From Oscillibacter sp. (GTDB lineage Bacteria > Bacillota > Clostridia > Oscillospirales > Oscillospiraceae), in assembly GCA_017446225.1 (NCBI GenBank), contig JAFSRH010000023.1, positions 1 to 58,779 on the forward strand: DNA of 58,779 bases, read 5' to 3'. Made by a program: the position numbers and the translations under genes. Under the pieces are notes generated by a model. The model was not told the origin of the DNA. It ran no database searches and saw nothing but the letters and a program-made list of their open reading frames with translations. The stretch's first letter is position 1, and every line of letters begins with the position of its first letter. Below, piece by piece: positions 1 to 58,779 of the stretch.

Positions 1-1
1 C

Positions 2-166
2 GAAGCGCGGGTTAGAAAGGCCTTGGAGGCTCTGCCGGAAGTCGAAAAGGCCGTGGTCAGCCACGACAACGGGACGGCGGTCGTGACGCTCTCCGCGCCT
101 GTCAGTGACGAGGCCTTGACACAGGCCGTGGAAGCGCAAGATTACAAAGTGCTCGGCGTGGCGTAA
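2..166 (+). CDS. Heavy-metal-associated (HMA) domain, C-terminal fragment
   Basis: The reading frame is open from the window edge and ends in TAA at 164-166. Its 54 residues (VRKALEALPEVEKAVV, then a strand ending near TVVTLSAPVSDEAL and a final DYKVLGVA) match the second half of the ferredoxin-like fold of copper-binding HMA domains. The metal-binding CxxC loop would lie upstream, outside the window. It could be a free CopZ-like chaperone or the C-terminal HMA domain of a copper-exporting P-type ATPase; the fragment cannot tell these apart. A strong intrinsic terminator follows directly, so this is the last gene of its transcript. Confidence 0.75.
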   Translation, partial: EARVRKALEALPEVEKAVVSHDNGTAVVTLSAPVSDEALTQAVEAQDYKVLGVA

Positions 167-174
167 GACGAAGG

Positions 175-205
175 CCGGACAGGGTGCTGCCCTGTCCGGT
201 TTTTT
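175..205 (+). terminator. Intrinsic terminator after the HMA gene
   Basis: A perfect 10-bp stem (CCGGACAGGG / CCCTGTCCGG) with a 5-base loop is followed by six T residues. It begins 8 bases after the stop codon of the HMA-domain gene. Confidence 0.93.
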
Positions 206-216
206 CCGGAAAACGG

Positions 217-273
217 TAACAGACCTGTTATCCGCGCTATGGTTTTTGTAAGGGACCTTACATATGTCATATG
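217..273. repeat. Cluster of short palindromes upstream of the primosome operon
   Basis: Three dyads lie side by side: TAACAG-AC-CTGTTA (217-230), TGTAAGG-GA-CCTTACA (247-262) and CATATG-T-CATATG (261-273). They sit about 20 to 80 bases upstream of the promoter at 295-323. They have the size of operator sites, but no regulator is recognisable from the sequences. Confidence 0.45.
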
Positions 274-294
274 AAAACTCAAAAGAAAAAAAGA

Positions 295-323
295 GTGACA
301 AACGGAAAAACTTATGCTAAAAT
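295..323 (+). promoter_or_regulatory. Sigma-A promoter of the DUF2325-dnaD-dnaC operon
   Basis: GTGACA (295-300), a 17-base spacer and TAAAAT (318-323), with an extended -10 TG at 315-316. It lies about 65 bases upstream of the ATG at 389. The same extended -10 string, TGCTAAAAT, recurs at the helicase promoter (10199-10207). Confidence 0.8.
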
Positions 324-388
324 AGTTCTGCCTTTTCCAGCGTGGGAAAAGAAGAAGTTTTATCCATAATGATCCGGTACGGGAGGCG

Positions 389-2227
389 ATGTTTTTGAAC
401 AGAAAAAAAACGACACCGCGCGGAAAAACATGGCGTCTGGCGGGAGAAACCCTGTCGCCAATGACGCCCTCCGACGCGGAAGAGCGTCAAATCGCAGACA
501 TATTCTCCGGTTTTCAAAGTTTGGCCGTGGCGGAACCCGCGCGCGCAACCATGCGCGCCCGGGAAACCGCCCTTCGGGCCTGTCTGGGTTACTTTTTTGA
601 GCGTTTCGGCGATGCTTACGGACAGGAAGACGTCACACAGGCCCTGTCAACCGCGCTGGCCCTTCCGGTCAAAACGCCGGAATTCCGTTCGGTTCCCCTT
701 GCCGCCGCGCTCTGGATACTGGATTATGTCGAGGCGCGAAATTTACAGTCAGAATTCTTACCCCTTTTGCCGGAATCATGCCCACAGGAATTTGAACTTC
801 CCGTTTCCGTGCGCTTTCCAAGCGTCCTACTCCCGCGCCTGACGTATTTGTTGCTCAACCGGAAAAACAGTACCCTCCGGGAATTCCGGAAACTGACCGC
901 GCTGATCCGGAAAGAGGACGCCGCAAACCTGAGAGCGGCCTTCCGGGACGTGACGCTGGATTACTTCGGACGTTTTCTGGAAGTGTGCAGACGCGTGGCC
1001 CCCGCCGCCGTGGAACCGGCGCATACGCTTGCGCCGTTGCCGTCCGCAAAAGACCTTTTTTCCGCCGGGACCACACCGCCCCCGCGCAATATCCCGGAAC
1101 GTAGCCCCGATGTGGCCTTTCTGAGAAAGACCCCGTCCCTGATTGGTTTCTCTCCCGACAAAATGCAGTCGGAGCTTTACTACCGGCGTATGACCGACCT
1201 GTTGTCGGAGTTCACGGTACGCGACCCGTACGAAATCTGTGCGGCGTCCCTGCTTTTGGAGCGGGAAAACGACCTGCTGATGAATCTGAATACCCTGACA
1301 AACGCGGTCCTTGCCTGCGCCGAACAGCATTTGCCGTGGGCCAGAGGAAACGCGGAAGTTGTCTGTCCCCTGTACGATGGCGCGCCGGCCGGCAACGCGT
1401 TTTGTTACCCGCTCCGCACGCCGCCGGAACAGAACAATGTGCCGGACGGACAGTTATTTTCCGTGGAACAGCTTTTTTATTTCGCGACCGGCTACCTGCC
1501 GCCCCGTGACCGGGTCCCGTCCGGGACGCTGGAACGCTGGTTCAAGGAACAGGGCCTTTCCGACTCCGATTCCTGCGCCCTCTCCGCAATGGCAATGGCG
1601 TTTTCTCTGTTTGACGATGCCCGGACGGATATCGAGAGCGGCGTCTGGGACCGCGGCGATACGCCCTCCGGAGAGGAGCCGGACGCAAGTCCCGAACCCG
1701 ATAGCGCCGAACGTGTCGCCGAACTGACGCGGCAGTTGAAGTCCGCCAAACAGGCCGTCCATGACCGGGAACAGCTCGTCCGGCAGTTGGAAGAACAGCT
1801 CAGGGACGAGAACAGACGCGCCGAACAGGACCGCATGGAATTGCGCGGCCTGCGGGACACCCTTTTCCGTACCCGGGCCGGGGAAATCCCGGAATTTGCG
1901 GCCGCGGAAAGCCAGATACAGTTTCCGTGGCAAGTGCGCCGACGGGTACTCATCTTCGGCGGGCACGACACATGGAGCAAGTCTATCCGGCCTCTGCTCC
2001 CCGGCGCCAGATTCTTTCAACGCGAGTCCCTCCCGGACCTGAACGCCATTAAGGGCGCCGATGTGGTCTGGATACAGGCCAACGCCCTTTCTCATAAGTT
2101 CTACTACCGCATTATTGAGACCGCACGGAAAGAAAATATCCTCGTACGCTATTTCAGCTTCGCCAGCGCCCGGAAATGCGCCGAACAGGTCGTGGAAAAC
2201 GAGCTTTCGGAAACGCCGGATCCCTGA
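389..2227 (+). CDS. DUF2325 domain protein in a primosome operon
   Basis: A soluble 612-residue protein of unknown function. ATG at 389 follows GGGAGG. The C-terminal part (about residues 515-600) reads RRVLIFGGHDTWSKSIRPLLPG, then a segment GADVVWIQANALSHKFYY and an FSFASARKC end. This is the pattern of DUF2325, a small Rossmann-like domain with a GGH motif. Residues about 438-490 are a charged heptad-rich coiled coil. The long N-terminal part (1-400) is helix-rich and I do not recognise it. It is the first gene of an operon with dnaD and a dnaC-like gene, so a link to replication initiation or restart is inferred from context only. DUF2325 proteins are usually much shorter, so the large N-terminal extension is unusual. 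Confidence 0.72.
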   Translation: MFLNRKKTTPRGKTWRLAGETLSPMTPSDAEERQIADIFSGFQSLAVAEPARATMRARETALRACLGYFFERFGDAYGQEDVTQALSTALALPVKTPEFRSVPLAAALWILDYVEARNLQSEFLPLLPESCPQEFELPVSVRFPSVLLPRLTYLLLNRKNSTLREFRKLTALIRKEDAANLRAAFRDVTLDYFGRFLEVCRRVAPAAVEPAHTLAPLPSAKDLFSAGTTPPPRNIPERSPDVAFLRKTPSLIGFSPDKMQSELYYRRMTDLLSEFTVRDPYEICAASLLLERENDLLMNLNTLTNAVLACAEQHLPWARGNAEVVCPLYDGAPAGNAFCYPLRTPPEQNNVPDGQLFSVEQLFYFATGYLPPRDRVPSGTLERWFKEQGLSDSDSCALSAMAMAFSLFDDARTDIESGVWDRGDTPSGEEPDASPEPDSAERVAELTRQLKSAKQAVHDREQLVRQLEEQLRDENRRAEQDRMELRGLRDTLFRTRAGEIPEFAAAESQIQFPWQVRRRVLIFGGHDTWSKSIRPLLPGARFFQRESLPDLNAIKGADVVWIQANALSHKFYYRIIETARKENILVRYFSFASARKCAEQVVENELSETPDP

Positions 2228-2261
2228 CCGCGCGGCCTGACCTCTCGAAAGGAAGAACCCT

Positions 2262-3197
2262 GTGCCGAACATTCTGATTCATCCGCAAGACGAACCGTTT
2301 TTGATAAGTCCGCAAGCGCTCCGGCGTCTGCTGGACCGCGGGGACGCGGACGCCGCCCTTCTCTATCTTGCGCTTTTACGTCATCAGGGCGCCCTCTCCC
2401 CGCGTTCGCTCACCAAGGAACTGCGCTGGGACCCCGAACGCATGGACGCGGCGGAAACGGTCCTTCGGGAGCTGGAGCTGGTCGCCTCCGACCCCGGGGA
2501 CGAACGCGAGCCTGTGCAACAGGATTACCGGCAGGACGAAATCGCGTTTCAGTTGGAGAACAACCCGGAATTTTTACAGTTGACGGCGCAGGTGGAAAGC
2601 CGTCTGGGAAAACGTCTCTCCCCGCTGGACCTGTCCCGTCTGCTGGGCCTGATGAACGAACTGGACTTGCCCTCCGATGTTATTTACACGCTGGTCAACC
2701 ACTGCGTGGAGCGTTACGCCGCACGGCACGGCGCCGGACAGCGTCCCAAAATGGCGTATATCGAACGGACCGGGGCGCGCTGGTATCAGATGGGCATTCA
2801 CACGCAGGCCGCCGCCGCCGAGTATCTCAAACGTTACGCCAGACAGCAGGCCCATTACGCCGAATATATGCGCGTTCTGGAACTGGGGGACCGGCTTCCG
2901 GTCGGACTGGAAGAAAAGTACCTCGCGGCATGGCATGAAATGGGCTTCCCGCCGGAGGCGGTCGCGCTGGCCTACGAAAAAACGGTCCTGAACTGCCGGG
3001 AGTTCAAATGGAGCTACTGTAACGGCATCCTCAAACGCTGGGACCGGGACGGACTGCATACGCCGGAGGAAATCGAAAAGGACGAACAGGCCGGAAAAAA
3101 GAAGCCCGGAAAACGGCATAAGACCAATGAGGACGAAATCGGAAAGTATGTGCGGCAGTTGCAGAAGAAAATGGAGAAGGAACGGGACAGCACCTGA
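2262..3197 (+). CDS. DnaD domain primosome protein
   Basis: A 311-residue DnaD-like protein. The start is GTG at 2262, chosen because AAAGGAAG lies 6 bases upstream. Residues 1-95 form a winged-helix-like DnaD N-terminal domain (FLISPQALRRLLDRGD through LREL). Residues about 105-185 and 190-275 look like two copies of the DnaB_2/DnaD C-terminal helical domain, the second ending near EFKWSYCNGILKRWDRDGL, close to the family YxxxI-type end. The tail is lysine-rich, as is usual for DNA binding. In Bacillus, DnaD remodels DNA at oriC and restart forks and prepares loading of the replicative helicase. The gene lies 34 bases after the DUF2325 gene and 36 bases before the dnaC-like ATPase gene. Confidence 0.9.
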   Translation: MPNILIHPQDEPFLISPQALRRLLDRGDADAALLYLALLRHQGALSPRSLTKELRWDPERMDAAETVLRELELVASDPGDEREPVQQDYRQDEIAFQLENNPEFLQLTAQVESRLGKRLSPLDLSRLLGLMNELDLPSDVIYTLVNHCVERYAARHGAGQRPKMAYIERTGARWYQMGIHTQAAAAEYLKRYARQQAHYAEYMRVLELGDRLPVGLEEKYLAAWHEMGFPPEAVALAYEKTVLNCREFKWSYCNGILKRWDRDGLHTPEEIEKDEQAGKKKPGKRHKTNEDEIGKYVRQLQKKMEKERDST

Positions 3198-3233
3198 CCG
3201 TCCGCGCGATTCTACGGAAAGGCGGGTACGCCG

Positions 3234-4241
3234 ATGGCTTACGATGAGGAAATTTTACGCCGCGCCAGACAGCGTTTTGACGCCGCGCGGCAGGAGAGAC
3301 GCGCCACACTGGAAAGCCGGCGCGAAAACGCGTACCGCCGCCAGCCGCGGTTACGGGAAATTGACGCGGAACTTCGCAAAACGTCCGCGCGGACCCTCTC
3401 CGCCGCGCTCCGGCAGGGCGGCGACCCCGTGCGGGCCGTGCGGGAACTACAAAAGAACAACCTCGACCTTCAGGCGGAGAAAAAGTCCCTTCTCGCACAG
3501 CTCCGCCTCCCGATAGACTACCTCACCGAACAACCCGCCTGTCCGCTCTGTCAGGACAGCGGCTATACGGACGGCCATATGTGCCGCTGTCTCCGCAAAC
3601 TCTGCGCGCAGGAACAGCAGAAGGAACTTTCCAAAATGCTGGACCTCGGAAATCAAAGTTTTGAGAGTTTTTCGCTCCGGTGGTACTCGGACCGCGCGGA
3701 CCGGAAAACGGGCGTCTCCCCGCGGAAAAACATGGAAGCTATTTACGCGTCCTGTCTGGACTACGCGCGCAAGTTCGGGCCTGACAGCGGAAATCTGCTC
3801 TTTGTCGGCTCCACCGGACTGGGAAAAACGTTCCTGTCCGCCGCGATTGCCCGGGAAGTGAGTTCCGCCGGCTTTTCGGTGGTCTACGACAGCGCCGCGC
3901 ATATCTTTGAACGCTTTGAGGCCGAAAAATTCGACCGCGGAGAGGAGAACGCCGGACAGGACGTCAGCCGCGTGTTGCGCTGTGACCTGTTGATTCTGGA
4001 CGACCTCGGGACGGAAATGTCCTCGCCCTTCATCAAAAGCGCGCTGTACCGGATTGTCAACACCCGTCTGATGGAACGCCGTTCCACGATTCTGAGCACC
4101 AATCTGGAGCCGAAAAAACTTTCCAAATACTACTCCCCGCAAATCGCCTCCCGGATTGAGGGGGAGTACCAGATTTTCCCGTTTTTCGGGGACGACATCC
4201 GCCAGTTGCGGAAGGAAAATGACGGCGAGCCTCCGTTTTAA
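3234..4241 (+). CDS. DnaC/DnaI-like helicase-loader ATPase
   Basis: A 335-residue AAA+ ATPase of the DnaC/DnaI/IstB type. The N-terminal half has a coiled region and a zinc-binding-type cluster (CPLC, CRC and C between residues 103 and 124), as in DnaI. Walker A is GSTGLGKT at about 192-199 and Walker B is LLILDDLGTE at about 252-261. A sensor-like STNLEPKKLSKYYSPQIASRI segment marks the C-terminal end, with an arginine finger likely in SRIEG. Loaders of this family place the replicative DnaB-type helicase on DNA together with DnaD. The helicase gene itself is not in the window. ATG 3234 follows AAAGGCGGG. Confidence 0.92.
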   Translation: MAYDEEILRRARQRFDAARQERRATLESRRENAYRRQPRLREIDAELRKTSARTLSAALRQGGDPVRAVRELQKNNLDLQAEKKSLLAQLRLPIDYLTEQPACPLCQDSGYTDGHMCRCLRKLCAQEQQKELSKMLDLGNQSFESFSLRWYSDRADRKTGVSPRKNMEAIYASCLDYARKFGPDSGNLLFVGSTGLGKTFLSAAIAREVSSAGFSVVYDSAAHIFERFEAEKFDRGEENAGQDVSRVLRCDLLILDDLGTEMSSPFIKSALYRIVNTRLMERRSTILSTNLEPKKLSKYYSPQIASRIEGEYQIFPFFGDDIRQLRKENDGEPPF

Positions 4242-4263
4242 CGGACAGAAAGGGGTTTTATAT

Positions 4264-4608
4264 ATGGTAACGCGTTCGGAAAACTGTACCCGCCGGGACG
4301 AATGTCTCCGGAACGGCAAGGGCACGGTCAACATTAAAGACCTGACCAATCAAGAAGGCCTCTACGGACATGGGCGGCTCTTCGCCCATATCACCGTGGA
4401 ACCCGGCCATTCCATCGGCCTTCACAACCACGAGCACGAAACCGAATTCTTTTACATTCTCAGCGGGGAGGCCCTGTTCCTTGACAACGGCGCCCCCGTT
4501 ACGGTCAGGGCCGGGGACGTCTGCTCGACCGGCTACGGCGAAAGCCATTCCATTGAAAACGTCTCGGACGCGCCAATGGAAATGATCGCGCTTATCGTCA
4601 TGGAATGA
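4264..4608 (+). CDS. Small cupin-domain protein
   Basis: A 114-residue single-domain cupin. The start at 4264 is preferred to an in-frame upstream ATG at 4156, which lies inside the loader gene; AGAAAGGGG precedes 4264. The first cupin motif is visible as HNHEHETEFFYILSGE (metal ligands H, H, E), and the second as GYGESHSIENVS with its histidine. Such proteins bind a metal and act as isomerases, dioxygenases or ligand sensors; the substrate cannot be told. It lies 22 bases downstream of the helicase-loader gene and 33 bases upstream of the lipoprotein gene, so it is probably co-transcribed without an obvious functional link. Confidence 0.88.
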   Translation: MVTRSENCTRRDECLRNGKGTVNIKDLTNQEGLYGHGRLFAHITVEPGHSIGLHNHEHETEFFYILSGEALFLDNGAPVTVRAGDVCSTGYGESHSIENVSDAPMEMIALIVME

Positions 4609-4641
4609 AACGGCGTCCCGTTCCCTGTGGGGGTGTGAACC

Positions 4642-6564
4642 ATGAACAAACAACTTTGCCGTATTTTCTGGGCGGCGCTCCTGTCCGTGCTTTTATGCGC
4701 CTGCGGCGGCGGATACCGGCGGCAGTTGGAACAGGGCCGTTCCCAGATGGAACGGGGCCAGTATGAGGCGGCGGTGACAACCTACAGCGCCGCGCTGGAA
4801 AAAAACGCCCGCCGCGCGGAGGCCTACGAGGGGCGCGCCAACGCCTACGCCGCGCTGGCCGACCATGCCAAACCCTACAGTACGGAGCGCAACGCCTACC
4901 GCCGCGCCGCCCTGCTGGACTATAAAAAGGCCTGTGAACTTGACGGCGGCCCGGAGTACAAACTGACGCTGACAGACTATTATCTCCGTCTCGGGGACGA
5001 GGCCCTCTCCGAAGCGGAGGACGACTCCGCCCTCACCCATGCCTACAGTTACGAAATCGCGGGCAGTTACTATCAGGCCGCGCTGGACCTGAATCCGGAC
5101 AGCGGCGCGGCCTACAGTAAAATGGTCGCGCTCCTGCTGGCGGAGGACAAGGGGGACGAAGCCGCGGAACTGCTTCAACGCGCGCTGGCCGTTACGCGGA
5201 CCCCCGCGCTTGTCAGAGAACTGGAAGCCTTGCGCGCACAGATTGACGACCGCGAAGAACAGGCCCGCCGCGCCGATGCGCTCCGGATTCTTAAAGGCCT
5301 TCCCTATTACGGCAACCCGGAACAATGCCGCATGAGCGCGGAACAGGCGGTAGCCTGTGCCCGGATTCTCTCCGATGGCGTGCGCGGGAAGTTTTACGGC
5401 TTCAGCGGGTACGGAAAGCCGCTCTACGAAAAGCCCGTCTTTTGGGACGAACCCTATCCCGTACTGGGCTATGGGGCCTATGAGACCGACCGCGGGCGCG
5501 TCATGCTGGCCGACCTCGCCGGGGACGGTAACCCTTATCTGTGCCTGTTCAGTACGCTGGTGGACAGCAACTCGTTTCAAATCTACGGGTGGACGGACGG
5601 GGAATGGAAACTGAGCGCCGGAGAGGAGTCTTGGGGCGGACAGCAAAACGGCGTCCTGACGGCGCTTCCGGACGGCTCCGTAATCCTTGTGGAGACCGTC
5701 GCCACGGCCAACCGTACGCACAGCGGACAGACCTTCCGCTTCCGGGACGGCCGCGCCGTGGTCACCGAAAGCTGGTACGAGGCCCGCGAGAACGGGGAAA
5801 CCGTGGTCCGCGTCACAAGGGACGGCGCACAGTTGACCTATCCGCGGGAGCAGTGGGAGGTTACAACCGGCGTGTCCCCGGAGAATTGGGACCTGCCGTA
5901 CGCGTCCTTTACGGACACGCTTTCCGCCGCCTGTCCCCCGCGGGACATGGTCTCCTATCTCAACCAGTGGGCGGCCGCCGTCACGGACGGCGCGGCCGAA
6001 TACGTGGAAGTCCCCCCGGAGCACTCCGAACGTCACCGTATGGCTACCGCGCTGCTTCATAAACTGTTCGTGTTGGACCATCTGGACGCCGTCCGGCTGT
6101 GTTACGTCCGCCTGATGGACTGTAACGGGGACGGCATGGACGAACTCATCGCGGCCTTCTCCGGGACGTACCACGCGGAAAACGGCGCGGCCTGTCAGTT
6201 CGCGCTCTATGAGTGGAAAAACGGCGGACTGCTCGAACATCCCGGCGGGACCGGCTTTGACGAACTCCGTCTGGCCCGGAACAAAACCGACAACGGCCGG
6301 GGCGTTCTGGGTCTCGAACTGCGCGGGACCCTGACCCGTTACGCCTACACGTTCCTGAACGGCTCGGAAGAGTTTCAGGCCGACCCCACGGAAAACCGCT
6401 ACGAAATCGTCAAACACGGACAGGCCGCCGGAATCGCGGAATCGGAATACGATGTGCTCAGGGGACAGTACGAAGTTCTCGAACGCGTGGTGGACTATCA
6501 TCAGCTCGGCGAGGACCGCAACTATGAACGGGTCGTGACCTCTCTGTACAATATGCGAAGCTGA
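4642..6564 (+). CDS. TPR-repeat lipoprotein
   Basis: A 640-residue exported lipoprotein. The signal peptide ends in a lipobox with the lipidated cysteine at residue 21 (LLCA/C). Residues about 28-200 contain tetratricopeptide-like helices (ERGQYEAAVTTYSAALEKNARRAEAYEGRANAY and SYYQAALDLNPDSGAAYSKMVALL). The C-terminal two thirds is rich in beta strands and has repeated D-x-N/D-G-D elements (VMLADLAGDGNPYLC, LMDCNGDGMDELIAAF), recalling calcium-binding FG-GAP/VCBS-like repeats. I do not recognise a specific family. It is probably anchored outside the membrane. It ends 13 bases before the propeller/HD-GYP sensor gene, which is also largely extracytoplasmic, so the two may interact; that is inference. 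Confidence 0.8.
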   Translation: MNKQLCRIFWAALLSVLLCACGGGYRRQLEQGRSQMERGQYEAAVTTYSAALEKNARRAEAYEGRANAYAALADHAKPYSTERNAYRRAALLDYKKACELDGGPEYKLTLTDYYLRLGDEALSEAEDDSALTHAYSYEIAGSYYQAALDLNPDSGAAYSKMVALLLAEDKGDEAAELLQRALAVTRTPALVRELEALRAQIDDREEQARRADALRILKGLPYYGNPEQCRMSAEQAVACARILSDGVRGKFYGFSGYGKPLYEKPVFWDEPYPVLGYGAYETDRGRVMLADLAGDGNPYLCLFSTLVDSNSFQIYGWTDGEWKLSAGEESWGGQQNGVLTALPDGSVILVETVATANRTHSGQTFRFRDGRAVVTESWYEARENGETVVRVTRDGAQLTYPREQWEVTTGVSPENWDLPYASFTDTLSAACPPRDMVSYLNQWAAAVTDGAAEYVEVPPEHSERHRMATALLHKLFVLDHLDAVRLCYVRLMDCNGDGMDELIAAFSGTYHAENGAACQFALYEWKNGGLLEHPGGTGFDELRLARNKTDNGRGVLGLELRGTLTRYAYTFLNGSEEFQADPTENRYEIVKHGQAAGIAESEYDVLRGQYEVLERVVDYHQLGEDRNYERVVTSLYNMRS

Positions 6565-6577
6565 GGAAGGAGCATCC

Positions 6578-9556
6578 ATGAAACAATTTTTACGCCGCGC
6601 GGCGGTGTTCGCGTGGCTCTGCCTGACGCTTCCGCTCTGCGCCGCGCAAAGTAGTGACGTACCGCCCCCGAAAGGCATCCATGTCGGTTACGCCTCCGTG
6701 CTCTATGACAGCACGAACGGACTGCCCACTTCCGAAGCCAACGCTATCGTACAGTCAGCGGACGGTTTCATCTGGATCGGCAGTTACGGCGGCCTGATTC
6801 GCTATGACGGGAACCAGTTTCAACGTTACGAAGGCGTGACCAGCGTAAAGTGCCTGTTCGTGGACTCGCGTCAGCGTCTTTGGATCGGCACCAACGACCA
6901 CGGACTGTTTATGCTGGAAGATGAGGAGTTTACGCACTACAACCGCGCGGAAGGACTGCGTTCTTCCTTTGTACAGGCCATCGCGGAGGACTTGGACGGC
7001 AATATTTTTGTCGCCACGACCATGGGCGTGGACTATATTGACGCCTCGCATACCGTACGGCACGTGGACGACATCCGCCTGAACATGGAGTACACGGTCG
7101 ACCTGAACCTCGGCCCGGACGGTATGCTGTACGGTTCCACCAACAACAACGCCTTCTTTGCCATACGGGACCGGAAAATAGCTTACTTTTATGAGGGCGA
7201 AGCGCTCCGCCTGCCAAACGCCATCAACGCCATTTATCCCGACCCCGAACGCCCCGGCTTTGTCTATCTCGGTACGCACGGCTCCGAAGCGCTTTACGGC
7301 GACATGACCAATGGCATGGAAAACTACCGTTCCCTGTCCATTGCCCCGCTCAAAACCGTTCACGCAATGAACTTTGGTCACGGCCTGATCTGGCTGTGCG
7401 CGGAAAACGGAATCGGGTATCTTGACAGCGAAGGCAATTTTTCCATGCTGGACCATCTGCCCATGAGCACGCAAATTCACCGCACTATGGTGGACTATCA
7501 GGGCAATTTGTGGTTCGCGTCCACGCGTCAGGGCGTGATGAAAATCGTGCCGAACCGCTTCACGGACCTGTTTTTTGCGGCGGATCTGGACCCGCTGGTC
7601 GTGAACAGCACATATATGTATCAGGACTGCCTTTACATCGGCACGGACCGCGGCCTTCTGATTCTCAACGATAACTATGAACTGGTACGGAACCGTTTGA
7701 CCGAAGCCACACAGGGCTGTCGGGTGCGCAGTATCCGGACGGACAGTCACGGCGCGCTCTGGCTTGGTACTGCCAGCTCGCAAGGCCTCATACGCTATGA
7801 CGGCAAAACGGACACCGTCACGAACTACACGGAAGACAGCGGACTGCCGTCCAACCGCGCGCGGGTCATGCTGGAACTGTCCGATGAGGTCATGGCCGTG
7901 GCGACAAACGCGGGCGTGTCCATTCTCGTCAACGGGGAGGTGGCATCCCTGTACGGAAACCCGCAGGGGCTGGACAATCTGGAAATTCTGTGTCTGGAAG
8001 AAGGTCCGGATGAGAAGCTGTACATGGGAAGCGATGGCGATGGTATTTACGTGGCGGAACCCACGCGTACCCGGAGCGTTACCCGTTTGAGTCTGGAAGA
8101 CGGGCTGGAGTCGGAAGTCATCCTTCGTATCAAGCGGGACGCGGTCGACCCGGAACTGTTCTGGATCATTACCAGTAATTCCATTGCGTGGATGAAGAAC
8201 GAAGTCATTACCACGCTACGGAATTTCCCTTACTCCAATAACTTTGACCTCTATTTCTCGGACGCCGGAATGGTTTGGATCCTCAGCAGTAACGGCATTT
8301 ATGTAGTACGGAGGACCGAACTCCTTGCGGACAGGGAAAACATGGACTACACCCTCTTTGATACGGCCTGTGGACTGCCCAGCGTTGCGACCGCCAATTC
8401 TTACAGCTATCTGGCGGAAGACGGGACTTTGTACATTGCCGGTTCAAAGGGCGTCAGCGCGGTGAACATCAATGACGATACCGGGGACAACAGCGAAATC
8501 CGCATGGCCGTTCCCTATCTGACCGTCAATGACCGCTACATCCCGCTGCACGAACAAGAGGAAATCCATATTCCCCCGGACTGCAAGCGCCTGATGATTT
8601 ATCCCTTTGTCTTTACCTATTCCCTCAACAATCCGCACGTTGGCTACTGGCTGGAAGGCTTCGATGAGGCCCCCGTTACCATGACAAGACGTGACTTGGC
8701 CCCCATTGGCTATACCAATCTGGACGGCGGAACTTACCGCTTCCATCTTTCCGTGCTCCACGAGAGTACCGGAGAGGAGGCCCAAAGCCTTACGGTAACC
8801 ATTATCAAAGACAAGGCGCTCTATGAACGGCTCTGGTTTCGGGTCCTGTGCGTTCTGTTATTGCTTGCGCTGGTTTCGGGCGGGATTACGTTCTACTTCC
8901 ACCGTAAGACCGCCATGCTTTTGAAACAGCAGGAGAAAACAAAACAGCTTGTCCGGGAAATTACCACTGTGTTCGCCAAGTGCATTGACATGAAGGACGC
9001 CTATACCAACGGACATTCCGCGCGCGTGGCGAAATACTCCGCCATGATCGCCCGGCAGATGGGCAAGCGTAAGGAGGAAGTGGACGACATCCGGAACATT
9101 GCCCTGTTGCACGACATCGGGAAAATCAGCATTCCCGACAAAATTCTGAACAAGCCCGGACGCCTCACGGACGAAGAGTTTTCCGTCATGCGCAGCCATT
9201 CGCAGCGCGGCTACGACATCCTGAAAGAAATCACCATTGCCCCGGACCTTGCCATCGGCGCGGGATTCCACCATGAGCGCCCGGACGGCAAAGGCTATCC
9301 GCGCGGACTGAAAGAGGCGGAAATTCCGGAAATTGCCCGGATTATCGCCGTGGCCGATACCTTTGACGCCATGTACTCCACGCGCCCGTACCGCAAGAAA
9401 ATGCCCCTTCGGGACGTGGTCGCGGAAATCCGGAAGTCGTCCGGAACACAGCTCAGTCCGGAGGTGGTAGACGCCTTTTTAGCGCTGGTCCGTCAGGGCG
9501 CGTTCGGCAGACTGGACCCCCCGGACGCGGACAGTTCATCGAATCCCGGGCCGTAA
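6578..9556 (+). CDS. Beta-propeller (Reg_prop) sensor with HD-GYP phosphodiesterase domain
   Basis: A 992-residue membrane sensor-effector. A signal peptide (1-24) is followed by many two-component-regulator propeller repeats (about residues 40-620; repeated WIGSYGGLIRYDG, WIGTNDHGL, WLGTASSQGLIRYDG), then a Y_Y_Y-like sandwich (about 650-740), one membrane helix (about 750-772) and a cytoplasmic HD-GYP domain (about 790-975). The HD-GYP signature is clear: GHSARVAKYS, LLHDIGKISIPD, HHERPDGKGYP and ADTFDAM. HD-GYP domains hydrolyse cyclic di-GMP or related cyclic dinucleotides, and periplasmic propellers of this type usually bind carbohydrates or other ligands. The combination suggests ligand-controlled second-messenger breakdown. 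ATG 6578 follows GGAAGGAG. Confidence 0.92.
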   Translation: MKQFLRRAAVFAWLCLTLPLCAAQSSDVPPPKGIHVGYASVLYDSTNGLPTSEANAIVQSADGFIWIGSYGGLIRYDGNQFQRYEGVTSVKCLFVDSRQRLWIGTNDHGLFMLEDEEFTHYNRAEGLRSSFVQAIAEDLDGNIFVATTMGVDYIDASHTVRHVDDIRLNMEYTVDLNLGPDGMLYGSTNNNAFFAIRDRKIAYFYEGEALRLPNAINAIYPDPERPGFVYLGTHGSEALYGDMTNGMENYRSLSIAPLKTVHAMNFGHGLIWLCAENGIGYLDSEGNFSMLDHLPMSTQIHRTMVDYQGNLWFASTRQGVMKIVPNRFTDLFFAADLDPLVVNSTYMYQDCLYIGTDRGLLILNDNYELVRNRLTEATQGCRVRSIRTDSHGALWLGTASSQGLIRYDGKTDTVTNYTEDSGLPSNRARVMLELSDEVMAVATNAGVSILVNGEVASLYGNPQGLDNLEILCLEEGPDEKLYMGSDGDGIYVAEPTRTRSVTRLSLEDGLESEVILRIKRDAVDPELFWIITSNSIAWMKNEVITTLRNFPYSNNFDLYFSDAGMVWILSSNGIYVVRRTELLADRENMDYTLFDTACGLPSVATANSYSYLAEDGTLYIAGSKGVSAVNINDDTGDNSEIRMAVPYLTVNDRYIPLHEQEEIHIPPDCKRLMIYPFVFTYSLNNPHVGYWLEGFDEAPVTMTRRDLAPIGYTNLDGGTYRFHLSVLHESTGEEAQSLTVTIIKDKALYERLWFRVLCVLLLLALVSGGITFYFHRKTAMLLKQQEKTKQLVREITTVFAKCIDMKDAYTNGHSARVAKYSAMIARQMGKRKEEVDDIRNIALLHDIGKISIPDKILNKPGRLTDEEFSVMRSHSQRGYDILKEITIAPDLAIGAGFHHERPDGKGYPRGLKEAEIPEIARIIAVADTFDAMYSTRPYRKKMPLRDVVAEIRKSSGTQLSPEVVDAFLALVRQGAFGRLDPPDADSSSNPGP

Positions 9557-9578
9557 AGTAAACATAGGAGGATTTTTT

Positions 9579-10085
9579 ATGCGCGAACCCGTTTCCCCGC
9601 TTGTCGCCGTTTCTACGCGCCGGATTGCCAAGGCCGGCTTAATTGCCGCGCTCTACGCGGTCCTGACTGTTTTTATCCCTGTCCCGCAGTACGGCGGGAT
9701 TCAGTTCCGCGTGGCGGAGGCTATGACTGTTCTGCCGTTCCTGTTCCCGGAAGCCATTCCCGGCCTGACGGTCGGCTGTTTCATTGCCAATCTCTTTTCG
9801 CCGTTTCTGCTCGACTGCGTGATTGGCACATCGGCCACCCTTCTTGCGGCCGTCTGGACGTCCCGCGTCAAAAACCCCCTGCTGGCCCCCATGCCCCCGG
9901 TTATCTGCAACGCCGTCATCATTGGCGCGGAAATCGCGTGGTTTGCCGCTCAGGACGGGGACAACTTCCTTCGGGCGTGGCTCTTGAACGGCTTTACGGT
10001 CGGACTTGGGGAACTGCTGGCCTGTTACCTGCTCGGCCTGCTTCTGTTGCGTGCGCTTCCGCGCGTGACGGGGCGTCAGCCGTAA
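9579..10085 (+). CDS. queT: QueT-family queuosine-precursor transporter (ECF S component)
   Basis: A 168-residue hydrophobic protein with about five membrane helices. The N-terminal IAKAGLIAALYAVLTV and the block GGIQFRVAEAMTVLPFLFPEAIPGLTVGC are the hallmarks of the QueT family of ECF-type substrate-binding subunits that import queuosine precursors. It would need a shared ECF energising module encoded elsewhere. AGGAGG precedes the ATG. The gap to the upstream gene is only 22 bases, so no preQ1 riboswitch fits immediately in front. A tgt gene, which uses the precursor, lies at 37783-38916. It is the last gene before the terminator at 10107. Confidence 0.92.
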   Translation: MREPVSPLVAVSTRRIAKAGLIAALYAVLTVFIPVPQYGGIQFRVAEAMTVLPFLFPEAIPGLTVGCFIANLFSPFLLDCVIGTSATLLAAVWTSRVKNPLLAPMPPVICNAVIIGAEIAWFAAQDGDNFLRAWLLNGFTVGLGELLACYLLGLLLLRALPRVTGRQP

Positions 10086-10106
10086 TACGGTTACGCGCTC
10101 CCTGTA

Positions 10107-10156
10107 TCCTGATGTGTTCCGGCGGACCCCCGGAACGCATCGGGATTTTTGTTTTT
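10107..10156 (+). terminator. Intrinsic terminator of the 389-10085 gene string
   Basis: A 16-bp stem with two G.T pairs (10107-10122 with 10130-10145) and a 7-base loop is followed by TTTTTGTTTTT. It lies 21 bases after the queT stop. Confidence 0.93.
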
Positions 10157-10178
10157 CTCAAAATTTCACGCGTTTTCC

Positions 10179-10207
10179 TTGCCATATTACGGAGACTATG
10201 CTAAAAT
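10179..10207 (+). promoter_or_regulatory. Sigma-A promoter of the helicase/coiled-coil pair
   Basis: TTGCCA (10179-10184), 17-base spacer, TAAAAT (10202-10207) with an extended -10 TG at 10199-10200. The predicted start lies about 60 bases upstream of the helicase start codon. Together with the upstream terminator this makes 10275-13614 a self-contained transcription unit. Confidence 0.82.
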
Positions 10208-10253
10208 ATGATTGTACTATCCTTTCCCGCCTGTCAGGCGCGCGGAGAAAATC

Positions 10254-10268
10254 ATGGAATATTGGTGA
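10254..10268 (+). promoter_or_regulatory. Four-codon leader ORF (MEYW) ahead of the helicase
   Basis: ATG-GAA-TAT-TGG-TGA with its own GGAG 6 bases upstream (10244-10247). It stops 3 bases before GTG 10272 and 6 bases before ATG 10275. The helicase start has only a weak GGTGA of its own, so its translation may depend on ribosomes ending at this mini-ORF. Chance occurrence is possible. Confidence 0.35.
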
Positions 10269-10274
10269 ATTGTG

Positions 10275-12974
10275 ATGACAGTAACAGTTTTTATCCATCG
10301 GAAATTTCTCCGGCAGCTTCAGGACCGGAAACTTCCGGATGATGTCCTTCAGGGCCTTTTGAAACGATTTCAGGAAATGAGTACCCTGTCCGATACCGCG
10401 GCGTTTTCGCAATATCTCGGCCGGAAAGGCGTGGACTGGCGTAAGTTCCACGGGGACGGCGTGGGAAAACTCAAAATTTCCGCCGGAGACCGTCTTTTGT
10501 GCGCGTGGGCGGAGGATTTGGGCTGGAAGAAAAACAACGCCTTCGTTCTGTTGGAATGGCAGTCCCATGACAATCAGGAGAAATACAGCTTTGAAGGCGG
10601 AATCACGCAACAGGACTGTGTGCCGCTACAGGATATTTTGGAGATGTTCTATGACTTGGGCGTCCTCCAACCCTCTGACGTGCCCGGGGAGGCCCCGCCG
10701 GACAGCGACAACATCAACCTCAGCGACGCGAGCGATATACTGCGCATGATCTGGGAGGACTATTCCCGGATGTACCTTCGCACGGACGAGGAACTCGTAC
10801 AGGGCAATACCCGGGAAGTGCACCTTTCCGCGCGGCAACTGGCCTGTATCGACACCTTCCAGACCCGGAAAACCCCGATGTTACTGCTGGGAAGCGCCGG
10901 AAGCGGGAAAACGCTGGTAGCGGTCCATGTCCTCAACGACTTACCGGTCAGTCCCGCGGTCTACCTGACGCAGTCCAACGAACTGTTACACTATTCCAAG
11001 GGCATTTATGACGAACTCCGCCGTGACCGGGGCGGCGTCCCGGACAAGAACGTCTCCTTTCTCAACATCAACGACTACTGCATGGAGAAATTAGGCTGGC
11101 AGGAAGAAAATTTCGTCCGTACCAAGGGATTTTTAAAGTTTCTGGAATTCTCGTCCTGTTGGCGCGCCCGGAAGCCCGATACGCCCTTGCCCATGTCGAT
11201 TTGGCGGGAGATTCGGGGCGTCATCAAGGGCTACATGGGCGCCGACTGGAACCGGAACGCGCCGTTGTCACAGGAACAGTTTCCGCGGCTGGACCGGCTT
11301 TTCCGGGACGGCTACCTTCGCCGGTGCGGAAACGGTCCGCTCAGCCGGAAATTTACGCTCTCCAAAAGCGTGGCGTTGACGAGGATTGACTTGGAAGAGG
11401 CCCGGCGGCGCGCCCAACGGGAACAGACCCGTTCCGCAAGAGGCGGCCGTACACAGTCGAACGCCGGACTGTCCCAACAGGACGAGGCCACCATGGAGCG
11501 CGTCTTACAGTATTACAGCCGCTTTACCAATGTGCCGCCCCTGCTGCCCCGTGACGAGTACCTGAAACTCAAAGAAGAGGATACCGCGCTGGAGGCCCGA
11601 CACCGGGAGTTTATTTACACGCTCGCGGAGGAGTACGAATCTTACTTGCGGAGCCATCATCTGTTTGACGAAAACGACTTGGCCCGTACCCTGTTGGAAC
11701 GTGACTGGGATACGTTGCCCGCCTTTGAGCTGGTCGTAGTCGATGAGGTTCAGGACTACACTGAAATGCAAATCTTTCTGATCCACCACCTCAGTAAAAA
11801 CGGACGCCTTCTCCTCTTCACCGGGGACGAACACCAGACCATTCACCCGACCGTGTTCAGTCCCGGACACATGGGCAAACTTTACTATGGGGAATTCGCG
11901 TTACAAAAACAGTTGCTGACCACAAATTACCGTTGCCGACAGTGTATTCTTGACAAAGTAAACGTCATTTCCGCCCTGCGCCGGGACCACACCGGGCGGC
12001 GGGACAGCGATGTGGAACAGCCCGAGACGTCCATCAATCCCGGCGGCGGCATGGTCTACCGCCTCCGTTACGACAGCGAGACGCTCCCGCAACTCTTCGC
12101 CGATATGGCCAAGTATCCGGACGCCGTCATCCTGACGCCGGACGAACAGGAAAAACAGCGTGTCGAGGCTATGCTGGCACAGGTCAAGGCCAAACACCGC
12201 TACGTGTTCACGGCCGCGGAAATTAAGGGCGTGGAATACGACTTTGTGCTCTGCTTTAACATGATGGGACGCAATCATGACGCGCTGGAACGTATTTTTT
12301 CGGAAGGGAAGCGCCGTTCTACCGGTAACCGCTACTATTTCAACTTGATTTACGTTGGCATGACGCGCGCGCGGCAGTATCTGGGATTTGTGGACCTTGA
12401 GACCGTGCCGCCGCTGGAAGAAGCGTTGGATTTGCCAACGGTCAGCTACGGACAGGCGGAGGCGCGTTTAAAAAGTCTGGGCAGTGAGGACCGCGACTGG
12501 CTCGCCAAGGCCGCGGAACTTGAGCGCGCCGGACTGTATCAGGAAGCGTTGGAGTATTACCGGGAGGGACACGCCGCCCCGGAGGACGAATACCGCTGTA
12601 TGGCGCGCCACGCGGAGTACGAGGCCGAGCCGCGGGACTACTTCGAGGCCGCGAAATGGTACCTGCTGGCGCGGGACTGGGAGTCTCTGGAACGCACCGC
12701 CGGACGCGTGAAAAACCGGAACAATCTCCCGTACCACCTGTTACGGTACATGATCGCGCCGGATACGCTGGGCACGGATATTCCCTATGAAGGCGGTTTT
12801 ATGTCAAAGCTCGTCAAGGCCGCCTACCCCAAGGCGGCGGAACAGCGGATTGCGCGGCGGGTCGTCCGGGAACGGATGGCGGACCAGTTGGAAGCCAGTT
12901 GCGCGGAGTTGCTCCGCTGGATGGAAAACGTACGGAATGGAAAGGAGAGCGCGGGGAATGGCCAAATTAGATGA
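10275..12974 (+). CDS. UvrD/Rep-like superfamily I helicase with RelE/HigB-like N-terminus
   Basis: About 899 residues; the start may be ATG 10275 or GTG 10272, directly adjacent. Residues 1-105 (VFIHRKFLRQLQ, then GVGKLKISAGDRLLCAW and FVLLEWQSHDNQEKY) have the strand-helix order of RelE/HigB-like domains found in front of some UvrD-type helicases. Walker A is GSAGSGKT at about 206-213, Walker B VVVDEVQDYTEM at about 487-498, motif III LLLFTGDEHQTI at about 513-524, motif IV LTTNYRCRQCI, and the C-terminal helicase motifs include AAEIKGVEYDFV and YVGMTRARQYL. The last 150 residues look like TPR-type helices. A large insertion (about 290-480) separates motifs. ATP-dependent 3'-5' DNA unwinding is expected. 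The stop overlaps the start of the next gene by 17 bases. Confidence 0.87.
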   Translation: MTVTVFIHRKFLRQLQDRKLPDDVLQGLLKRFQEMSTLSDTAAFSQYLGRKGVDWRKFHGDGVGKLKISAGDRLLCAWAEDLGWKKNNAFVLLEWQSHDNQEKYSFEGGITQQDCVPLQDILEMFYDLGVLQPSDVPGEAPPDSDNINLSDASDILRMIWEDYSRMYLRTDEELVQGNTREVHLSARQLACIDTFQTRKTPMLLLGSAGSGKTLVAVHVLNDLPVSPAVYLTQSNELLHYSKGIYDELRRDRGGVPDKNVSFLNINDYCMEKLGWQEENFVRTKGFLKFLEFSSCWRARKPDTPLPMSIWREIRGVIKGYMGADWNRNAPLSQEQFPRLDRLFRDGYLRRCGNGPLSRKFTLSKSVALTRIDLEEARRRAQREQTRSARGGRTQSNAGLSQQDEATMERVLQYYSRFTNVPPLLPRDEYLKLKEEDTALEARHREFIYTLAEEYESYLRSHHLFDENDLARTLLERDWDTLPAFELVVVDEVQDYTEMQIFLIHHLSKNGRLLLFTGDEHQTIHPTVFSPGHMGKLYYGEFALQKQLLTTNYRCRQCILDKVNVISALRRDHTGRRDSDVEQPETSINPGGGMVYRLRYDSETLPQLFADMAKYPDAVILTPDEQEKQRVEAMLAQVKAKHRYVFTAAEIKGVEYDFVLCFNMMGRNHDALERIFSEGKRRSTGNRYYFNLIYVGMTRARQYLGFVDLETVPPLEEALDLPTVSYGQAEARLKSLGSEDRDWLAKAAELERAGLYQEALEYYREGHAAPEDEYRCMARHAEYEAEPRDYFEAAKWYLLARDWESLERTAGRVKNRNNLPYHLLRYMIAPDTLGTDIPYEGGFMSKLVKAAYPKAAEQRIARRVVRERMADQLEASCAELLRWMENVRNGKESAGNGQIR

Positions 12975-13614
12975 TAGAATCGTAGAATCCTATGCCGGTC
13001 TGTTAGGCGCGCTGAACCGTGTCAACCGGGACGCCCCGGAAATTCAGGAACTGTACCAGAAGGCGCGGGCGGAGGTGGCGGAGGAACAACGGCTCTTAAG
13101 AGAGGCGCGGGAGGAAATCCGGAAGCTGTCGAAAACGCTCAAGCAGAAAGTCGCGGACGCGGACGCCCTGAAGGCGGCCTATCAGGCGAAAATCGCGGAA
13201 TGGAACGCCTTTCAAGAGGAGGTACGCAAGCAGTCCGACCTCTGGCGCGAACAGATTACGGAGGCGGAAGCCCTGCGTCAGAAAATCATGAGCGCCGAGC
13301 CGCTGTTGAACTACCGGCTGGACGAACTCGCCCGCGCGTTTGATTACGAAAAAAGCGAAACGGTCGCGGCCATGTACCAGAAATACAAGGATACGGGTCC
13401 GGTGGTGGTACGCCGCCCGAACTGGTCGGCTGACGCCGGGTTTCTGGTGCAGAGCGTACGGGGAAATCAGGTCCGGGGCATTGCCTTCAAGGACGGAAAG
13501 CCCGTTGACTCCGGTCCCACGCCTCGCGCAAGTTCCCTATGCCGTATTTTCCACGGCCCGTCCCAGCGGGATATTTTCCGCTACGTTCTGCGGGAACTTC
13601 AGCCGGACAAATAG
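12958..13614 (+). CDS. Coiled-coil protein paired with the helicase (unknown function)
   Basis: A 218-residue protein that I do not recognise. ATG 12958 lies inside the end of the helicase gene and follows AAAGGAGAG, so the two are translated in a coupled way. Residues about 25-115 form a long charged coiled coil (ELYQKARAEVAEEQRLLREA onwards). The C-terminal 100 residues are a compact domain with FDYEKSETVAAMYQKYKDTG, an RRPNW turn and a final RDIFRYVLRELQ helix. No signal peptide or membrane segment is seen. Strict pairing with a helicase, its own promoter and a flanking terminator suggest a two-protein DNA-processing or defence module; this is inference. Confidence 0.75.
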   Translation: MAKLDDRIVESYAGLLGALNRVNRDAPEIQELYQKARAEVAEEQRLLREAREEIRKLSKTLKQKVADADALKAAYQAKIAEWNAFQEEVRKQSDLWREQITEAEALRQKIMSAEPLLNYRLDELARAFDYEKSETVAAMYQKYKDTGPVVVRRPNWSADAGFLVQSVRGNQVRGIAFKDGKPVDSGPTPRASSLCRIFHGPSQRDIFRYVLRELQPDK

Positions 13615-13655
13615 CGTAAAGATTCCCCGCTCCCGTTGTCACGAAAGAGTACGCG

Positions 13656-13683
13656 ACCGTCCCGCCGTAAAAAGCGGGACGGT
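13656..13683. terminator. Hairpin between convergent genes
   Basis: A perfect 10-bp stem ACCGTCCCGC / GCGGGACGGT with an 8-base loop lies between the stop codons of the coiled-coil gene (+) and the anti-sigma gene (-). Outer bases 13637-13645 and 13683-13690 can extend it with one mismatch. Neither side has a good T-run, so a bidirectional terminator is likely but not certain. Confidence 0.6.
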
Positions 13684-13691
13684 TCGTCACA

Positions 13692-14738
13692 TTACCGCAG
13701 GGGAATTTCCGCGCCGCAGACGGAAATGGACTCCACGGCTTTCATATCAATCAGCGTATCGGCGCGGCGGAACAGATGAAGAAACGCGGGTTCCGGGAAA
13801 GCGCGTTCCCCGCCGCCGCAACCGCTCCCGGCCATGCCGCCCGTAAGCGGAACTTCCGTTCCGTCCAAAAGGCGCAGAACGATTTCCTGATATTCCACAC
13901 AGCCATAGTACCCATCAGGGGCGTTTTTCGGCACCCATTCATGATGATATTTCAGCGAATCGCCTTCAATATAGACATACGCGCCGAACGGCGACACGAC
14001 AACTTTTGTAATCATCGCCTCCACGCCCAATGTCGTGACGGGCAAATCCGGCTCCAAGCGGATAATGTCGGGGGACAGTTGAATGGTCACGGGGAACGTC
14101 CACTTTTCGCGGCAGTCGTAAATTTTCTTGTCCCATTCGTCAAGGTGGTAGAGATTGCCGAACTTCAAACGGACTTGCCTCCCGTCAATGCCGCTGTTGT
14201 TGGTTTCCGGGTCAAAGGTCGCCGTAAAAATATAGCGCAGCGTATTTTCAGGCAAATTCTCGTCCTTGACGCGCTCCATATGCCACGCGCCGTAAAATTG
14301 ATCCGCGCCGGGGAATTTCATTTCCCGGATTTCAAAATGATGTCCCTTTTTCGCGTTGAGAACCGTCCCGGCAGGCGCGGTCAGTTCCAGGCCGGCGCGG
14401 AGGTTGTAGTCATCCGCCACGCAGTCCGTCAGCGTCAGCGTCCAGCCGCCTTTCGTGCCGGACTGCCCCGCGCCCGTGACGCTCTGCCGATAGCCCGCGC
14501 TGTCGGCGTAGTAATCGCGGAGAATCGGCGTGACAAGGACATTGGCCGACACCGCCGCCGCAAGTAACGCCGCCACAATCGCCGCGAACAATACGCCGCG
14601 CCGCAGGGGTTTGCGTTTCGCGTGAATTTTTTCCATAGTAAGCCTTCTGATTCTGTCCGTTGAGAGAGGCGCGGACGCTTTCAAATCCAAGCCCTTGTCC
14701 GTGTAGAAGTCAAGCAAGTCGAAAATCTTCCGCTTCAT
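13692..14738 (-). CDS. Membrane anti-sigma factor, DUF4179-like
   Basis: A 348-residue single-pass protein. The cytoplasmic N-terminus (1-45; KIFDLLDFYTDKG, RIRRLTMEKIHAKRK) precedes one membrane helix (about 48-70), and the remaining 275 residues form an extracytoplasmic beta-rich domain. This is the layout of DUF4179-type anti-sigma factors. Its ATG lies 28 bases inside the 3' end of the sigma-factor gene, so the two are translationally coupled. It presumably holds the neighbouring ECF sigma factor at the membrane until an envelope signal is sensed. No CHCC zinc motif is visible, so it is not a ZAS-type anti-sigma. Confidence 0.8.
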   Translation of the reverse strand: MKRKIFDLLDFYTDKGLDLKASAPLSTDRIRRLTMEKIHAKRKPLRRGVLFAAIVAALLAAAVSANVLVTPILRDYYADSAGYRQSVTGAGQSGTKGGWTLTLTDCVADDYNLRAGLELTAPAGTVLNAKKGHHFEIREMKFPGADQFYGAWHMERVKDENLPENTLRYIFTATFDPETNNSGIDGRQVRLKFGNLYHLDEWDKKIYDCREKWTFPVTIQLSPDIIRLEPDLPVTTLGVEAMITKVVVSPFGAYVYIEGDSLKYHHEWVPKNAPDGYYGCVEYQEIVLRLLDGTEVPLTGGMAGSGCGGGERAFPEPAFLHLFRRADTLIDMKAVESISVCGAEIPLR

Positions 14739-15279
14739 GGCTGAACCCCCCCTTTGTCAGCGTTTCCTTTAATTTCAGCCGTCCCCGGCGCAGTCTGGTT
14801 TTGACCGTTGCCTCGTTTACGCCCATTGCGGCGGAGATTTCCCGTACGGTCTGCGCGTAATAGTAATGCCGGAGAAAGATTTCCCGGTCACGTTCCGGCA
14901 GGGAATCGACCGCTTCCTGTACGCGCCGCCGCTCGTCCATGCGTTCCGCCTCGTCCGCCGCGCTGTCCGGGCCGGGAATATCCAAGATATCGTCCTCCAG
15001 TGAGAGCGCGCTTTGACAGTCGCGCAGTTTCCGTTTCGCCTTGTTCCGGGCAACCGCGCCAAGCCAGCCTTTGACGTGTCCGGGCTTCAAGTCCGCCGCC
15101 TGATTCCACGCCGCTAAAAACACATCCGACACGACCTCCTCGGCGTCCTCCGGCGACAGCGCGCCCCGGAGAATGTTCCACACAATGGCGGAAACATAGG
15201 ATGTGTAGGCGTCCATCAAGGCTTCCAGTCCCAGCGAATCGCCCGCCCGCAGTTTCTGTAATATCCGCAGTTCTTTCAT
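14710..15279 (-). CDS. ECF-type RNA polymerase sigma factor
   Basis: A 189-residue sigma-70 family ECF factor. ATG 15279 is chosen because AGGAG lies 8 bases upstream; a GTG at 15300 is in frame but has no such site. Region 2 (about 20-85: LGLEALMDAYTSYVSAIVW through VKGWLGAVARNKAKRKLR) binds core and the -10 element. Region 4 (about 118-175: VDSLPERDREIFLRHYYYAQTVREISAAMGVNEATVKTRLRRGR) is a clear helix-turn-helix. It is coupled to the membrane anti-sigma gene. A near-perfect cre-like palindrome lies about 20 bases upstream of the start codon, so catabolite control is possible. Confidence 0.94.
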   Translation of the reverse strand: MKELRILQKLRAGDSLGLEALMDAYTSYVSAIVWNILRGALSPEDAEEVVSDVFLAAWNQAADLKPGHVKGWLGAVARNKAKRKLRDCQSALSLEDDILDIPGPDSAADEAERMDERRRVQEAVDSLPERDREIFLRHYYYAQTVREISAAMGVNEATVKTRLRRGRLKLKETLTKGGFSHEAEDFRLA

Positions 15280-15299
15280 AGTATCGCTCCTGACCGTCA

Positions 15300-15313
15300 C
15301 GAAAGCGCTTTCA
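15300..15313 (-). promoter_or_regulatory. cre-like palindrome upstream of the ECF sigma gene
   Basis: The perfect 12-base palindrome GAAAGCGCTTTC (15301-15312) reads on the minus strand as TGAAAGCGCTTTCG, one base from the symmetric CcpA cre site. It ends 21 bases before the sigma-factor ATG, a position that would block transcription or elongation. The site is seen directly; binding by CcpA is inferred from the consensus. Confidence 0.55.
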
Positions 15314-15381
15314 CTATTATCATTCCAAAAACGGCGCGGACGGTTTCACGTTGCGGGAATTTTTTTGCGCGGATATCATAA

Positions 15382-15411
15382 CCCCCTCCCCCGTTGGTAC
15401 GGGAGAGGGGG
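15382..15411 (-). terminator. Stem-loop after deoD
   Basis: A 13-bp stem with one G.U pair and a 4-base loop lies 7 bases beyond the deoD stop. On the minus strand it is followed by TTATGATAT, not a clear T-run, so it may be a weak terminator, attenuator or 3'-end stabiliser separating the nucleoside operon from the sigma/anti-sigma genes. Confidence 0.5.
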
Positions 15412-15417
15412 CGTCCG

Positions 15418-16128
15418 TTAAGCGGTTGTCTGTGCCGCGACTTCCAAGGCGACTTCCATCATATTCGTAAACTGGTTTTGACGCTGTTCCGCCGTGCTCG
15501 TTTCCCCGCTGACCATGGAGTTGGACACCGTGAAAATAGCCAGCGCGTTGACGCCCGCCCGCGCGGCGTTGCAGTACAATGCGTAACTCTCCATTTCGGA
15601 GGCCAGACAGCCCATTTTGGCCCAGTCCTTCCACGCGTCCCCCTTGTAGAACACATCGGACGTCAGCACGTTGCCGACAAGGTACGGGAAGCCGTGTTCC
15701 CGCGCGACGTCCGCCGCGCGGCGGAGGAGGTCAAAGGACGCCAGCGCCGAGAACGTCCCCGGAAGGCGGTACTGCCGCGCGTAATGGGAGTCCGTACACG
15801 CGCCCTGCGCCATGATGATATCGCCGACCCGGGCGCGTTCGGTCATTGCGCCGCAAGTGCCGATTCGGATGAGCGTCCGGACGCCGTAGACGCGGATCAG
15901 CTCATAGGAGTAAATGCCCATGGACGGAATCCCCATGCCGGTCCCCATGACGGACACCCGTTTCCCGTGATACGTTCCGGTGTAGCCCAGCATATTCCGG
16001 ACGGAGTTGAACAGGACCGGGGTTTCCAGATACGTTTCCGCGATAACTTTGGCGCGTAACGGGTCTCCGGGCAGAAGGACAGTTTCCGCGATATCGCCCG
16101 CGTTGGCGGCGTTGTGCGGCGTTGCCAT
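15418..16128 (-). CDS. deoD: Purine-nucleoside phosphorylase, DeoD type
   Basis: A 236-residue trimeric-type (PNP/UDP family) phosphorylase. ATG 16128 is used because AAGGAG lies 8 bases upstream; the GTG at 16137 abuts that site. Recognisable segments are TPHNAANAGDIAETVLLPGDPLRAK (phosphate and base pocket), MGTGMGIPSMGIYSYEL, RIGTCGAM, and CLASEMESYALY with the ribose-contacting MES motif; TVSNSM follows near the end. It cleaves purine (deoxy)nucleosides with phosphate to base plus (deoxy)ribose 1-phosphate. It lies 12 bases downstream of the phospho-sugar mutase gene and in the same operon as a nucleoside transporter. Confidence 0.96.
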   Translation of the reverse strand: MATPHNAANAGDIAETVLLPGDPLRAKVIAETYLETPVLFNSVRNMLGYTGTYHGKRVSVMGTGMGIPSMGIYSYELIRVYGVRTLIRIGTCGAMTERARVGDIIMAQGACTDSHYARQYRLPGTFSALASFDLLRRAADVAREHGFPYLVGNVLTSDVFYKGDAWKDWAKMGCLASEMESYALYCNAARAGVNALAIFTVSNSMVSGETSTAEQRQNQFTNMMEVALEVAAQTTA

Positions 16129-16140
16129 GATACCCACTCC

Positions 16141-17817
16141 TTATTCGATTCCGTCAATCAGGCGGCTGACGGCGGCGACCATGTCCGCCACTCTCTGACG
16201 TGAGACGTTTTTGTCACGGTCCACGGCGTAGTAGTAGAACTTGATTTTCGGCTCCGTGCCGGAAGGACGCATTGCGAACCAGCTTCCGTCCGTCATGACG
16301 TACTTCAAAGCGTTCTGCGGGGGGATGTCCCGGTAGCCGTTGATATAGTCAATGGTTTGGGCCACGTTCCGCGCCCCGAAGGCGCCGTTCCGGAACGCGT
16401 CCATGATACGTCCGATCCGCTCCTGTCCGGCCTTGCCCTGCAACACCACCGAGACCTGATCCTCCGAGAAGTAGCCGTACTTCTGATACAGCCTGTCGAG
16501 GGCGTCCAACAGTCCGATACCGTTTTTCCGGTAGTAGGCCGCCATTTCGGATACGAGCATTCCCGCGGAAATTCCGTCCTTGTCGCGCACTTCCTCCCCG
16601 GGGGCACAGCCAATGCTCTCCTCATAGCCGAAGAAGTACGTGTAACCGTCCGCTTGCAGTTCCGGGATTCTGCCGCAAATGTTCTTAAAGCCGGTCAGGG
16701 CCTCATAGACCTTGATACCGTAACTTTCACAGACCGTCCGGCCGAAGTCGCCGGTCACGATAGACTGAATCATAGCCGCCTTTTCGGGAAGCGTCCCGTG
16801 TCGCTTCTGACTCTCCGCGAGGTACGCAATGAGCAGACCGCCCGTCTGGTTTCCGTTCAGGGGGACGTAGCCGCCCTTGCCGTCCGAAACCTCAATGGCC
16901 ATACGGTCGGAATCCGGGTCCGTTGCAATCAGGACTTCCGCGCCGGCCCTGCGTCCGATTTCCTCCGCAACGGCGAACGCTTTCGGGTTCTCCGGGTTCG
17001 GGAAGGGGACGGACTTGAAATCCGGGTCCGGGTCCTTCTGTTCCGGGACAATCGTAAAGTTCCGGAATCCGCGCGCCTTGGCCATTTCCATCATCGGAAC
17101 GCTTCCCGCGCCGTTCAGCGGCGTATAGACAATGGGCGTGTCTAAATCCAGTTCGGCATCGGGCCTCTGGGCGAGGGAGAGGACGTACCGAAGATAATCG
17201 CGGTCCATCTCCTCTCCGAGCATGACGACCAGTCCCTGACTGACGGCCTCCGCGAGCGGGACGCGCGGGAAGGCGCCGAACATATCCAGTTTCTGAATCT
17301 CCGCCAAAATGCCGTTGGAGACCTCCCCGGAGATTTGCGCGCCATCGTTCCAATAGACTTTGTAGCCGTTGTACTCCTTGGGGTTGTGGCTGGCGGTCAT
17401 GTTGACGCCGGAGACCGCGCCTAATTTCCGGACGGCGTACGAGAGTTCGGGCGTGGGGCGCAGAGAGGGGAACAGATACGCCCGGATACCGTTCCCGGCG
17501 AAAATCTCCGCCGCCATTTCGGAAAACTCCTTGGAGTGGTGCCGGCAGTCGTACGCAATGGCAACGCCCTGTTTTGGGTCCTGACCGGACTTCAGGATAT
17601 AGTTGGCGATTCCCTGTGTGGCGCGTCCGACCGTCAGGTCGTTCATACGGTTGGTTCCGGCCCCGCAGATACCGCGCAGTCCCGCCGTGCCGAACTCAAT
17701 GTCGCGGTAAAAACGCTCCGTGATTTCCGTCTCGTTGCCCTGAATGTCGAGCAGTTCCTGATAGAGCGGGCTTGCCTTGTCGAGCTTCTCCAGCCACAGT
17801 TGATACGTTTCGTTCAT
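16141..17817 (-). CDS. Phospho-sugar mutase (phosphohexomutase superfamily; probable phosphopentomutase role)
   Basis: A 558-residue alpha-D-phosphohexomutase of the long Firmicutes type. The catalytic phosphoserine loop is TASHNPKEYNGYKVYW (Ser about 143), the metal loop is ATDPDSDRMAIEV, the sugar loop GYEESIGCAPG, and the phosphate-binding loop near the end is MRPSGTEPKIKFY. Family members convert glucose 1- and 6-phosphate, mannose phosphates or, in the PGM2 branch, ribose phosphates. Position between a nucleoside transporter and deoD suggests that it converts (deoxy)ribose 1-phosphate to the 5-phosphate in place of DeoB; this is inferred from context. Confidence 0.92.
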   Translation of the reverse strand: MNETYQLWLEKLDKASPLYQELLDIQGNETEITERFYRDIEFGTAGLRGICGAGTNRMNDLTVGRATQGIANYILKSGQDPKQGVAIAYDCRHHSKEFSEMAAEIFAGNGIRAYLFPSLRPTPELSYAVRKLGAVSGVNMTASHNPKEYNGYKVYWNDGAQISGEVSNGILAEIQKLDMFGAFPRVPLAEAVSQGLVVMLGEEMDRDYLRYVLSLAQRPDAELDLDTPIVYTPLNGAGSVPMMEMAKARGFRNFTIVPEQKDPDPDFKSVPFPNPENPKAFAVAEEIGRRAGAEVLIATDPDSDRMAIEVSDGKGGYVPLNGNQTGGLLIAYLAESQKRHGTLPEKAAMIQSIVTGDFGRTVCESYGIKVYEALTGFKNICGRIPELQADGYTYFFGYEESIGCAPGEEVRDKDGISAGMLVSEMAAYYRKNGIGLLDALDRLYQKYGYFSEDQVSVVLQGKAGQERIGRIMDAFRNGAFGARNVAQTIDYINGYRDIPPQNALKYVMTDGSWFAMRPSGTEPKIKFYYYAVDRDKNVSRQRVADMVAAVSRLIDGIE

Positions 17818-17835
17818 AGTTCCTCCCTAATTTTT

Positions 17836-17864
17836 GTGACAGGGGGCGCGTGTCCCCCTGTCAC
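17836..17864 (-). repeat. Intercistronic stem-loop between nucleoside permease and mutase genes
   Basis: A perfect 11-bp stem GTGACAGGGGG / CCCCCTGTCAC with a 7-base loop. On the transcribed strand it is followed by AAAAATTAGG, so it is not a U-tailed terminator. It leaves the downstream AGGGAGG ribosome site free. A role in RNA processing or stability is plausible. Confidence 0.55.
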
Positions 17865-17870
17865 GGACAA

Positions 17871-18740
17871 TTATCCCTTGGCGAGTTTTTCTTTACGCTT
17901 CCGTACGATGTAGCTGAACACGGCAAGGCCAATCAGCGTTGTGGCGTACGGTATCATTTGAATGAGTTCGACCGGAATACTGGTCAACTGCAACTGGTTT
18001 CCGACCGCCTGCGCGATTCCGAAGAGCATGGCCACGGCGAAGCCGCCGATGGGCGTATTGGCGCCCATTTCGCTTGCGGCGAGGGCGATAAAGCCGCGTC
18101 CGGACTGCATATTTTTCGTGAACGAGTTCATGTAGCCGCCGGAGAGGAAGTAGCCGCCGCACGCGCACAGAATCCCGCTCAAAATCAGAGCAATATACTG
18201 TATCCGGATGGACTTGATTCCGACCGACTCCGCGGAGTTCTTGTTTTCGCCTACGGACCGGATTTGCAGTCCGAGCGGCGTCTTGTAGAGGAACAGGTGC
18301 ATGACCGCGACCATGAGCAGGGCCAGCGCCGTCATGACGTTGACGCCGCCGACGGCGGGCGCGGACACCGTGGAGAACGTGGAAGAGCCGCGGTCCCCGG
18401 AGAAGGCCAGCAGTAACAGCACGGTTCCGCCGGTAGCCGTCAGGTTAATGGCAATGGCGGCAAGGATTTCATCCGTTTTCAGGTTCAGGATGAAGAAGGC
18501 GAGAATCAGGCCAATGACGCCCCCACAGACGCACGTCAGCAACAGCGCGATCAGCCAGCTGCCCGTCATGTGGCTGAACATGACGCCGAAGAGCGCGCTA
18601 AAAAGCATGATACCCTCTAAGGCCATGTTACAGATACCGGCCTTGGCCGCCACGCCCGCCGCGAGAGTCGCGAACAGGATCGGCGTTGTGGCGCGGAGAA
18701 TGGCTATGACAAAGTCCGGGGAAAAGAACAGTCGTAACAT
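17871..18740 (-). CDS. nupQ: Nucleoside ABC transporter permease (NupQ-like)
   Basis: A 289-residue membrane protein with about 8-9 helices of the BPD_transp_2 family. It starts ILRATTPILFATLAAGVAAKAGICNMALEGIM, which is typical of the second permease of BMP-type nucleoside importers. The cytoplasmic coupling loop is near LQIRSVGENKNSAESVGI. It lies 1 base downstream of its partner permease. With the ATPase and the BMP lipoprotein it forms a complete importer like NupNOPQ of Bacillus subtilis, which takes up purine nucleosides. Confidence 0.93.
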   Translation of the reverse strand: MLRLFFSPDFVIAILRATTPILFATLAAGVAAKAGICNMALEGIMLFSALFGVMFSHMTGSWLIALLLTCVCGGVIGLILAFFILNLKTDEILAAIAINLTATGGTVLLLLAFSGDRGSSTFSTVSAPAVGGVNVMTALALLMVAVMHLFLYKTPLGLQIRSVGENKNSAESVGIKSIRIQYIALILSGILCACGGYFLSGGYMNSFTKNMQSGRGFIALAASEMGANTPIGGFAVAMLFGIAQAVGNQLQLTSIPVELIQMIPYATTLIGLAVFSYIVRKRKEKLAKG

Positions 18741-18741
18741 C

Positions 18742-19809
18742 TCAGGCCGCCTCCTCTTTCTGTAAGGCCGCTTTGGCCTCCCGCGCTATGATCCGGTGTT
18801 TCGTCTTGCTCAGGAACTGCTCCGCGACCGCCAGAAGGATGATGACGCCCTGCGTAATCTGGACCACTTCCAGCGTAACGTCCGTGGTACGGGCCATGAT
18901 GGAAGCGCCGGTACGCAGATAGGCGAGGAAGAGCGCCGCCAGAGGCGTTTTAAGCGGGTCCTTTTTGGCAAGCGTACAAATCACGATAGCGTCCCAGCCG
19001 TAGCCCAAGAGGGATGTCCACGTAAAGCGGCTGTAAATGGGGCTGAGGATTTCCACGCCGCCGCCCAGACCCGCGACCGCTCCGCCGACCAACTGCGAAA
19101 TCAGGATGACTTTCACGATGTCAATGCCGGAGTATTCCGCGAACTGCTTGTTGGAACCGGCGATCCGCAGTTCGTAGCCCATTTTGCTTTGATAGAGGAA
19201 CACATGCCCCAGTACCGCCACGACAAGCGCGATGATCAGGCCGAAATGAATCCGGGTGCCGGAGAAGAGCGTCAGCAGTTTGGCGGTTTTGGGGAGGGAG
19301 TAGGACGCCGCGCCCGCGGCGGGGTCCAAGATGAAGTGCATGAGGATGAACGTACAGAACCAGAGGGAAAGGTAGTTAATCATCAGGGAGGCCACCATTT
19401 CGGAAGCGCCCGTCTTGATTTTGAGAATGGCGGGAAGGGCCGTGAAGAGCGCGCCCGCCGCCGCGGCCAGAATCAGGCACACGGCCGGGGCCAGTCCCGC
19501 GGGGAGCGCGAGCTTGAGCGCGAACGCCGCCGCGACCAGTCCGCCCAGATGAAACGCGCCTTCCGAGGCCAGATTGATTTGGTTCGCCGCGAACATGATA
19601 CACACGCCCGTACCCGTAAAGATCAGGGGGATCATGGCCTCCACAACGTTGGCCAGATTGCGCCCGCTCTTGAAGGGACCCGTAATCAGGGCCATAATGG
19701 CCGCTACCGGCTGTTTGCTCACCAGAAAAATCAGCGCGAACGAGACCAGCAGGGCAATGAGGATGGAGAAGAACAGGCGGAAGATTTCAAATCGTTTTTC
19801 AGCGCTCAT
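18742..19809 (-). CDS. nupP: Nucleoside ABC transporter permease (NupP-like)
   Basis: A 355-residue BPD_transp_2 permease with about 9-10 helices. ATG 19809 is chosen because GGGAGGGG lies upstream; an in-frame ATG at 19836 lies deeper within the ATPase gene. Diagnostic segments are ANQINLASEGAFHLGGLVAA and the coupling region GYELRIAGSNKQFAEYSGI. Its start overlaps the end of the ATPase gene by 11 bases (ATGAGCGCTGA), and its stop is followed 1 base later by the second permease. Confidence 0.93.
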   Translation of the reverse strand: MSAEKRFEIFRLFFSILIALLVSFALIFLVSKQPVAAIMALITGPFKSGRNLANVVEAMIPLIFTGTGVCIMFAANQINLASEGAFHLGGLVAAAFALKLALPAGLAPAVCLILAAAAGALFTALPAILKIKTGASEMVASLMINYLSLWFCTFILMHFILDPAAGAASYSLPKTAKLLTLFSGTRIHFGLIIALVVAVLGHVFLYQSKMGYELRIAGSNKQFAEYSGIDIVKVILISQLVGGAVAGLGGGVEILSPIYSRFTWTSLLGYGWDAIVICTLAKKDPLKTPLAALFLAYLRTGASIMARTTDVTLEVVQITQGVIILLAVAEQFLSKTKHRIIAREAKAALQKEEAA

Positions 19810-21352
19810 AGATAGCCCCTCCCAGTTCCTCGTCATGCCGGAGACCCAGCATATACTGTCCGAGCTGTTCTTCCGTCACGCTTCCCACATCGGTAAACAG
19901 GCCCGAGAACTTCCCCTTGTACATGACCGCCAGACGGTCGCTCAAAGAGAACACTTCGTTCAGGTCCGCCGACACGAGAATGACGGCACAGCCGGCGTCA
20001 CGGTATTCCAGCAGTCTGCGCCGGATGAACTCCGCCGCGCCCACATCGATCCCCCGCGTGGGCTGGTTGGCAATGATGATGTCGGGACTGATGGAGAATT
20101 CCCGCGCGACAATCACCTTTTGGATGTTGCCGCCTGAGAGCATACCCACGTTCTGTTCGGGGTTCTTGCACTTGACCAGATACTCTTTCACGAGTTCGGC
20201 GGCGCGCCGGGCCAGTACCTTTGTTTTGAGGAGGAACTTCCCGGAGTAGGCCGGGTCCGTGTACTGGTTGGAGAACATATTTTCGCGGATACTCAGGTTT
20301 CCCGCGCATCCGCTGGTCATACGGTCTTCCGGGATGTGGCCTAACTTCCGCTCCCGGACGCCCTTGACGCTGTCCTGCCGGATATCGGCGCCTTTGATGA
20401 AGATCTCCCCGCCGTAGGACTTGTTGATAGCGGTCAGCGTGTTGATCAATTCGGACTGCCCGTTTCCCTCAACGCCGGCGATTCCCAAAATCTCCCCGCC
20501 CTTGAGGTCGAACGACAGGCGGTCCACCTTTAAAACGCCCTGCGCGTTGTGTACGGTCAGGTCCCGGACACGCAACATGACTTCTTTCAGGACCGGCGGC
20601 TTCTTGTCAAAGGTGAGCACGACTTCCCGCCCCACCATCAGCTTTGACATATCGTCCGTACTGATTTCGGAGACTTCGTACGTACCCATGCTCCGGCCGT
20701 TGCGCATAATCGTGGCGCGGTTGCAGATTCGTTTGATTTCGTCCAGCTTATGGGAGATGAAGATAATGGTATGCCCGTCCGCGCGGAGTTTTTCAAGCTG
20801 TACAAAGAGTTCGTCCGTTTCCTGCGGCGTGAGGACGGCGGTAGGCTCGTCCAGAATGAGGATATCGGCGCCGCGGTACAGGGCTTTCAGGATTTCGACT
20901 TTCTGCTTGACGCCGACCGGGATTTCCTCCACTTTGGCCGTCACGTCAATGTCAAAGTTATATTGTTCCGCAATGCGCCGCGCCTCCGCTACCGCCTGTT
21001 TCATGTCAATGAAGAGGCCCTTTTTCGGTTCCACGCCGAGGATGATGTTTTCGGCCACCGTCAGGGACGGCACCAGCATAAAGTGCTGGTGTACCATGCC
21101 GATCCCCTTGCTGATGGCGTCCATGGGGGACTTGATGGTCGTTTCCTGTCCGTTGAGGAGAATCTTTCCGGAGTCGGGGGTCTCGATTCCGAACAGGACT
21201 TTCATCAGGGTGCTTTTTCCGGCGCCGTTTTCGCCCAGAAGGGAGTGAATTTCCCCCTTCTTCAGGCTCAGGCTGACATCTTCGTTGGCGACTACCCCGT
21301 TTCCGTAGATTTTCATGATGTTTTGCATTTGCAAGACATACTGATCAGACAT
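19799..21352 (-). CDS. nupO: Nucleoside ABC transporter ATPase with two nucleotide-binding domains (NupO-like)
   Basis: A 517-residue fused ABC ATPase of the sugar/nucleoside class. The first domain has GENGAGKST (Walker A, about 39-47) and the Walker B ILILDEPTAVL. The second domain has a degenerate Walker A (GVEGNGQSE), a signature MLSGGNIQKV and the Walker B-like IIIANQPTRGID with N and Q in place of the usual D and E, as is common for the second site of this class. It energises uptake by the two adjacent permeases. The gene lies 38 bases after the BMP lipoprotein gene. Confidence 0.96.
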   Translation of the reverse strand: MSDQYVLQMQNIMKIYGNGVVANEDVSLSLKKGEIHSLLGENGAGKSTLMKVLFGIETPDSGKILLNGQETTIKSPMDAISKGIGMVHQHFMLVPSLTVAENIILGVEPKKGLFIDMKQAVAEARRIAEQYNFDIDVTAKVEEIPVGVKQKVEILKALYRGADILILDEPTAVLTPQETDELFVQLEKLRADGHTIIFISHKLDEIKRICNRATIMRNGRSMGTYEVSEISTDDMSKLMVGREVVLTFDKKPPVLKEVMLRVRDLTVHNAQGVLKVDRLSFDLKGGEILGIAGVEGNGQSELINTLTAINKSYGGEIFIKGADIRQDSVKGVRERKLGHIPEDRMTSGCAGNLSIRENMFSNQYTDPAYSGKFLLKTKVLARRAAELVKEYLVKCKNPEQNVGMLSGGNIQKVIVAREFSISPDIIIANQPTRGIDVGAAEFIRRRLLEYRDAGCAVILVSADLNEVFSLSDRLAVMYKGKFSGLFTDVGSVTEEQLGQYMLGLRHDEELGGAIYER

Positions 21353-21390
21353 ATCGTTTCCCCTCTCTCTGCGGAATCCGGCCGCGGCGG

Positions 21391-22503
21391 TTACTGAAGG
21401 GCTACCGAGGCTTTCAGCGTTTCGATTTCTTCCGTGCTCATGGTAGAGGAACTGTAGACCTCAATTTCGCCGGCGGAAATCTTGGCTTCCAGATCGTCCA
21501 CGGCCGTACGGATTTCTTCGGGTACCATTTCCTCATAGTGCGCGTCTTTCACCAGATTGACGCCGCCTTCGGAAAAGCCGAAATACGCCTGCGTGCCGTA
21601 GGCGAGTTCTCCGGCGATATCCTGCTTGAGCGCGATATACAGCGCGTTACCCACGTTTTTGAGGGCGGACGTGGGGATATAGGGGGCGTAATCGGGCAGA
21701 AGGGAGGCCTGATCGGAGTCCACGCCGAAGGCAAGTTTCCCGGTCTCCTTGGCGGCCTCCAACAGTCCCATACCGGCGGAACCGGCCACGTTAAAGCCGC
21801 AGTCCGCGCCCGCGTTGTACATGGCAAGGGACAGGTCCTTACCCTTGGCGGAGTCCTCATAATTGCCCACCATGCTGACGGCGACTTTAATGTCGGGGTT
21901 GGCGTCCTTGGCGCCCTGAATGTAGCCGACAAGGAAGTCATTGATCACCTTTCCGGCCATGCCGCCCAAGAAGCAAATCGCGCCCGTCTGGGACATCAGC
22001 GCCGCCTCCGCGCCGACAAGATACGAGACCTCGTTTTGTTTGAACAGGATATTGTACAGGTTATCGGGGTTTCCGTTGGCCTCGAAGTCGTACGCCTCAT
22101 CAAAGAGGATGAACTTCTGATCGGGGAACTGTTCGACCGCGCTGGTCAGCGCGTCCACCATGGTAAAGGAGCCGGTAATAATGAGGTCGTATTCGCCGGA
22201 GTCGCAGTAGTCAAGGATGGTCGGCTCATAGTTGGCCTGATCGGCCGCGCCGCCGCCCATCTGCTCTACCTTGTAGTCGAACGCGTCTCCGAGTTCGGCT
22301 TTCAGGGCCGCGAGGCCTTCATTGGCCGAGTCCCAGAAGGACTTGTCGCCGAGGGTACCGGCAATCAGAAGGGCCGCTTTGTAGGTCCCATCGGAAGAGG
22401 TCCCCCCGCCGGAGTCGGACGGCGCGGACGTACCGCCGCAGCCGGTCAGCGCGGCCAGAGTGAGCGCCGCTGTCAGGAGTAATGCCCATACTTTTTTCTT
22501 CAT
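21391..22503 (-). CDS. nupN: BMP-family nucleoside-binding lipoprotein (NupN-like)
   Basis: A 370-residue lipoprotein. ATG 22503 follows AGGAGGT; the reading frame extends upstream but without a ribosome site. The signal peptide KKKVWALLLTAALTLAALTGC has a standard lipobox. The mature part is a periplasmic-binding-protein type I fold (YKAALLIAGTLGDKSFWDSA, ITGSFTMVDAL, CFLGGMAGKVINDFL, FGVDSDQASL). BMP/PnrA/NupN proteins bind purine nucleosides. It is the first gene of the transporter-mutase-deoD operon and has a strong promoter at 22619-22647. Confidence 0.94.
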   Translation of the reverse strand: MKKKVWALLLTAALTLAALTGCGGTSAPSDSGGGTSSDGTYKAALLIAGTLGDKSFWDSANEGLAALKAELGDAFDYKVEQMGGGAADQANYEPTILDYCDSGEYDLIITGSFTMVDALTSAVEQFPDQKFILFDEAYDFEANGNPDNLYNILFKQNEVSYLVGAEAALMSQTGAICFLGGMAGKVINDFLVGYIQGAKDANPDIKVAVSMVGNYEDSAKGKDLSLAMYNAGADCGFNVAGSAGMGLLEAAKETGKLAFGVDSDQASLLPDYAPYIPTSALKNVGNALYIALKQDIAGELAYGTQAYFGFSEGGVNLVKDAHYEEMVPEEIRTAVDDLEAKISAGEIEVYSSSTMSTEEIETLKASVALQ

Positions 22504-22550
22504 GTTTGCTCTACCTCCTAATGTTCCGAACAGTCCACGGAATGCGGGAC

Positions 22551-22579
22551 TTGACAAGAAAACCGCGCTCATGTACAAT
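22551..22579 (+). promoter_or_regulatory. Plus-strand promoter-like sequence within the nup leader
   Basis: TTGACA (22551-22556), 17-base spacer, TACAAT (22574-22579). It faces the GH32 gene but would give a leader of about 330 bases and would run against nup transcription. The TTGACA lies within one arm of the inverted repeat 22550-22601, so it may equally be an operator. Confidence 0.4.
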
Positions 22580-22618
22580 ACGATTTTTATCCGTTGTCAA
22601 GTTACGCCGCTTGCGCTT

Positions 22619-22647
22619 ATTTTACCCTGTTTTACAGGCCGTGTCAA
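22619..22647 (-). promoter_or_regulatory. Sigma-A promoter of the nup-deoD operon
   Basis: On the minus strand TTGACA (22647-22642), 17-base spacer, TAAAAT (22624-22619). This is the best consensus promoter in the region and gives a leader of about 110 bases before nupN. A CCTGT/ACAGG dyad lies in the spacer and could serve as an operator. Confidence 0.82.
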
Positions 22648-22831
22648 GGCGGAAGCGCGGGAAAAGGGCGAGTCCGCCCGGAACGAAGCCCGATCCGGCG
22701 TCCGGAAAACTTTGGCGCGTCAATGGCATTTTCGACAAAACAAAATGGCTGATTTTTACAATTTGGTGCAAAAGTACAGAAAATTATGGAAAAGATAACA
22801 ATTATCACTTTGTTTTCATGATAATTTTCAC

Positions 22832-22860
22832 TTCACATTTTTCTTTCCATATGTTACTTT
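22832..22860 (+). promoter_or_regulatory. Probable promoter of the GH32 gene
   Basis: TTCACA (22832-22837), 17-base spacer, TACTTT (22855-22860) with an extended -10 TG at 22852-22853. The predicted start is about 46 bases before ATG 22913. Dyads at 22794-22824 lie just upstream of the -35, where an activator would bind. Confidence 0.6.
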
Positions 22861-22912
22861 ATCGAGTATTGAGGCCCGCAAAGAGTACGTGACGAGGAGG
22901 AAAGAAAACGGT

Positions 22913-25900
22913 ATGAAGAGTAAATTTCTTGAGCGGCTGGCGGCATTATGCCTCACAATGGCCGTGATTCTGTCCTGCTGTGTGCCTTACGGCATTGCGG
23001 CGGAGATAGACGCGGACGAGGCCGAACCAGTCGCGGTTGCGGAAGCGGCGGAAGCGCCGGACGCTGACGCCGAACCCGTAACGGAAGAGGCGGATGCCGA
23101 ACCCGTAGCGGAAGAAGCTGACGCCGAACCCGTAGCGGAAGAGGCGGATGCCGAACCCGTAGCGGAAGAAGCTGACGCCGAACCCGTAGCGGAAGAGGCG
23201 GACGCGGAACCCGTAGCGGAAGAAGCCGCCGCGGAACCGGCCGCGGACGCGCCGCAAGTGGACACGGAACCGCCCGTAGACACGGCGGAAGAGCCTGACG
23301 CGGACGCCGAACCCACCGGGGACGCGCCGCAAGTGGACACGGAACCGCCCGTAGATACGGCGGAAGAGCCGGACGCGGACGCCGAACCCGCCGGAGAAGC
23401 GGACGATACGGACATGGCCGCCTTGTTCGCCGAAACAACCATGGCTTTCAAGTCCTTCAATCATGAGGACAAACTGAAAGTGGACGAGGCGGCGCGTACC
23501 GTAACCATGGATTTCGTGGGCGGCGACCATTTTGTTGTATACGATGGACTGGACCACCCCGTAAACTCGTTCGTCTGGGAGGCGGATGTGGATATCCAAA
23601 GCGGACTGAAAGTGCAATCCGCGGCGTTGATTTTCGGCTTCCGCTCCAAGATAGCGCCGAACTCCAACTGGTACGGCGCGAATCTGGACTCTACCCGCAT
23701 TGGACAGGAGAACGCTTTCCGCCTGTTCGGACCCAATATTGACACCAACACGGGCGGCTCCGTGGACGGTATCGACATCTCGAAAACGTTGCACCTCAAA
23801 GTGGACATCCACATTGGCGGCGATTTCGTCTACAGCTTCGGCAACAAAGGCGCGGAGTTAAAGACGATTACCGGCAGAATCTCCGGCTGGAAGGGCGGAT
23901 ATGTCGGTATCCTCACGTGGGAATCCGGCGCGACTTTCTCCAATATTTCCTTGGAAGAGCGCGAAGAACAGGTGGAACCTCCGATTTATGGCACGGTAAC
24001 CACTGCCTCCGGTTTCCAGTACCGTAACAACATTGCCAACGAGAGCCTGTCCGACCTTCAGACGCATGGCAGCGGCGTATGGGAAGCTCGCGACAATGGA
24101 CTGTACAGTAACGCCGTTGACAAGGGAGACGCGTTCCTGTACTCCAAGACAACCGGCGACAATTTCGTATATTCCACCGATGTAACGTTCCTGAGAAATC
24201 AGGGCGCGGCGTCTCTGCTTTTCCGGAACGCGGACCCCAACGGACACAGCGAATGTTACGTTGCGAACATTGATGCCGGATCCAAACGCTGTAAACTCTG
24301 GCGCTGGGAAGATGATCTGGACAATCAACTGTTCGGAGAAGTACAGTTTGACGGGGACGCCTCCGGCAACGCCTATACGCTGACGGTCGTTGCCATTGAC
24401 ACGTGGCTGTCCTTCTACGTCAACGGCAGACTCATTGGCAGTACCGGCGACTACCACAAGCTCGGCGGCGCGGACTGGGGTCAGGGAACGTTCCTTTCTT
24501 CCGGCGCTTTCGGCCTGTTGAACTGGAACGGCGAAATGATCTTCCAGAATACCTTCTACACGCCCATTTCCAACAGCTTTACCCCCCTGCTTTCTGACAT
24601 TTCCGTGACTTCTTCCGGAACGGTGGAAGCGAAAGGACAGTTTGTTTCCACAGAGCCGACCATCATTCAGTATGTCGGCAATGACGCCTCTACGGTGAAC
24701 ATCAGCGCGACCCCCGTCAACAGCAACGCGGTCGTGAAAGTGTACGGCCCGGACGGAAACGAATACCCGGGCGGCACGAACATTCCCGTGTCTGTCGGCG
24801 CGAACTATATCGCCGTGGAAAGCAGCGTCACCAGCAGCAGCGGCACGACCGCTACCGTCACCTATCGCGTCAACGTCCACCGTAGACAGCCCGCGGCGAT
24901 CTATTACAACGAACCTTACCGCGGACAGTACCATTACTCGGTCAAAGATGGCTGGGCCAATGACCCGAACGGGATGGTTTACTACAAGGGCACGTATCAT
25001 CTTTTCCATCAGTTCTATGACGATATCCGCTGGGGACCCATGCACTGGTTACACGCTACCAGTACGGACTTGGTGCACTGGAAAGAAGAGCCGATGGCCT
25101 TCTATCCGGACGCGAACGGCTCCATGTTCTCCGGCTGTATCGTGGTGGACGACAAGAACACGTCCAAACTGTTCAGCGGCCCCGATGGCGGTCTGGTGGC
25201 CCTGATTACCGCCAACGGCAACGGCCAGCGGATTAAAGTTGCCTACAGTACGGACGAGGGCAAGACGTGGACGAAAGTCAATCAGGTCGCGGCCGACTGG
25301 TCCGATGACCCCCTGTACAACCGCGATTTCCGGGACCCGAAAGTATTCCGCTGGGAAAACAAGTGGTTTATGGTCGTGGCCGGCGGTCCTCTGCGGATTT
25401 ACTCCTCCGATAATCTGCTGAGCTGGAAATGCGAGGCGGCTTACGCGAACCTTCACACGGAATGCCCGGATATGTATCCCCTCCGCGCCGATGACGGTAC
25501 CTTAAAGTGGGTTCTGTCCAGAGGCGGAAGAACGTACAAAGTCGGCGACTTCAAGCAGGTCAACGGCAACTGGGAGTTTGTCCCTGACGCGCCTTACGCC
25601 AATGAGCCGGATAACGGAATCATGAACTTCGGCAAGGATTCCTACGCCGCCATGACGTATTACGTACAGGACTTCGGCACCGCCGCGAATCCCACGTTGC
25701 CCGAAATCGTGGAAATCAACTGGATGAACACTTGGGACGACTACTGCAACCAAGTGGCCGAAAAGACGGCGCAGGCGTTCAACGGCACGTTCAACCTGAA
25801 CCTGACGCTGGGCCTGAAAAACGAGAACGGAAAGTACGTCCTGACGCAGACCCCGCACAAGGCCTATGAAACGTTACGCGGCGCCCCGCTGATCGACCTG

Positions 25901-27652
25901 ACCAACGCATCGGTCACGGAAAACAACGCGCTGTTGTCCGGTTTCTCCGGCGAGTGCTACGAAATCGTCTCCAAGTTCCGCCCCGGAACGGCCGCGAAAG
26001 TCGGCTTTGACCTCCGCACGGGCTACAACGAAAAGACGGCCGTCCGTTATGACGTGGCCTCCAAGCAACTGAGCATTGACCGCAGTCAATCCGGAATCAT
26101 CATCAGCAATCAGTTCGCGCAGGTGAACAGTCAGGTTGTCGAGCCGAACGCGGACGGAAGCGTTGATTTGCGGATTTTCGTGGACAGATCCAGCGTGGAA
26201 GTGTTCACGAAGGATTACACGGCCGCGGGCGCGAATCAGATTTTCCCGGCCCTGTCGAGCCTTGGCGCGGCCGTTGTGGCGGAAGGCGGAACCGCGAGCG
26301 CCGATATCACAATCTATCCTCTGAGCGGTATCTGGGAGAAGGTTTCCGCGAGTGAGCCGCTGGAAATTTTGTCCACAAGTAACGGCGTGGTACGGGCCAA
26401 TGTCGGCGATGAACTGAACTTCCGGGCAACGCTTCTGCCCGTCAACATTGCGCAGAACATCAACTGGAACCTCAGCAACAGTTCCGTGCTTTCCGTAATC
26501 GGAAACGCGAACGGGAATGACTTCCGCGTAAAGGCGGTCCGGGCGGGAGACGTAACCGTTACCGCGTCCGCCGCCGCGAAACCGGCGTTGCAAAAGACAT
26601 TCTCCGTCCACATCGCGGAAAACAACTTTGAAACGAACCTCTCCTTCACGCCCAACGGCGGAGACTGGACCATTGACGACAAGACGTTAAGCGTCTCCAA
26701 CCAGTCGGCGAACCAGTTCTATATGTCCTCCAGCCCGGTGTCTCTCCGTGAGTTCACGCTGGAAACCAACATCCGCTATACCAAGGGCGCCATCAACGTC
26801 TTTTTCGCCGCGGGAGGTATCGATCCCTTCTCGCCGCCGGCTTACACGGTGCAGTTCAATGACAGCGCCTCGTTCCGCCTGTTCCGTTTCGGCAGGGACG
26901 ATATCACGGCTCCCACCGACATGGGCAAACAGGTCAACGATGGACAGTTCCACAATGTCAAAATCCGTAAGACCAGTGACAGCGTGACGGTGTCCATTGA
27001 CGATGTCGAGAAGCTGAATTACAAGTTCGAGAATGTGGAAGGCTTCTACAATGAGGGCGCTTCCGTTGGTATCGGCCTGTGGGACGGCGCTTTGGACGTG
27101 CAAGGCTTCTATGTGACGGACACGGCCGCCCAGCCCGTCTACCGGAAGGTGACGTTTGACGCCAATGGCGGTACCGGCTCCATGCCCGACCAGCAGGTCA
27201 AGGACGGCGAAAGCATTACGCTCCCGAACAATTCGTTCACGCCGCCCACAAACCGGACCTTCAAGGCGTGGCAGATTGGCAGTACGCAGTACAACCCCGG
27301 CGCGGTCTACACCGTCACGGGCGATATCACGGTAATGGCCCTGTGGAATGACGCTTCCGTCACGCCCGACAAGCCCAAGAGCGGCGGCTGTTACGTGGCC
27401 ACGGCGGTCTACGGCTCCTATGACTGCCCCGAGGTCTGGACGCTCCGCAGATTCCGCGACAACGTGCTTGCAAAGACGTGGTACGGACGCCTGTTTATCA
27501 AGCTCTACTACGCCGTCAGCCCGACCGCGGTCCGCCTCTTCGGAGAGGCCGACTGGTTCCAGAACTTCTGGCGCGGCCGTCTGGACAGCATGGTCTCCAC
27601 GCTTCAGGCGGACGGATTCGAGTCCACGCCTTATGAGGATAAGGCTTGGTAA
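22913..27652 (+). CDS. Secreted modular GH32 fructan hydrolase (levanase/inulinase-like)
   Basis: A 1579-residue exoenzyme; ATG 22913 follows GAGGAGG. Order: signal peptide (1-32), Ala/Glu/Pro repeats (about 40-165), two concanavalin-like modules (about 180-350 and 365-560), a cadherin-like sandwich (about 565-660), the GH32 catalytic domain, a GH32 C-terminal sandwich (to about 1145), a BIG2-like domain (about 1150-1235), a third concanavalin-like module (about 1240-1405), an InlB B-repeat (about 1410-1480) and a C-terminal CYVATAVYGSYDCPEVWTL domain of the CFI-box type. Catalytic motifs: WANDPNG (nucleophile Asp about 684), RDP (Asp about 808) and EC (acid/base Glu about 850). It should release fructose or fructo-oligosaccharides outside the cell for the PTS at 32392-35045. 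Confidence 0.93.
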   Translation: MKSKFLERLAALCLTMAVILSCCVPYGIAAEIDADEAEPVAVAEAAEAPDADAEPVTEEADAEPVAEEADAEPVAEEADAEPVAEEADAEPVAEEADAEPVAEEAAAEPAADAPQVDTEPPVDTAEEPDADAEPTGDAPQVDTEPPVDTAEEPDADAEPAGEADDTDMAALFAETTMAFKSFNHEDKLKVDEAARTVTMDFVGGDHFVVYDGLDHPVNSFVWEADVDIQSGLKVQSAALIFGFRSKIAPNSNWYGANLDSTRIGQENAFRLFGPNIDTNTGGSVDGIDISKTLHLKVDIHIGGDFVYSFGNKGAELKTITGRISGWKGGYVGILTWESGATFSNISLEEREEQVEPPIYGTVTTASGFQYRNNIANESLSDLQTHGSGVWEARDNGLYSNAVDKGDAFLYSKTTGDNFVYSTDVTFLRNQGAASLLFRNADPNGHSECYVANIDAGSKRCKLWRWEDDLDNQLFGEVQFDGDASGNAYTLTVVAIDTWLSFYVNGRLIGSTGDYHKLGGADWGQGTFLSSGAFGLLNWNGEMIFQNTFYTPISNSFTPLLSDISVTSSGTVEAKGQFVSTEPTIIQYVGNDASTVNISATPVNSNAVVKVYGPDGNEYPGGTNIPVSVGANYIAVESSVTSSSGTTATVTYRVNVHRRQPAAIYYNEPYRGQYHYSVKDGWANDPNGMVYYKGTYHLFHQFYDDIRWGPMHWLHATSTDLVHWKEEPMAFYPDANGSMFSGCIVVDDKNTSKLFSGPDGGLVALITANGNGQRIKVAYSTDEGKTWTKVNQVAADWSDDPLYNRDFRDPKVFRWENKWFMVVAGGPLRIYSSDNLLSWKCEAAYANLHTECPDMYPLRADDGTLKWVLSRGGRTYKVGDFKQVNGNWEFVPDAPYANEPDNGIMNFGKDSYAAMTYYVQDFGTAANPTLPEIVEINWMNTWDDYCNQVAEKTAQAFNGTFNLNLTLGLKNENGKYVLTQTPHKAYETLRGAPLIDLTNASVTENNALLSGFSGECYEIVSKFRPGTAAKVGFDLRTGYNEKTAVRYDVASKQLSIDRSQSGIIISNQFAQVNSQVVEPNADGSVDLRIFVDRSSVEVFTKDYTAAGANQIFPALSSLGAAVVAEGGTASADITIYPLSGIWEKVSASEPLEILSTSNGVVRANVGDELNFRATLLPVNIAQNINWNLSNSSVLSVIGNANGNDFRVKAVRAGDVTVTASAAAKPALQKTFSVHIAENNFETNLSFTPNGGDWTIDDKTLSVSNQSANQFYMSSSPVSLREFTLETNIRYTKGAINVFFAAGGIDPFSPPAYTVQFNDSASFRLFRFGRDDITAPTDMGKQVNDGQFHNVKIRKTSDSVTVSIDDVEKLNYKFENVEGFYNEGASVGIGLWDGALDVQGFYVTDTAAQPVYRKVTFDANGGTGSMPDQQVKDGESITLPNNSFTPPTNRTFKAWQIGSTQYNPGAVYTVTGDITVMALWNDASVTPDKPKSGGCYVATAVYGSYDCPEVWTLRRFRDNVLAKTWYGRLFIKLYYAVSPTAVRLFGEADWFQNFWRGRLDSMVSTLQADGFESTPYEDKAW
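23069..23230 (+). repeat. 27-base tandem repeat coding AEPVxEEAD
   Basis: Six in-frame copies of a 27-base unit encode AEPV(T/A)EEA(D/A). Codon choice alternates between copies (GAGGCGGAT and GAAGCTGAC), giving a 54-base higher-order period that points to recent duplication of pairs. Confidence 0.9.
23249..23398 (+). repeat. 75-base direct duplication in the GH32 linker
   Basis: Two adjacent 75-base copies (23249-23323 and 23324-23398) encode APQVDTEPPVDTAEEPDADA plus five more residues. They differ at only a few bases. Confidence 0.9.
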
Positions 27653-27698
27653 GACGGCGCAAAAGCCCTGAATCATAGCGGGACTGTCCCGTAAGGCA

Positions 27699-27731
27699 AC
27701 GGTCAGCCGGTGTTTCCGGCTGGCCGTTTTT
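27699..27731 (+). terminator. Intrinsic terminator after the GH32 gene
   Basis: A 12-bp stem ACGGTCAGCCGG / CCGGCTGGCCGT (one G.U pair) with a 5-base loop is followed by TTTTT. It lies 47 bases after the GH32 stop, so enzyme and regulator genes are separate transcription units. Confidence 0.92.
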
Positions 27732-27805
27732 CCGTGAAAATCTTCACAGGCCCGGACAAAGTTCCCGAAACTGTCCACGATATAGGGGCTTTTGCACGCT
27801 TTTTT

Positions 27806-27827
27806 GTGCAACTTTTTGAACTTGCAC
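27806..27827. repeat. GTGCAA/TTGCAC inverted repeat upstream of the regulator operon
   Basis: GTGCAA (27806-27811) and TTGCAC (27822-27827) form a perfect 6-bp dyad with a 10-base spacer. A third TTGCAC lies at 27792-27797. The dyad ends 14 bases upstream of the -35, a typical activator or repressor position. Confidence 0.5.
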
Positions 27828-27840
27828 ATTTACAGTAATA

Positions 27841-27869
27841 TTTACACGCGCCCGTTTTCCGTGTATAAT
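27841..27869 (+). promoter_or_regulatory. Sigma-A promoter of the sugar-sensing operon
   Basis: TTTACA (27841-27846), 17-base spacer, consensus TATAAT (27864-27869), about 19 bases before the predicted leader ends at ATG 27895. Confidence 0.82.
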
Positions 27870-27894
27870 AGGCACCATCCTGTTCGGGGAGGCG

Positions 27895-28878
27895 ATGGTC
27901 TTGGAACATGTCTCAAAGCATTCCATTCTTACGGCGGGGACGCTGGCGGCCTTTCTTCCGTTACTCATTCTGGCGTATATCCTCTTCTTCTGGCCCGATG
28001 ATGTCTCCGCCGACCAGACCGAACGCCGTATTGTCTTTGGCGCAACTTTCATGACCATGAACAATCCCTATTATCAGGTCATGGACATTCAGTTACGCTC
28101 CGAAATCGAAAAAAACGGGGACTTCCTCCTGACCCGCGACGCGGCCATGAGCCAGACGCGGCAGAATCAGGAAATCCGCGAACTGATTGACGCCGGCGCG
28201 CAGGCCATCTTTCTGACGCCCGTGGAGTGGGACACCTCGGAAGAGGGCCTCCGGATCGCCCAAAAAGCCAACGTCCCGGTCATTGTCGTGGACGCGCCGG
28301 TCCGGAACGCCGAACTGGCCGCCTGTTCGGTGCTCTCGGACAACTACCGCGCGGGCGTCCTGTGCGCCGAACACTTGCGTTCCGTGCGGCCGTCCGCGAA
28401 AATCATTCTGCTGGAACACATCACGGCCCGTTCCGGCGCGGAACGGATTCAGGGCTTTCTGCAAACCATACGCCGTTATGACGGCTACGACATTCTCGGC
28501 TCCGGGGAATCCGATGGGCAGATCGAAAACGCGATGCCCGTTATGGAAGCGCTCTTGGAACAGTACCCGGACGCCGACACGGTCATGGCCCTGAACGACC
28601 CCAGCGCCTTCGGAGCCATGTCCGCCATTGAGGGCGCCGGACTGTCGGACCGGTTCCTTGTCTACAGCGTGGACGGCTCCCCGGAAGCCAAAGCGCTGGT
28701 CAGAGACGGACTTATGACCGCCACCTGCGCGCAGTTTCCGTATAAAATCGCGAAAGAGTCCGTACGGCAGGCCTACCGGGCCATCCGGGGGGATTGCGAT
28801 GAGCGGGAAGTCATTATTCCGGTGGAACTCCTGACGGCCGAAAACGTGGACGCCTACGGGGTAACGGGGTGGCAGTGA
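27895..28878 (+). CDS. Membrane-tethered sugar-binding protein (LevQ-like sensor candidate)
   Basis: A 327-residue protein with an uncleaved-looking N-terminal membrane helix (about 12-33) and no lipobox. The rest is a type I periplasmic-binding fold of the ribose/LacI class: VFGATFMTMNNPYYQVMDIQL, the QNQEIRELIDAGAQAIFLTP segment, VPVIVVDAP, SDNYRAGVLCAEHL, and MALNDPSAFGAM, with a final AKESVRQAYRAI helix. ATG 27895 follows GGGGAGG. No ABC permease or ATPase is encoded in the cluster, so a sensory role for the adjacent kinase is more likely than transport. In Streptococcus mutans, LevQ and LevT are binding proteins that act with kinase LevS and regulator LevR; this gene takes the place of LevQ by context. 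Confidence 0.85.
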   Translation: MVLEHVSKHSILTAGTLAAFLPLLILAYILFFWPDDVSADQTERRIVFGATFMTMNNPYYQVMDIQLRSEIEKNGDFLLTRDAAMSQTRQNQEIRELIDAGAQAIFLTPVEWDTSEEGLRIAQKANVPVIVVDAPVRNAELAACSVLSDNYRAGVLCAEHLRSVRPSAKIILLEHITARSGAERIQGFLQTIRRYDGYDILGSGESDGQIENAMPVMEALLEQYPDADTVMALNDPSAFGAMSAIEGAGLSDRFLVYSVDGSPEAKALVRDGLMTATCAQFPYKIAKESVRQAYRAIRGDCDEREVIIPVELLTAENVDAYGVTGWQ

Positions 28879-30212
28879 TGGAGCGGAAAAACGCGCCGCC
28901 GGAGTTCGCGGCTCTGATGTTTACGGTAAATCTTGTCATTCTGCTGTTTTATACGTCCACGGTCTTTGTGACCACCGCGCGCATATGCCGCTCTTTCCAC
29001 GCGTACGAATTTTTATCCAACGTCCGGGAAATGCCCGGCCGGCCGTGGGAAATGCCGGTACGCTCCCTGATTCCGTTCGCCCTTCTGACGCTCCTGAGCT
29101 TCGGAAAGTACCGCTGGAACCTCTCCGGAAAAAACTGGAACGGAATTCTCTGTGTCACGGAAATTGCGCTCTGTGTGCTGACGGTGGCCTCCCTGAACTT
29201 CTATTACAGCGGTCTCGCGCTCTTGGTGCTCTCCGATTTGACGCACTATATCCAGAACCGCCGCGTCCGTCTGGGCTTTATTATCGCGCTCTCCCTCCTC
29301 TTCGCCCTCGGACGTTACGAGATCGCGTTCTCCTTCACCAGCCGCGTACCGTTCAGCACGTATCTGAATTATTACAGCCAGTCCGTACGGGGCTACCTTG
29401 CCGGAATCGAAAGCGTACTGGTTTCGTTAAACGTGCTCCTGTTCGTGTACGACATGATCCTTCTTTTCACAGGCCAGAAAGAGGAAAACGTACGGATCAA
29501 CCGTCTGAATTCTCAGCTTCATGAGGCGAACCGGCGTTTACGTAAAAACGCCGTGGAGCTGGAACGCCTGACGGAAACCCGGGAACGAAACCGCCTTGCG
29601 CGGGAAATTCACGACACGCTGGGACATACGCTCACGGGCATTGTCATGGGCACGGAAGCCGTCAACGCGCTTCTGGACGTGGCCCCGGAGGAAGCCAAAC
29701 GCCGGATCGCGGTCATTCACAAGACCGCAAAGGAAGGCTTGGAGGATGTCCGCCGCTCTATCAAGGCCCTTCGGCCCGATGGGCTGGAAAAACGCTCCAT
29801 GGAAAAGGCGCTGGAAGAGCTGATTACGAATTTTCATCTAACCACGTCCGTGGAGATTGATTATCAGCAGTGCGCCGGACCCCTCTCTTTCGCCAGCGAT
29901 GAGGAGGACACGCTTTACCGGATTATTCAGGAGGGCATGACCAATTCCGTCCGGCACGGACACGCCACGGAAATTGAAATCCGGATTACCAGAGACGGGG
30001 ACCTTCTGACGGTCTCCATCCGGGACAACGGCCTTGGCTGCGCCGAACTGGAAGAGGGCTTCGGACTGCGGCACATGGAGGAACGGCTGGGACTGCTGGG
30101 CGGTTCCATGGCCTGCGGCAACCGGAATGACGACTCGGACGATGAACAACGCGGTTTTTATCTGATCGCGAGTCTGCCCGTACGCGGAAGGGAGAAAAAC
30201 GAACATGATTAA
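28878..30212 (+). CDS. Sensor histidine kinase, HisKA_3/NarL class (LevS-like)
   Basis: A 444-residue kinase. ATG 28878 shares its A with the preceding TGA; in-frame GTG codons at 28869 and 28875 are alternatives. The N-terminal 200 residues hold about six membrane helices with little extracellular domain, so ligand sensing is probably done by partner proteins. A linker coiled coil (about 203-238) leads to the HisKA_3 phosphoacceptor box RLAREIHDTLGHTLTGIVMG (His about 245), then a HATPase_c domain with SVRHGHATEIEI, RDNGLGC and GFGLRHMEERLGLLGG. Its 3' end overlaps the response regulator gene by 8 bases. Confidence 0.94.
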   Translation: MERKNAPPEFAALMFTVNLVILLFYTSTVFVTTARICRSFHAYEFLSNVREMPGRPWEMPVRSLIPFALLTLLSFGKYRWNLSGKNWNGILCVTEIALCVLTVASLNFYYSGLALLVLSDLTHYIQNRRVRLGFIIALSLLFALGRYEIAFSFTSRVPFSTYLNYYSQSVRGYLAGIESVLVSLNVLLFVYDMILLFTGQKEENVRINRLNSQLHEANRRLRKNAVELERLTETRERNRLAREIHDTLGHTLTGIVMGTEAVNALLDVAPEEAKRRIAVIHKTAKEGLEDVRRSIKALRPDGLEKRSMEKALEELITNFHLTTSVEIDYQQCAGPLSFASDEEDTLYRIIQEGMTNSVRHGHATEIEIRITRDGDLLTVSIRDNGLGCAELEEGFGLRHMEERLGLLGGSMACGNRNDDSDDEQRGFYLIASLPVRGREKNEHD

Positions 30213-30882
30213 GGCGCTGATAGTGGATGATCAGGAACTGTTCAGAGAGAGCCTGAAAGTGGTGCTGGGAGTGAACCCGGAAATTGAAGTGACGGACGCG
30301 GTCTCCAGCGTCCCGGAAGCGCTCAGGAGCGCGGCGCGTGACTGTCCGGACGTGGCGCTGATGGATATCCGTATGCCCGGTATGGACGGCGTGGAGGGAA
30401 CGCGCCTGATGAAAGAACGCTTCCCGAAAATCAAGGTCATTGTCCTGACAACCTTCGATGACGATGATTACGTCTTTGGCGCGCTCAAACACGGGGCCAG
30501 CGGCTATCTGCTCAAGGGGAGCAGTCTGTCGGAACTCTCCAAGGCCATCCAGATCGCCCACAGCGGCGGGGCGATGATTAATCCCGACATTGCCAGCAAG
30601 GCGATCCGCCTTTTCTCGCAAATGGCGAAAAGCACGGTCAGAATTCATGTGGACGAGGACATGGTCAAGGAGATCCGGCGGAACGAGTGGGAGATTATAC
30701 GCGCGGTCGGACGCGGCCTGTCCAACCGTGAAATCGCGCGGGAACTGTCGCTTTCAGAGGGGACCGTACGGAACCTGATCAGCGTCATTCTCTCGAAGCT
30801 GAGCCTGCGCGACCGGACACAGTTGGCCATCTGGGCCGTACAGACCGGCGTGGTCCACAGCAGCGGGGTGAACCCGGAATGA
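30205..30882 (+). CDS. NarL/LuxR-type response regulator (LevR-like)
   Basis: A 225-residue regulator. The receiver domain (1-120) has the acidic pair DD (9-10), phosphoacceptor Asp 54 in ALMDIRMPGMDG, the conserved T in VLTTFDDDD and Lys in GYLLKG. The C-terminal LuxR-type helix-turn-helix (about 160-215) contains GRGLSNREIARELSLSEGTVRNLISVILSKL. It is the cognate partner of the preceding kinase and should bind DNA directly, probably upstream of the GH32 and PTS genes. The gene overlaps both neighbours (8 and 4 bases), so the operon is tightly coupled. Confidence 0.94.
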   Translation: MIKALIVDDQELFRESLKVVLGVNPEIEVTDAVSSVPEALRSAARDCPDVALMDIRMPGMDGVEGTRLMKERFPKIKVIVLTTFDDDDYVFGALKHGASGYLLKGSSLSELSKAIQIAHSGGAMINPDIASKAIRLFSQMAKSTVRIHVDEDMVKEIRRNEWEIIRAVGRGLSNREIARELSLSEGTVRNLISVILSKLSLRDRTQLAIWAVQTGVVHSSGVNPE

Positions 30883-32165
30883 ACGGAACGCGCCTTTCAC
30901 GGTACGCGGCGTTTCTGCTTGCGGGGCTGGTATGCCTTGCCGCGCTCCCGTTTTTCGGCCCAAAGGATACGGTAATCCGGATCGGCGTCTATTCCGGGAG
31001 TTACTGGGACACGCCCAACGGGGACTGTTACCAGATTTTAGACCATGCCATCCGCCGCTTTGAGCGCGCCCATGAGAACGTACGGGTAGAGTACGTCAGC
31101 GGGATTACCACCGATTTTTACAGCGAATGGCTCTCGGAACAGATTCTTCAGGGCACGGAGCCGGATTTGTACTTTGTGCTGCCGGAGGACTTTAATTTGC
31201 TCGTCTCATGCGGCGCGCTGGCCGGAATGGACGCGCTCATGGAGGCGGACGCCGAATTTGACGCTTCCCTGTACTACCAGCCCAGTTTGCAGTCCGGCGC
31301 CTCGGAAGGCAGACAGTACGCCCTTCCTCACGAGAGCGTCCCCACGATTATGTTTGTCAACAAGACCCTGCTGGAACGGAACCATATTCCCGTGCCCGAC
31401 AATGATTGGACGTGGGACGACTTTTACCGGATTTGCGCGCAAGTCACCAATGTGGAAGCGCGTCGGTTTGGCGCGTACGGCTATACGTGGCTTCACGCGC
31501 TCTACTCCAACGGGGCGTCCCTGTTCTCCCGGGACGGCTCCGCGTGCTATCTGGCGGACGAGAGAATACAGGACGCGATTCAGTTCGTCAAGAGCCTGCG
31601 GGACCTCAACGGGGGCTATCAGGTCACGGCCCGGGACTTTGACCTTGGCAATGTGGCGTTCCGGCCGTTTCTGTTTTCGGAGTACCGCGCCTACCAGCCG
31701 TACCCGTGGCGGGTCAAGAAATATTCCAGTTTCCAATGGGACTGCGTCTCCATGCCCGCCGGGCCGCACGGGGACAACGTCTCCGAACTGCATACCATGC
31801 TTCTGGGCATCAGCTCCCGGACGCGTCATCAGGCGCTGGCGTGGGAACTGTGTAAACTGCTCTCTCTGGACGAAGAAGTACAAAAGGAACTGTACACCTA
31901 CTCCCGGGGCATTTCTCCCCTGCGCGCGGTCGCGGAGGACGCCGAAATTATGGCGCGGCTCCGTTCCGAAATCCCCGGCGGCGAGGGGCTGGGATGGGAG
32001 GCAATCGGGGAAATTATGAGTACGGCCGTTTCGGCTCCCCGTTTCGATGGCTACGAACAGGCCTTGATGATGGCCGAAAGCGCCGTTTCCAATGAAATGG
32101 CACAGGAACAGGCCCGCGGTAACGGACTGGCCGCCGCGCAACGGGAAATTAATACGTTTCTATAG
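30879..32165 (+). CDS. Membrane-tethered extracellular solute-binding protein, family 1 (LevT-like)
   Basis: A 428-residue protein overlapping the regulator gene by ATGA. An N-terminal hydrophobic helix (about 9-27) has no proper lipobox (LVC precedes no G/A-C), so the protein is probably tethered by this helix. The body is an SBP_bac_1 fold: TVIRIGVYSGSYWDTPNG, DLYFVLPEDFNLLVSCGALAGMDALM, YALPHESVPTIMFVNKTLLER, DWTWDDFYRICAQV. Such proteins usually feed ABC importers, but no permease lies nearby. With the binding protein at 27895 it flanks the kinase/regulator pair, so a co-receptor function is inferred. Confidence 0.87.
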   Translation: MNGTRLSRYAAFLLAGLVCLAALPFFGPKDTVIRIGVYSGSYWDTPNGDCYQILDHAIRRFERAHENVRVEYVSGITTDFYSEWLSEQILQGTEPDLYFVLPEDFNLLVSCGALAGMDALMEADAEFDASLYYQPSLQSGASEGRQYALPHESVPTIMFVNKTLLERNHIPVPDNDWTWDDFYRICAQVTNVEARRFGAYGYTWLHALYSNGASLFSRDGSACYLADERIQDAIQFVKSLRDLNGGYQVTARDFDLGNVAFRPFLFSEYRAYQPYPWRVKKYSSFQWDCVSMPAGPHGDNVSELHTMLLGISSRTRHQALAWELCKLLSLDEEVQKELYTYSRGISPLRAVAEDAEIMARLRSEIPGGEGLGWEAIGEIMSTAVSAPRFDGYEQALMMAESAVSNEMAQEQARGNGLAAAQREINTFL

Positions 32166-32262
32166 CCGTTCCCGTCCGCAAACGTGGCCGACGCGCCGGA
32201 ATCCCGTTATTTTTTACAAAAAAAGTACAAAAATTTTTCCGCTTTCGGCTCTTTTTTGAAAA

Positions 32263-32302
32263 ACGCTCAAAAGCGTGACATTTATCTCCGAAAAATCGTG
32301 AC
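32263..32302. repeat. Dyad and direct repeats upstream of the PTS operon
   Basis: ACGCT-CAAA-AGCGT (32263-32276) is a 5-bp dyad, and CGTGACNTNNAT occurs twice (starting 32274 and 32297, 23 bases apart). They lie 40-85 bases upstream of the predicted transcription start, where an activator would bind. Further upstream, AAAAGTACA (32221-32229) matches a site in front of the GH32 gene. Confidence 0.45.
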
Positions 32303-32306
32303 GTAA

Positions 32307-32336
32307 ATCAGGTGCAATCCGCCTGATTTTTTTTTA
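32307..32336 (+). terminator. Intrinsic terminator of the sensing operon, overlapping the PTS promoter
   Basis: AATCAGG (32307-32313) pairs with CCTGATT (32322-32328), followed by a run of T residues. It lies about 140 bases after the stop of the solute-binding-protein gene. Its T-run leads directly into the -10 box of the next promoter. Confidence 0.75.
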
Positions 32337-32340
32337 TAAT
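32312..32340 (+). promoter_or_regulatory. Promoter of the PTS operon (activator-dependent type)
   Basis: A consensus -10 TATAAT (32335-32340) has only GTGCAA (32312-32317) at the -35 position with a 17-base spacer. The poor -35 and the dyads upstream suggest a need for an activator such as the adjacent response regulator. The start of transcription would be near 32347, giving a leader of about 45 bases. Confidence 0.6.
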
Positions 32341-32391
32341 TCCCCTATTCTCACAGGACACTGGAAACCGTATCATGAAGGGGGAATGAAT

Positions 32392-32811
32392 ATGCGTTAT
32401 CTCCTGTTTATCAGTCACGGAGGCTTCGCCGATGGACTGACGGAGGCTCTGGGGATGATGGTAGGACAGCGGGAGGATGTCGTCAAGGTCGCCTTCCGGG
32501 ACGGCATGGGCTTGCCGGAGTTCAAAGAGCACGTCCGGCAAGCCATTGCGCCCATGACTCGCGATGATGAAATCGTTGTCATGGCGGACCTTGTCAGCGG
32601 CTCCCCGCTGGCAACGACTATGGACGCGCTCTCCGAACACGTGGACTTGGCGAAAGTGCGCGCCGTGGCCGGCATGAATCTGCCCATGGCCCTGACCGCC
32701 GTGGAGAACGAAGAAGAATCGCTGGACGACACGGTCTCCGCTATGATGGAGGTTGCCAAGGAACAGGTGACGCCCTTCAAACTGGATACCGGCGCGGAGG
32801 ACGACATCTGA
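32392..32811 (+). CDS. PTS mannose/fructose/sorbose-family EIIA (LevD-like)
   Basis: A 139-residue EIIA of the mannose family. ATG 32392 is used because AAGGGGG lies 7 bases upstream; ATG 32386 is too close to it. The phosphoacceptor His 9 lies in LLFISHGGFADGL, and the second motif VVMADLVSGSPL is typical. It receives the phosphate from HPr and passes it to EIIB. It is the first gene of a complete four-subunit transporter operon (EIIA, EIIB, EIIC, EIID) 34 bases ahead of the EIIB gene. Confidence 0.95.
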   Translation: MRYLLFISHGGFADGLTEALGMMVGQREDVVKVAFRDGMGLPEFKEHVRQAIAPMTRDDEIVVMADLVSGSPLATTMDALSEHVDLAKVRAVAGMNLPMALTAVENEEESLDDTVSAMMEVAKEQVTPFKLDTGAEDDI

Positions 32812-32845
32812 GCAACGTTAAATCAAAACAGGGAGGATTTGTTTC

Positions 32846-33340
32846 ATGATTACCTTTATCCGCATTGACGACCGCATGATTCACGGACAGACCTGCACCC
32901 GCTGGGCGCTGGAGTATCCCTGTACCGGCCTTATCGCCGTCAATGACAAGGCGGCTACCAACTCCGTGTTGAAGGCCGCCTACAAAAACGCCATTGCCGA
33001 TAAAAAGACCTTCGTCTGGACGCTGGCCGACTGGCAGGCCAAAAAGGAAAAAGTGCTCTCTTCCAAGGACCAGTATTTCCTGATCACAAAGGACCCCGTG
33101 GACATGGCCAAAGTCCTGTTGGATCAGCCCTTTGACCCCGGCATTAAGGACATCATTGTCGGGCCGTGCAACGACCGTCCCGGCGCCGTGAAACTGGGCA
33201 ACAACCAGTCCATCACACAGGATGAGGCGGCGGCTTTTGAAAAGCTCATGGCCGCGGGCTACAATATCGAGTTCGCCCTTGTCAAAGAAACCGCTATCGG
33301 CAACTGGAAGAAATTCCGCGGACAGTTCGGTTACAACTGA
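32846..33340 (+). CDS. PTS mannose/fructose/sorbose-family EIIB (LevE-like)
   Basis: A 164-residue EIIB. The phosphoacceptor His 13 lies in FIRIDDRMIHGQ, the family signature, and the fold continues with LIAVNDKAATNSVLKAAYKNA and IIVGPCNDRPGAVKLG. It transfers phosphate from EIIA to the incoming sugar at the EIIC/EIID complex. GGGAGGATT precedes the ATG. Substrate cannot be told from EIIB; the neighbouring fructan hydrolase suggests fructose (or mannose). Confidence 0.95.
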   Translation: MITFIRIDDRMIHGQTCTRWALEYPCTGLIAVNDKAATNSVLKAAYKNAIADKKTFVWTLADWQAKKEKVLSSKDQYFLITKDPVDMAKVLLDQPFDPGIKDIIVGPCNDRPGAVKLGNNQSITQDEAAAFEKLMAAGYNIEFALVKETAIGNWKKFRGQFGYN

Positions 33341-33375
33341 ATCCACCTTCATGCGGAACAGAAAGGAATCGCGCT

Positions 33376-34215
33376 ATGACGATTAATGTTGTACAGGCGG
33401 CGCTTCTTGGCCTGTGCGCCTGCCTCTCCTCCATGCCCGGTCTCGGCGGCACCACGTTCGGCAACTACACGCTGGGCCGTCCCCTTGTCGCCGGTCTTGT
33501 CGTTGGACTGATTTTAGGGAACGTACCGATGGGCATCATGCTCGGCGCGGCGGTACAGGTCGTGTACATTGCGCTGGTCACCCCCGGCGGAACGGTCTCC
33601 GCCGATGTGCGCGCCATTTCCTACATTGGTATCCCGCTGGCCATGCTCTACGCCGCCGGCATGGGCTGGACCGGCGCGGAGTCGGAGGCGCAAAACTTCG
33701 CCGTCACCATGGCCGCCACGGTCGGCACGCTCGGCACCGTCCTGTTCTACGGCACCGCCACCATGAACCTGATCTGGCAGCACTGGGGCATGAGACAGGT
33801 CGATGAAGGCAAGCTGGACAGCCTCTATCTGGTCGACTGGGTATTCCCGTGGATTTCCCACATCATCTGCTCCTTCATCCCCACGTTCATTATCTGCCTG
33901 ATGGGTTCCAACATGGTTCAGGTCATCAAGGACTATCTGCCCATGGACGGCCTCGCCATGAAAACGCTGTTCACGGTCGGATCGCTTCTGCCGTCCGTTG
34001 GCGTTGCCATCCTCCTCAAACAGGTGGTTTCCAAGCCTGTGGATTTCCTGACCTTCTTCTTCGGCTTCACGCTGTGCGCGTTCATGCACCTGAACCTGAT
34101 CGGATGCGCCATTGTGGGCGGGTTCTTTGCCATCATGAATTACAACATCCGTGTTCTCGCGCTGCGTCCGGTCGCGGCGGTCGGCGCGGCTGACGATGAC
34201 GAGGAGGACATCTGA
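33376..34215 (+). CDS. PTS mannose/fructose/sorbose-family EIIC (LevF-like)
   Basis: A 279-residue membrane subunit with several hydrophobic helices. The N-terminal AALLGLCACLSSMPGLGGTTFGNYTLGRPLVAGLVVGLILG and the following GAAVQVVYIALVTPGGTVSAD match the EII-Sor/Man C family. It forms the sugar channel together with EIID. AAAGGAAT precedes the ATG, and the stop lies 2 bases before the EIID start. Confidence 0.95.
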   Translation: MTINVVQAALLGLCACLSSMPGLGGTTFGNYTLGRPLVAGLVVGLILGNVPMGIMLGAAVQVVYIALVTPGGTVSADVRAISYIGIPLAMLYAAGMGWTGAESEAQNFAVTMAATVGTLGTVLFYGTATMNLIWQHWGMRQVDEGKLDSLYLVDWVFPWISHIICSFIPTFIICLMGSNMVQVIKDYLPMDGLAMKTLFTVGSLLPSVGVAILLKQVVSKPVDFLTFFFGFTLCAFMHLNLIGCAIVGGFFAIMNYNIRVLALRPVAAVGAADDDEEDI

Positions 34216-34217
34216 CC

Positions 34218-35045
34218 ATGAAAACGCTCTCCAAAAAGACTTTAACCAAGTCCTTCAATCACTGGTTCTACGGGAACCTGACCTGCTTCTCTCAGGAGCA
34301 TATGCAGACCTTCGGCTATATGCTCTCCATGCTCCCGGTCATTAAGGAACTCTACGACACCAACGAGGAACGCACGCAGAAACTGAAAACGTACTCCACG
34401 TTCTTCAATACGGAGCCTCAGGTCGGTTCCGTTGTGGTCGGCATTACGACCGGTATGGAAGAGGCCCGCGCCAACGGGGAAGACGTGGACGATGAGACGA
34501 TTAACGGTATCCGCGCCGGTCTGATGGGTCCTCTGGCGGGTATCGGCGACTCGCTGGTAGTCGGTACGCTCCTTCCGATTCTGCTGGGTATCGCGCTGGG
34601 CCTGTCGGGCGGCGGCTCTCCCTTGGGCGCAATCTTCTACATTCTCGTCTGGAATATCGGAATGTATCTGCTGATGCGCTTCATGTACTTCAAGGGCTAC
34701 GAACTGGGCGGACGCGCCGTGGAAGTGCTCGTGGGCGAAAAGGCGAACGCGATCCGGGAATCGATCATTATGCTGGGCACGATGGTAATCGGCGGCGTCA
34801 CGGCGTCATGGATTAACATCACGACCTCCTTCAAAATGCTGAACTCGGAAGGCGGCGTGATTGTCGATTTGCAAAAGACGCTCAATGACGTGTATCCGTC
34901 CCTTCTCAGCGCGGTGTTCGTGCTGATTTGCTGGTATCTGCTCAGCAAAAAGCGCATGAGTCCGTTACTGGTCATGCTGATTCTGGTCGCCGTGGCCTTT
35001 GTGGGCGTACTGGTCGGCTTCTTTGATCCGGGTCTCAGCTACTGA
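34218..35045 (+). CDS. PTS mannose/fructose/sorbose-family EIID (LevG-like)
   Basis: A 275-residue membrane-associated subunit. It has the EIID pattern: an N-terminal amphipathic part (WFYGNLTCFSQEHMQTFGYMLSMLPVIKELY), then FFNTEPQVGSVVVGITTGMEEARAN, then IRAGLMGPLAGIGDSLVVGTLLPIL and a C-terminal helix pair. Together with EIIC it forms the permease. The ribosome site of this gene lies inside the end of the EIIC gene (GACGAGGAGGACATC). Confidence 0.95.
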   Translation: MKTLSKKTLTKSFNHWFYGNLTCFSQEHMQTFGYMLSMLPVIKELYDTNEERTQKLKTYSTFFNTEPQVGSVVVGITTGMEEARANGEDVDDETINGIRAGLMGPLAGIGDSLVVGTLLPILLGIALGLSGGGSPLGAIFYILVWNIGMYLLMRFMYFKGYELGGRAVEVLVGEKANAIRESIIMLGTMVIGGVTASWINITTSFKMLNSEGGVIVDLQKTLNDVYPSLLSAVFVLICWYLLSKKRMSPLLVMLILVAVAFVGVLVGFFDPGLSY

Positions 35046-35066
35046 GCCGTTCCGCCGGAAAATCCC

Positions 35067-35336
35067 ATGCTGACCAAAGAACAACTCTTGGATGAGGCCC
35101 GGAAGCAGAAAAAAGCCCTCTCTATCATGGGACGTTGGAGAAACTGGCTGTTTGTCCTGACCACTTCCCTGATGGTGCTGGCGGTGTTCGGACTGCGCAA
35201 GAACGGCGCCCTGTTTGTCATGGGTATCATTTCGGTCGTGCTGGCGGTACTCTGCTTCGTCTTTCTTCTGCTTGTCAACCTCAGTATCCGCAACGGACAC
35301 CGTAACGTGGAACGACTGTTGGACTCGATTCAATAA
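35067..35336 (+). CDS. Small two-helix membrane protein following EIID
   Basis: An 89-residue protein with two membrane helices (about 26-42 and 48-72) and charged ends (KEQLLDEARKQKKAL at the start; NGHRNVERLLDSIQ at the end). I do not recognise a family. It lies 21 bases after the EIID gene and ahead of a terminator, so it belongs to the PTS operon. Lev-type PTS operons of streptococci carry a small accessory gene (levX) in the same position; homology to it is not shown here. The Shine-Dalgarno site (GGAAAA) is weak. Confidence 0.72.
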   Translation: MLTKEQLLDEARKQKKALSIMGRWRNWLFVLTTSLMVLAVFGLRKNGALFVMGIISVVLAVLCFVFLLLVNLSIRNGHRNVERLLDSIQ

Positions 35337-35372
35337 AAACGCCATCTCTTCTTTTCTCACCTCCCTTTCACA

Positions 35373-35421
35373 GCCCGCAGGGCTGGCCGGTTTCCGCCGG
35401 CTGTCCCTGCGGCGCATTTTT
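35373..35421 (+). terminator. Hairpin with T-run between the PTS operon and the HAD gene
   Basis: A two-part stem (CCGCAGGG 35375-35382 with CCCTGCGG 35405-35412, and CTGGCCGG 35383-35390 with CCGGCTGT 35397-35404) is followed by TTTTT (35417-35421). It lies 19 bases before the HAD start codon, with no promoter seen between. Confidence 0.75.
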
Positions 35422-35439
35422 CGGGCATGGGGTGATGTT

Positions 35440-36270
35440 ATGAACAGGTATTCCGTCATCCTGCTGGACATTGACGGAACCCTTCTGGATTCCCGCAATG
35501 AAATTTCTAATAACACGAAAAATCTTCTGAAACGTTTGGAGAAAAAAGGCGTTCCCATTGTGCTGGCCTCCGCCAGAGCGCCGGGAGAAGTGGAACTGGT
35601 CGCGCGTCAGGCGGACGTACACGCCCCCGTGATTTGCTATGACGGCGGCCTGATTCTGGATGAAAACCGGTCCATTATGGAAGATATCGGCATGGAAAAA
35701 GGGGTCGCGCTCGCGTTCAAGGCCTTCGCGGAAGGGCGTTTCCCGGACGTTTGCGTCAGCAGTTACATCTATGACATCTGGGTCGTGGACAGTCAGGAAA
35801 ACGAATGGGTCCGACATCTGGCGAAACTGAACAGGAAGGAACCTTTACAGGGTAGTCTCTCTTCGGCGGTCAGAATCAGCAACCACGTCCACAAATTTCT
35901 TTGCATGGGGGTTTCCCGGAGGATTCAGGAGTTAAAGGAACACGCGGAAGCGGCGTTTCCGGAGCTGGACTTTCTGCTTTCCGGTACCGTCTATCTGGAA
36001 GTGGTGAAGAAAGGCGTGTCCAAGTACGCGGCCATGGAAAAGATACGGCGTTATTACAACATTGACGCGGGCCAGATTGTCGCCGTGGGGGACTATTATG
36101 TAGATATTGAGATGTTACGCGCGGCGGGCATGGGAATCGCCATGGGCAACGCGCCGGAAGCCGTCAAACACGCGGCGGACCGCGTAACGGCCAATAACGA
36201 CGATGACGGCGTTTATATTGCCCTGAAAGGCCTGCGTTTTCAGGCCGTACCGGAAAAATCCCCCCTGTAA
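35440..36270 (+). CDS. Cof-type HAD-IIB sugar-phosphate phosphatase
   Basis: A 276-residue HAD hydrolase. ATG 35440 follows GGGGTGAT; the reading frame runs further upstream into the preceding gene without a start signal. Motif I is LLDIDGTLLDS (nucleophile Asp 10, acid Asp 12), motif II VLASARAPGE, motif III Lys in the KKGVSKYAAMEKI segment and motif IV VGDYYVDIEML. The IIB cap lies between motifs II and III. Cof-type enzymes remove phosphate from sugar phosphates, FMN or PLP. Position after the PTS suggests a sugar phosphate. The stop codon lies in the loop of a terminator. Confidence 0.9.
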   Translation: MNRYSVILLDIDGTLLDSRNEISNNTKNLLKRLEKKGVPIVLASARAPGEVELVARQADVHAPVICYDGGLILDENRSIMEDIGMEKGVALAFKAFAEGRFPDVCVSSYIYDIWVVDSQENEWVRHLAKLNRKEPLQGSLSSAVRISNHVHKFLCMGVSRRIQELKEHAEAAFPELDFLLSGTVYLEVVKKGVSKYAAMEKIRRYYNIDAGQIVAVGDYYVDIEMLRAAGMGIAMGNAPEAVKHAADRVTANNDDDGVYIALKGLRFQAVPEKSPL

Positions 36271-36284
36271 AGGGGGATTTTTTT
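36254..36284. terminator. Bidirectional terminator between the HAD gene and the convergent membrane gene
   Basis: AAAAATCCCCC / GGGGGATTTTT, an 11-bp stem with a 7-base loop and T-runs on both strands. The HAD stop codon (36268-36270) lies in the loop. It ends 5 bases from the stop of the minus-strand gene at 36289. Confidence 0.92.
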
Positions 36285-36288
36285 GAAA

Positions 36289-36714
36289 CTATCGCCATGA
36301 GCGCCGACCCCGCTTTTTTGCGCGCGGACGCCCCAGCAGTCCCGCCGCGGCGCCTCCAACGACCGCCCACAGCAGCAGACTTCCGCCGTGCCCTGTCCAC
36401 GCGATCCGCTTCCAGCTCAACAGGCCCACGCACAGTAAAAGCGCCGTAAACAGTACCGCCACGAGCGCGGCGGAAACCAGCGATCCCCACGGCGTATGCC
36501 GCGCCACGCTGAGCGCGCCGGCAAATCCGGCGGCGGCCGTCAGGCCCAGCAGAACCGGAAAGCCGTTCGCCTCGTTGACCGCGCCCGACATCATGACCGC
36601 GGCCAGCAGTCCCGCGCCGCACGTCCAGACCACCAGCGACAGCAGAACCCCGCGCGCAATCACCAGCCATAACGCCCCGGACTTCCGGCGTACCGTTGTT
36701 TTTTCCCCGCTCAT
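36289..36714 (-). CDS. TIGR04086-like small membrane protein
   Basis: A 141-residue membrane protein with four helices (about 15-38, 48-66, 72-90 and 108-126) and a very basic C-terminal tail. ATG 36714 follows GGGGAGG; the longer open frame reaching into yajC has no start signal. Size, four-helix layout and position right after yajC match the clostridial TIGR04086 family, whose function is unknown. In many Clostridia the SCIFF peptide gene and its radical-SAM enzyme follow; neither is seen here. The ribosome site lies in a large hairpin (36722-36770). Confidence 0.78.
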   Translation of the reverse strand: MSGEKTTVRRKSGALWLVIARGVLLSLVVWTCGAGLLAAVMMSGAVNEANGFPVLLGLTAAAGFAGALSVARHTPWGSLVSAALVAVLFTALLLCVGLLSWKRIAWTGHGGSLLLWAVVGGAAAGLLGRPRAKKRGRRSWR

Positions 36715-36721
36715 ACGAAAC

Positions 36722-36770
36722 CTCCCCGAACACACGCCCACGTTTTCACGTTCAGCGTATGTCCGGGGAG
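36722..36770 (-). promoter_or_regulatory. RBS-sequestering hairpin between yajC and the TIGR04086-like gene
   Basis: The 49 bases between the two genes fold almost entirely: a 17-bp stem (three G.U pairs) and then ACGT-GAAA-ACGT, a 4-bp stem with a GAAA loop. The 3' arm ends in CGGGGAG, part of the GGGGAGG Shine-Dalgarno site of the downstream gene. It starts 6 bases after the yajC stop. No T-run follows, so it is not an ordinary terminator; translational control is more likely. Confidence 0.65.
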
Positions 36771-36776
36771 CGCGCG

Positions 36777-37163
36777 TTATGACTTCGATTCTTCCTCCGG
36801 TACCGGCGCGCCGTTCAACTGCGTTTCCGGCTTTTTGTCCAGCGACACGGACGCGTCTTTTTCCTTTTCGGCGGGTTCGGCCTTGGCGGGTTCGGCCTGT
36901 TCCGTGCTCTGTACGCCCAGACTGGACACCGCCCACTTCGCCAGCTCCAAACGTACCCGGTCCTCACTGGTTTCTATAATCACCGTGTTGTTCGGCGTGA
37001 CGTAGACAATCTTGCCCACAATGCCCCCGATACTGGTAATGACGTCTCCCTTTTTGAGATTGTCGCGCATTTCCTGCGCCTGTTTCTTGCGCTTGTTCTC
37101 CGGGCGAATCATGAAAAAGTACATAATCGCTATCATCGCCGCAATCATGAGCATACTTTCCAT
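36777..37163 (-). CDS. yajC: Preprotein translocase subunit YajC
   Basis: A 128-residue protein with a single N-terminal membrane helix (about 3-19, MLMIAAMIAIMYFFMIRP) followed by the signature RPENKRKKQAQEMRDNLKKGDVITSIGGIVGKI and TVIIET. The C-terminal 40 residues are a charged Ala/Glu/Lys/Pro-rich tail. YajC associates with SecDF-SecYEG at the membrane. The gene has its own promoter (37213-37240). SecD/SecF genes, which often follow yajC in other bacteria, are absent here. Confidence 0.95.
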   Translation of the reverse strand: MESMLMIAAMIAIMYFFMIRPENKRKKQAQEMRDNLKKGDVITSIGGIVGKIVYVTPNNTVIIETSEDRVRLELAKWAVSSLGVQSTEQAEPAKAEPAEKEKDASVSLDKKPETQLNGAPVPEEESKS

Positions 37164-37212
37164 AGACAGGTCTCCTTCCGTTGGCTGGCGGTCGTTCCGC
37201 GGCAGTGTGTCT

Positions 37213-37240
37213 ATTATAGCAGAGGTTTCCTATTTTGCAA
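37213..37240 (-). promoter_or_regulatory. Promoter of yajC
   Basis: On the minus strand TTGCAA (37240-37235), a 16-base spacer and TATAAT (37218-37213) with an extended -10 TG. The start would be about 45 bases upstream of the yajC ATG. Confidence 0.75.
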
Positions 37241-37258
37241 GGGGTTTCTTTGCAAAAT
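37232..37258. repeat. 9-bp perfect inverted repeat over the yajC -35 region
   Basis: ATTTTGCAA (37232-37240) and TTGCAAAAT (37250-37258) with a 9-base spacer. One arm contains the yajC -35 box. No T-run follows on either strand, so an operator is more likely than a terminator. Confidence 0.6.
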
Positions 37259-37303
37259 TCTCAATAATGGAATAATGATTTCTTTAACCGCAACATGGTT
37301 AGG

Positions 37304-37774
37304 TTACAAGAGATTACGGATAATCATAATAATAGACATGATAAAGAGGCTGATGTACATGAAGTAACACAAAAAGGGAGACAAAGGAAATCTAAAAAAT
37401 CGGCCTCCTTTAATTTCCTCATCCTCTATAGATATACGCTGCATATTTAAAGGCAAAAATTCTACAAATTTTGCGTATGTTTTTGCGCTTGCTTCTGCCT
37501 TTTTTAATGCACCTATTGTGATATATAGAAATATCCACGATAAAATTGAGGCTATAATTGGAAAAAGAATCATAGGAAATCCGGACAAATCCACACCCAT
37601 TGCCACAGAAAGATTAGGCAGGAACAATATCAATAAATTTGCGTAAAACAACCTAAATGCCATGTTCCAGAGGTTGTCATACCGGTATTGCCATTCTGCT
37701 CGGTAAATTTCCATAAGGCTTAGGAAATGTTCAAGCATAAAATCTTGCTGTTGAAAACCGTTCCTTTTCATCAT
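37304..37774 (-). CDS. AT-rich three-helix membrane protein, unrecognised
   Basis: A 156-residue protein; ATG 37774 (or the adjacent ATG 37771) follows AGGAG. Three hydrophobic segments are visible (about 48-70, 75-98 and 135-154), separated by a charged stretch with KKAEASAKTYAKFVEFLPLN. I do not recognise a family; small multi-helix effector-type membrane proteins look similar in outline. Base composition is far from its neighbours: the line 37501-37560 has 16 G+C in 60 bases against roughly 60 percent around it, which suggests recent acquisition. It begins 8 bases after the tgt stop and separates tgt from yajC, which are normally adjacent. Confidence 0.75.
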   Translation of the reverse strand: MMKRNGFQQQDFMLEHFLSLMEIYRAEWQYRYDNLWNMAFRLFYANLLILFLPNLSVAMGVDLSGFPMILFPIIASILSWIFLYITIGALKKAEASAKTYAKFVEFLPLNMQRISIEDEEIKGGRFFRFPLSPFLCYFMYISLFIMSIIMIIRNLL

Positions 37775-37782
37775 TGATACTC

Positions 37783-38916
37783 CTAAATCCGCCGCGCGAG
37801 ACGTTCCGCGTACGCGCGGTAAAAGGCCTCGTACTGTCCGGCCGCAATGGCCCGACGGATTCCGTCCATCAGGTCGTTGTAGAAGCGCAGATTGTGCAGT
37901 ACCGCCAGACGGAGCGCAAGCACTTCTTCCGCTTTGAACAGGTGCCGCAGATACGCCCTTGAATAGTGTCGGCACAGCGGACAGGCACAGCGTTCGCTCA
38001 CGGGACGCTCATCGGAAGCGTACTTTTCGTTCAGGATGTTAATGGTACCGTCCCACGTGAAGAGCTTTCCATGTCGGCCGTTGCGGGAGGGCATGACGCA
38101 GTCGAAAAAGTCCACGCCGCGCCGGACCGCTTCCAATATGTTGACCGGCGTCCCAACGCCCATGAGGTAGCGGGGCTTGTCCGGCGGCATACGCGTTTCC
38201 ACGGCCTCTATGATTTCGTACATGACTTCGGCGGGTTCCCCGACCGCAAGTCCGCCGATTGCGTAGCCGTCACAGTTCAGCTCGGCGATCCGCTCCATGT
38301 GCCAGATGCGTAAATCGGCGTAAGTCGCGCCCTGATTGATACCAAACAGCAGTTGTCCCGGGTTGAGCGTCTCCGGGCGGGCGTTGAGGCGTACGTGCTC
38401 GGCCTGACAGCGTTCCAGCCAACGTAACGTGCGCTCACAGCTCGCCTTGGCGTACGCGTACGGCGCGGGATTTTCCACGCACTCGTCAAAGGCCATGGCG
38501 ATGTCGCTGCCCAGATTGGATTGTATCCGTATGGACTCTTCCGGACCCATGAAAATCCGGTGTCCGTCAATATGGGACGCAAACTCCACGCCTTCTTCCC
38601 GGATTTTGCGTAACGGCGCCAGCGAAAACACCTGAAAGCCGCCGGAATCGGTCAGAATCGGGCCGTCCCAGCTCATGAAGCGGTGGAGGCCGCCCAGCGC
38701 CCGGATACGTTCATCCCCGGGGCGCAAATGGAGATGGTACGTGTTCGACAACTCGATCTGACAGCCCACGTCCCGCAAATCCCACGCGGAAACGCCGCCC
38801 TTGATGGCCGCCTGTGTGCCCACGTTCATAAACACGGGCGTCTCGACCGCGCCGCCGTGGGCACAACGGAAACGTCCGCGCCGCGCGCGGCCGTCCGTGG
38901 AAAGTACCTGAAACAT
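37783..38916 (-). CDS. tgt: tRNA-guanine transglycosylase (bacterial type)
   Basis: A 377-residue enzyme. ATG 38916 is preferred because AAGGGG lies upstream and the length then matches the family. The general base lies in LTDSGGFQVFSL (Asp about 90), the nucleophile in FDCVMPSRNGRHG (Asp about 272), the base-recognition loop is GGLAVGEP, and zinc ligands are CACPLC plus His 341 (Cys 310, 312, 315). It exchanges guanine-34 for preQ1 or queuine in tRNAs with GUN anticodons. QueT at 9579-10085 could supply the precursor; queuosine synthesis genes are not seen. A strong promoter is at 38952-38980. Confidence 0.97.
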   Translation of the reverse strand: MFQVLSTDGRARRGRFRCAHGGAVETPVFMNVGTQAAIKGGVSAWDLRDVGCQIELSNTYHLHLRPGDERIRALGGLHRFMSWDGPILTDSGGFQVFSLAPLRKIREEGVEFASHIDGHRIFMGPEESIRIQSNLGSDIAMAFDECVENPAPYAYAKASCERTLRWLERCQAEHVRLNARPETLNPGQLLFGINQGATYADLRIWHMERIAELNCDGYAIGGLAVGEPAEVMYEIIEAVETRMPPDKPRYLMGVGTPVNILEAVRRGVDFFDCVMPSRNGRHGKLFTWDGTINILNEKYASDERPVSERCACPLCRHYSRAYLRHLFKAEEVLALRLAVLHNLRFYNDLMDGIRRAIAAGQYEAFYRAYAERLARRI

Positions 38917-38951
38917 ATGCCCTGCCCCTTCTGCGTTGCGTAGTGTAGCGT

Positions 38952-38980
38952 ATTCTATCATTCCGGACGTGGCGTGTCAA
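38952..38980 (-). promoter_or_regulatory. Sigma-A promoter of tgt
   Basis: On the minus strand TTGACA (38980-38975), 17-base spacer, TAGAAT (38957-38952), about 36 bases before the tgt ATG. Confidence 0.85.
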
Positions 38981-39055
38981 GGCTGTAAGCGCGCGGTTTC
39001 CAAATCAGGGAGGCATTGGCAATCCCCCTGAGACGCGCGGGGCGCGCAAAATATC

Positions 39056-39084
39056 TTGACAGATTTGCCCTTTACGGGTATCAT
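39056..39084 (+). promoter_or_regulatory. Sigma-A promoter of the pyrH-polC operon
   Basis: TTGACA (39056-39061), 17-base spacer, TATCAT (39079-39084), 34 bases before the pyrH ATG. It is divergent from the tgt promoter. Confidence 0.88.
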
Positions 39085-39118
39085 ACAAGTAAGAAAGAAG
39101 CGTTGAGGAGGAGATTAG

Positions 39119-39832
39119 ATGTCGGAACCTGTTTACAAACGCGTCCTGCTGAAGCTCAGCGGGGAGGCGCTGGCCGGTGAAAAGGGCAATGGCTTGGACT
39201 TTGCCATGATTGGCCGCGTGTGCGATACCCTCAAGGCGTGCGTGGACCTCGGCGTACAAATCGGGCTGGTCGTAGGCGGCGGAAACTTCTGGCGGGGCGC
39301 GAAAAACAGCGGCGGACGTATGGAACGCGCCCGCGCGGACCATATGGGAATGCTCGCCACGGTGATGAACTGTCTGGCCGTGGCGGACGTGTGCGAACAG
39401 AAGGGAATTCCCGTGCAGGTGCGCTCGGCCTTAGAAATGCCCGCCGTGGCGGAACTCTACACCCGCCGCGATGCCGTGCGGCAGTTGGAACAGGGCCGGG
39501 TGGTCCTCTTTGCCGCCGGAACCGGAAGCCCGTACTTCTCCACCGATACCGCCGCCGTGCTCAGAGCCGCCGAAATCGGCGCGGACGTCATTCTGCTTGC
39601 CAAAAACGTGGACGGCGTCTACTCCGCCGACCCCCTCAAAGACCCGGAAGCGGTTAGGTACCGGACCATTTCCTATGAAGAAATGCTCGCAAAGCGGCTG
39701 ATGGTGATGGACTTGACCGCCACATCCATGGCCATGGAAAACCGGATTCCCGTACTGCTCTTCGCGCTCAAGGACCCGGAAAACATCCTCCGCGCCCTCC
39801 GCGGGGAACCCGTGGGGACCGTGATTTCCTGA
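39119..39832 (+). CDS. pyrH: Uridylate kinase
   Basis: A 237-residue UMP kinase of the amino-acid-kinase fold. The N-terminal VLLKLSGEAL binds phosphates, IGLVVGGGNFWRG is the glycine-rich loop, and GTGSPYFSTDTAAVLRAAEIGADVILLAKNVDGVYSADP forms the UMP and ATP pocket, with DLTATSMAMEN following. It phosphorylates UMP to UDP and acts as a hexamer. Its ATG follows GAGGAGGAG. It is the first gene of a ten-gene string with the usual pyrH-frr-uppS-cdsA-dxr-rseP order of Firmicutes. Confidence 0.97.
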   Translation: MSEPVYKRVLLKLSGEALAGEKGNGLDFAMIGRVCDTLKACVDLGVQIGLVVGGGNFWRGAKNSGGRMERARADHMGMLATVMNCLAVADVCEQKGIPVQVRSALEMPAVAELYTRRDAVRQLEQGRVVLFAAGTGSPYFSTDTAAVLRAAEIGADVILLAKNVDGVYSADPLKDPEAVRYRTISYEEMLAKRLMVMDLTATSMAMENRIPVLLFALKDPENILRALRGEPVGTVIS

Positions 39833-39862
39833 CCGATACCGTGATAGAAAGGATTGGACGTT

Positions 39863-40420
39863 ATGTTAAAGGACGAATATAAGGTATACGAGGACAAAAT
39901 GCAAAAAAGCATTGAATCCGTCAGCGGAGACTTCGCCGCCGTGCGCGCGGGCCGCGCGAACGCCGCCGTGCTGGACCGGATCATGGTGGACTACTACGGC
40001 GTGCCTACGCCCATTCAGCAGATCGCCTCCATTTCCTCGCCGGACCCCCGGACGCTCGTCATTTCTCCGTGGGATAAGTCCTCCCTGCGCCAGATTGAAC
40101 GCGCGATTCAGAACTCTGACCTCGGAATCAATCCCCAGAATGACGGAACCCAGTTGCGCCTCGCCTTCCCCCAACTGACGGAGGAACGCCGGAAGGAACT
40201 GGTCAAGCAGATTCACAAGTACGCGGAAGTCGGGAAAGTGGCCATTCGCAATATCCGCCGGGACGCCATGGAGAATTTCAAGAAACAGGAAAAGAAATCC
40301 GAAATCACGGAGGACGAATTGAAACTGGCCGAAAAGGACCTTCAGAAAATGACGGACGAACATTGCAAGGCCATTGACGACCTTCTTGCCAAGAAGGAGA
40401 AGGAATTGATGGTGGTATAA
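39863..40420 (+). CDS. frr: Ribosome recycling factor
   Basis: A 185-residue protein, the standard length of the family. ATG 39863 follows AGAAAGGA; a TTG at 39854 is in frame but is less likely. Family segments are SVSGDFAAVRAGRANAAVLDRIMVDYYG, TPIQQIASISSPDPRTLVISPWD, LRLAFPQLTEERRKELVKQ, and IRNIRRDAMENFKKQEK. It splits post-termination ribosomes with EF-G. Its stop TAA overlaps the uppS ATG by one base. Confidence 0.97.
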   Translation: MLKDEYKVYEDKMQKSIESVSGDFAAVRAGRANAAVLDRIMVDYYGVPTPIQQIASISSPDPRTLVISPWDKSSLRQIERAIQNSDLGINPQNDGTQLRLAFPQLTEERRKELVKQIHKYAEVGKVAIRNIRRDAMENFKKQEKKSEITEDELKLAEKDLQKMTDEHCKAIDDLLAKKEKELMVV

Positions 40421-41160
40421 TGCCTGAGGAAAAGAACGCCGCGGCGGGGACGGCTTCGCCCCGCCACATTGCCATTATCATGGACGGCAACGGGCGCTGG
40501 GCCACACAACGCGGCCTGCCCCGTACCGCCGGACATAAAGTCGGCGCGGAAAACCTCCTGAAAATCGCCTACTACTGCAAGGACGTTGTCGGCGTCAAGT
40601 ATCTTACGGTTTACGCCTTCTCCACGGAGAACTGGAAGCGGGCCACGGAAGAAGTCAACGTGATCATGCTGCTGCTCGACCACTACCTGCACGAGTTTAT
40701 TGAGGTGATGGCGCGGGACCATTTCCGGATCTGCTTCTTCGGGGACCTGAGCAAACTGTCGCCGAAACTGAAAAAAATCGCCGCCCGGACGGACGAGGTC
40801 TCCAACGCGTTGCCCAAGGATTACTGCCGCCTCAATCTCTGTATCAACTACGGCGGACGGGACGAAATTCTCCGCGCGGCGCGGAAGTACGCGGCCGACT
40901 GCGCGCAAGGAATCCGGACCCCGGAAGAGCTGGACGAACATCTTTTTTCCACCTATCTGGACAGTGACGAAGTCCCCGACCCGGAACTGATTATACGGCC
41001 CAGCGGAGAACTCCGCCTGAGTAACTTCCTGCTCTGGCAGTGCGCCTACTCGGAGTTCTACTTCACGGACACGTTGTGGCCCGACTTCACCACGGACGAA
41101 ATCGACCGGGCCATTGCCTCTTACGCGAAACGCAACCGGCGCTTCGGCGGCGTGAAATAA
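40420..41160 (+). CDS. uppS: Isoprenyl transferase (undecaprenyl diphosphate synthase)
   Basis: A 246-residue cis-prenyltransferase. The catalytic motif HIAIIMDGNGRWA holds Asp 22. Others are TVYAFSTENWKR, INYGGRDEIL, and a C-terminal PELIIRPSGELRLSNFLLWQCAYSEFYF followed by WPDF. It condenses isopentenyl diphosphate units to C55 undecaprenyl diphosphate, the carrier of cell-wall precursors. It is coupled to frr by stop/start overlap and lies 18 bases ahead of cdsA. Confidence 0.97.
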   Translation: MPEEKNAAAGTASPRHIAIIMDGNGRWATQRGLPRTAGHKVGAENLLKIAYYCKDVVGVKYLTVYAFSTENWKRATEEVNVIMLLLDHYLHEFIEVMARDHFRICFFGDLSKLSPKLKKIAARTDEVSNALPKDYCRLNLCINYGGRDEILRAARKYAADCAQGIRTPEELDEHLFSTYLDSDEVPDPELIIRPSGELRLSNFLLWQCAYSEFYFTDTLWPDFTTDEIDRAIASYAKRNRRFGGVK

Positions 41161-41178
41161 GATTCGGGGGCGGGTCGG

Positions 41179-41964
41179 ATGAATACAAGAATCCTTGTCG
41201 CCGTGGCGGGCATTCCCGCGTTGCTTCTGATTGTGCTGTACTCTCCGCGACCGGTCCTCTGCGGGGCGCTCTGCGCGCTGGCCGGACTGGCCGGGATGGA
41301 ACTGCAACAGTGTGTGAGCGGACAACGCCGGGGCGTGATGGCGGTTGTCAGCGCCGTTCTGCCCGTGTTTACCGTCCTGTGGTACTACAAAATGACGGAA
41401 CCTCCGGCCCTGCTCTGGACGCTCGAACTGATGGCGCTGTTCGCTTACGCGGTCCGTCGGGGCGGAAAGGTCAAGTTTGAACAACTTTCCGCGGCCCTGC
41501 TGTCGGCCGTGGCCGTGGCGTACTCCTTCGCGGCCTTCCTGCGCATGGACAGCACCGGGACGGACAGAACGGCCTTGCTCCTGCCGTTCGTCCTGAGTTT
41601 CTCCTGCGACTCGGGCGCGTATCTGGCCGGAAGGGCCTTCGGACGCCACAAACTCTCCCCGGTGGTCAGTCCGCACAAAACCGTGGAGGGCGCGCTTGGC
41701 GGACTGGCGGGCAACATCGTTGGCGGACTGGTATTTGTGTTTTTGACCGGAGGCGGTCCGGAATATCCGCGCGTTCTGGCCTTGTCGCTTCTCTGCGGCG
41801 TGATTTCGCAATTAGGCGACCTGAGTTTTTCACTAATCAAGCGGCAGTACGGAATCAAGGATTACGGACGTATTTTTCTGGCACACGGCGGCGTCTTGGA
41901 CCGCTTCGACAGCGTGTTATTTGTGACGCCCGTGGTGGAGTACGCGCTGTTCCGGCTTCCGTAA
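41179..41964 (+). CDS. cdsA: Phosphatidate cytidylyltransferase
   Basis: A 261-residue membrane enzyme with about seven helices. The C-terminal signature is well kept: SFSCDSGAYLAGRAFGRHKLSPVVSPHKTVEGALGGLAGN, with GDLSFSLIKRQYGIKDYGRIFLAHGGVLDRFDS near the end. It makes CDP-diacylglycerol from phosphatidate and CTP, the entry point to bacterial phospholipids. GGGGGCGGG precedes the ATG. Confidence 0.96.
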   Translation: MNTRILVAVAGIPALLLIVLYSPRPVLCGALCALAGLAGMELQQCVSGQRRGVMAVVSAVLPVFTVLWYYKMTEPPALLWTLELMALFAYAVRRGGKVKFEQLSAALLSAVAVAYSFAAFLRMDSTGTDRTALLLPFVLSFSCDSGAYLAGRAFGRHKLSPVVSPHKTVEGALGGLAGNIVGGLVFVFLTGGGPEYPRVLALSLLCGVISQLGDLSFSLIKRQYGIKDYGRIFLAHGGVLDRFDSVLFVTPVVEYALFRLP

Positions 41965-41982
41965 CGCGGGAAGGAAATAACA

Positions 41983-42768
41983 ATGACGCTTGCAACCTAT
42001 CAACATCCCGTGAGCGCCCACACGTTAAAATGGATTGCCATTGTGACCATGGCCATTGACCATACGGGACACATTTGCTATAAGTGGCTCGGCTGGTCGA
42101 CCCCGTATCTTACCATGCGTTTCATTGGCCGGATTGCGTTCCCGATTTTCGCCGTGCTGTTGCTGGAAGGCTTCCGGTACACCCGAAACCGCTGGAAATA
42201 TTTAAGAAACCTGCTGGTATTCGCTATCCTTTCGGAAATTCCCTTCGACTTGGCCCTGACCGGCTGGGAGAATCGTTACACGTCACAAAATATCTTCTGG
42301 ACGCTCTCTCTCGGCCTCTTCGGCGTGATGGCGGCGGAAACGTGCGTACGGCGGCGGATTCCGCGGCCGGTGGCGTTGTTCTGCGCGCTGTTGCCTATGG
42401 CGGCCGCGGCCTGTGTCGGCGAATGGCTGAGCGTGGACTATCATTTCTGGGGCGTTGCGCTCATTGAGCTGGTCTACTGCGGGGAAACCGCCGTATCGTA
42501 CCTCTTCCGCGGCCGGGTGTCCGCGCAGACGCTCCGCAACATGGGCGCGGCCTTTGGGATCGTCCTTTGGGCTGTTTCCTATGACCTCTCCCACGGGTGG
42601 ATCAATGAACTGTACGGTCTGGCGGCGTTGCTTCCGATTCTGCTTTACAACGGGGAGCGCGGACGTTACCGCCTGTCAAAATGGTTCTTCTACGGCTTCT
42701 ATCCGGCGCATTTACTGATTCTATACGCCTTCCGGGACACGGTCTTTCAATGGCTGTTGGCGGGGTAA
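41983..42768 (+). CDS. TraX-family membrane protein
   Basis: A 261-residue protein with about eight membrane helices. The start HTLKWIAIVTMAIDHTGHICY, then MRFIGRIAFPIFAVLLLEGFRYTRNRWKYLRNLLVFAILSEIPFDLAL and a C-terminal KWFFYGFYPAHLLILY are the TraX pattern (PF05857). F-plasmid TraX acetylates the N-terminus of pilin; chromosomal relatives are common in Firmicutes but their substrates are not known. It sits between cdsA and dxr in an operon that otherwise makes lipids and isoprenoids, so it may acylate an envelope component. AAGGAAA precedes the ATG. Confidence 0.9.
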   Translation: MTLATYQHPVSAHTLKWIAIVTMAIDHTGHICYKWLGWSTPYLTMRFIGRIAFPIFAVLLLEGFRYTRNRWKYLRNLLVFAILSEIPFDLALTGWENRYTSQNIFWTLSLGLFGVMAAETCVRRRIPRPVALFCALLPMAAAACVGEWLSVDYHFWGVALIELVYCGETAVSYLFRGRVSAQTLRNMGAAFGIVLWAVSYDLSHGWINELYGLAALLPILLYNGERGRYRLSKWFFYGFYPAHLLILYAFRDTVFQWLLAG

Positions 42769-42805
42769 CACTGTGTAAAGATGGAAAGAAAAGAGGCGAC
42801 GCGCA

Positions 42806-43936
42806 ATGAATAAAACCCTATCAATTCTTGGCTCTACCGGTTCCATTGGGCGGCAGACGCTGGAAGTCGCGGAGGCGCTGGGCCTGAAAGTGGAGGCGCT
42901 CACGGCAAACTCCGACGTGAAACGCATGGAGGAACAGGCGCGGAAATTCCGTCCGCGTATGGTGGCCATGGCGGACGAAACGGCGGCGGAAGATTTGTCG
43001 GTTCGCCTCTCGGATACGGATATCCGCGTAGCGGGCGGGGCCGGCGCCCTGACGGAAGCCGCGACCATGGCCGGAACCGTGGTCACGGCGGTGGTCGGCG
43101 TGGCGGGTCTCAAGCCCACACTGGCGGCAATTCGCGCCGGAAAGCGTATCGCGCTGGCGAATAAGGAAACACTGGTCTGTGCCGGGGAACTGGTCATGGA
43201 GACCGCGCAAAAGTACCGGGCGGAGATTGTCCCCGTGGACTCCGAACACTCCGCTATTTTCCAGTGTCTGCGAGCCGTACAGGACATGTCGGAGGTCCGG
43301 CGGCTGATTCTGACTTGTTCCGGCGGTCCCTTTTACGGCAAGACGTGGGAAGAGATGGCCCCCATGACCTGCGCCGATGCCCTGAAACACCCGAACTGGC
43401 GCATGGGGCCAAAAATCACCGTGGACTGCGCAACCCTGATGAACAAGGGCTTGGAAGTCATTGAGGCTATGCGCCTCTACCGGCTCCCGCTCGAAAAGGT
43501 CCGCGTTGTCATACACCGGCAGAGTATCATACATTCCATGGTAGAGTTCCGGGACGGCGCCGTGCTGGCGCAAATGGGCGCGCCGGATATGCGCCTTCCC
43601 ATTCAGTACGCCCTGACCTACCCGCACCGGACGGAAGGCCCCGCCGAACCGCTGGATTTGCTGTCCTGTCCGCCGCTGAGCTTCGCGGAGCCGGACCGGA
43701 CCGCGTTCCCGTGTCTGGGGCTGGCGGAGGAGGCGGTCAGAACCGGCGGCACGGCCTGCGCGGTCCTCAACGCCGCCAACGAGGAGGCCGTGGGACTGTA
43801 TCTCCGGGACCGGATCGGGTTCTATGACATTCCGCGTCTGGTGTCGCGGGCCATGGAGGCGGTACCGGTGACGCAAAATCCAACCCTGCAAGATATTCTG
43901 GACGCCGACAGCGCGGCGCGCCGTCAGGTGTTCTAA
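42806..43936 (+). CDS. dxr: 1-deoxy-D-xylulose 5-phosphate reductoisomerase
   Basis: A 376-residue enzyme of the MEP pathway. NADPH binding is at LSILGSTGSIGRQTLEVAE; IALANKETLVCAGELVM and PVDSEHSAIFQCL carry the metal-binding Asp and Glu of the active site. Others are LTCSGGPFYG, GPKITVDCATLMNKGLEVIEAMRL and IIHSMVEFRDGAVLAQMG. It converts DXP to MEP. The downstream enzyme ispG of the same pathway is at 45544-46581. It lies 37 bases after the TraX-like gene and 13 before rseP. Confidence 0.97.
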   Translation: MNKTLSILGSTGSIGRQTLEVAEALGLKVEALTANSDVKRMEEQARKFRPRMVAMADETAAEDLSVRLSDTDIRVAGGAGALTEAATMAGTVVTAVVGVAGLKPTLAAIRAGKRIALANKETLVCAGELVMETAQKYRAEIVPVDSEHSAIFQCLRAVQDMSEVRRLILTCSGGPFYGKTWEEMAPMTCADALKHPNWRMGPKITVDCATLMNKGLEVIEAMRLYRLPLEKVRVVIHRQSIIHSMVEFRDGAVLAQMGAPDMRLPIQYALTYPHRTEGPAEPLDLLSCPPLSFAEPDRTAFPCLGLAEEAVRTGGTACAVLNAANEEAVGLYLRDRIGFYDIPRLVSRAMEAVPVTQNPTLQDILDADSAARRQVF

Positions 43937-43949
43937 ATTAGGAGTTGTT

Positions 43950-45026
43950 ATGTCAACCATTATTTATATTTTCGCGGCTGTTCTGATTTTCGGTTTTCTG
44001 ATTGCCGTCCACGAACTCGGACACTGTATCGTGGCCAAACTCTGCGGCGTACAGGTCAACGAGTACGCAATCGGCATGGGTCCCCTGCTCTGGCAGAGGC
44101 AGTACGGGGAAACCCTCTATTCTTTGCGCGCCTTTCCAATCGGCGGCTACTGCGCCATGGAGGGCGAGGACGAGGACACAGGAAATGAACGTTCCTTTGT
44201 CCGGCAGAAGGCTTGGAAGAAGTTCCTGATTCTGGTCGCGGGCGCGTTCATGAACTTTCTGACGGGCGTTGTGATTATTTTCGTCCTCTACGGCGGGGCC
44301 GGGGCGTTCCTGACGGACGAGATTACCGGCTTCGCGGACGGCTTCCCGCTGGAGGGCGAAAACGGCCTGATGGCCGGCGATGTATTCTATAAAATCGACA
44401 GCTACCGGACCTATTTACGCGGCGATGCGTCCCTGTTTCTGTCCTATCACAAGGGCGACACGATCGACCTGACGGTCATCCGGGACGGGGAAAAGGTCAC
44501 GTTGAACGACTTCCCCATGACCCGCCGGTCTTATACCGGTACGGACGGGGAAACATATACCGGCTTCGGCCTCTATGTCGGCATTCACAGGGAGGAGGCC
44601 ACGTTCTTAAACAGGCTCCGCTATACGTGGCTGAACGCGCTGGACTTCGTGCAACTGGTACGTTTCAGCCTGATCCAGTTGTTCACGGGCGGGGCGTCCG
44701 TCAAGGATCTGACCGGACCCGTGGGCATTGTCTCAACCATGACGCAAATGGGCGAACAGTCGGAGAACGCCCGCGCCGCCGTGGAAAACATTCTATATTT
44801 CGCGGCCCTGCTGGCGGTGAATCTGGCCGTTATGAATCTGCTTCCGTTCCCGGCGCTGGACGGCGGACGGGTGCTCTTCCTTCTGCTGGACCAGATTTCT
44901 TTAGCGTTCTTTCATCAGCCGGTACCGGAAAAGTATCAGGCGGCGGTCAACGCCGTGGGCATGGCGGCCCTGTTGACGCTCATGCTTCTGGTGACGGTAC
45001 AGGATGTGTTGAAGCTGTTCCAGTAA
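43950..45026 (+). CDS. rseP: Site-2 protease, M50 family (RseP/RasP)
   Basis: A 358-residue intramembrane zinc metalloprotease. The catalytic HELGH lies in the first helix (His 21, Glu 22, His 25); FPIGGYCAMEGEDED follows, a PDZ-like domain occupies about 110-210, and the third zinc ligand is in LLPFPALDGGRVL near residue 300. Such enzymes cleave membrane anti-sigma factors and signal-peptide remnants. The DUF4179-like anti-sigma encoded at 13692-14738 could be a client, though that is only inference. AGGAG precedes the ATG. Confidence 0.95.
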   Translation: MSTIIYIFAAVLIFGFLIAVHELGHCIVAKLCGVQVNEYAIGMGPLLWQRQYGETLYSLRAFPIGGYCAMEGEDEDTGNERSFVRQKAWKKFLILVAGAFMNFLTGVVIIFVLYGGAGAFLTDEITGFADGFPLEGENGLMAGDVFYKIDSYRTYLRGDASLFLSYHKGDTIDLTVIRDGEKVTLNDFPMTRRSYTGTDGETYTGFGLYVGIHREEATFLNRLRYTWLNALDFVQLVRFSLIQLFTGGASVKDLTGPVGIVSTMTQMGEQSENARAAVENILYFAALLAVNLAVMNLLPFPALDGGRVLFLLLDQISLAFFHQPVPEKYQAAVNAVGMAALLTLMLLVTVQDVLKLFQ

Positions 45027-45037
45027 GGGGGAAGCGT

Positions 45038-45547
45038 ATGGAATTACGTCCGCTGAGACTGTCGGACGCGGTTTCCGTGGCCCGTTACGCCAATGACCCG
45101 GACGTGTCCGCGAATCTCCGGGACACGTTCCCGTGTCCCTACGCGCTCACGGACGCCGAAACGTATATCCGGGAGTGTCTCGAAAAGGAAAGTATCCGGC
45201 TTTGCCGCGCCATCGTGATTGACGGCGAGGCGGCGGGATGTATCGGCGTGTGCCCGAAAACGGACGTCTATTGCCGTACCGCCGAGCTGGGCTACTGGCT
45301 GGGCAAACCGTTCTGGGGCCGCGGAATCATGACCGCCGCCGTTGGCCCCATCTGCCGGGAGGCGTTCGCGCGGTTCGAGATTACGCGTATCGAGGCGGAA
45401 ATCTACGCCCGGAACCGCGCTTCCCGGCGCGTTGCGGAGAAAAACGGCTTTACGCTGGAAGGAATCTTAAGGCAACGTATCTGGAAGCGCGGAACGCTGT
45501 TAGACAGTTATCTGTATTCGCTGTTACGGGAAGAAGTGAGCTTATGA
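45038..45547 (+). CDS. GNAT acetyltransferase, RimJ/RimL type
   Basis: A 169-residue N-acetyltransferase. ATG 45038 follows AAGGGGGAAG; the open frame continues upstream into rseP without a start signal. It begins ELRPLRLSDAVSVARYANDPDVSANL, and the acetyl-CoA-binding part is ELGYWLGKPFWGRGIMTAAVG, followed by RIEAEIYARNRASRRVAEKNGFTLEGILRQ. This matches the Acetyltransf_3 group, which acts on ribosomal proteins or small amines; the substrate cannot be told. Its stop overlaps the ispG start (ATGA). Confidence 0.92.
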   Translation: MELRPLRLSDAVSVARYANDPDVSANLRDTFPCPYALTDAETYIRECLEKESIRLCRAIVIDGEAAGCIGVCPKTDVYCRTAELGYWLGKPFWGRGIMTAAVGPICREAFARFEITRIEAEIYARNRASRRVAEKNGFTLEGILRQRIWKRGTLLDSYLYSLLREEVSL

Positions 45548-46581
45548 CGAAACGTCTGTATGTAGGGAATGTGGCGGTAGGCGGGGGCGCGGCGGTGTCG
45601 ATACAGTCCATGTGCAACACGCGTACGGACGATGTCGCCGCGACCGTGGCGCAGATCCGCGCGCTGGAAGCCGCCGGATGTGAGATCATCCGCGTTGCTG
45701 TGCCGGACGAGGCCGCCGCCCGCGCCGTGGACAAAATCAAGGAACGGATTTCCATTCCGCTGATTGTGGATATCCATTTCAATTACAAATTCGCGCTGAT
45801 GTGCGCGGAGCGCGGCGCGGACGCTATCCGGATCAATCCCGGCAATATCGGCGGAGAGGAACGCGTAAAGGCGGTCGCGGACGCCTGCGCGGCGCGGAAG
45901 ATTCCGGTCCGGATAGGCGTCAACGGCGGCTCGCTGGAAAAGGAACTGCTCGCGAAATACGGCGCGGTCACGGCGGAGGCCTTGGTCGAAAGCGCCATGG
46001 GACATATCTGGCTGTTGAACCGCTTCGACTTTGACGACATTTGCGTTTCCGTGAAATGTTCGGACGTGCCGCTGACCATGTCGGCCTACCGGCTGTTGTC
46101 CGAGCGGACGGACTACCCGTTACATCTGGGCGTGACGGAAGCCGGCACGCCGTCCATGGGCATGGTAAAATCGGCCATGGGTATCGGCGGACTGCTCTGC
46201 ATGGGAATCGGGGATACCATCCGCGTGACGCTGACCGCCGACCCCGTGGAGGAAATCTACGCCGCGAAAAAAATTCTGCGCGCCGCCGGACTGCGGAAAG
46301 AAGGCGTCAATCTGATTGCCTGTCCGACTTGCGGCCGGACGCGGATCGACCTGATCCCGCTGGCGGAGGAAGTCGAACGGCGTCTGGACGGCTGTAAGAA
46401 GAATATCACGGTAGCGGTCATGGGCTGCGCGGTGAACGGCCCGGGCGAGGCGTCCGCGGCCGACATTGGAATTGCCGGCGGCAACGGAGAGGGACTGCTT
46501 TTCCGGAAAGGACAAATCCTGTACAAAGTCCCGGAGGAGCGGCTTTTAGACGCCCTTATGGAAGAAATCGAAAAACTGTGA
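45544..46581 (+). CDS. ispG: 4-hydroxy-3-methylbut-2-enyl-diphosphate synthase (GcpE)
   Basis: A 345-residue iron-sulfur enzyme of the MEP pathway. The TIM-barrel part opens with VAVGGGAAVSIQSMCNTRTDD and contains LVDIHFNYKFAL and IRINPGNIG. The [4Fe-4S] ligands are Cys 260 and 263 (CPTCGRTRIDL) and Cys 295 (MGCAVNGPGEA), with the adjacent glutamate as the fourth ligand in this family. It converts MEcPP to HMBPP. It starts inside the end of the GNAT gene and lies 25 bases ahead of polC. Confidence 0.97.
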   Translation: MTKRLYVGNVAVGGGAAVSIQSMCNTRTDDVAATVAQIRALEAAGCEIIRVAVPDEAAARAVDKIKERISIPLIVDIHFNYKFALMCAERGADAIRINPGNIGGEERVKAVADACAARKIPVRIGVNGGSLEKELLAKYGAVTAEALVESAMGHIWLLNRFDFDDICVSVKCSDVPLTMSAYRLLSERTDYPLHLGVTEAGTPSMGMVKSAMGIGGLLCMGIGDTIRVTLTADPVEEIYAAKKILRAAGLRKEGVNLIACPTCGRTRIDLIPLAEEVERRLDGCKKNITVAVMGCAVNGPGEASAADIGIAGGNGEGLLFRKGQILYKVPEERLLDALMEEIEKL

Positions 46582-46606
46582 CACCCACAGGGAAAGGGGA
46601 AACAGC

Positions 46607-49600
46607 ATGACAGAATCCGTTTCCTTTTTGCGGATGTTTTCCGCGCTCCCATTGAATCCGGTCCTGCGCCGGAAGTTGGCCGGGTCCGAGGTGACAGAGG
46701 GCGTCATTGACCTGAAATCCCTGTGTATCCGGCTCCGCGTCCGTCCGCAAACCGCGCTGACGGAGGCTGACTGCCGCTTTCTGCGGGAGGAAATCCGGAA
46801 AGCCTACGACTTCGCGGAAGCGGAACTGCAAGTATCCGCGCGGCCTCAACCGGAACCTCCGCCGGTACGCGCCGCGAGTCCGAAACCGGCCGCGGGCAGC
46901 GGCAAACCGTCCAATGGCGGCGGGAAACCGTCCGGCAACGGCAAGCCGTCCGCGCCGAAAGCCGACAAAGTCCTCATGGGAAACGTCATCAAAAGTCACA
47001 CAACGCCCATGAAAGACCTGAATCTGAAAATGGGCGGGGCCACGGTCGCGGGGAAAGTATTCTCGTTTGAGAGCCGGGAGACGCGCCGTCCGGGTATGTG
47101 GCGCGTGAGCTTCGACATGACCGATTACACCAACTCCGTAAGCGTACAGAAAAACGTGTCGCAGAAAGAGGCCGAAACGCTGGAAGGGTCCATAAAGCCC
47201 GGAATGTGGCTCTGCGTACAGGGCCGCATGGAGCCGACTTGGGACGGGAAAGACATTCAACTGCACCCTTCCAACATTAACGTCATTTCCCACGCGGAGC
47301 GTCAGGACACGGCCAAAGAAAAGCGCGTGGAACTCCATTTACACACGAAAATGTCCAACATGGACGCCCTCACCGACACGAAATCCGTCATACAGACGGC
47401 CATCCGCTGGGGACACCCCGCCATTGCGATTACGGACCACGGCGTAGCGCAGTCGTTCCCGGACGCGTGGCACGCCGCCAACGGGAAAATCAAGATTCTG
47501 TACGGCATGGAAGGCTACTTCGTCAACAATCTGGACGACCGCTTAGCCGTGCACGGTACGCAGGACGCCCCGTTAGAGACGGAAATCGTCTGCTTTGATA
47601 TCGAAACCACCGGCCTGAAAGTGGACCGGGAAGCCATTACGGAAATCGGCGCCGTTGTCCTTAAGGACGGGGAAATCGTGGAACGCTTTCAGACGTTCGT
47701 CAATCCGGGGCGGTCGCTGAGGCCGGAGATCGTGTCGCTGACCGGAATCACGGACGATATGCTCAAGGACGCGCCGCCCCCGAAAGAGGCGTTGAGCGCG
47801 TTTCTGGACTTTGTCCGGGGCCGTCCGCTCGCCGCCCATAACGCCGAATTCGATGTTGGCTTTATTCGCGCCGGGTGCGCGGAAGCCGGTCTGGACTTTC
47901 ATCCCACGTATATTGATTCCCTGATTCTGGCTCAGAATCTGCTCCCGGATATGAAGAAACACAAGTTGGACATGGTCGCCGAACGCTTACAGCTTCCCGC
48001 GTTCAACCATCACCGCGCCAGCGATGACGCCGCCACCGTGGCCTATATGCTCGTCCCGTTCTGGGATATGCTCCGCGCCAGAGACGTGAACCGTCTACAG
48101 GAAATCAACGCCGAAATGGGGAAACTCCGCCCCTTGAACACGAAAGCAAGCCGCCGACCGCGTCATATTATTCTGATTGCGCGCAACAAAACCGGCCTGA
48201 AAAACCTGTACCAGATGATTTCCGATTCCAACTTGAAGTATTTCCGCAAAATGCCCACCATCCCGAAAACGGAACTGATCGCCCACCGGGAAGGAATCCT
48301 TGTCGGGTCGGCCTGTGAGGCGGGCGAACTCTTCCGGGCGATTGTGGATCATAAGGACTGGGAAGAACTGCGGCGTATCGCGTCCTTTTACGACTATCTG
48401 GAAATCCAGCCGCTTTGCAACAACGCCTTTCTCGTCCGCAACGGGGACGCCCGTTCCGAAGAGGACTTGCGGGAGTTTAACAGGATCGTGGTCCGTCTGG
48501 GGGAGGAACTCGGAAAACCCGTCTGCGCCACCGGAGACGTACACTTTCAGGAACCCGAAGAGGAAATTTACCGTCATATTCTGCTGGCCTCGAAAAAGTT
48601 CGCGGACGCGAACGAGCCGCTTCCCATTTACTTCAAGACCACGGACGAAATGTTACAGGAGTTTCAGTATCTGGGCGCGGAAAAGGCCTATGAGGTGGTC
48701 GTAAGCAACACGCGCCTGATCGCCGATCAGGTGGAAACCTTTGACCTTCTGCCGTCCGAACTCTTCCCGCCGCGCCTCGAAAACTCCGAACAGGAGTTGA
48801 ACACGCTGGTATGGGAGAAGGCGCGCCGCCTGTACGGCGACAACCCCCCGCCCCTGATTACGGACCGCCTCAACATTGAACTCGGCGGCATTCTCGGCAA
48901 GTATGACGTAGTCTATATGTCCGCGCAGAAACTGGTACAGCGTTCCTTGGAGAACGGCTATCTGGTGGGGTCGCGCGGAAGCGTTGGCTCATCGCTGGTG
49001 GCGTATATGTCCGGCATTACGGAAGTCAACTCTCTGCCGCCGCATTACCGCTGTCCGAACTGCAAGGGCAGCGAATTTGTCACGGACGGGTCCTACGGCT
49101 GCGGCGCGGATATGCCCGACAAACTCTGCCCCGTATGCGGCACGCCCTACGTCAAGGACGGCTTCGACATCCCCTTTGAAACCTTCCTCGGCTACGGCGG
49201 CGGCAAGGTGCCCGACATTGACCTGAACTTTTCCGGCGAATATCAGGCCCGCGCGCACCGTCACGCCATTGAGATGTTCGGGGAAAAACAGGTCTTTCGC
49301 GCCGGGACCATTGGCACGCTCGCCGACAAAACCGCGTTCGGATTTGTCCTGAAGTATCTGGAAGAAAACGGGCTGGAAGTGTGCAACGCCGAAAAGAAGC
49401 GTCTGGCGATGGGCTGTGTGGGCGTACGGCGCACGACCGGACAGCACCCCGGCGGACTGGTGGTCGTCCCGGACGATAAGGAAATTGAGGACTTTTGTCC
49501 GGTACAGCGTCCGGCGGACGCCGAAAACTCCGATATTATCACCACCCATTTTGAATACCACTGTATGGAGGCCAACATCTTAAAGCTGGACATGCTGGGC

Positions 49601-50644
49601 CACGATGACCCGACCATGGTCCGCATGATGCAGGACCTTACCGGCATGGACCCGCGCGCCATTCCGCTGGACGACCCCGACACCATGTCCATTTTCACGA
49701 GCAGTAAGGCGCTCGGCTACGAAAACGATGAAATACTGGGGCCTACCGGGGCCGTGGCGATTCCGGAGTTTAACACCCGTTTTACGCGCGATATGCTACA
49801 GACCACACAGCCCAAGGATTTTAACACGCTGGTTCGTCTCTCCGGCTTCTCCCACGGAACGGACGTCTGGATCGGCAACGCCAAAGACCTGATCGACAAC
49901 GGCACCGCAAGCGTACTGGAAACCGTGGGTTGTCGGGATGATATCATGTTGTACCTGATTTCCAAGGGCCTTGACCCGAAAATGTCGTTTAAAATCATGG
50001 AGAAGGTCCGGAAGGGCAAAGTCAAGAAGGGCGGCTTCGATGAGGGCTGGGTGGAGGCCATGCGTGAGCGCAATGTGCCCGAGTGGTACATTGAATCGCT
50101 TGCCAAAATCGGCTATCTGTTCCCGAAAGCCCACGCCGTGGCCTACGTCATGATGGCCTTCCGGATCGCGTGGTACAAGGTTCATGAGCCGCTGGCGTTC
50201 TACGCGACCTTTTTCACGGTCCGCGCCAAAGCCTTTGACGCCGAATACTGTTGCGCGGGTATGGACGCCGTCAAGCGGAAAATACGCGAAATCGAAACCA
50301 AAAAGGACGCCACCGCCGTGGAACAGAATCTCTTGACCACGCTGGAAGTATGTTACGAGTTCTATTTGCGCGGGTACCACTTCGACACCATTGACATTTA
50401 CCGCTCGGACGCCACCAAATTCCTGATTACGGAAAACGGCCTTCTGCCGCCGTTCATTTCCGTGCACGGTCTGGGGGAGGCGGCCGCGCAGGACACCGTG
50501 GAGAAACGCGTTGGCAAGAAATTTGTCTCCGTAGAGGAATTTTCCCTCTGCTGTACGAAACTTTCCAAGACGCACATTGAGCAGTTAAAAGGGCTGGGCG
50601 CGTTCGCCGGAATGGCGGACACCAGTCAGATCACGCTTTTTTGA
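46607..50644 (+). CDS. polC: DNA polymerase III alpha subunit, PolC type
   Basis: A 1345-residue replicative polymerase, near the shorter end for the family. Order: N-terminal domain with an Ala/Gly/Pro/Lys linker (about 85-120), OB domain (about 125-230), PHP domain part (VELHLHTKMSNMDALT, about 241) interrupted by a DEDDh proofreading exonuclease (CFDIETTGLKVDREAITEIGA about 328; HNAEFDVGFI; HRASDDA), second PHP part, polymerase palm with a C4 zinc motif (CPNC and CPVC flanking about 810-850) and catalytic PDIDLNFSGEYQ about 868. PHP plus inserted exonuclease is diagnostic for PolC of low-GC Gram-positives. It ends the pyrH operon. Confidence 0.97.
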   Translation: MTESVSFLRMFSALPLNPVLRRKLAGSEVTEGVIDLKSLCIRLRVRPQTALTEADCRFLREEIRKAYDFAEAELQVSARPQPEPPPVRAASPKPAAGSGKPSNGGGKPSGNGKPSAPKADKVLMGNVIKSHTTPMKDLNLKMGGATVAGKVFSFESRETRRPGMWRVSFDMTDYTNSVSVQKNVSQKEAETLEGSIKPGMWLCVQGRMEPTWDGKDIQLHPSNINVISHAERQDTAKEKRVELHLHTKMSNMDALTDTKSVIQTAIRWGHPAIAITDHGVAQSFPDAWHAANGKIKILYGMEGYFVNNLDDRLAVHGTQDAPLETEIVCFDIETTGLKVDREAITEIGAVVLKDGEIVERFQTFVNPGRSLRPEIVSLTGITDDMLKDAPPPKEALSAFLDFVRGRPLAAHNAEFDVGFIRAGCAEAGLDFHPTYIDSLILAQNLLPDMKKHKLDMVAERLQLPAFNHHRASDDAATVAYMLVPFWDMLRARDVNRLQEINAEMGKLRPLNTKASRRPRHIILIARNKTGLKNLYQMISDSNLKYFRKMPTIPKTELIAHREGILVGSACEAGELFRAIVDHKDWEELRRIASFYDYLEIQPLCNNAFLVRNGDARSEEDLREFNRIVVRLGEELGKPVCATGDVHFQEPEEEIYRHILLASKKFADANEPLPIYFKTTDEMLQEFQYLGAEKAYEVVVSNTRLIADQVETFDLLPSELFPPRLENSEQELNTLVWEKARRLYGDNPPPLITDRLNIELGGILGKYDVVYMSAQKLVQRSLENGYLVGSRGSVGSSLVAYMSGITEVNSLPPHYRCPNCKGSEFVTDGSYGCGADMPDKLCPVCGTPYVKDGFDIPFETFLGYGGGKVPDIDLNFSGEYQARAHRHAIEMFGEKQVFRAGTIGTLADKTAFGFVLKYLEENGLEVCNAEKKRLAMGCVGVRRTTGQHPGGLVVVPDDKEIEDFCPVQRPADAENSDIITTHFEYHCMEANILKLDMLGHDDPTMVRMMQDLTGMDPRAIPLDDPDTMSIFTSSKALGYENDEILGPTGAVAIPEFNTRFTRDMLQTTQPKDFNTLVRLSGFSHGTDVWIGNAKDLIDNGTASVLETVGCRDDIMLYLISKGLDPKMSFKIMEKVRKGKVKKGGFDEGWVEAMRERNVPEWYIESLAKIGYLFPKAHAVAYVMMAFRIAWYKVHEPLAFYATFFTVRAKAFDAEYCCAGMDAVKRKIREIETKKDATAVEQNLLTTLEVCYEFYLRGYHFDTIDIYRSDATKFLITENGLLPPFISVHGLGEAAAQDTVEKRVGKKFVSVEEFSLCCTKLSKTHIEQLKGLGAFAGMADTSQITLF

Positions 50645-50711
50645 GGAGCGATGATGACAACTCCCCGCGCCGCTGTGGCGTGAACGCTTCATCAGGAGAG
50701 GATGAGACCTT

Positions 50712-53390
50712 ATGAGAAAATGGAATCTTTTACCGCTGGTATGCCTGTTGGCGCTTCTGTGCGTAACGCAGGCGGCGGCGGACTTCCAGCCCGTGCCACT
50801 GAACTGTCACGAGATGTCCGAACTGCTCTTCAGCGCGCGGGACACGGCCGGACTGCTGGACGCCGGGGACAGCCCGGAAGAAGCGGCGCTTGCCGGTTAC
50901 TTTACGGCGCGGGAGGCGGCGTACCGCGGGGAAGCGCGTCTGTTGTCCGGGGACGACTGGGAGACAAGCCCCCCCGTTGCGGACAACAACACGCTGAGAG
51001 CCGAGCGCGTCAGGGAGATGGAAACCCGGCTCGGACTGAACGTGCTGGACGCTGATGTCACGGCGCGTATCGACCGGGCGCGCACGGTCCGCAATCCGGA
51101 CGGCACGCGGACCCTGTACGTTTACGAGTGGACCTACTTCGATTATGACGACCTGAGCAACGGCGCGGGCGGGCTGGACGTCTCCGGCTTCGGTACGTGG
51201 CATATCCTGACCGTGGCGCGGCGTCCGGACGGCTCCTGTGAAATCCTGTCGGACGAGTATGACGAATCCGATGTTCTGGGAATCAGCACGCTGTCAGAAG
51301 CGCGCTTGCGCGAACTGGCCGCGCGCGGCTTCGCGGAAGCCGATTTCGGGACTTCCGCCGTACAAGTCCCGGACACGGACACCGCCTCCCTGATGGCCTT
51401 CAGTTACTACTCCGACTATGACGTAGACAAGGCCGTTACCTACTCCGAAACCTACTGGCAGAACTATAACCCCGCTTACGCGAATTTCAACTCTGTGGGC
51501 GGCGACTGCGCGAACTTCACTTCTCAGAGTATCGCCGCGGGCGGTATGCCGCAGGCGGTCACGAACCCTTACGGCACCAACGGATGGTATTACAAGACGT
51601 CCACGGACCGGAGCGCCACGTGGACCACTTCCACCAATATGCGCCAGTGGATGAGCGAAAACCGCGGGCGTCTGGTGAATCTCGTTACGGCCTCCAAAAC
51701 CGTCACGCCCGCGAAAACCGCGGTCTACGCGGGCAGTCCGGTCTTTTACAGCACCAAGGGGAACGGGACCTTTCAGCATACCGTCCTTTGTGTCGGGACG
51801 AACTCCGCCGGCACCCCCATTGTCAATTCCCATAACAACGACCGCCACCACGTCATGTGGAACTACTACACAGGTTCCGTGCAAATCGACACCGTACAGC
51901 TTACCAGCGCCGCCTTCGGCACGTTCAGCGGTTACGTAAAATTAGGCGCCGATTTCCATGCCTATGTCCTCAACCCGTCCCTGAACCGCTACGTCACCAA
52001 TGACGGCGGCGGACAGGTCACCGCCCGCGCCAGAACGCAGGAATCCGGACAGGTCTGGCACTTCACCCGTCAGGATGACGGCTCTTACGCGATTGTCTCG
52101 GCCTTGCGGGACACGTTCCGGAATCCCGCGCTGGCCGTCTCCGGGAGCGGCTGGGCCGCCGAAACCCCTGTCCGTACCGAACCTTATGACGCTTCCCCCG
52201 GGCAGAACTGGTACATCTACTGGGACGGCGGAACCTTCGCATGGGGAAAGGGCGCCTATCAACTCCGGCCCAAGTGTTCCGACTGCGTGCTGGAAAACAT
52301 CGTGGAAAGCGCGGAAAATGAGGACGAACCCGCCCCCGAGGGTACGGAATTCCAAATTTCCGCCCGGAACAAAGAAAACGCGCAGCTCTTCCAGCTTCAG
52401 GAAACGGAATGGATCGCCATTGATACGCCGGTATTGAAAGTAACCGCGGAAGGCAGTGAGGGCGCAAACGTCAAATTTTCATGGGAAAGCCTCACCGGGG
52501 CCGAAACGTACATTCTCCGCGTGACGCAGGGTACCACACAGTTTCCCGCCGTTGCGCTCAAGGGGAGAACGTCCTACGGCATGAAACTGGACCCCGGAGA
52601 CTATCAGGCCACATTGGAGGCCGTCAGCGCCAATGAACGTACGTCCAGTATCAGTGACCCGGTGCCGTTCACGGTTTACACGTCCTACACCATCACCTAT
52701 CTGGCCAACGGCGGGAGCAACGCCCCGGAAGAACAGATGAAAATTGAACAAGTGGCCACCAATCTTACGGAAATACGCCCCGTTTATCCCGGTTACGTCT
52801 TTACTTCGTGGAACACGGACGCAAAGGGCACGGGCACTTCTTATGAATCCGGGTCCGTATACGACAAAGACGAGGACCTGACCTTGTACGCCCAATGGGA
52901 ATTGGCGGAGTATACGGTGGCGCTGGATCCCAATCACGGCACACTGGCCGAGGAGACCATAACCGTCACCTATAGCAAAGAGTACGGCGCTTTGCCCACG
53001 CCTATCCGGGAAGGTTACGACTTTTCCGGATGGTTTACGGAACTGGACGGGGGCCACGAAATCACGGAAAAAACGATCGTCTCGCTGACGGAGAACCACA
53101 CCCTTTACGCCCACTGGGATTCCAATATCCCCTATATCTCTTCCGTTGTGACGCGTATGGACACATTCTACATGGTGCGTACCACGTTCTACCGGATTTC
53201 CAGCGGGACCCTCTTTGTATGCGGCTACTTGAACGGGCAGTTGATGGAGGTTGTGTCGGCGGACGTGCGGCAGTCGGACGGGCTGACGCTCGAAGGAGAC
53301 TTTGACACCATCCGGGTCATGGCGTTGGAAAACGGAACCAATCTTCCCCTGTGTCCGTGCAACGTCATTCTTGAAAGACAGTTCCGTTGA
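50712..53390 (+). CDS. Secreted amidase-domain protein with InlB-type repeats
   Basis: An 892-residue exoprotein. A signal peptide (1-23) precedes an unrecognised N-terminal domain (25-225) and an Amidase_6-like cysteine hydrolase domain (about 235-400) with AVTYSETYWQNYNPAY, catalytic Cys 266 in GGDCANFTSQS and His 356 in TFQHTVLCVG. A ricin-like or beta-trefoil-like region (about 415-560) and a fibronectin-like sandwich (about 570-655) follow. Two InlB B-repeats (about 656-735 and 736-800) end in LYAQW and LYAHW. The last 75 residues form a domain also seen in the protein at 56603. It probably acts on cell-wall or surface material. The next gene overlaps it by one base. Confidence 0.87.
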   Translation: MRKWNLLPLVCLLALLCVTQAAADFQPVPLNCHEMSELLFSARDTAGLLDAGDSPEEAALAGYFTAREAAYRGEARLLSGDDWETSPPVADNNTLRAERVREMETRLGLNVLDADVTARIDRARTVRNPDGTRTLYVYEWTYFDYDDLSNGAGGLDVSGFGTWHILTVARRPDGSCEILSDEYDESDVLGISTLSEARLRELAARGFAEADFGTSAVQVPDTDTASLMAFSYYSDYDVDKAVTYSETYWQNYNPAYANFNSVGGDCANFTSQSIAAGGMPQAVTNPYGTNGWYYKTSTDRSATWTTSTNMRQWMSENRGRLVNLVTASKTVTPAKTAVYAGSPVFYSTKGNGTFQHTVLCVGTNSAGTPIVNSHNNDRHHVMWNYYTGSVQIDTVQLTSAAFGTFSGYVKLGADFHAYVLNPSLNRYVTNDGGGQVTARARTQESGQVWHFTRQDDGSYAIVSALRDTFRNPALAVSGSGWAAETPVRTEPYDASPGQNWYIYWDGGTFAWGKGAYQLRPKCSDCVLENIVESAENEDEPAPEGTEFQISARNKENAQLFQLQETEWIAIDTPVLKVTAEGSEGANVKFSWESLTGAETYILRVTQGTTQFPAVALKGRTSYGMKLDPGDYQATLEAVSANERTSSISDPVPFTVYTSYTITYLANGGSNAPEEQMKIEQVATNLTEIRPVYPGYVFTSWNTDAKGTGTSYESGSVYDKDEDLTLYAQWELAEYTVALDPNHGTLAEETITVTYSKEYGALPTPIREGYDFSGWFTELDGGHEITEKTIVSLTENHTLYAHWDSNIPYISSVVTRMDTFYMVRTTFYRISSGTLFVCGYLNGQLMEVVSADVRQSDGLTLEGDFDTIRVMALENGTNLPLCPCNVILERQFR

Positions 53391-54082
53391 TGAGGAACGG
53401 ACTTTTATGTACTCTGTGCGTCTGCGTTCTGCTGTCGGGCTGTTCCCTTCTGGAACGGCAGTACGTCACGGTGGAGCCGCACAGCGGCAAGTTCTGGGAA
53501 AGCGAGGCCGCCGGAACCCTCCGCGCCGAAAATTATCAGGACATTGTGAATGACCTTCTTCTTCTGATTGGACAGCACCGGGAGACCGCCACGCTCCGCC
53601 TTTACCACTTCGACAATGACGTGACCATTGCCGACCGTCTCGAACAGGCTACCATGGAAATCCAACAGCAGACGCCCTTAGGCTCTTACGCCGTTTCCTA
53701 TATCGCTTCCGTCAGTCAGGCTCAGCGGGGGTACTATGAAATCAAGCTCCAAATCGGCTACCGCCGCACAGCCGAAGAGTTACAGGCCATTGTCAGCGCG
53801 ACCAGTCCGGAGGCCGTCTATACGCTTCTGCGCAACGCGTTGGACCGTCAACAAAAGGAATTGGCCGTGAGAATCGGCTACTGGGGGCCGGGCGGGGAAA
53901 CGCAGGTGGAAGACGCGAAGGCCCGTTTACGGGAAGATGAGGGGTTGTCCGCTTTCCCGGACTGGCCCGAAACCTTCTACTACCCGGAACAGGGTCCGGT
54001 CGGTCTGCTGGAATTCCGCCTTGACCTTCCCGAACCGGAAGCCGTCCCGTCCGATGACCCCGGGGAAGAGACGCGGCCGTGA
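53390..54082 (+). CDS. Small lipoprotein, unrecognised
   Basis: A 230-residue lipoprotein. ATG 53390 shares one base with the preceding stop (TGATG). The signal peptide LLCTLCVCVLLSGC has a good lipobox with Cys 18. The mature part has helix-strand alternation (YQDIVNDLLLLIGQHRETATLRLYHFDND; IADRLEQATMEIQQQTPLGSYAV; YYEIKLQIGYRRTAEEL) and a Pro/Asp/Glu-rich tail. I do not recognise a family. Coupling to the amidase-domain gene suggests a shared envelope function. Confidence 0.82.
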   Translation: MRNGLLCTLCVCVLLSGCSLLERQYVTVEPHSGKFWESEAAGTLRAENYQDIVNDLLLLIGQHRETATLRLYHFDNDVTIADRLEQATMEIQQQTPLGSYAVSYIASVSQAQRGYYEIKLQIGYRRTAEELQAIVSATSPEAVYTLLRNALDRQQKELAVRIGYWGPGGETQVEDAKARLREDEGLSAFPDWPETFYYPEQGPVGLLEFRLDLPEPEAVPSDDPGEETRP

Positions 54083-54101
54083 AAAAAATATGCGCGGGGG
54101 C

Positions 54102-54130
54102 TTGCAATTCTGTCCGGCGCGGTATATAAT
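54102..54130 (+). promoter_or_regulatory. Promoter of the SRP RNA gene
   Basis: TTGCAA (54102-54107), 17-base spacer, consensus TATAAT (54125-54130). Predicted start about 7 bases downstream, where the RNA's terminal stem begins. Confidence 0.88.
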
Positions 54131-54137
54131 ACGAACA

Positions 54138-54272
54138 TCCTCCGCTTTCAGTCGCGGAGCCGGTCTTGTGCAATGAGGTACCGTGAACCATGTCAGGCGG
54201 GGAACCGAGCAGCATTAAGCGGAACACCCATGTGACGCAAGGACGCCGGTCCCGCGGCTGAAAGCGGAGGAG
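54138..54272 (+). ncRNA. ffs: Signal recognition particle RNA (small bacterial type)
   Basis: The apical helix is recognisable: GTCAGGCGGGGAACCGAGCAGC (near 54193-54214) is the Ffh-binding core, with the GGAA-type loop and the asymmetric AGCAG element. The ends pair over 14 bases: TCCTCCGCTTTCAG (54138-54151) with CTGAAAGCGGAGGA (54258-54271). A second helix joins GCCGGTC (54159-54165) to a matching segment near 54246-54252. The RNA guides co-translational targeting with Ffh. Location directly ahead of dnaX is usual in Firmicutes. Exact ends are estimated. Confidence 0.93.
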
Positions 54273-54303
54273 TTCTATATTTGGAGACGGCGGGAGCATG
54301 GCT

Positions 54304-56187
54304 ATGTATCAGGCGTTATATCGGAAATACCGTCCGGCGGTCTTTTCCGATGTGATCGGACAATCGCATATCACGCGGACCTTGCAAAGACAGGTGGCCG
54401 AAAACCGGACGTCCCACGCGTACCTTTTCACCGGAAGCCGCGGGACGGGAAAAACAACCTGTGCCAAAATCCTTTCGCGCGCGGTGAACTGTGAGAACCC
54501 GCGTGACGGGAATCCGTGCGGGGCGTGTCCGGCCTGCGCCGCGCTGGAAGCCGGGACTTCCCTTGACGTGCTGGAACTGGACGCCGCGTCTAATAACGGC
54601 GTGGATCAGGTCCGGGCCTTGCGGGATGAGGCCGTCTATCCCCCCGCCAATGTGCGAAAACGCGTGTATATTGTCGATGAAGTGCATATGCTCTCCACGT
54701 CCGCCTTTAACGCGCTGTTAAAGATTCTGGAGGAGCCGCCCGAACACCTCATGTTTATTCTCGCGACCACGGAACTGCACAAAGTCCCGGCAACGATTCT
54801 TTCGCGCTGTCAACGCTACGCGTTCCGGCGGATTCAGCCCCGCGACATTGCCGCGCGTCTGCGGTACGTGGCGGAGCGGGAACAAATTTCCCTGACCGAT
54901 GACGGCGCGGAACTGCTGGCGCGTCTGGCGGAAGGGGCCATGCGGGACGGGCTGTCCTTGCTCGACCAGTGCGCGGCGGCGGGCGGCGCCGTGGACAGTC
55001 AAACGGTGCTGAATACGCTGGGCCTCGCCGGACATCTGCAAACGGCGGCTTTGCTGGAACATATCCTAAAAAAAGACGTGCCGTCCGCGCTCGCGCTCTT
55101 CGGCGAACTCTACGATGGCGGCCGCGACGGGGCCACCGTGTTACGGGAACTGGCCGCGCTTGTGCGTGACTTGCTCTTAAGGCGCATGGCCCCGGAGGGA
55201 AGCGTTGCTCTGCTCTCCGCTGGGTACGATGACGGCACGCTGGACCGGCTGGAACGCCTAACCACGGACCGGCGTTTGTTATATCTGGCCTCCACGCTAC
55301 AGACCGCCGGAGCGGAACTGTATGACAGCGTCAACAGCCGCCTGAGCGCGGAATTATGTCTGTTGCGCCTGTGCGATGAGACGCTTTCCGGCGACCTTTC
55401 CGCGATACTGGCCCGGATAGAGCGTCTGGAAGCGGGGTCCGTACCGGTCCGGAGGCCGGCCCCGCCGCCGCGGGACGCTGTCCCGTCCGCGCCGTCACGG
55501 GACGCCGCGCCCCCGTGGGACAACATACCGCCACAGGATAACGCGCCGCCGTGGGATAACGTCCCGCCGCAGGACAACGCGCCGCCGTGGAATAACGTAC
55601 CGCCACAGAATAACGCGCCAACGTGGGACAACGTCCCGCCGCAGAATGACGCGCCGCCGTGGGACAACGTCCCGCCGCAGGACAACGCGCCCCCGTGGGA
55701 CAACGTCCCGCCGCAGGGCAACGCGCCGCCGTGGAATAACGTACCGCCACAGAATGACGCGCCCCCGTGGGACAACGTCCCGCCGTGGGACAACGTACCG
55801 CCGCAGGACAACGCGCCGCCACAGGATAACGTACCGCCGCCGCGCGGTTCCTCGGACTGGAACGCCCTTTCGGAACGCTGTCGGGCGCGTCTGCCGGCGA
55901 TGTACCGATCGTTTCTCTCCCAATGCGCCGGGACGCTCGCGGACGGCCTTCTGACTCTCTACGCGCCCGACTCCGTCACGCTGGGACGGCTGAACAATGA
56001 GCGCGTCCGGGCGGTACTGCTGGAAGAGAGCGGCGCGGCCCGCGTGGATATGCGGGAAGGGGTACCGCCGCCCGTGTCCCCGCGGGAAAACCGGGAGGCG
56101 TTGCTGACGTTCAGCCGTCGGCGGCCGGACATCATTCAAATTATCGGCGAAGAGCCGGACAAACTACCAAAGGAGCAAGAACTATGA
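54304..56187 (+). CDS. dnaX: DNA polymerase III gamma/tau subunit
   Basis: A 627-residue clamp-loader subunit. ATG 54304 is 7 bases after GGGAG; ATG 54298 is too close. The AAA+ core has Walker A GSRGTGKT (about 44-51), four zinc-binding cysteines (63, 72, 75, 78), Walker B/DEVH at about 125, LKILEEPPEHLMFILATTE and the SRC sensor with arginine finger (LSRCQRY). Domain III follows to about 365. Residues 406-513 are 18 tandem hexapeptides of the type DNVPPQ/DNAPPW, then a C-terminal domain of about 110 residues. Tau-type DnaX holds the replisome together through its linker and tail. It overlaps ybaB by 4 bases. Confidence 0.95.
   Translation: MYQALYRKYRPAVFSDVIGQSHITRTLQRQVAENRTSHAYLFTGSRGTGKTTCAKILSRAVNCENPRDGNPCGACPACAALEAGTSLDVLELDAASNNGVDQVRALRDEAVYPPANVRKRVYIVDEVHMLSTSAFNALLKILEEPPEHLMFILATTELHKVPATILSRCQRYAFRRIQPRDIAARLRYVAEREQISLTDDGAELLARLAEGAMRDGLSLLDQCAAAGGAVDSQTVLNTLGLAGHLQTAALLEHILKKDVPSALALFGELYDGGRDGATVLRELAALVRDLLLRRMAPEGSVALLSAGYDDGTLDRLERLTTDRRLLYLASTLQTAGAELYDSVNSRLSAELCLLRLCDETLSGDLSAILARIERLEAGSVPVRRPAPPPRDAVPSAPSRDAAPPWDNIPPQDNAPPWDNVPPQDNAPPWNNVPPQNNAPTWDNVPPQNDAPPWDNVPPQDNAPPWDNVPPQGNAPPWNNVPPQNDAPPWDNVPPWDNVPPQDNAPPQDNVPPPRGSSDWNALSERCRARLPAMYRSFLSQCAGTLADGLLTLYAPDSVTLGRLNNERVRAVLLEESGAARVDMREGVPPPVSPRENREALLTFSRRRPDIIQIIGEEPDKLPKEQEL
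55519..55842 (+). repeat. 18-copy hexapeptide tandem repeat in the dnaX linker
   Basis: Eighteen in-frame 18-base units (324 bases) encode mostly alternating DNVPPQ and DNAPPW, i.e. a 36-base period. Variants carry N/D/G at positions 1-2 and T at position 5. The near identity of units suggests expansion by slippage or unequal crossing-over, so copy number may vary between strains. Confidence 0.95.
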
Positions 56188-56564
56188 GTTACAGTGCGCG
56201 CCGGGGCTTTACCAACGGCAGTCAGAACCCCGCCGGGAGCCGTCGGCAGGCCGAGTTACAGCAGAGAATCGCGCAAATGCAGGCCGAAATGGACGCCGCG
56301 CAGAAGGAAGTGGAGGCCAAGGAATTTGTCGCCACGTCCGGCGGCGTGGTGGAGGCCACCGTCAGCGGGAAGCGCGAATTGCTCTCCCTGACGTTAAAGC
56401 CGGAAGTCGTGGACCCGCAGGACCCCGAGATGTTGCAGGACCTGATTGTAACGGCCGTGAACGAGGCGTTGCGGCAGGCGGCGGAGGCCATGGACCGGCG
56501 GATGGAGAACGCGAGCGGGAACTTGAATTTAGGCGGGTTCAATCTGGGGAACCTGTCCCTGTAA
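56184..56564 (+). CDS. ybaB: YbaB/EbfC nucleoid-associated protein
   Basis: A 126-residue protein. The YbaB core is plain: a first helix ELQQRIAQMQAEMDAAQKEVEAKEFVATSGGGVVEATV-like (read as AELQQRIAQMQAEMDAA and following), then LTLKPEVVDPQDPEMLQDLIVTAVNEAL. The N-terminal 20 residues and the Gly/Asn/Leu-rich tail lie outside the family core. The dimer binds DNA. It overlaps the end of dnaX (ATGA). In many bacteria recR follows; here an opposite-strand exoprotein gene follows instead. Confidence 0.95.
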   Translation: MSYSARRGFTNGSQNPAGSRRQAELQQRIAQMQAEMDAAQKEVEAKEFVATSGGVVEATVSGKRELLSLTLKPEVVDPQDPEMLQDLIVTAVNEALRQAAEAMDRRMENASGNLNLGGFNLGNLSL

Positions 56565-56570
56565 AACGCG

Positions 56571-56592
56571 CGGGCGGACTGATGTCCGCCCG
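56571..56592. terminator. Hairpin between ybaB and the convergent protease gene
   Basis: A perfect 9-bp stem CGGGCGGAC / GTCCGCCCG with a TGAT loop lies between the two stop codons. T-runs are short on both sides, so termination strength is uncertain. Confidence 0.6.
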
Positions 56593-56602
56593 TTGGTACG
56601 TC

Positions 56603-58779
56603 TCAGAGATTTTTCTGATAAGGTTCGCAGACCGGCCGCTGTGTGCCGGCGTCCAGCAGGAACGCCCGCAGGTACGCCGCGCCCGCGGTGTCCAGTGACA
56701 GACCAACGCTCCCGCCGGACGCACAGCGGAGCATTTGTCCGCTCTTCGCGTACGCGCAGACGGCGACCGTCAAGCCGTCCAAGGGGACCGTTGCGGCAAC
56801 GGCGATGCTCCCGCCGCTTACGGTTACGTTCTGAATCGCGGGGACACTGCCGGACCATTGCGCCACGGCGGTGGTATCGGAATCCAGCGTCAGACTCTGT
56901 CCGGGCTGATAGACCTTGCCGTTGACGAGCCAGCCCGTGAAGGACTGTCCCGCGGGGGGCGTGAACTCGCAGACCGGGAACGTAAAGCGGCCGTCCTCCG
57001 TGGCCTTGCCCGGCGACATGGTACCTTCTCCCTTGTTCGCCGCGAAGCTGACAAGCGGAACCGCGTTGCCGGCAATCGAACCGCTTCCCACGCGCACGCC
57101 GTTGAGCATATACGACTGGATACTTACCATACTTTCGGCGTCCGCGACCGCCTCCCCGTTCACCATGGCGAACGTCATCATATGGGACATGACGGTACCG
57201 GTAATCTGTACGTCCTCCTGTTTGCCGTCCAAGGTAGAGTGGAAGGTAATGTCGTACGTTCCGGCGGTCACGTTTTCGCCGAACATGACGCGGTTGAGTT
57301 GCGTGCCATCGTCCACCACGAAGGTAAAGCCGTCCGCGGTGGTGGAGACGTCCGAGGACTGGTTGACGTGCGTAATCGTGGCCTGAAACGGGGAATCGGC
57401 GTCCATGAGCGTGGCTTCCCCGTTGACGCGGACATAGTCGTCCGTACGTTCCAAGTCGTAAATATCAACGGGAATCCAGACGGACACGGTGTCATTCGGC
57501 GGGTTTTCGCCGTCCACGGTAAGGCCAAGCTGAATGACAGGGAAGATGTCGGTCCGCATGGTGATGAGTTCGCCGTTGTCGAGAGAGGCCACGGCGTTGC
57601 CCTCAAAGTCTTTAATGACAACGTTGGCGTTGACGGTCAGCATTTCCATAGCGGCCTGCGTTTGCTGGCCTCTGCCGGTCCAGACCTTGTAAAAGTCGGC
57701 GTACGGGACAAAGGAAATCCAGCTTCCCTTGTACGCGCTGCCCCAATTATAGGTATCGTTCATCCGGTAGCTCCAGCCGGTATAACGTCCGGCGGAGTCG
57801 GCGGTCAGGGTCACGTACCGTTCCTGACTGGGAAAGTTGCAGTCGTAGACCATGAGGCGGCTTTGGGTGTCGCTGACTTTTTCCAGCCCGTAACCGAGCA
57901 GAGCATGACCGCCTTCCTTGCCGAACACGGCCACAATGACGGGATTCGTACCGGTCCGGGCGAAGTCCGCCACGGCGGCGCAGAGTTCGGCCAATTTGTT
58001 TTTGTTGTTCTGGTAATCGGCCTGAATGACGGGCGAATTCTGGCTGATCTGCATCATTTCGAGGAACTCCCGCGCGGTGATGTTCCATTGGGCGTGCTTG
58101 TCCGTGATACGGAGTTGGGAGGGCTTGGAGGCGCCCGACCGGAACGCGTCCACGGTAACGCCGCTCCCCTGTTGGGAGAACATCGCGGCCGTAGAGGAGA
58201 AGCCGTAGCAACTCCCGCCCCATCTTCCGTTACCGCTCATCTTATAGCACATCCTGCCGAAGAGGCTGTCGCCGAAAATCGCGCGGTAGCGTTCGTACGG
58301 GATATGGTAGGGGTTGGGATAGTCCAGCCCCTTATAGGAATTGGCGAAACTGTAGGACAGGTCCTCAAGCGCGATCGTTTTCGCGGTCCAGTGCGCGTAC
58401 AGGGTCACGTTGCCGTACGTGTCCGCGCCGGTGTCGTTGTTCACCTGTACGCCGCCGGTGGCGGAGGTGAACCAGCCGTTGAACGTGTGGCCATCGCGGG
58501 TGGGCGCGGGCAGATTGCCGTACGTCCCGCCCGCGGCAACGGTCATACTCACGGGGCTGACTTTGCCGCCGTTGGCGTTGAAGGTTACGGTGTACGTTGC
58601 GGCGGTCCAGTGCGCGTACAGGGTCACGTTGCCGTACGTGTCCGCGCCGGTGTCATTGTCCACCTGTACGCCGCCGGTGGCGGAGGTGAACCAGCCGTTG
58701 AACGTGTGGCCATCGCGGGTGGGCGCGGGCAGATTGCCGTACGTCCCGCCCGCGGCAACGGTCATACTTACGGGGCTGA
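56603..58779 (-). CDS. Secreted cysteine-protease-like protein with InlB-type repeats (5' truncated by window edge)
   Basis: The frame is open through the window edge, so the N-terminus and signal peptide are missing; about 725 residues are visible. They start with two InlB B-repeats nearly identical in DNA (each ending NVTLYAHWTA). A papain-like domain follows with a Cys in GGSCYGFSSTAAMF, a His in EGGHALLGYGLE and an Asp in MVYDCNFPSQE, the order Cys-His-Asp of C1/C39-like peptidases. Beta-rich domains follow, then a partial InlB-like module (FTPPAGQSFTGWLVNGKVYQPGQ) and a C-terminal 75-residue domain shared with the protein at 50712. Surface or secreted proteolysis is likely. The Shine-Dalgarno site and start lie outside. 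Confidence 0.82.
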   Translation of the reverse strand, partial: SPVSMTVAAGGTYGNLPAPTRDGHTFNGWFTSATGGVQVDNDTGADTYGNVTLYAHWTAATYTVTFNANGGKVSPVSMTVAAGGTYGNLPAPTRDGHTFNGWFTSATGGVQVNNDTGADTYGNVTLYAHWTAKTIALEDLSYSFANSYKGLDYPNPYHIPYERYRAIFGDSLFGRMCYKMSGNGRWGGSCYGFSSTAAMFSQQGSGVTVDAFRSGASKPSQLRITDKHAQWNITAREFLEMMQISQNSPVIQADYQNNKNKLAELCAAVADFARTGTNPVIVAVFGKEGGHALLGYGLEKVSDTQSRLMVYDCNFPSQERYVTLTADSAGRYTGWSYRMNDTYNWGSAYKGSWISFVPYADFYKVWTGRGQQTQAAMEMLTVNANVVIKDFEGNAVASLDNGELITMRTDIFPVIQLGLTVDGENPPNDTVSVWIPVDIYDLERTDDYVRVNGEATLMDADSPFQATITHVNQSSDVSTTADGFTFVVDDGTQLNRVMFGENVTAGTYDITFHSTLDGKQEDVQITGTVMSHMMTFAMVNGEAVADAESMVSIQSYMLNGVRVGSGSIAGNAVPLVSFAANKGEGTMSPGKATEDGRFTFPVCEFTPPAGQSFTGWLVNGKVYQPGQSLTLDSDTTAVAQWSGSVPAIQNVTVSGGSIAVAATVPLDGLTVAVCAYAKSGQMLRCASGGSVGLSLDTAGAAYLRAFLLDAGTQRPVCEPYQKNL
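58385..58779 (-). repeat. 219-base direct repeat encoding InlB B-repeats
   Basis: Positions 58385-58560 and 58604-58779 match over 176 bases with three differences; the period is 219 bases (73 codons). The second copy continues beyond the window, so more copies may exist. Repeats of this similarity invite recombination and can collapse in short-read assembly. Confidence 0.95.

Follow-up and report, generated by a model that had tools for sequence, protein, structure and literature searches.

A probable fructan-utilisation locus with a LevQRST-type four-component switch and a candidate operator in an Oscillospiraceae-like genome

Does a clostridium control its fructan genes through the fructose-sensing switch known from Streptococcus mutans, and through which DNA sites would such a switch act? 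The window analysed here, a stretch of 58,779 nucleotides from an Oscillospiraceae-like genome, contains by its sequence a full locus of the LevQRST/levDEFG/fruA-like kind, which is already known. The clostridium appears to have the same fructose-sensing switch as that which controls fructan digestion in S. mutans, and we consider it highly probable that this is a fructan-utilisation locus under a LevQRST-type four-component switch. What is newly recognised is a candidate LevR operator at the promoters of the GH32 and EIIA genes, and sites on the DNA by which the switch most probably acts can be recognised both here and in many related bacteria.

Gene content and transcription units

Open reading frame coordinates give the gene order as GH32, a first binding protein (BP1), kinase, regulator, a second binding protein (BP2) and then EIIA-EIIB-EIIC-EIID. 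The genes named in the original prediction are all present where it had placed them, and the profile matches agree for each:

22913..27652, plus strand: secreted multi-domain GH32 fructan hydrolase, FruA-like (PF00251, GH32 N domain, 5.5e-52; PF08244, GH32 C domain, 2.2e-27)
27706..27724, plus strand: terminator-like hairpin 3' of GH32
27841..27869, plus strand: sigma-70-like promoter of levTSRQ (TTTACA-17-TATAAT, 11/12)
27895..28878, plus strand: LevT (BP1), RbsB-type sugar-binding protein with uncleaved-type anchor (PF13407, Peripla_BP_4, 1e-42)
28869..30212, plus strand: LevS, histidine kinase of the HisKA_3 type, several membrane segments (PF07730, 5.3e-21; HATPase)
30205..30882, plus strand: LevR, NarL-type response regulator (PF00072, Response_reg; PF00196, GerE)
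30879..32165, plus strand: LevQ (BP2), SBP_bac-type sugar-binding protein with uncleaved-type anchor (PF13416, 3.5e-16)
32386..32811, plus strand: EIIA, LevD-like (PF03610, EIIA-man, 5e-19)
32846..33340, plus strand: EIIB, LevE-like (PF03830, PTSIIB_sorb, 2e-32)
33376..34215, plus strand: EIIC, LevF-like (PF03609, EII-Sor, 2.1e-58)
34218..35045, plus strand: EIID, LevG-like (PF03613, EIID-AGA, 2.4e-87)
35067..35336, plus strand: small membrane protein in the LevX position, 89 aa with hydrophobic segments; a relative lies 3' of EIID in many loci
35440..36270, plus strand: HAD (Cof-type) phosphatase, Hydrolase_3 (PF08282, 8.3e-57)

The GH32 open frame begins with a GTG at 22889, with an ATG at 22913. 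The nearest solved structures are the exo-inulinases 8i12 and 1y4w, followed in third place by the endolevanase 9h8i, and the C-terminus matches the CFI-box-CTERM profile. Reading by eye finds the motifs WANDPNG, FRDP and TEC, which we take to be the GH32 catalytic motifs, and an N-terminal hydrophobic segment that is a putative secretion signal. Catalytic domain, intact motifs and signal together mark the enzyme as a predicted secreted exo-fructosidase of the FruA type, which would be expected to cleave levan and inulin from the end.

The levDEFG-type mannose-family PTS adjoins levTSRQ in the window and in relatives, and EI and HPr are encoded in the genome. The 89-aa protein, for whose position we assume the name LevX, has no profile match; it weakly matches its counterpart by position in a streptococcus-like locus, L059 (33% over 42 aa, E 4e-4). 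The HAD phosphatase gene, a relative of which lies 3' of the PTS in many loci, is probably the last of the PTS unit.

GH32 and the regulatory genes had been read as one overlapping operon. This holds for the BP1, kinase, regulator and BP2 genes, which overlap by 10, 8 and 4 bases in turn, but GH32 is probably separate, since the terminator-like hairpin and the sigma-70-like promoter lie between. Such sites also arise by chance in this region, where terminator-like sites are barely more frequent than in shuffles (21 versus 16.7) and promoter-like sites number 14 versus 5.8. The PTS genes have their own promoter and candidate operator, apart from levTSRQ, and the locus looks like three transcription units: GH32, levTSRQ and the PTS.

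The four regulatory proteins

By sequence, BP1 is assigned as LevT and BP2 as LevQ through their orthologues. The residues C161, E170, C188, F292, C296 and C336 have been published for S. mutans LevQ (PMC3043104). All six occur at one offset in 7 of 21 streptococcus-like BP2 proteins and in none of the 21 BP1 proteins, where the best case has one of the six; the published LevT residues C12 and C149 occur together in 3 of the 21 BP1 and 0 of the 21 BP2 proteins. Since the published residues sort with BP1- and BP2-type orthologues in this way, the window order is levT-S-R-Q, as in S. mutans. The window's own LevQ carries two of the six residues and its LevT one of the two, so that the link to S. 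mutans runs via homology to streptococcus-like loci. A sequence comparison finds all four window proteins orthologous to those of the streptococcus-like locus L101 (identity 37% for T, 31% for S, 61% for R and 38% for Q; E 1e-70 to 1e-105), in which both binding proteins bear the published residues; this orthology is measured against streptococcus-like loci.

Streptococcus-like and clostridial loci have these four genes, likewise ordered, next to a levDEFG-type PTS, and the order T-S-R-Q is kept in 98 of 106 distinct relatives. Kinase relatives (E <= 1e-40) are found in 7 of 197 genomes of the order, this one included, and the other three genes adjoin the kinase in all seven. HisKA_3 kinases are equivalent to class HPK7. 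The HisKA_3 kinase and GerE regulator of the window fit the HPK7 and NarL classes given for LevS and LevR in PMC3353171.

The pair is flanked by two sugar-binding proteins, each with one N-terminal hydrophobic segment at the hydropathy cut-off used and no lipobox visible by eye, consistent with the uncleaved-type anchors predicted for both. The kinase had been given six membrane helices. It has several membrane segments, and six are plausible, but hydropathy (19 residues, cut-off 1.4) yields four separate segments, or five with an overlapping pair; LevS of S. mutans is predicted to have up to five. A receptor role has already been proposed for the S. mutans binding proteins, because the kinase there has little outside the membrane. 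When LevT is aligned with RbsB, using what we take to be the ribose-ligand residues of the latter, the positions of N13, D89, R141, N190, D215 and Q235 are conserved in 50 of 50 sequences, N64 is kept in 35, and R90 and F214 in none.

A candidate LevR operator at two promoters

The layout common to both promoters is a 14-bp dyad, ATGACAnnTGTCAT, with a second site 23 bp on and a -10 box at a fixed distance:

22795..22835, plus strand: candidate LevR operator for GH32 (dyad at 22795-22808, second site from 22819)
22855..22860, plus strand: TACTTT, -10-like hexamer in the promoter of GH32, 24 nt past the 40-bp operator
32275..32315, plus strand: candidate LevR operator for the PTS operon (dyad at 32275-32288, second site from 32299)
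32335..32340, plus strand: TATAAT, -10 hexamer in the promoter of the PTS operon, read from matrix-scan output

A fixed-spacing matrix built from 27 sites, none of them from the window, places its two best window matches at these promoters (30.7 bits at 22791 for GH32; 25.1 bits at 32271 for EIIA), against maxima with a mean of 3.1 and a highest value of 11.7 in 60 Markov windows. The distance of 24 nt to the -10 box recurs in 45 of 58 relatives' sites. Among 84 held-out loci, 48 do not exceed a score of 20 with this matrix, some of them because of 32-34-bp offsets. A free-spacing two-site model, devised after these held-out results, scores the window sites at 20.5 (GH32) and 19.9 (PTS), within its null range (maximum 21.3); 22 of 106 distinct loci, some on cut contigs, have no site above 22 in this model. 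A genome-wide pattern written from the two window sites finds those two by construction, and its informative result is that no further copy matches at the stringency used. The dyad position of -72 to -59 inferred for the window is that reported for the dyad required at S. mutans fruA, which PMC9241797 names as the likely LevR target.

Two wider roles for the operator were rejected. It is not a general control of levTSRQ, as only 1 of 99 tested cassettes scores above 20 ahead of levT; in the window, no operator was found at the levTSRQ promoter, and the two-site score upstream of LevT is -7.8. Nor does each GH32 gene have its own: in L153, L189 and L190, where GH32 comes after the PTS genes, no site exceeds 9 bits over the 450 bp scanned, and in L104, L105, L107, L163 and L165 the upstream stretches are too short for this test.

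The sugar sensed may be questioned. The switch could be real with mannose or another hexose as its signal and GH32 as a recent neighbour, given that the S. mutans system is also mannose-induced and that 105 of 115 loci show no window-like GH32 in the stretch covered (10 do). Moreover, sequence does not settle the substrate of the PTS, because all four EII proteins fall under every NCBIfam cut-off; EIIA and EIIC match N-acetylgalactosamine models best, and EIIB a mannose model. This account is nevertheless unlikely, since the GH32 promoter bears the same operator as the PTS, GH32 domains beside the cassette in several named groups are 46-71% identical to that of the window (over half the domain only in L148 and L151), and two ABC-linked relatives have a kinase whose best NCBIfam match, below cut-off, is fructokinase.

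A second doubt concerns the protein that binds the repeat. Dyads are a common form of operator and binding by LevR is deduced from sequence, so that a CcpA-like or LacI-type protein, for example, might bind instead. We regard this as quite unlikely: the repeat accompanies the cassette across importer classes, is confined to the two sites in the genome scan above and lies where the S. mutans dyad does, and the DNA-binding region of LevR (SEGTVRN...LRDRTQLAIW) is nearly invariant in 25 aligned sequences.

Probable sensing rather than transport

Both the LevQRST-like logic, with levDEFG and fruA, and the preference for sensing over transport in the original prediction are supported by the orthology of the four regulatory proteins and the operator-like sites shared by the GH32 and PTS promoters. 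The absence of an ABC permease holds for the cassette, but the neighbourhood includes one ABC system:

17871-22578, opposite strand: ABC system of PnrA/BMP type, including a binding protein of its own, upstream of GH32

That the binding proteins feed an ABC importer while the kinase pair regulates something else is very improbable: solute-binding proteins ordinarily serve such importers and the same cassette adjoins ABC genes in some relatives, but the locus lacks a sugar permease, both binding-protein genes overlap kinase or regulator genes, the two sugar-ABC clusters read elsewhere in the genome (C64 and, by eye, C28, among 21 BPD_transp_1 and 6 BPD_transp_2 permease matches) each have their own binding proteins, and in the ABC-linked relatives L119 and L177 the ABC has one besides LevT and LevQ.

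Under a LevQRST-type switch, LevT and LevQ on the outer face of the membrane would bind a sugar that is released from fructan, most likely fructose and perhaps mannose, and would set the activity of LevS via its membrane part. LevS would phosphorylate LevR, and LevR~P would bind the tandem operator, formed by the dyad at -72 to -59 and the second site beside the -35 region. At the two promoters it would activate the secreted GH32 and the EIIABCD-X-HAD uptake operon, with levTSRQ transcribed from a separate, operator-free promoter.

The S. mutans LevQRST/levDEFG/fruA system shares with the window the four kinds of regulatory protein, the order levT-S-R-Q then EIIA-B-C-D, a fructan hydrolase as target and the dyad position. 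The window differs from S. mutans in that its hydrolase gene, which has an operator of its own and encodes a CFI-box C-terminus, immediately precedes the cassette, and in that the PTS unit closes with a HAD phosphatase gene. Relatives of BP1 include PDB 5xsj and 5xss, which we take to be XylFII; in XylFII-LytS, one solute-binding protein is the sensor partner of a two-component pair. The type I periplasmic-binding fold of PDB 2x7x (titled SENSOR PROTEIN) is related to BP1 (4.6e-12) and is presumably that of the BT1754-type hybrid sensor of Bacteroides. Sensors of this type serve fructan genes, with the binding domain fused to the kinase and no second binding protein. CuaDSR of Ruminiclostridium cellulolyticum likewise has a solute-binding protein as sensor partner of its two-component pair (PMC10384115) but differs in having one binding protein, not two, and an ABC importer as target.

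In relatives, the operator is found before whichever importer is present, whether LevDEFG PTS, another mannose-family PTS or ABC systems. We would give an even chance to the reading that LevTSRQ and the tandem operator form one portable, importer-independent fructose-sensing module of Bacillota, in which the operator is retained when one importer replaces another (LevDEFG PTS, a second mannose-family PTS, a GguAB-ChvE-type ABC or an Rbs-type ABC) and a sugar kinase is gained where the importer is an ABC. Pelosinus-type loci have S-R-Q followed by an Rbs-type ABC and no levT upstream of the kinase; there the binding protein that belongs to the ABC may also serve as the LevT receptor.

The papers found that dissect four-component sugar sensing of this type all deal with streptococci. 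With a readable operator, the importer and hydrolase that a fructan degrader switches on could be predicted from sequence, in gut Oscillospiraceae, Lachnospiraceae, Selenomonas and others. Exchange of importers behind a constant sensor and operator would also serve as a natural experiment, showing whether a binding-protein sensor is dependent on the transporter under its control.

The fructan locus and its sensory cassette

Every gene named in the original prediction, from the GH32 enzyme through the two binding proteins, kinase and regulator to EIIA-EIIB-EIIC-EIID, is present at the position proposed for it. The locus is on contig 61 of a genome of 2.18 Mb in 78 contigs, which also encodes the general PTS proteins enzyme I and HPr.

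Features of the fructan locus in the window
22889/22913-27652, GH32
27895-28878, first binding protein (BP1)
28869-30212, kinase
30205-30882, regulator
30879-32165, second binding protein (BP2)
32386-35045, EIIA-EIIB-EIIC-EIID
35067-35336, small membrane protein, 3' of EIID
35440-36270, HAD phosphatase, after the small membrane protein

Published work already covers LevQRST, its role in sensing without a transporter, the limited external portion of LevS, and comparable operons in C. acetobutylicum and Dorea longicatena (PMC3043104), so the locus belongs to a described type. The S. mutans operon is written levTSRQ, followed by levDEFG, and the residues reported are cysteines 161, 188, 296, and 336 plus Glu170 and Phe292 for LevQ and cysteines 12 and 149 for LevT (PMC3043104). 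These residues were sought in 21 loci of one streptococcus-like genus; the gene order of its genome G486, the same as in S. mutans, and the matched residues support taking it for Streptococcus. All six LevQ residues were found at one offset in seven of the 21 BP2-type proteins (L101, L102, L103, L105, L106, L107, and L108), and no BP1-type protein in these loci had more than one. Both LevT residues occur in three BP1-type proteins (L101, L106, and L108) and in none of the 21 BP2-type proteins. BP1 is therefore identified as LevT and BP2 as LevQ. In the window itself the fingerprints are lacking (two of six residues in LevQ, one of two in LevT), and its proteins are linked to the fingerprint-bearing loci by homology, the comparison being with the streptococcus-like locus L101 (LevT 37%, LevS 31%, LevR 61%, and LevQ 38% identity; E values 1e-70 to 1e-105).

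Among 197 genomes of the order, 7 (the window's own included) have kinase relatives at E <= 1e-40, and all eight matches adjoin the other three cassette genes. At E <= 3.7e-139, a LevQ profile matched 10 of 398 genomes from the phylum, again including the window's own; the next matches, at 5.9e-40 after a gap, were taken as generic binding proteins (33 of the 398 genomes pass 1e-30). Within the streptococcus-like genus, LevQ reaches E <= 1e-60 in 58 of 147 genomes. A relative is encoded in 393 stretches of a named collection, of which the best 80 were used; the nearest LevQ relatives there, in a search from which the window's own genome was possibly excluded, are L113 and L114 (81% identical, bins labelled Oscillibacter). 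The order T-S-R-Q is kept in 98 of 106 distinct loci. Among the eight off this order, the kinase or regulator frame is split in L106 and L131; levT was not seen in place in L152, L154, and L192; and L057, L176, and L191 have S-R-Q without an upstream levT. In these three, an RbsB-like gene comes next, with an ABC transporter, and the ABC binding protein may also take the receptor role.

LevT most closely resembles ribose-binding protein (1dbp, 6.3e-33). At the positions corresponding to six ligand residues of RbsB (N13, D89, R141, N190, D215, and Q235), 50 of 50 LevT sequences are invariant, and all 50 have F or Y at the aromatic pair F15/F16; among the other ligand positions, N64 is kept in 35 and R90 and F214 in none. 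The LevQ profile best matches an arabino-oligosaccharide-binding protein (6rjy, 8.7e-41). Given these two resemblances, one kinase seems to carry both monosaccharide-type and oligosaccharide-type binding proteins. A D-x-D/N-x-D-G loop, resembling a calcium-binding loop, occurs in 6rjy and in most of 19 LevQ proteins in one alignment (A3), in which it is absent from the window's LevQ (30879-32165) and from L015. In LevS, N21, Y113, and G115 are kept in 50 of 50 sequences, whereas conservation is 90% or higher for E98, D123, and N188; several of these residues fall within hydrophobic stretches. By a crude pattern, lipobox-like sequences replace the plain anchor of LevQ or LevT in some relatives, such as LTGC in LevQ of L119 and LYGC in LevT of L177, which makes anchor-helix contact unlikely as a general requirement.

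A candidate LevR operator in the window

A TGACA/TGTCA repeat was first spotted by eye in a comparison of relatives' levQ-EIIA intervals. Across 73 such regions, the spacing of exact TGACA-TGACA pairs peaks at 23 bp (17 regions), with six each at 21 and 22, three to four each at 31-33, and one in total at 25-30 bp. The candidate operator consists of a 14-bp dyad and a second site 23 bp on, followed by a -10 box. We scanned both strands with a 40-bp fixed-spacing matrix built from 27 distinct sites, none from the window. The top two matches, 22791+ (30.7 bits) and 32271+ (25.1 bits), are followed by the first site read in reverse (19.0) and then by a match of 8.1; maxima in 60 Markov copies of the window averaged 3.1 and reached 11.7. 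Hexamers resembling a -10 box lie at 22855 and 32335, each 24 nt past the end of its match. Upstream of levT, levS, levR, levQ, and the HAD gene, scores were negative. A pattern based on the window's own two sites had, at up to three mismatches, no other copy in the genome (96% complete) except the first site's reverse reading. At the PTS promoter, the second operator site is overlapped by a terminator-like hairpin (32305-32329); levTSRQ may thus end in sequence that is also part of the operator.

With the transcription start assumed to lie 12 nt downstream of the hexamer's first base, the dyad spans -72 to -59 at both window promoters, the same position as the dyadic sequence reported to be required at S. 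mutans fruA (PMC9241797). The sites, spacing, and 24-nt distance were noted before this published dyad was known; start-relative coordinates were worked out afterwards. Neither tandem LevR operators in organisms other than S. mutans nor ABC-linked versions of the cassette were described in the accessible text of the open-licence literature, which does not prove that they are absent from print.

In 48 of 84 held-out loci the fixed-spacing matrix scored no higher than 20, and a looser two-site model with free spacing was devised after this result. Its null, from Markov copies of 115 loci, peaks at 21.3, with 10 of 115 above 17. At 20.5 and 19.9, the window operators are not distinguishable from chance across a whole locus in this model; the support for these candidate sites rests on the fixed-spacing matrix and their location.

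Probable loss and possible transfer of GH32 genes

In L113, the stretch 5' of levT (5650-5960) contains an operator like that of the window's GH32 gene (20.8 by the fixed matrix, 19.0 by the two-site model) and, by eye, a -10-like box, a terminator-like hairpin, and a window-like promoter before levT, with no GH32 gene between operator and levT promoter. The simplest reading is that this near relative of the window lost the gene, leaving a scar. The GH32 catalytic domains of L153 (11102-14389) and L189 (13480-17808), from bins labelled Eubacteriales and Lachnospiraceae, share 71% and 67% identity with the window's while LevT and LevS there are 37-47% identical, suggesting that the hydrolase gene may have been transferred. 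The window's genome has four more GH32 genes (stretches L060, L061, and L062 on contigs C57, C64, and C45), one of them beside a sugar ABC operon; no operator match in those stretches exceeds 6.1 bits. Near the cassette in L018, L132, and L019/L150 (one genome) are GH32 genes of a different type, which resemble the C64 gene more closely. The window's GH32 protein has N-terminal acidic tandem repeats (23063-23401; 27/54-bp and 75-bp units) and a CFI-box C-terminal domain.

The operator and possible exchange of importers in relatives

Among 58 common-spacing sites in relatives, the -10-like hexamer lies at exactly 24 nt in 45 and at 23 nt in six. Two-site matches above 17 have an offset of 22-24 in 67 distinct sites, 32-34 in 16, and another value in five; the two classes differ by about one helical turn. 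The two-site score exceeds 22 in 84 of the 106 distinct loci, training loci included, and does not in 22; EIIA follows the operator in 56.

Three further groups, together 23 loci, lie outside the training set. Six (L054, L056, L058, L173, L179, and L186) have a different mannose-family PTS, with EIIB 25-26% identical (43% in L173) and operators scoring 30.5-36.1 about 1.5 kb ahead of EIID; in L056, EIID lies 159 bp before EIIB. Twelve L119-like loci (L117-L119, L121-L124, L126, L127, L130, L131, and L135), two of them labelled Candidatus Faecousia, score 29.3-36.0. In 11 of these a HAD gene is directly 3' of the operator, followed in all but L127 by an ABC ATPase match; L131 has no recognised gene within 700 bp 3' of the operator. 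The L119 transporter is of the GguA-GguB-ChvE type by best matches, all below cut-off. As the L119-like sites occupy the same place after levQ, they may share descent with the training sites. In the remaining five (L175, L177, L178, L182, and L188), the operator precedes an RbsB-like gene heading an ABC operon and scores 34.9-50.9 by the fixed-spacing matrix (null maximum over loci, 18.4).

These arrangements suggest that the operator goes with the importer, whichever importer class is present. ABC-linked cassettes also include PfkB sugar kinases (L119:3681-4628 and L177:10439-11407; best NCBIfam match fructokinase, below cut-off), and in L191 an operator on the opposite strand sits some 310 bp ahead of a gene for a PfkB-type kinase (best match ribokinase, below cut-off). 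Such kinases would fit an ABC transporter that delivers unphosphorylated sugar, in contrast to a PTS, which delivers it phosphorylated.
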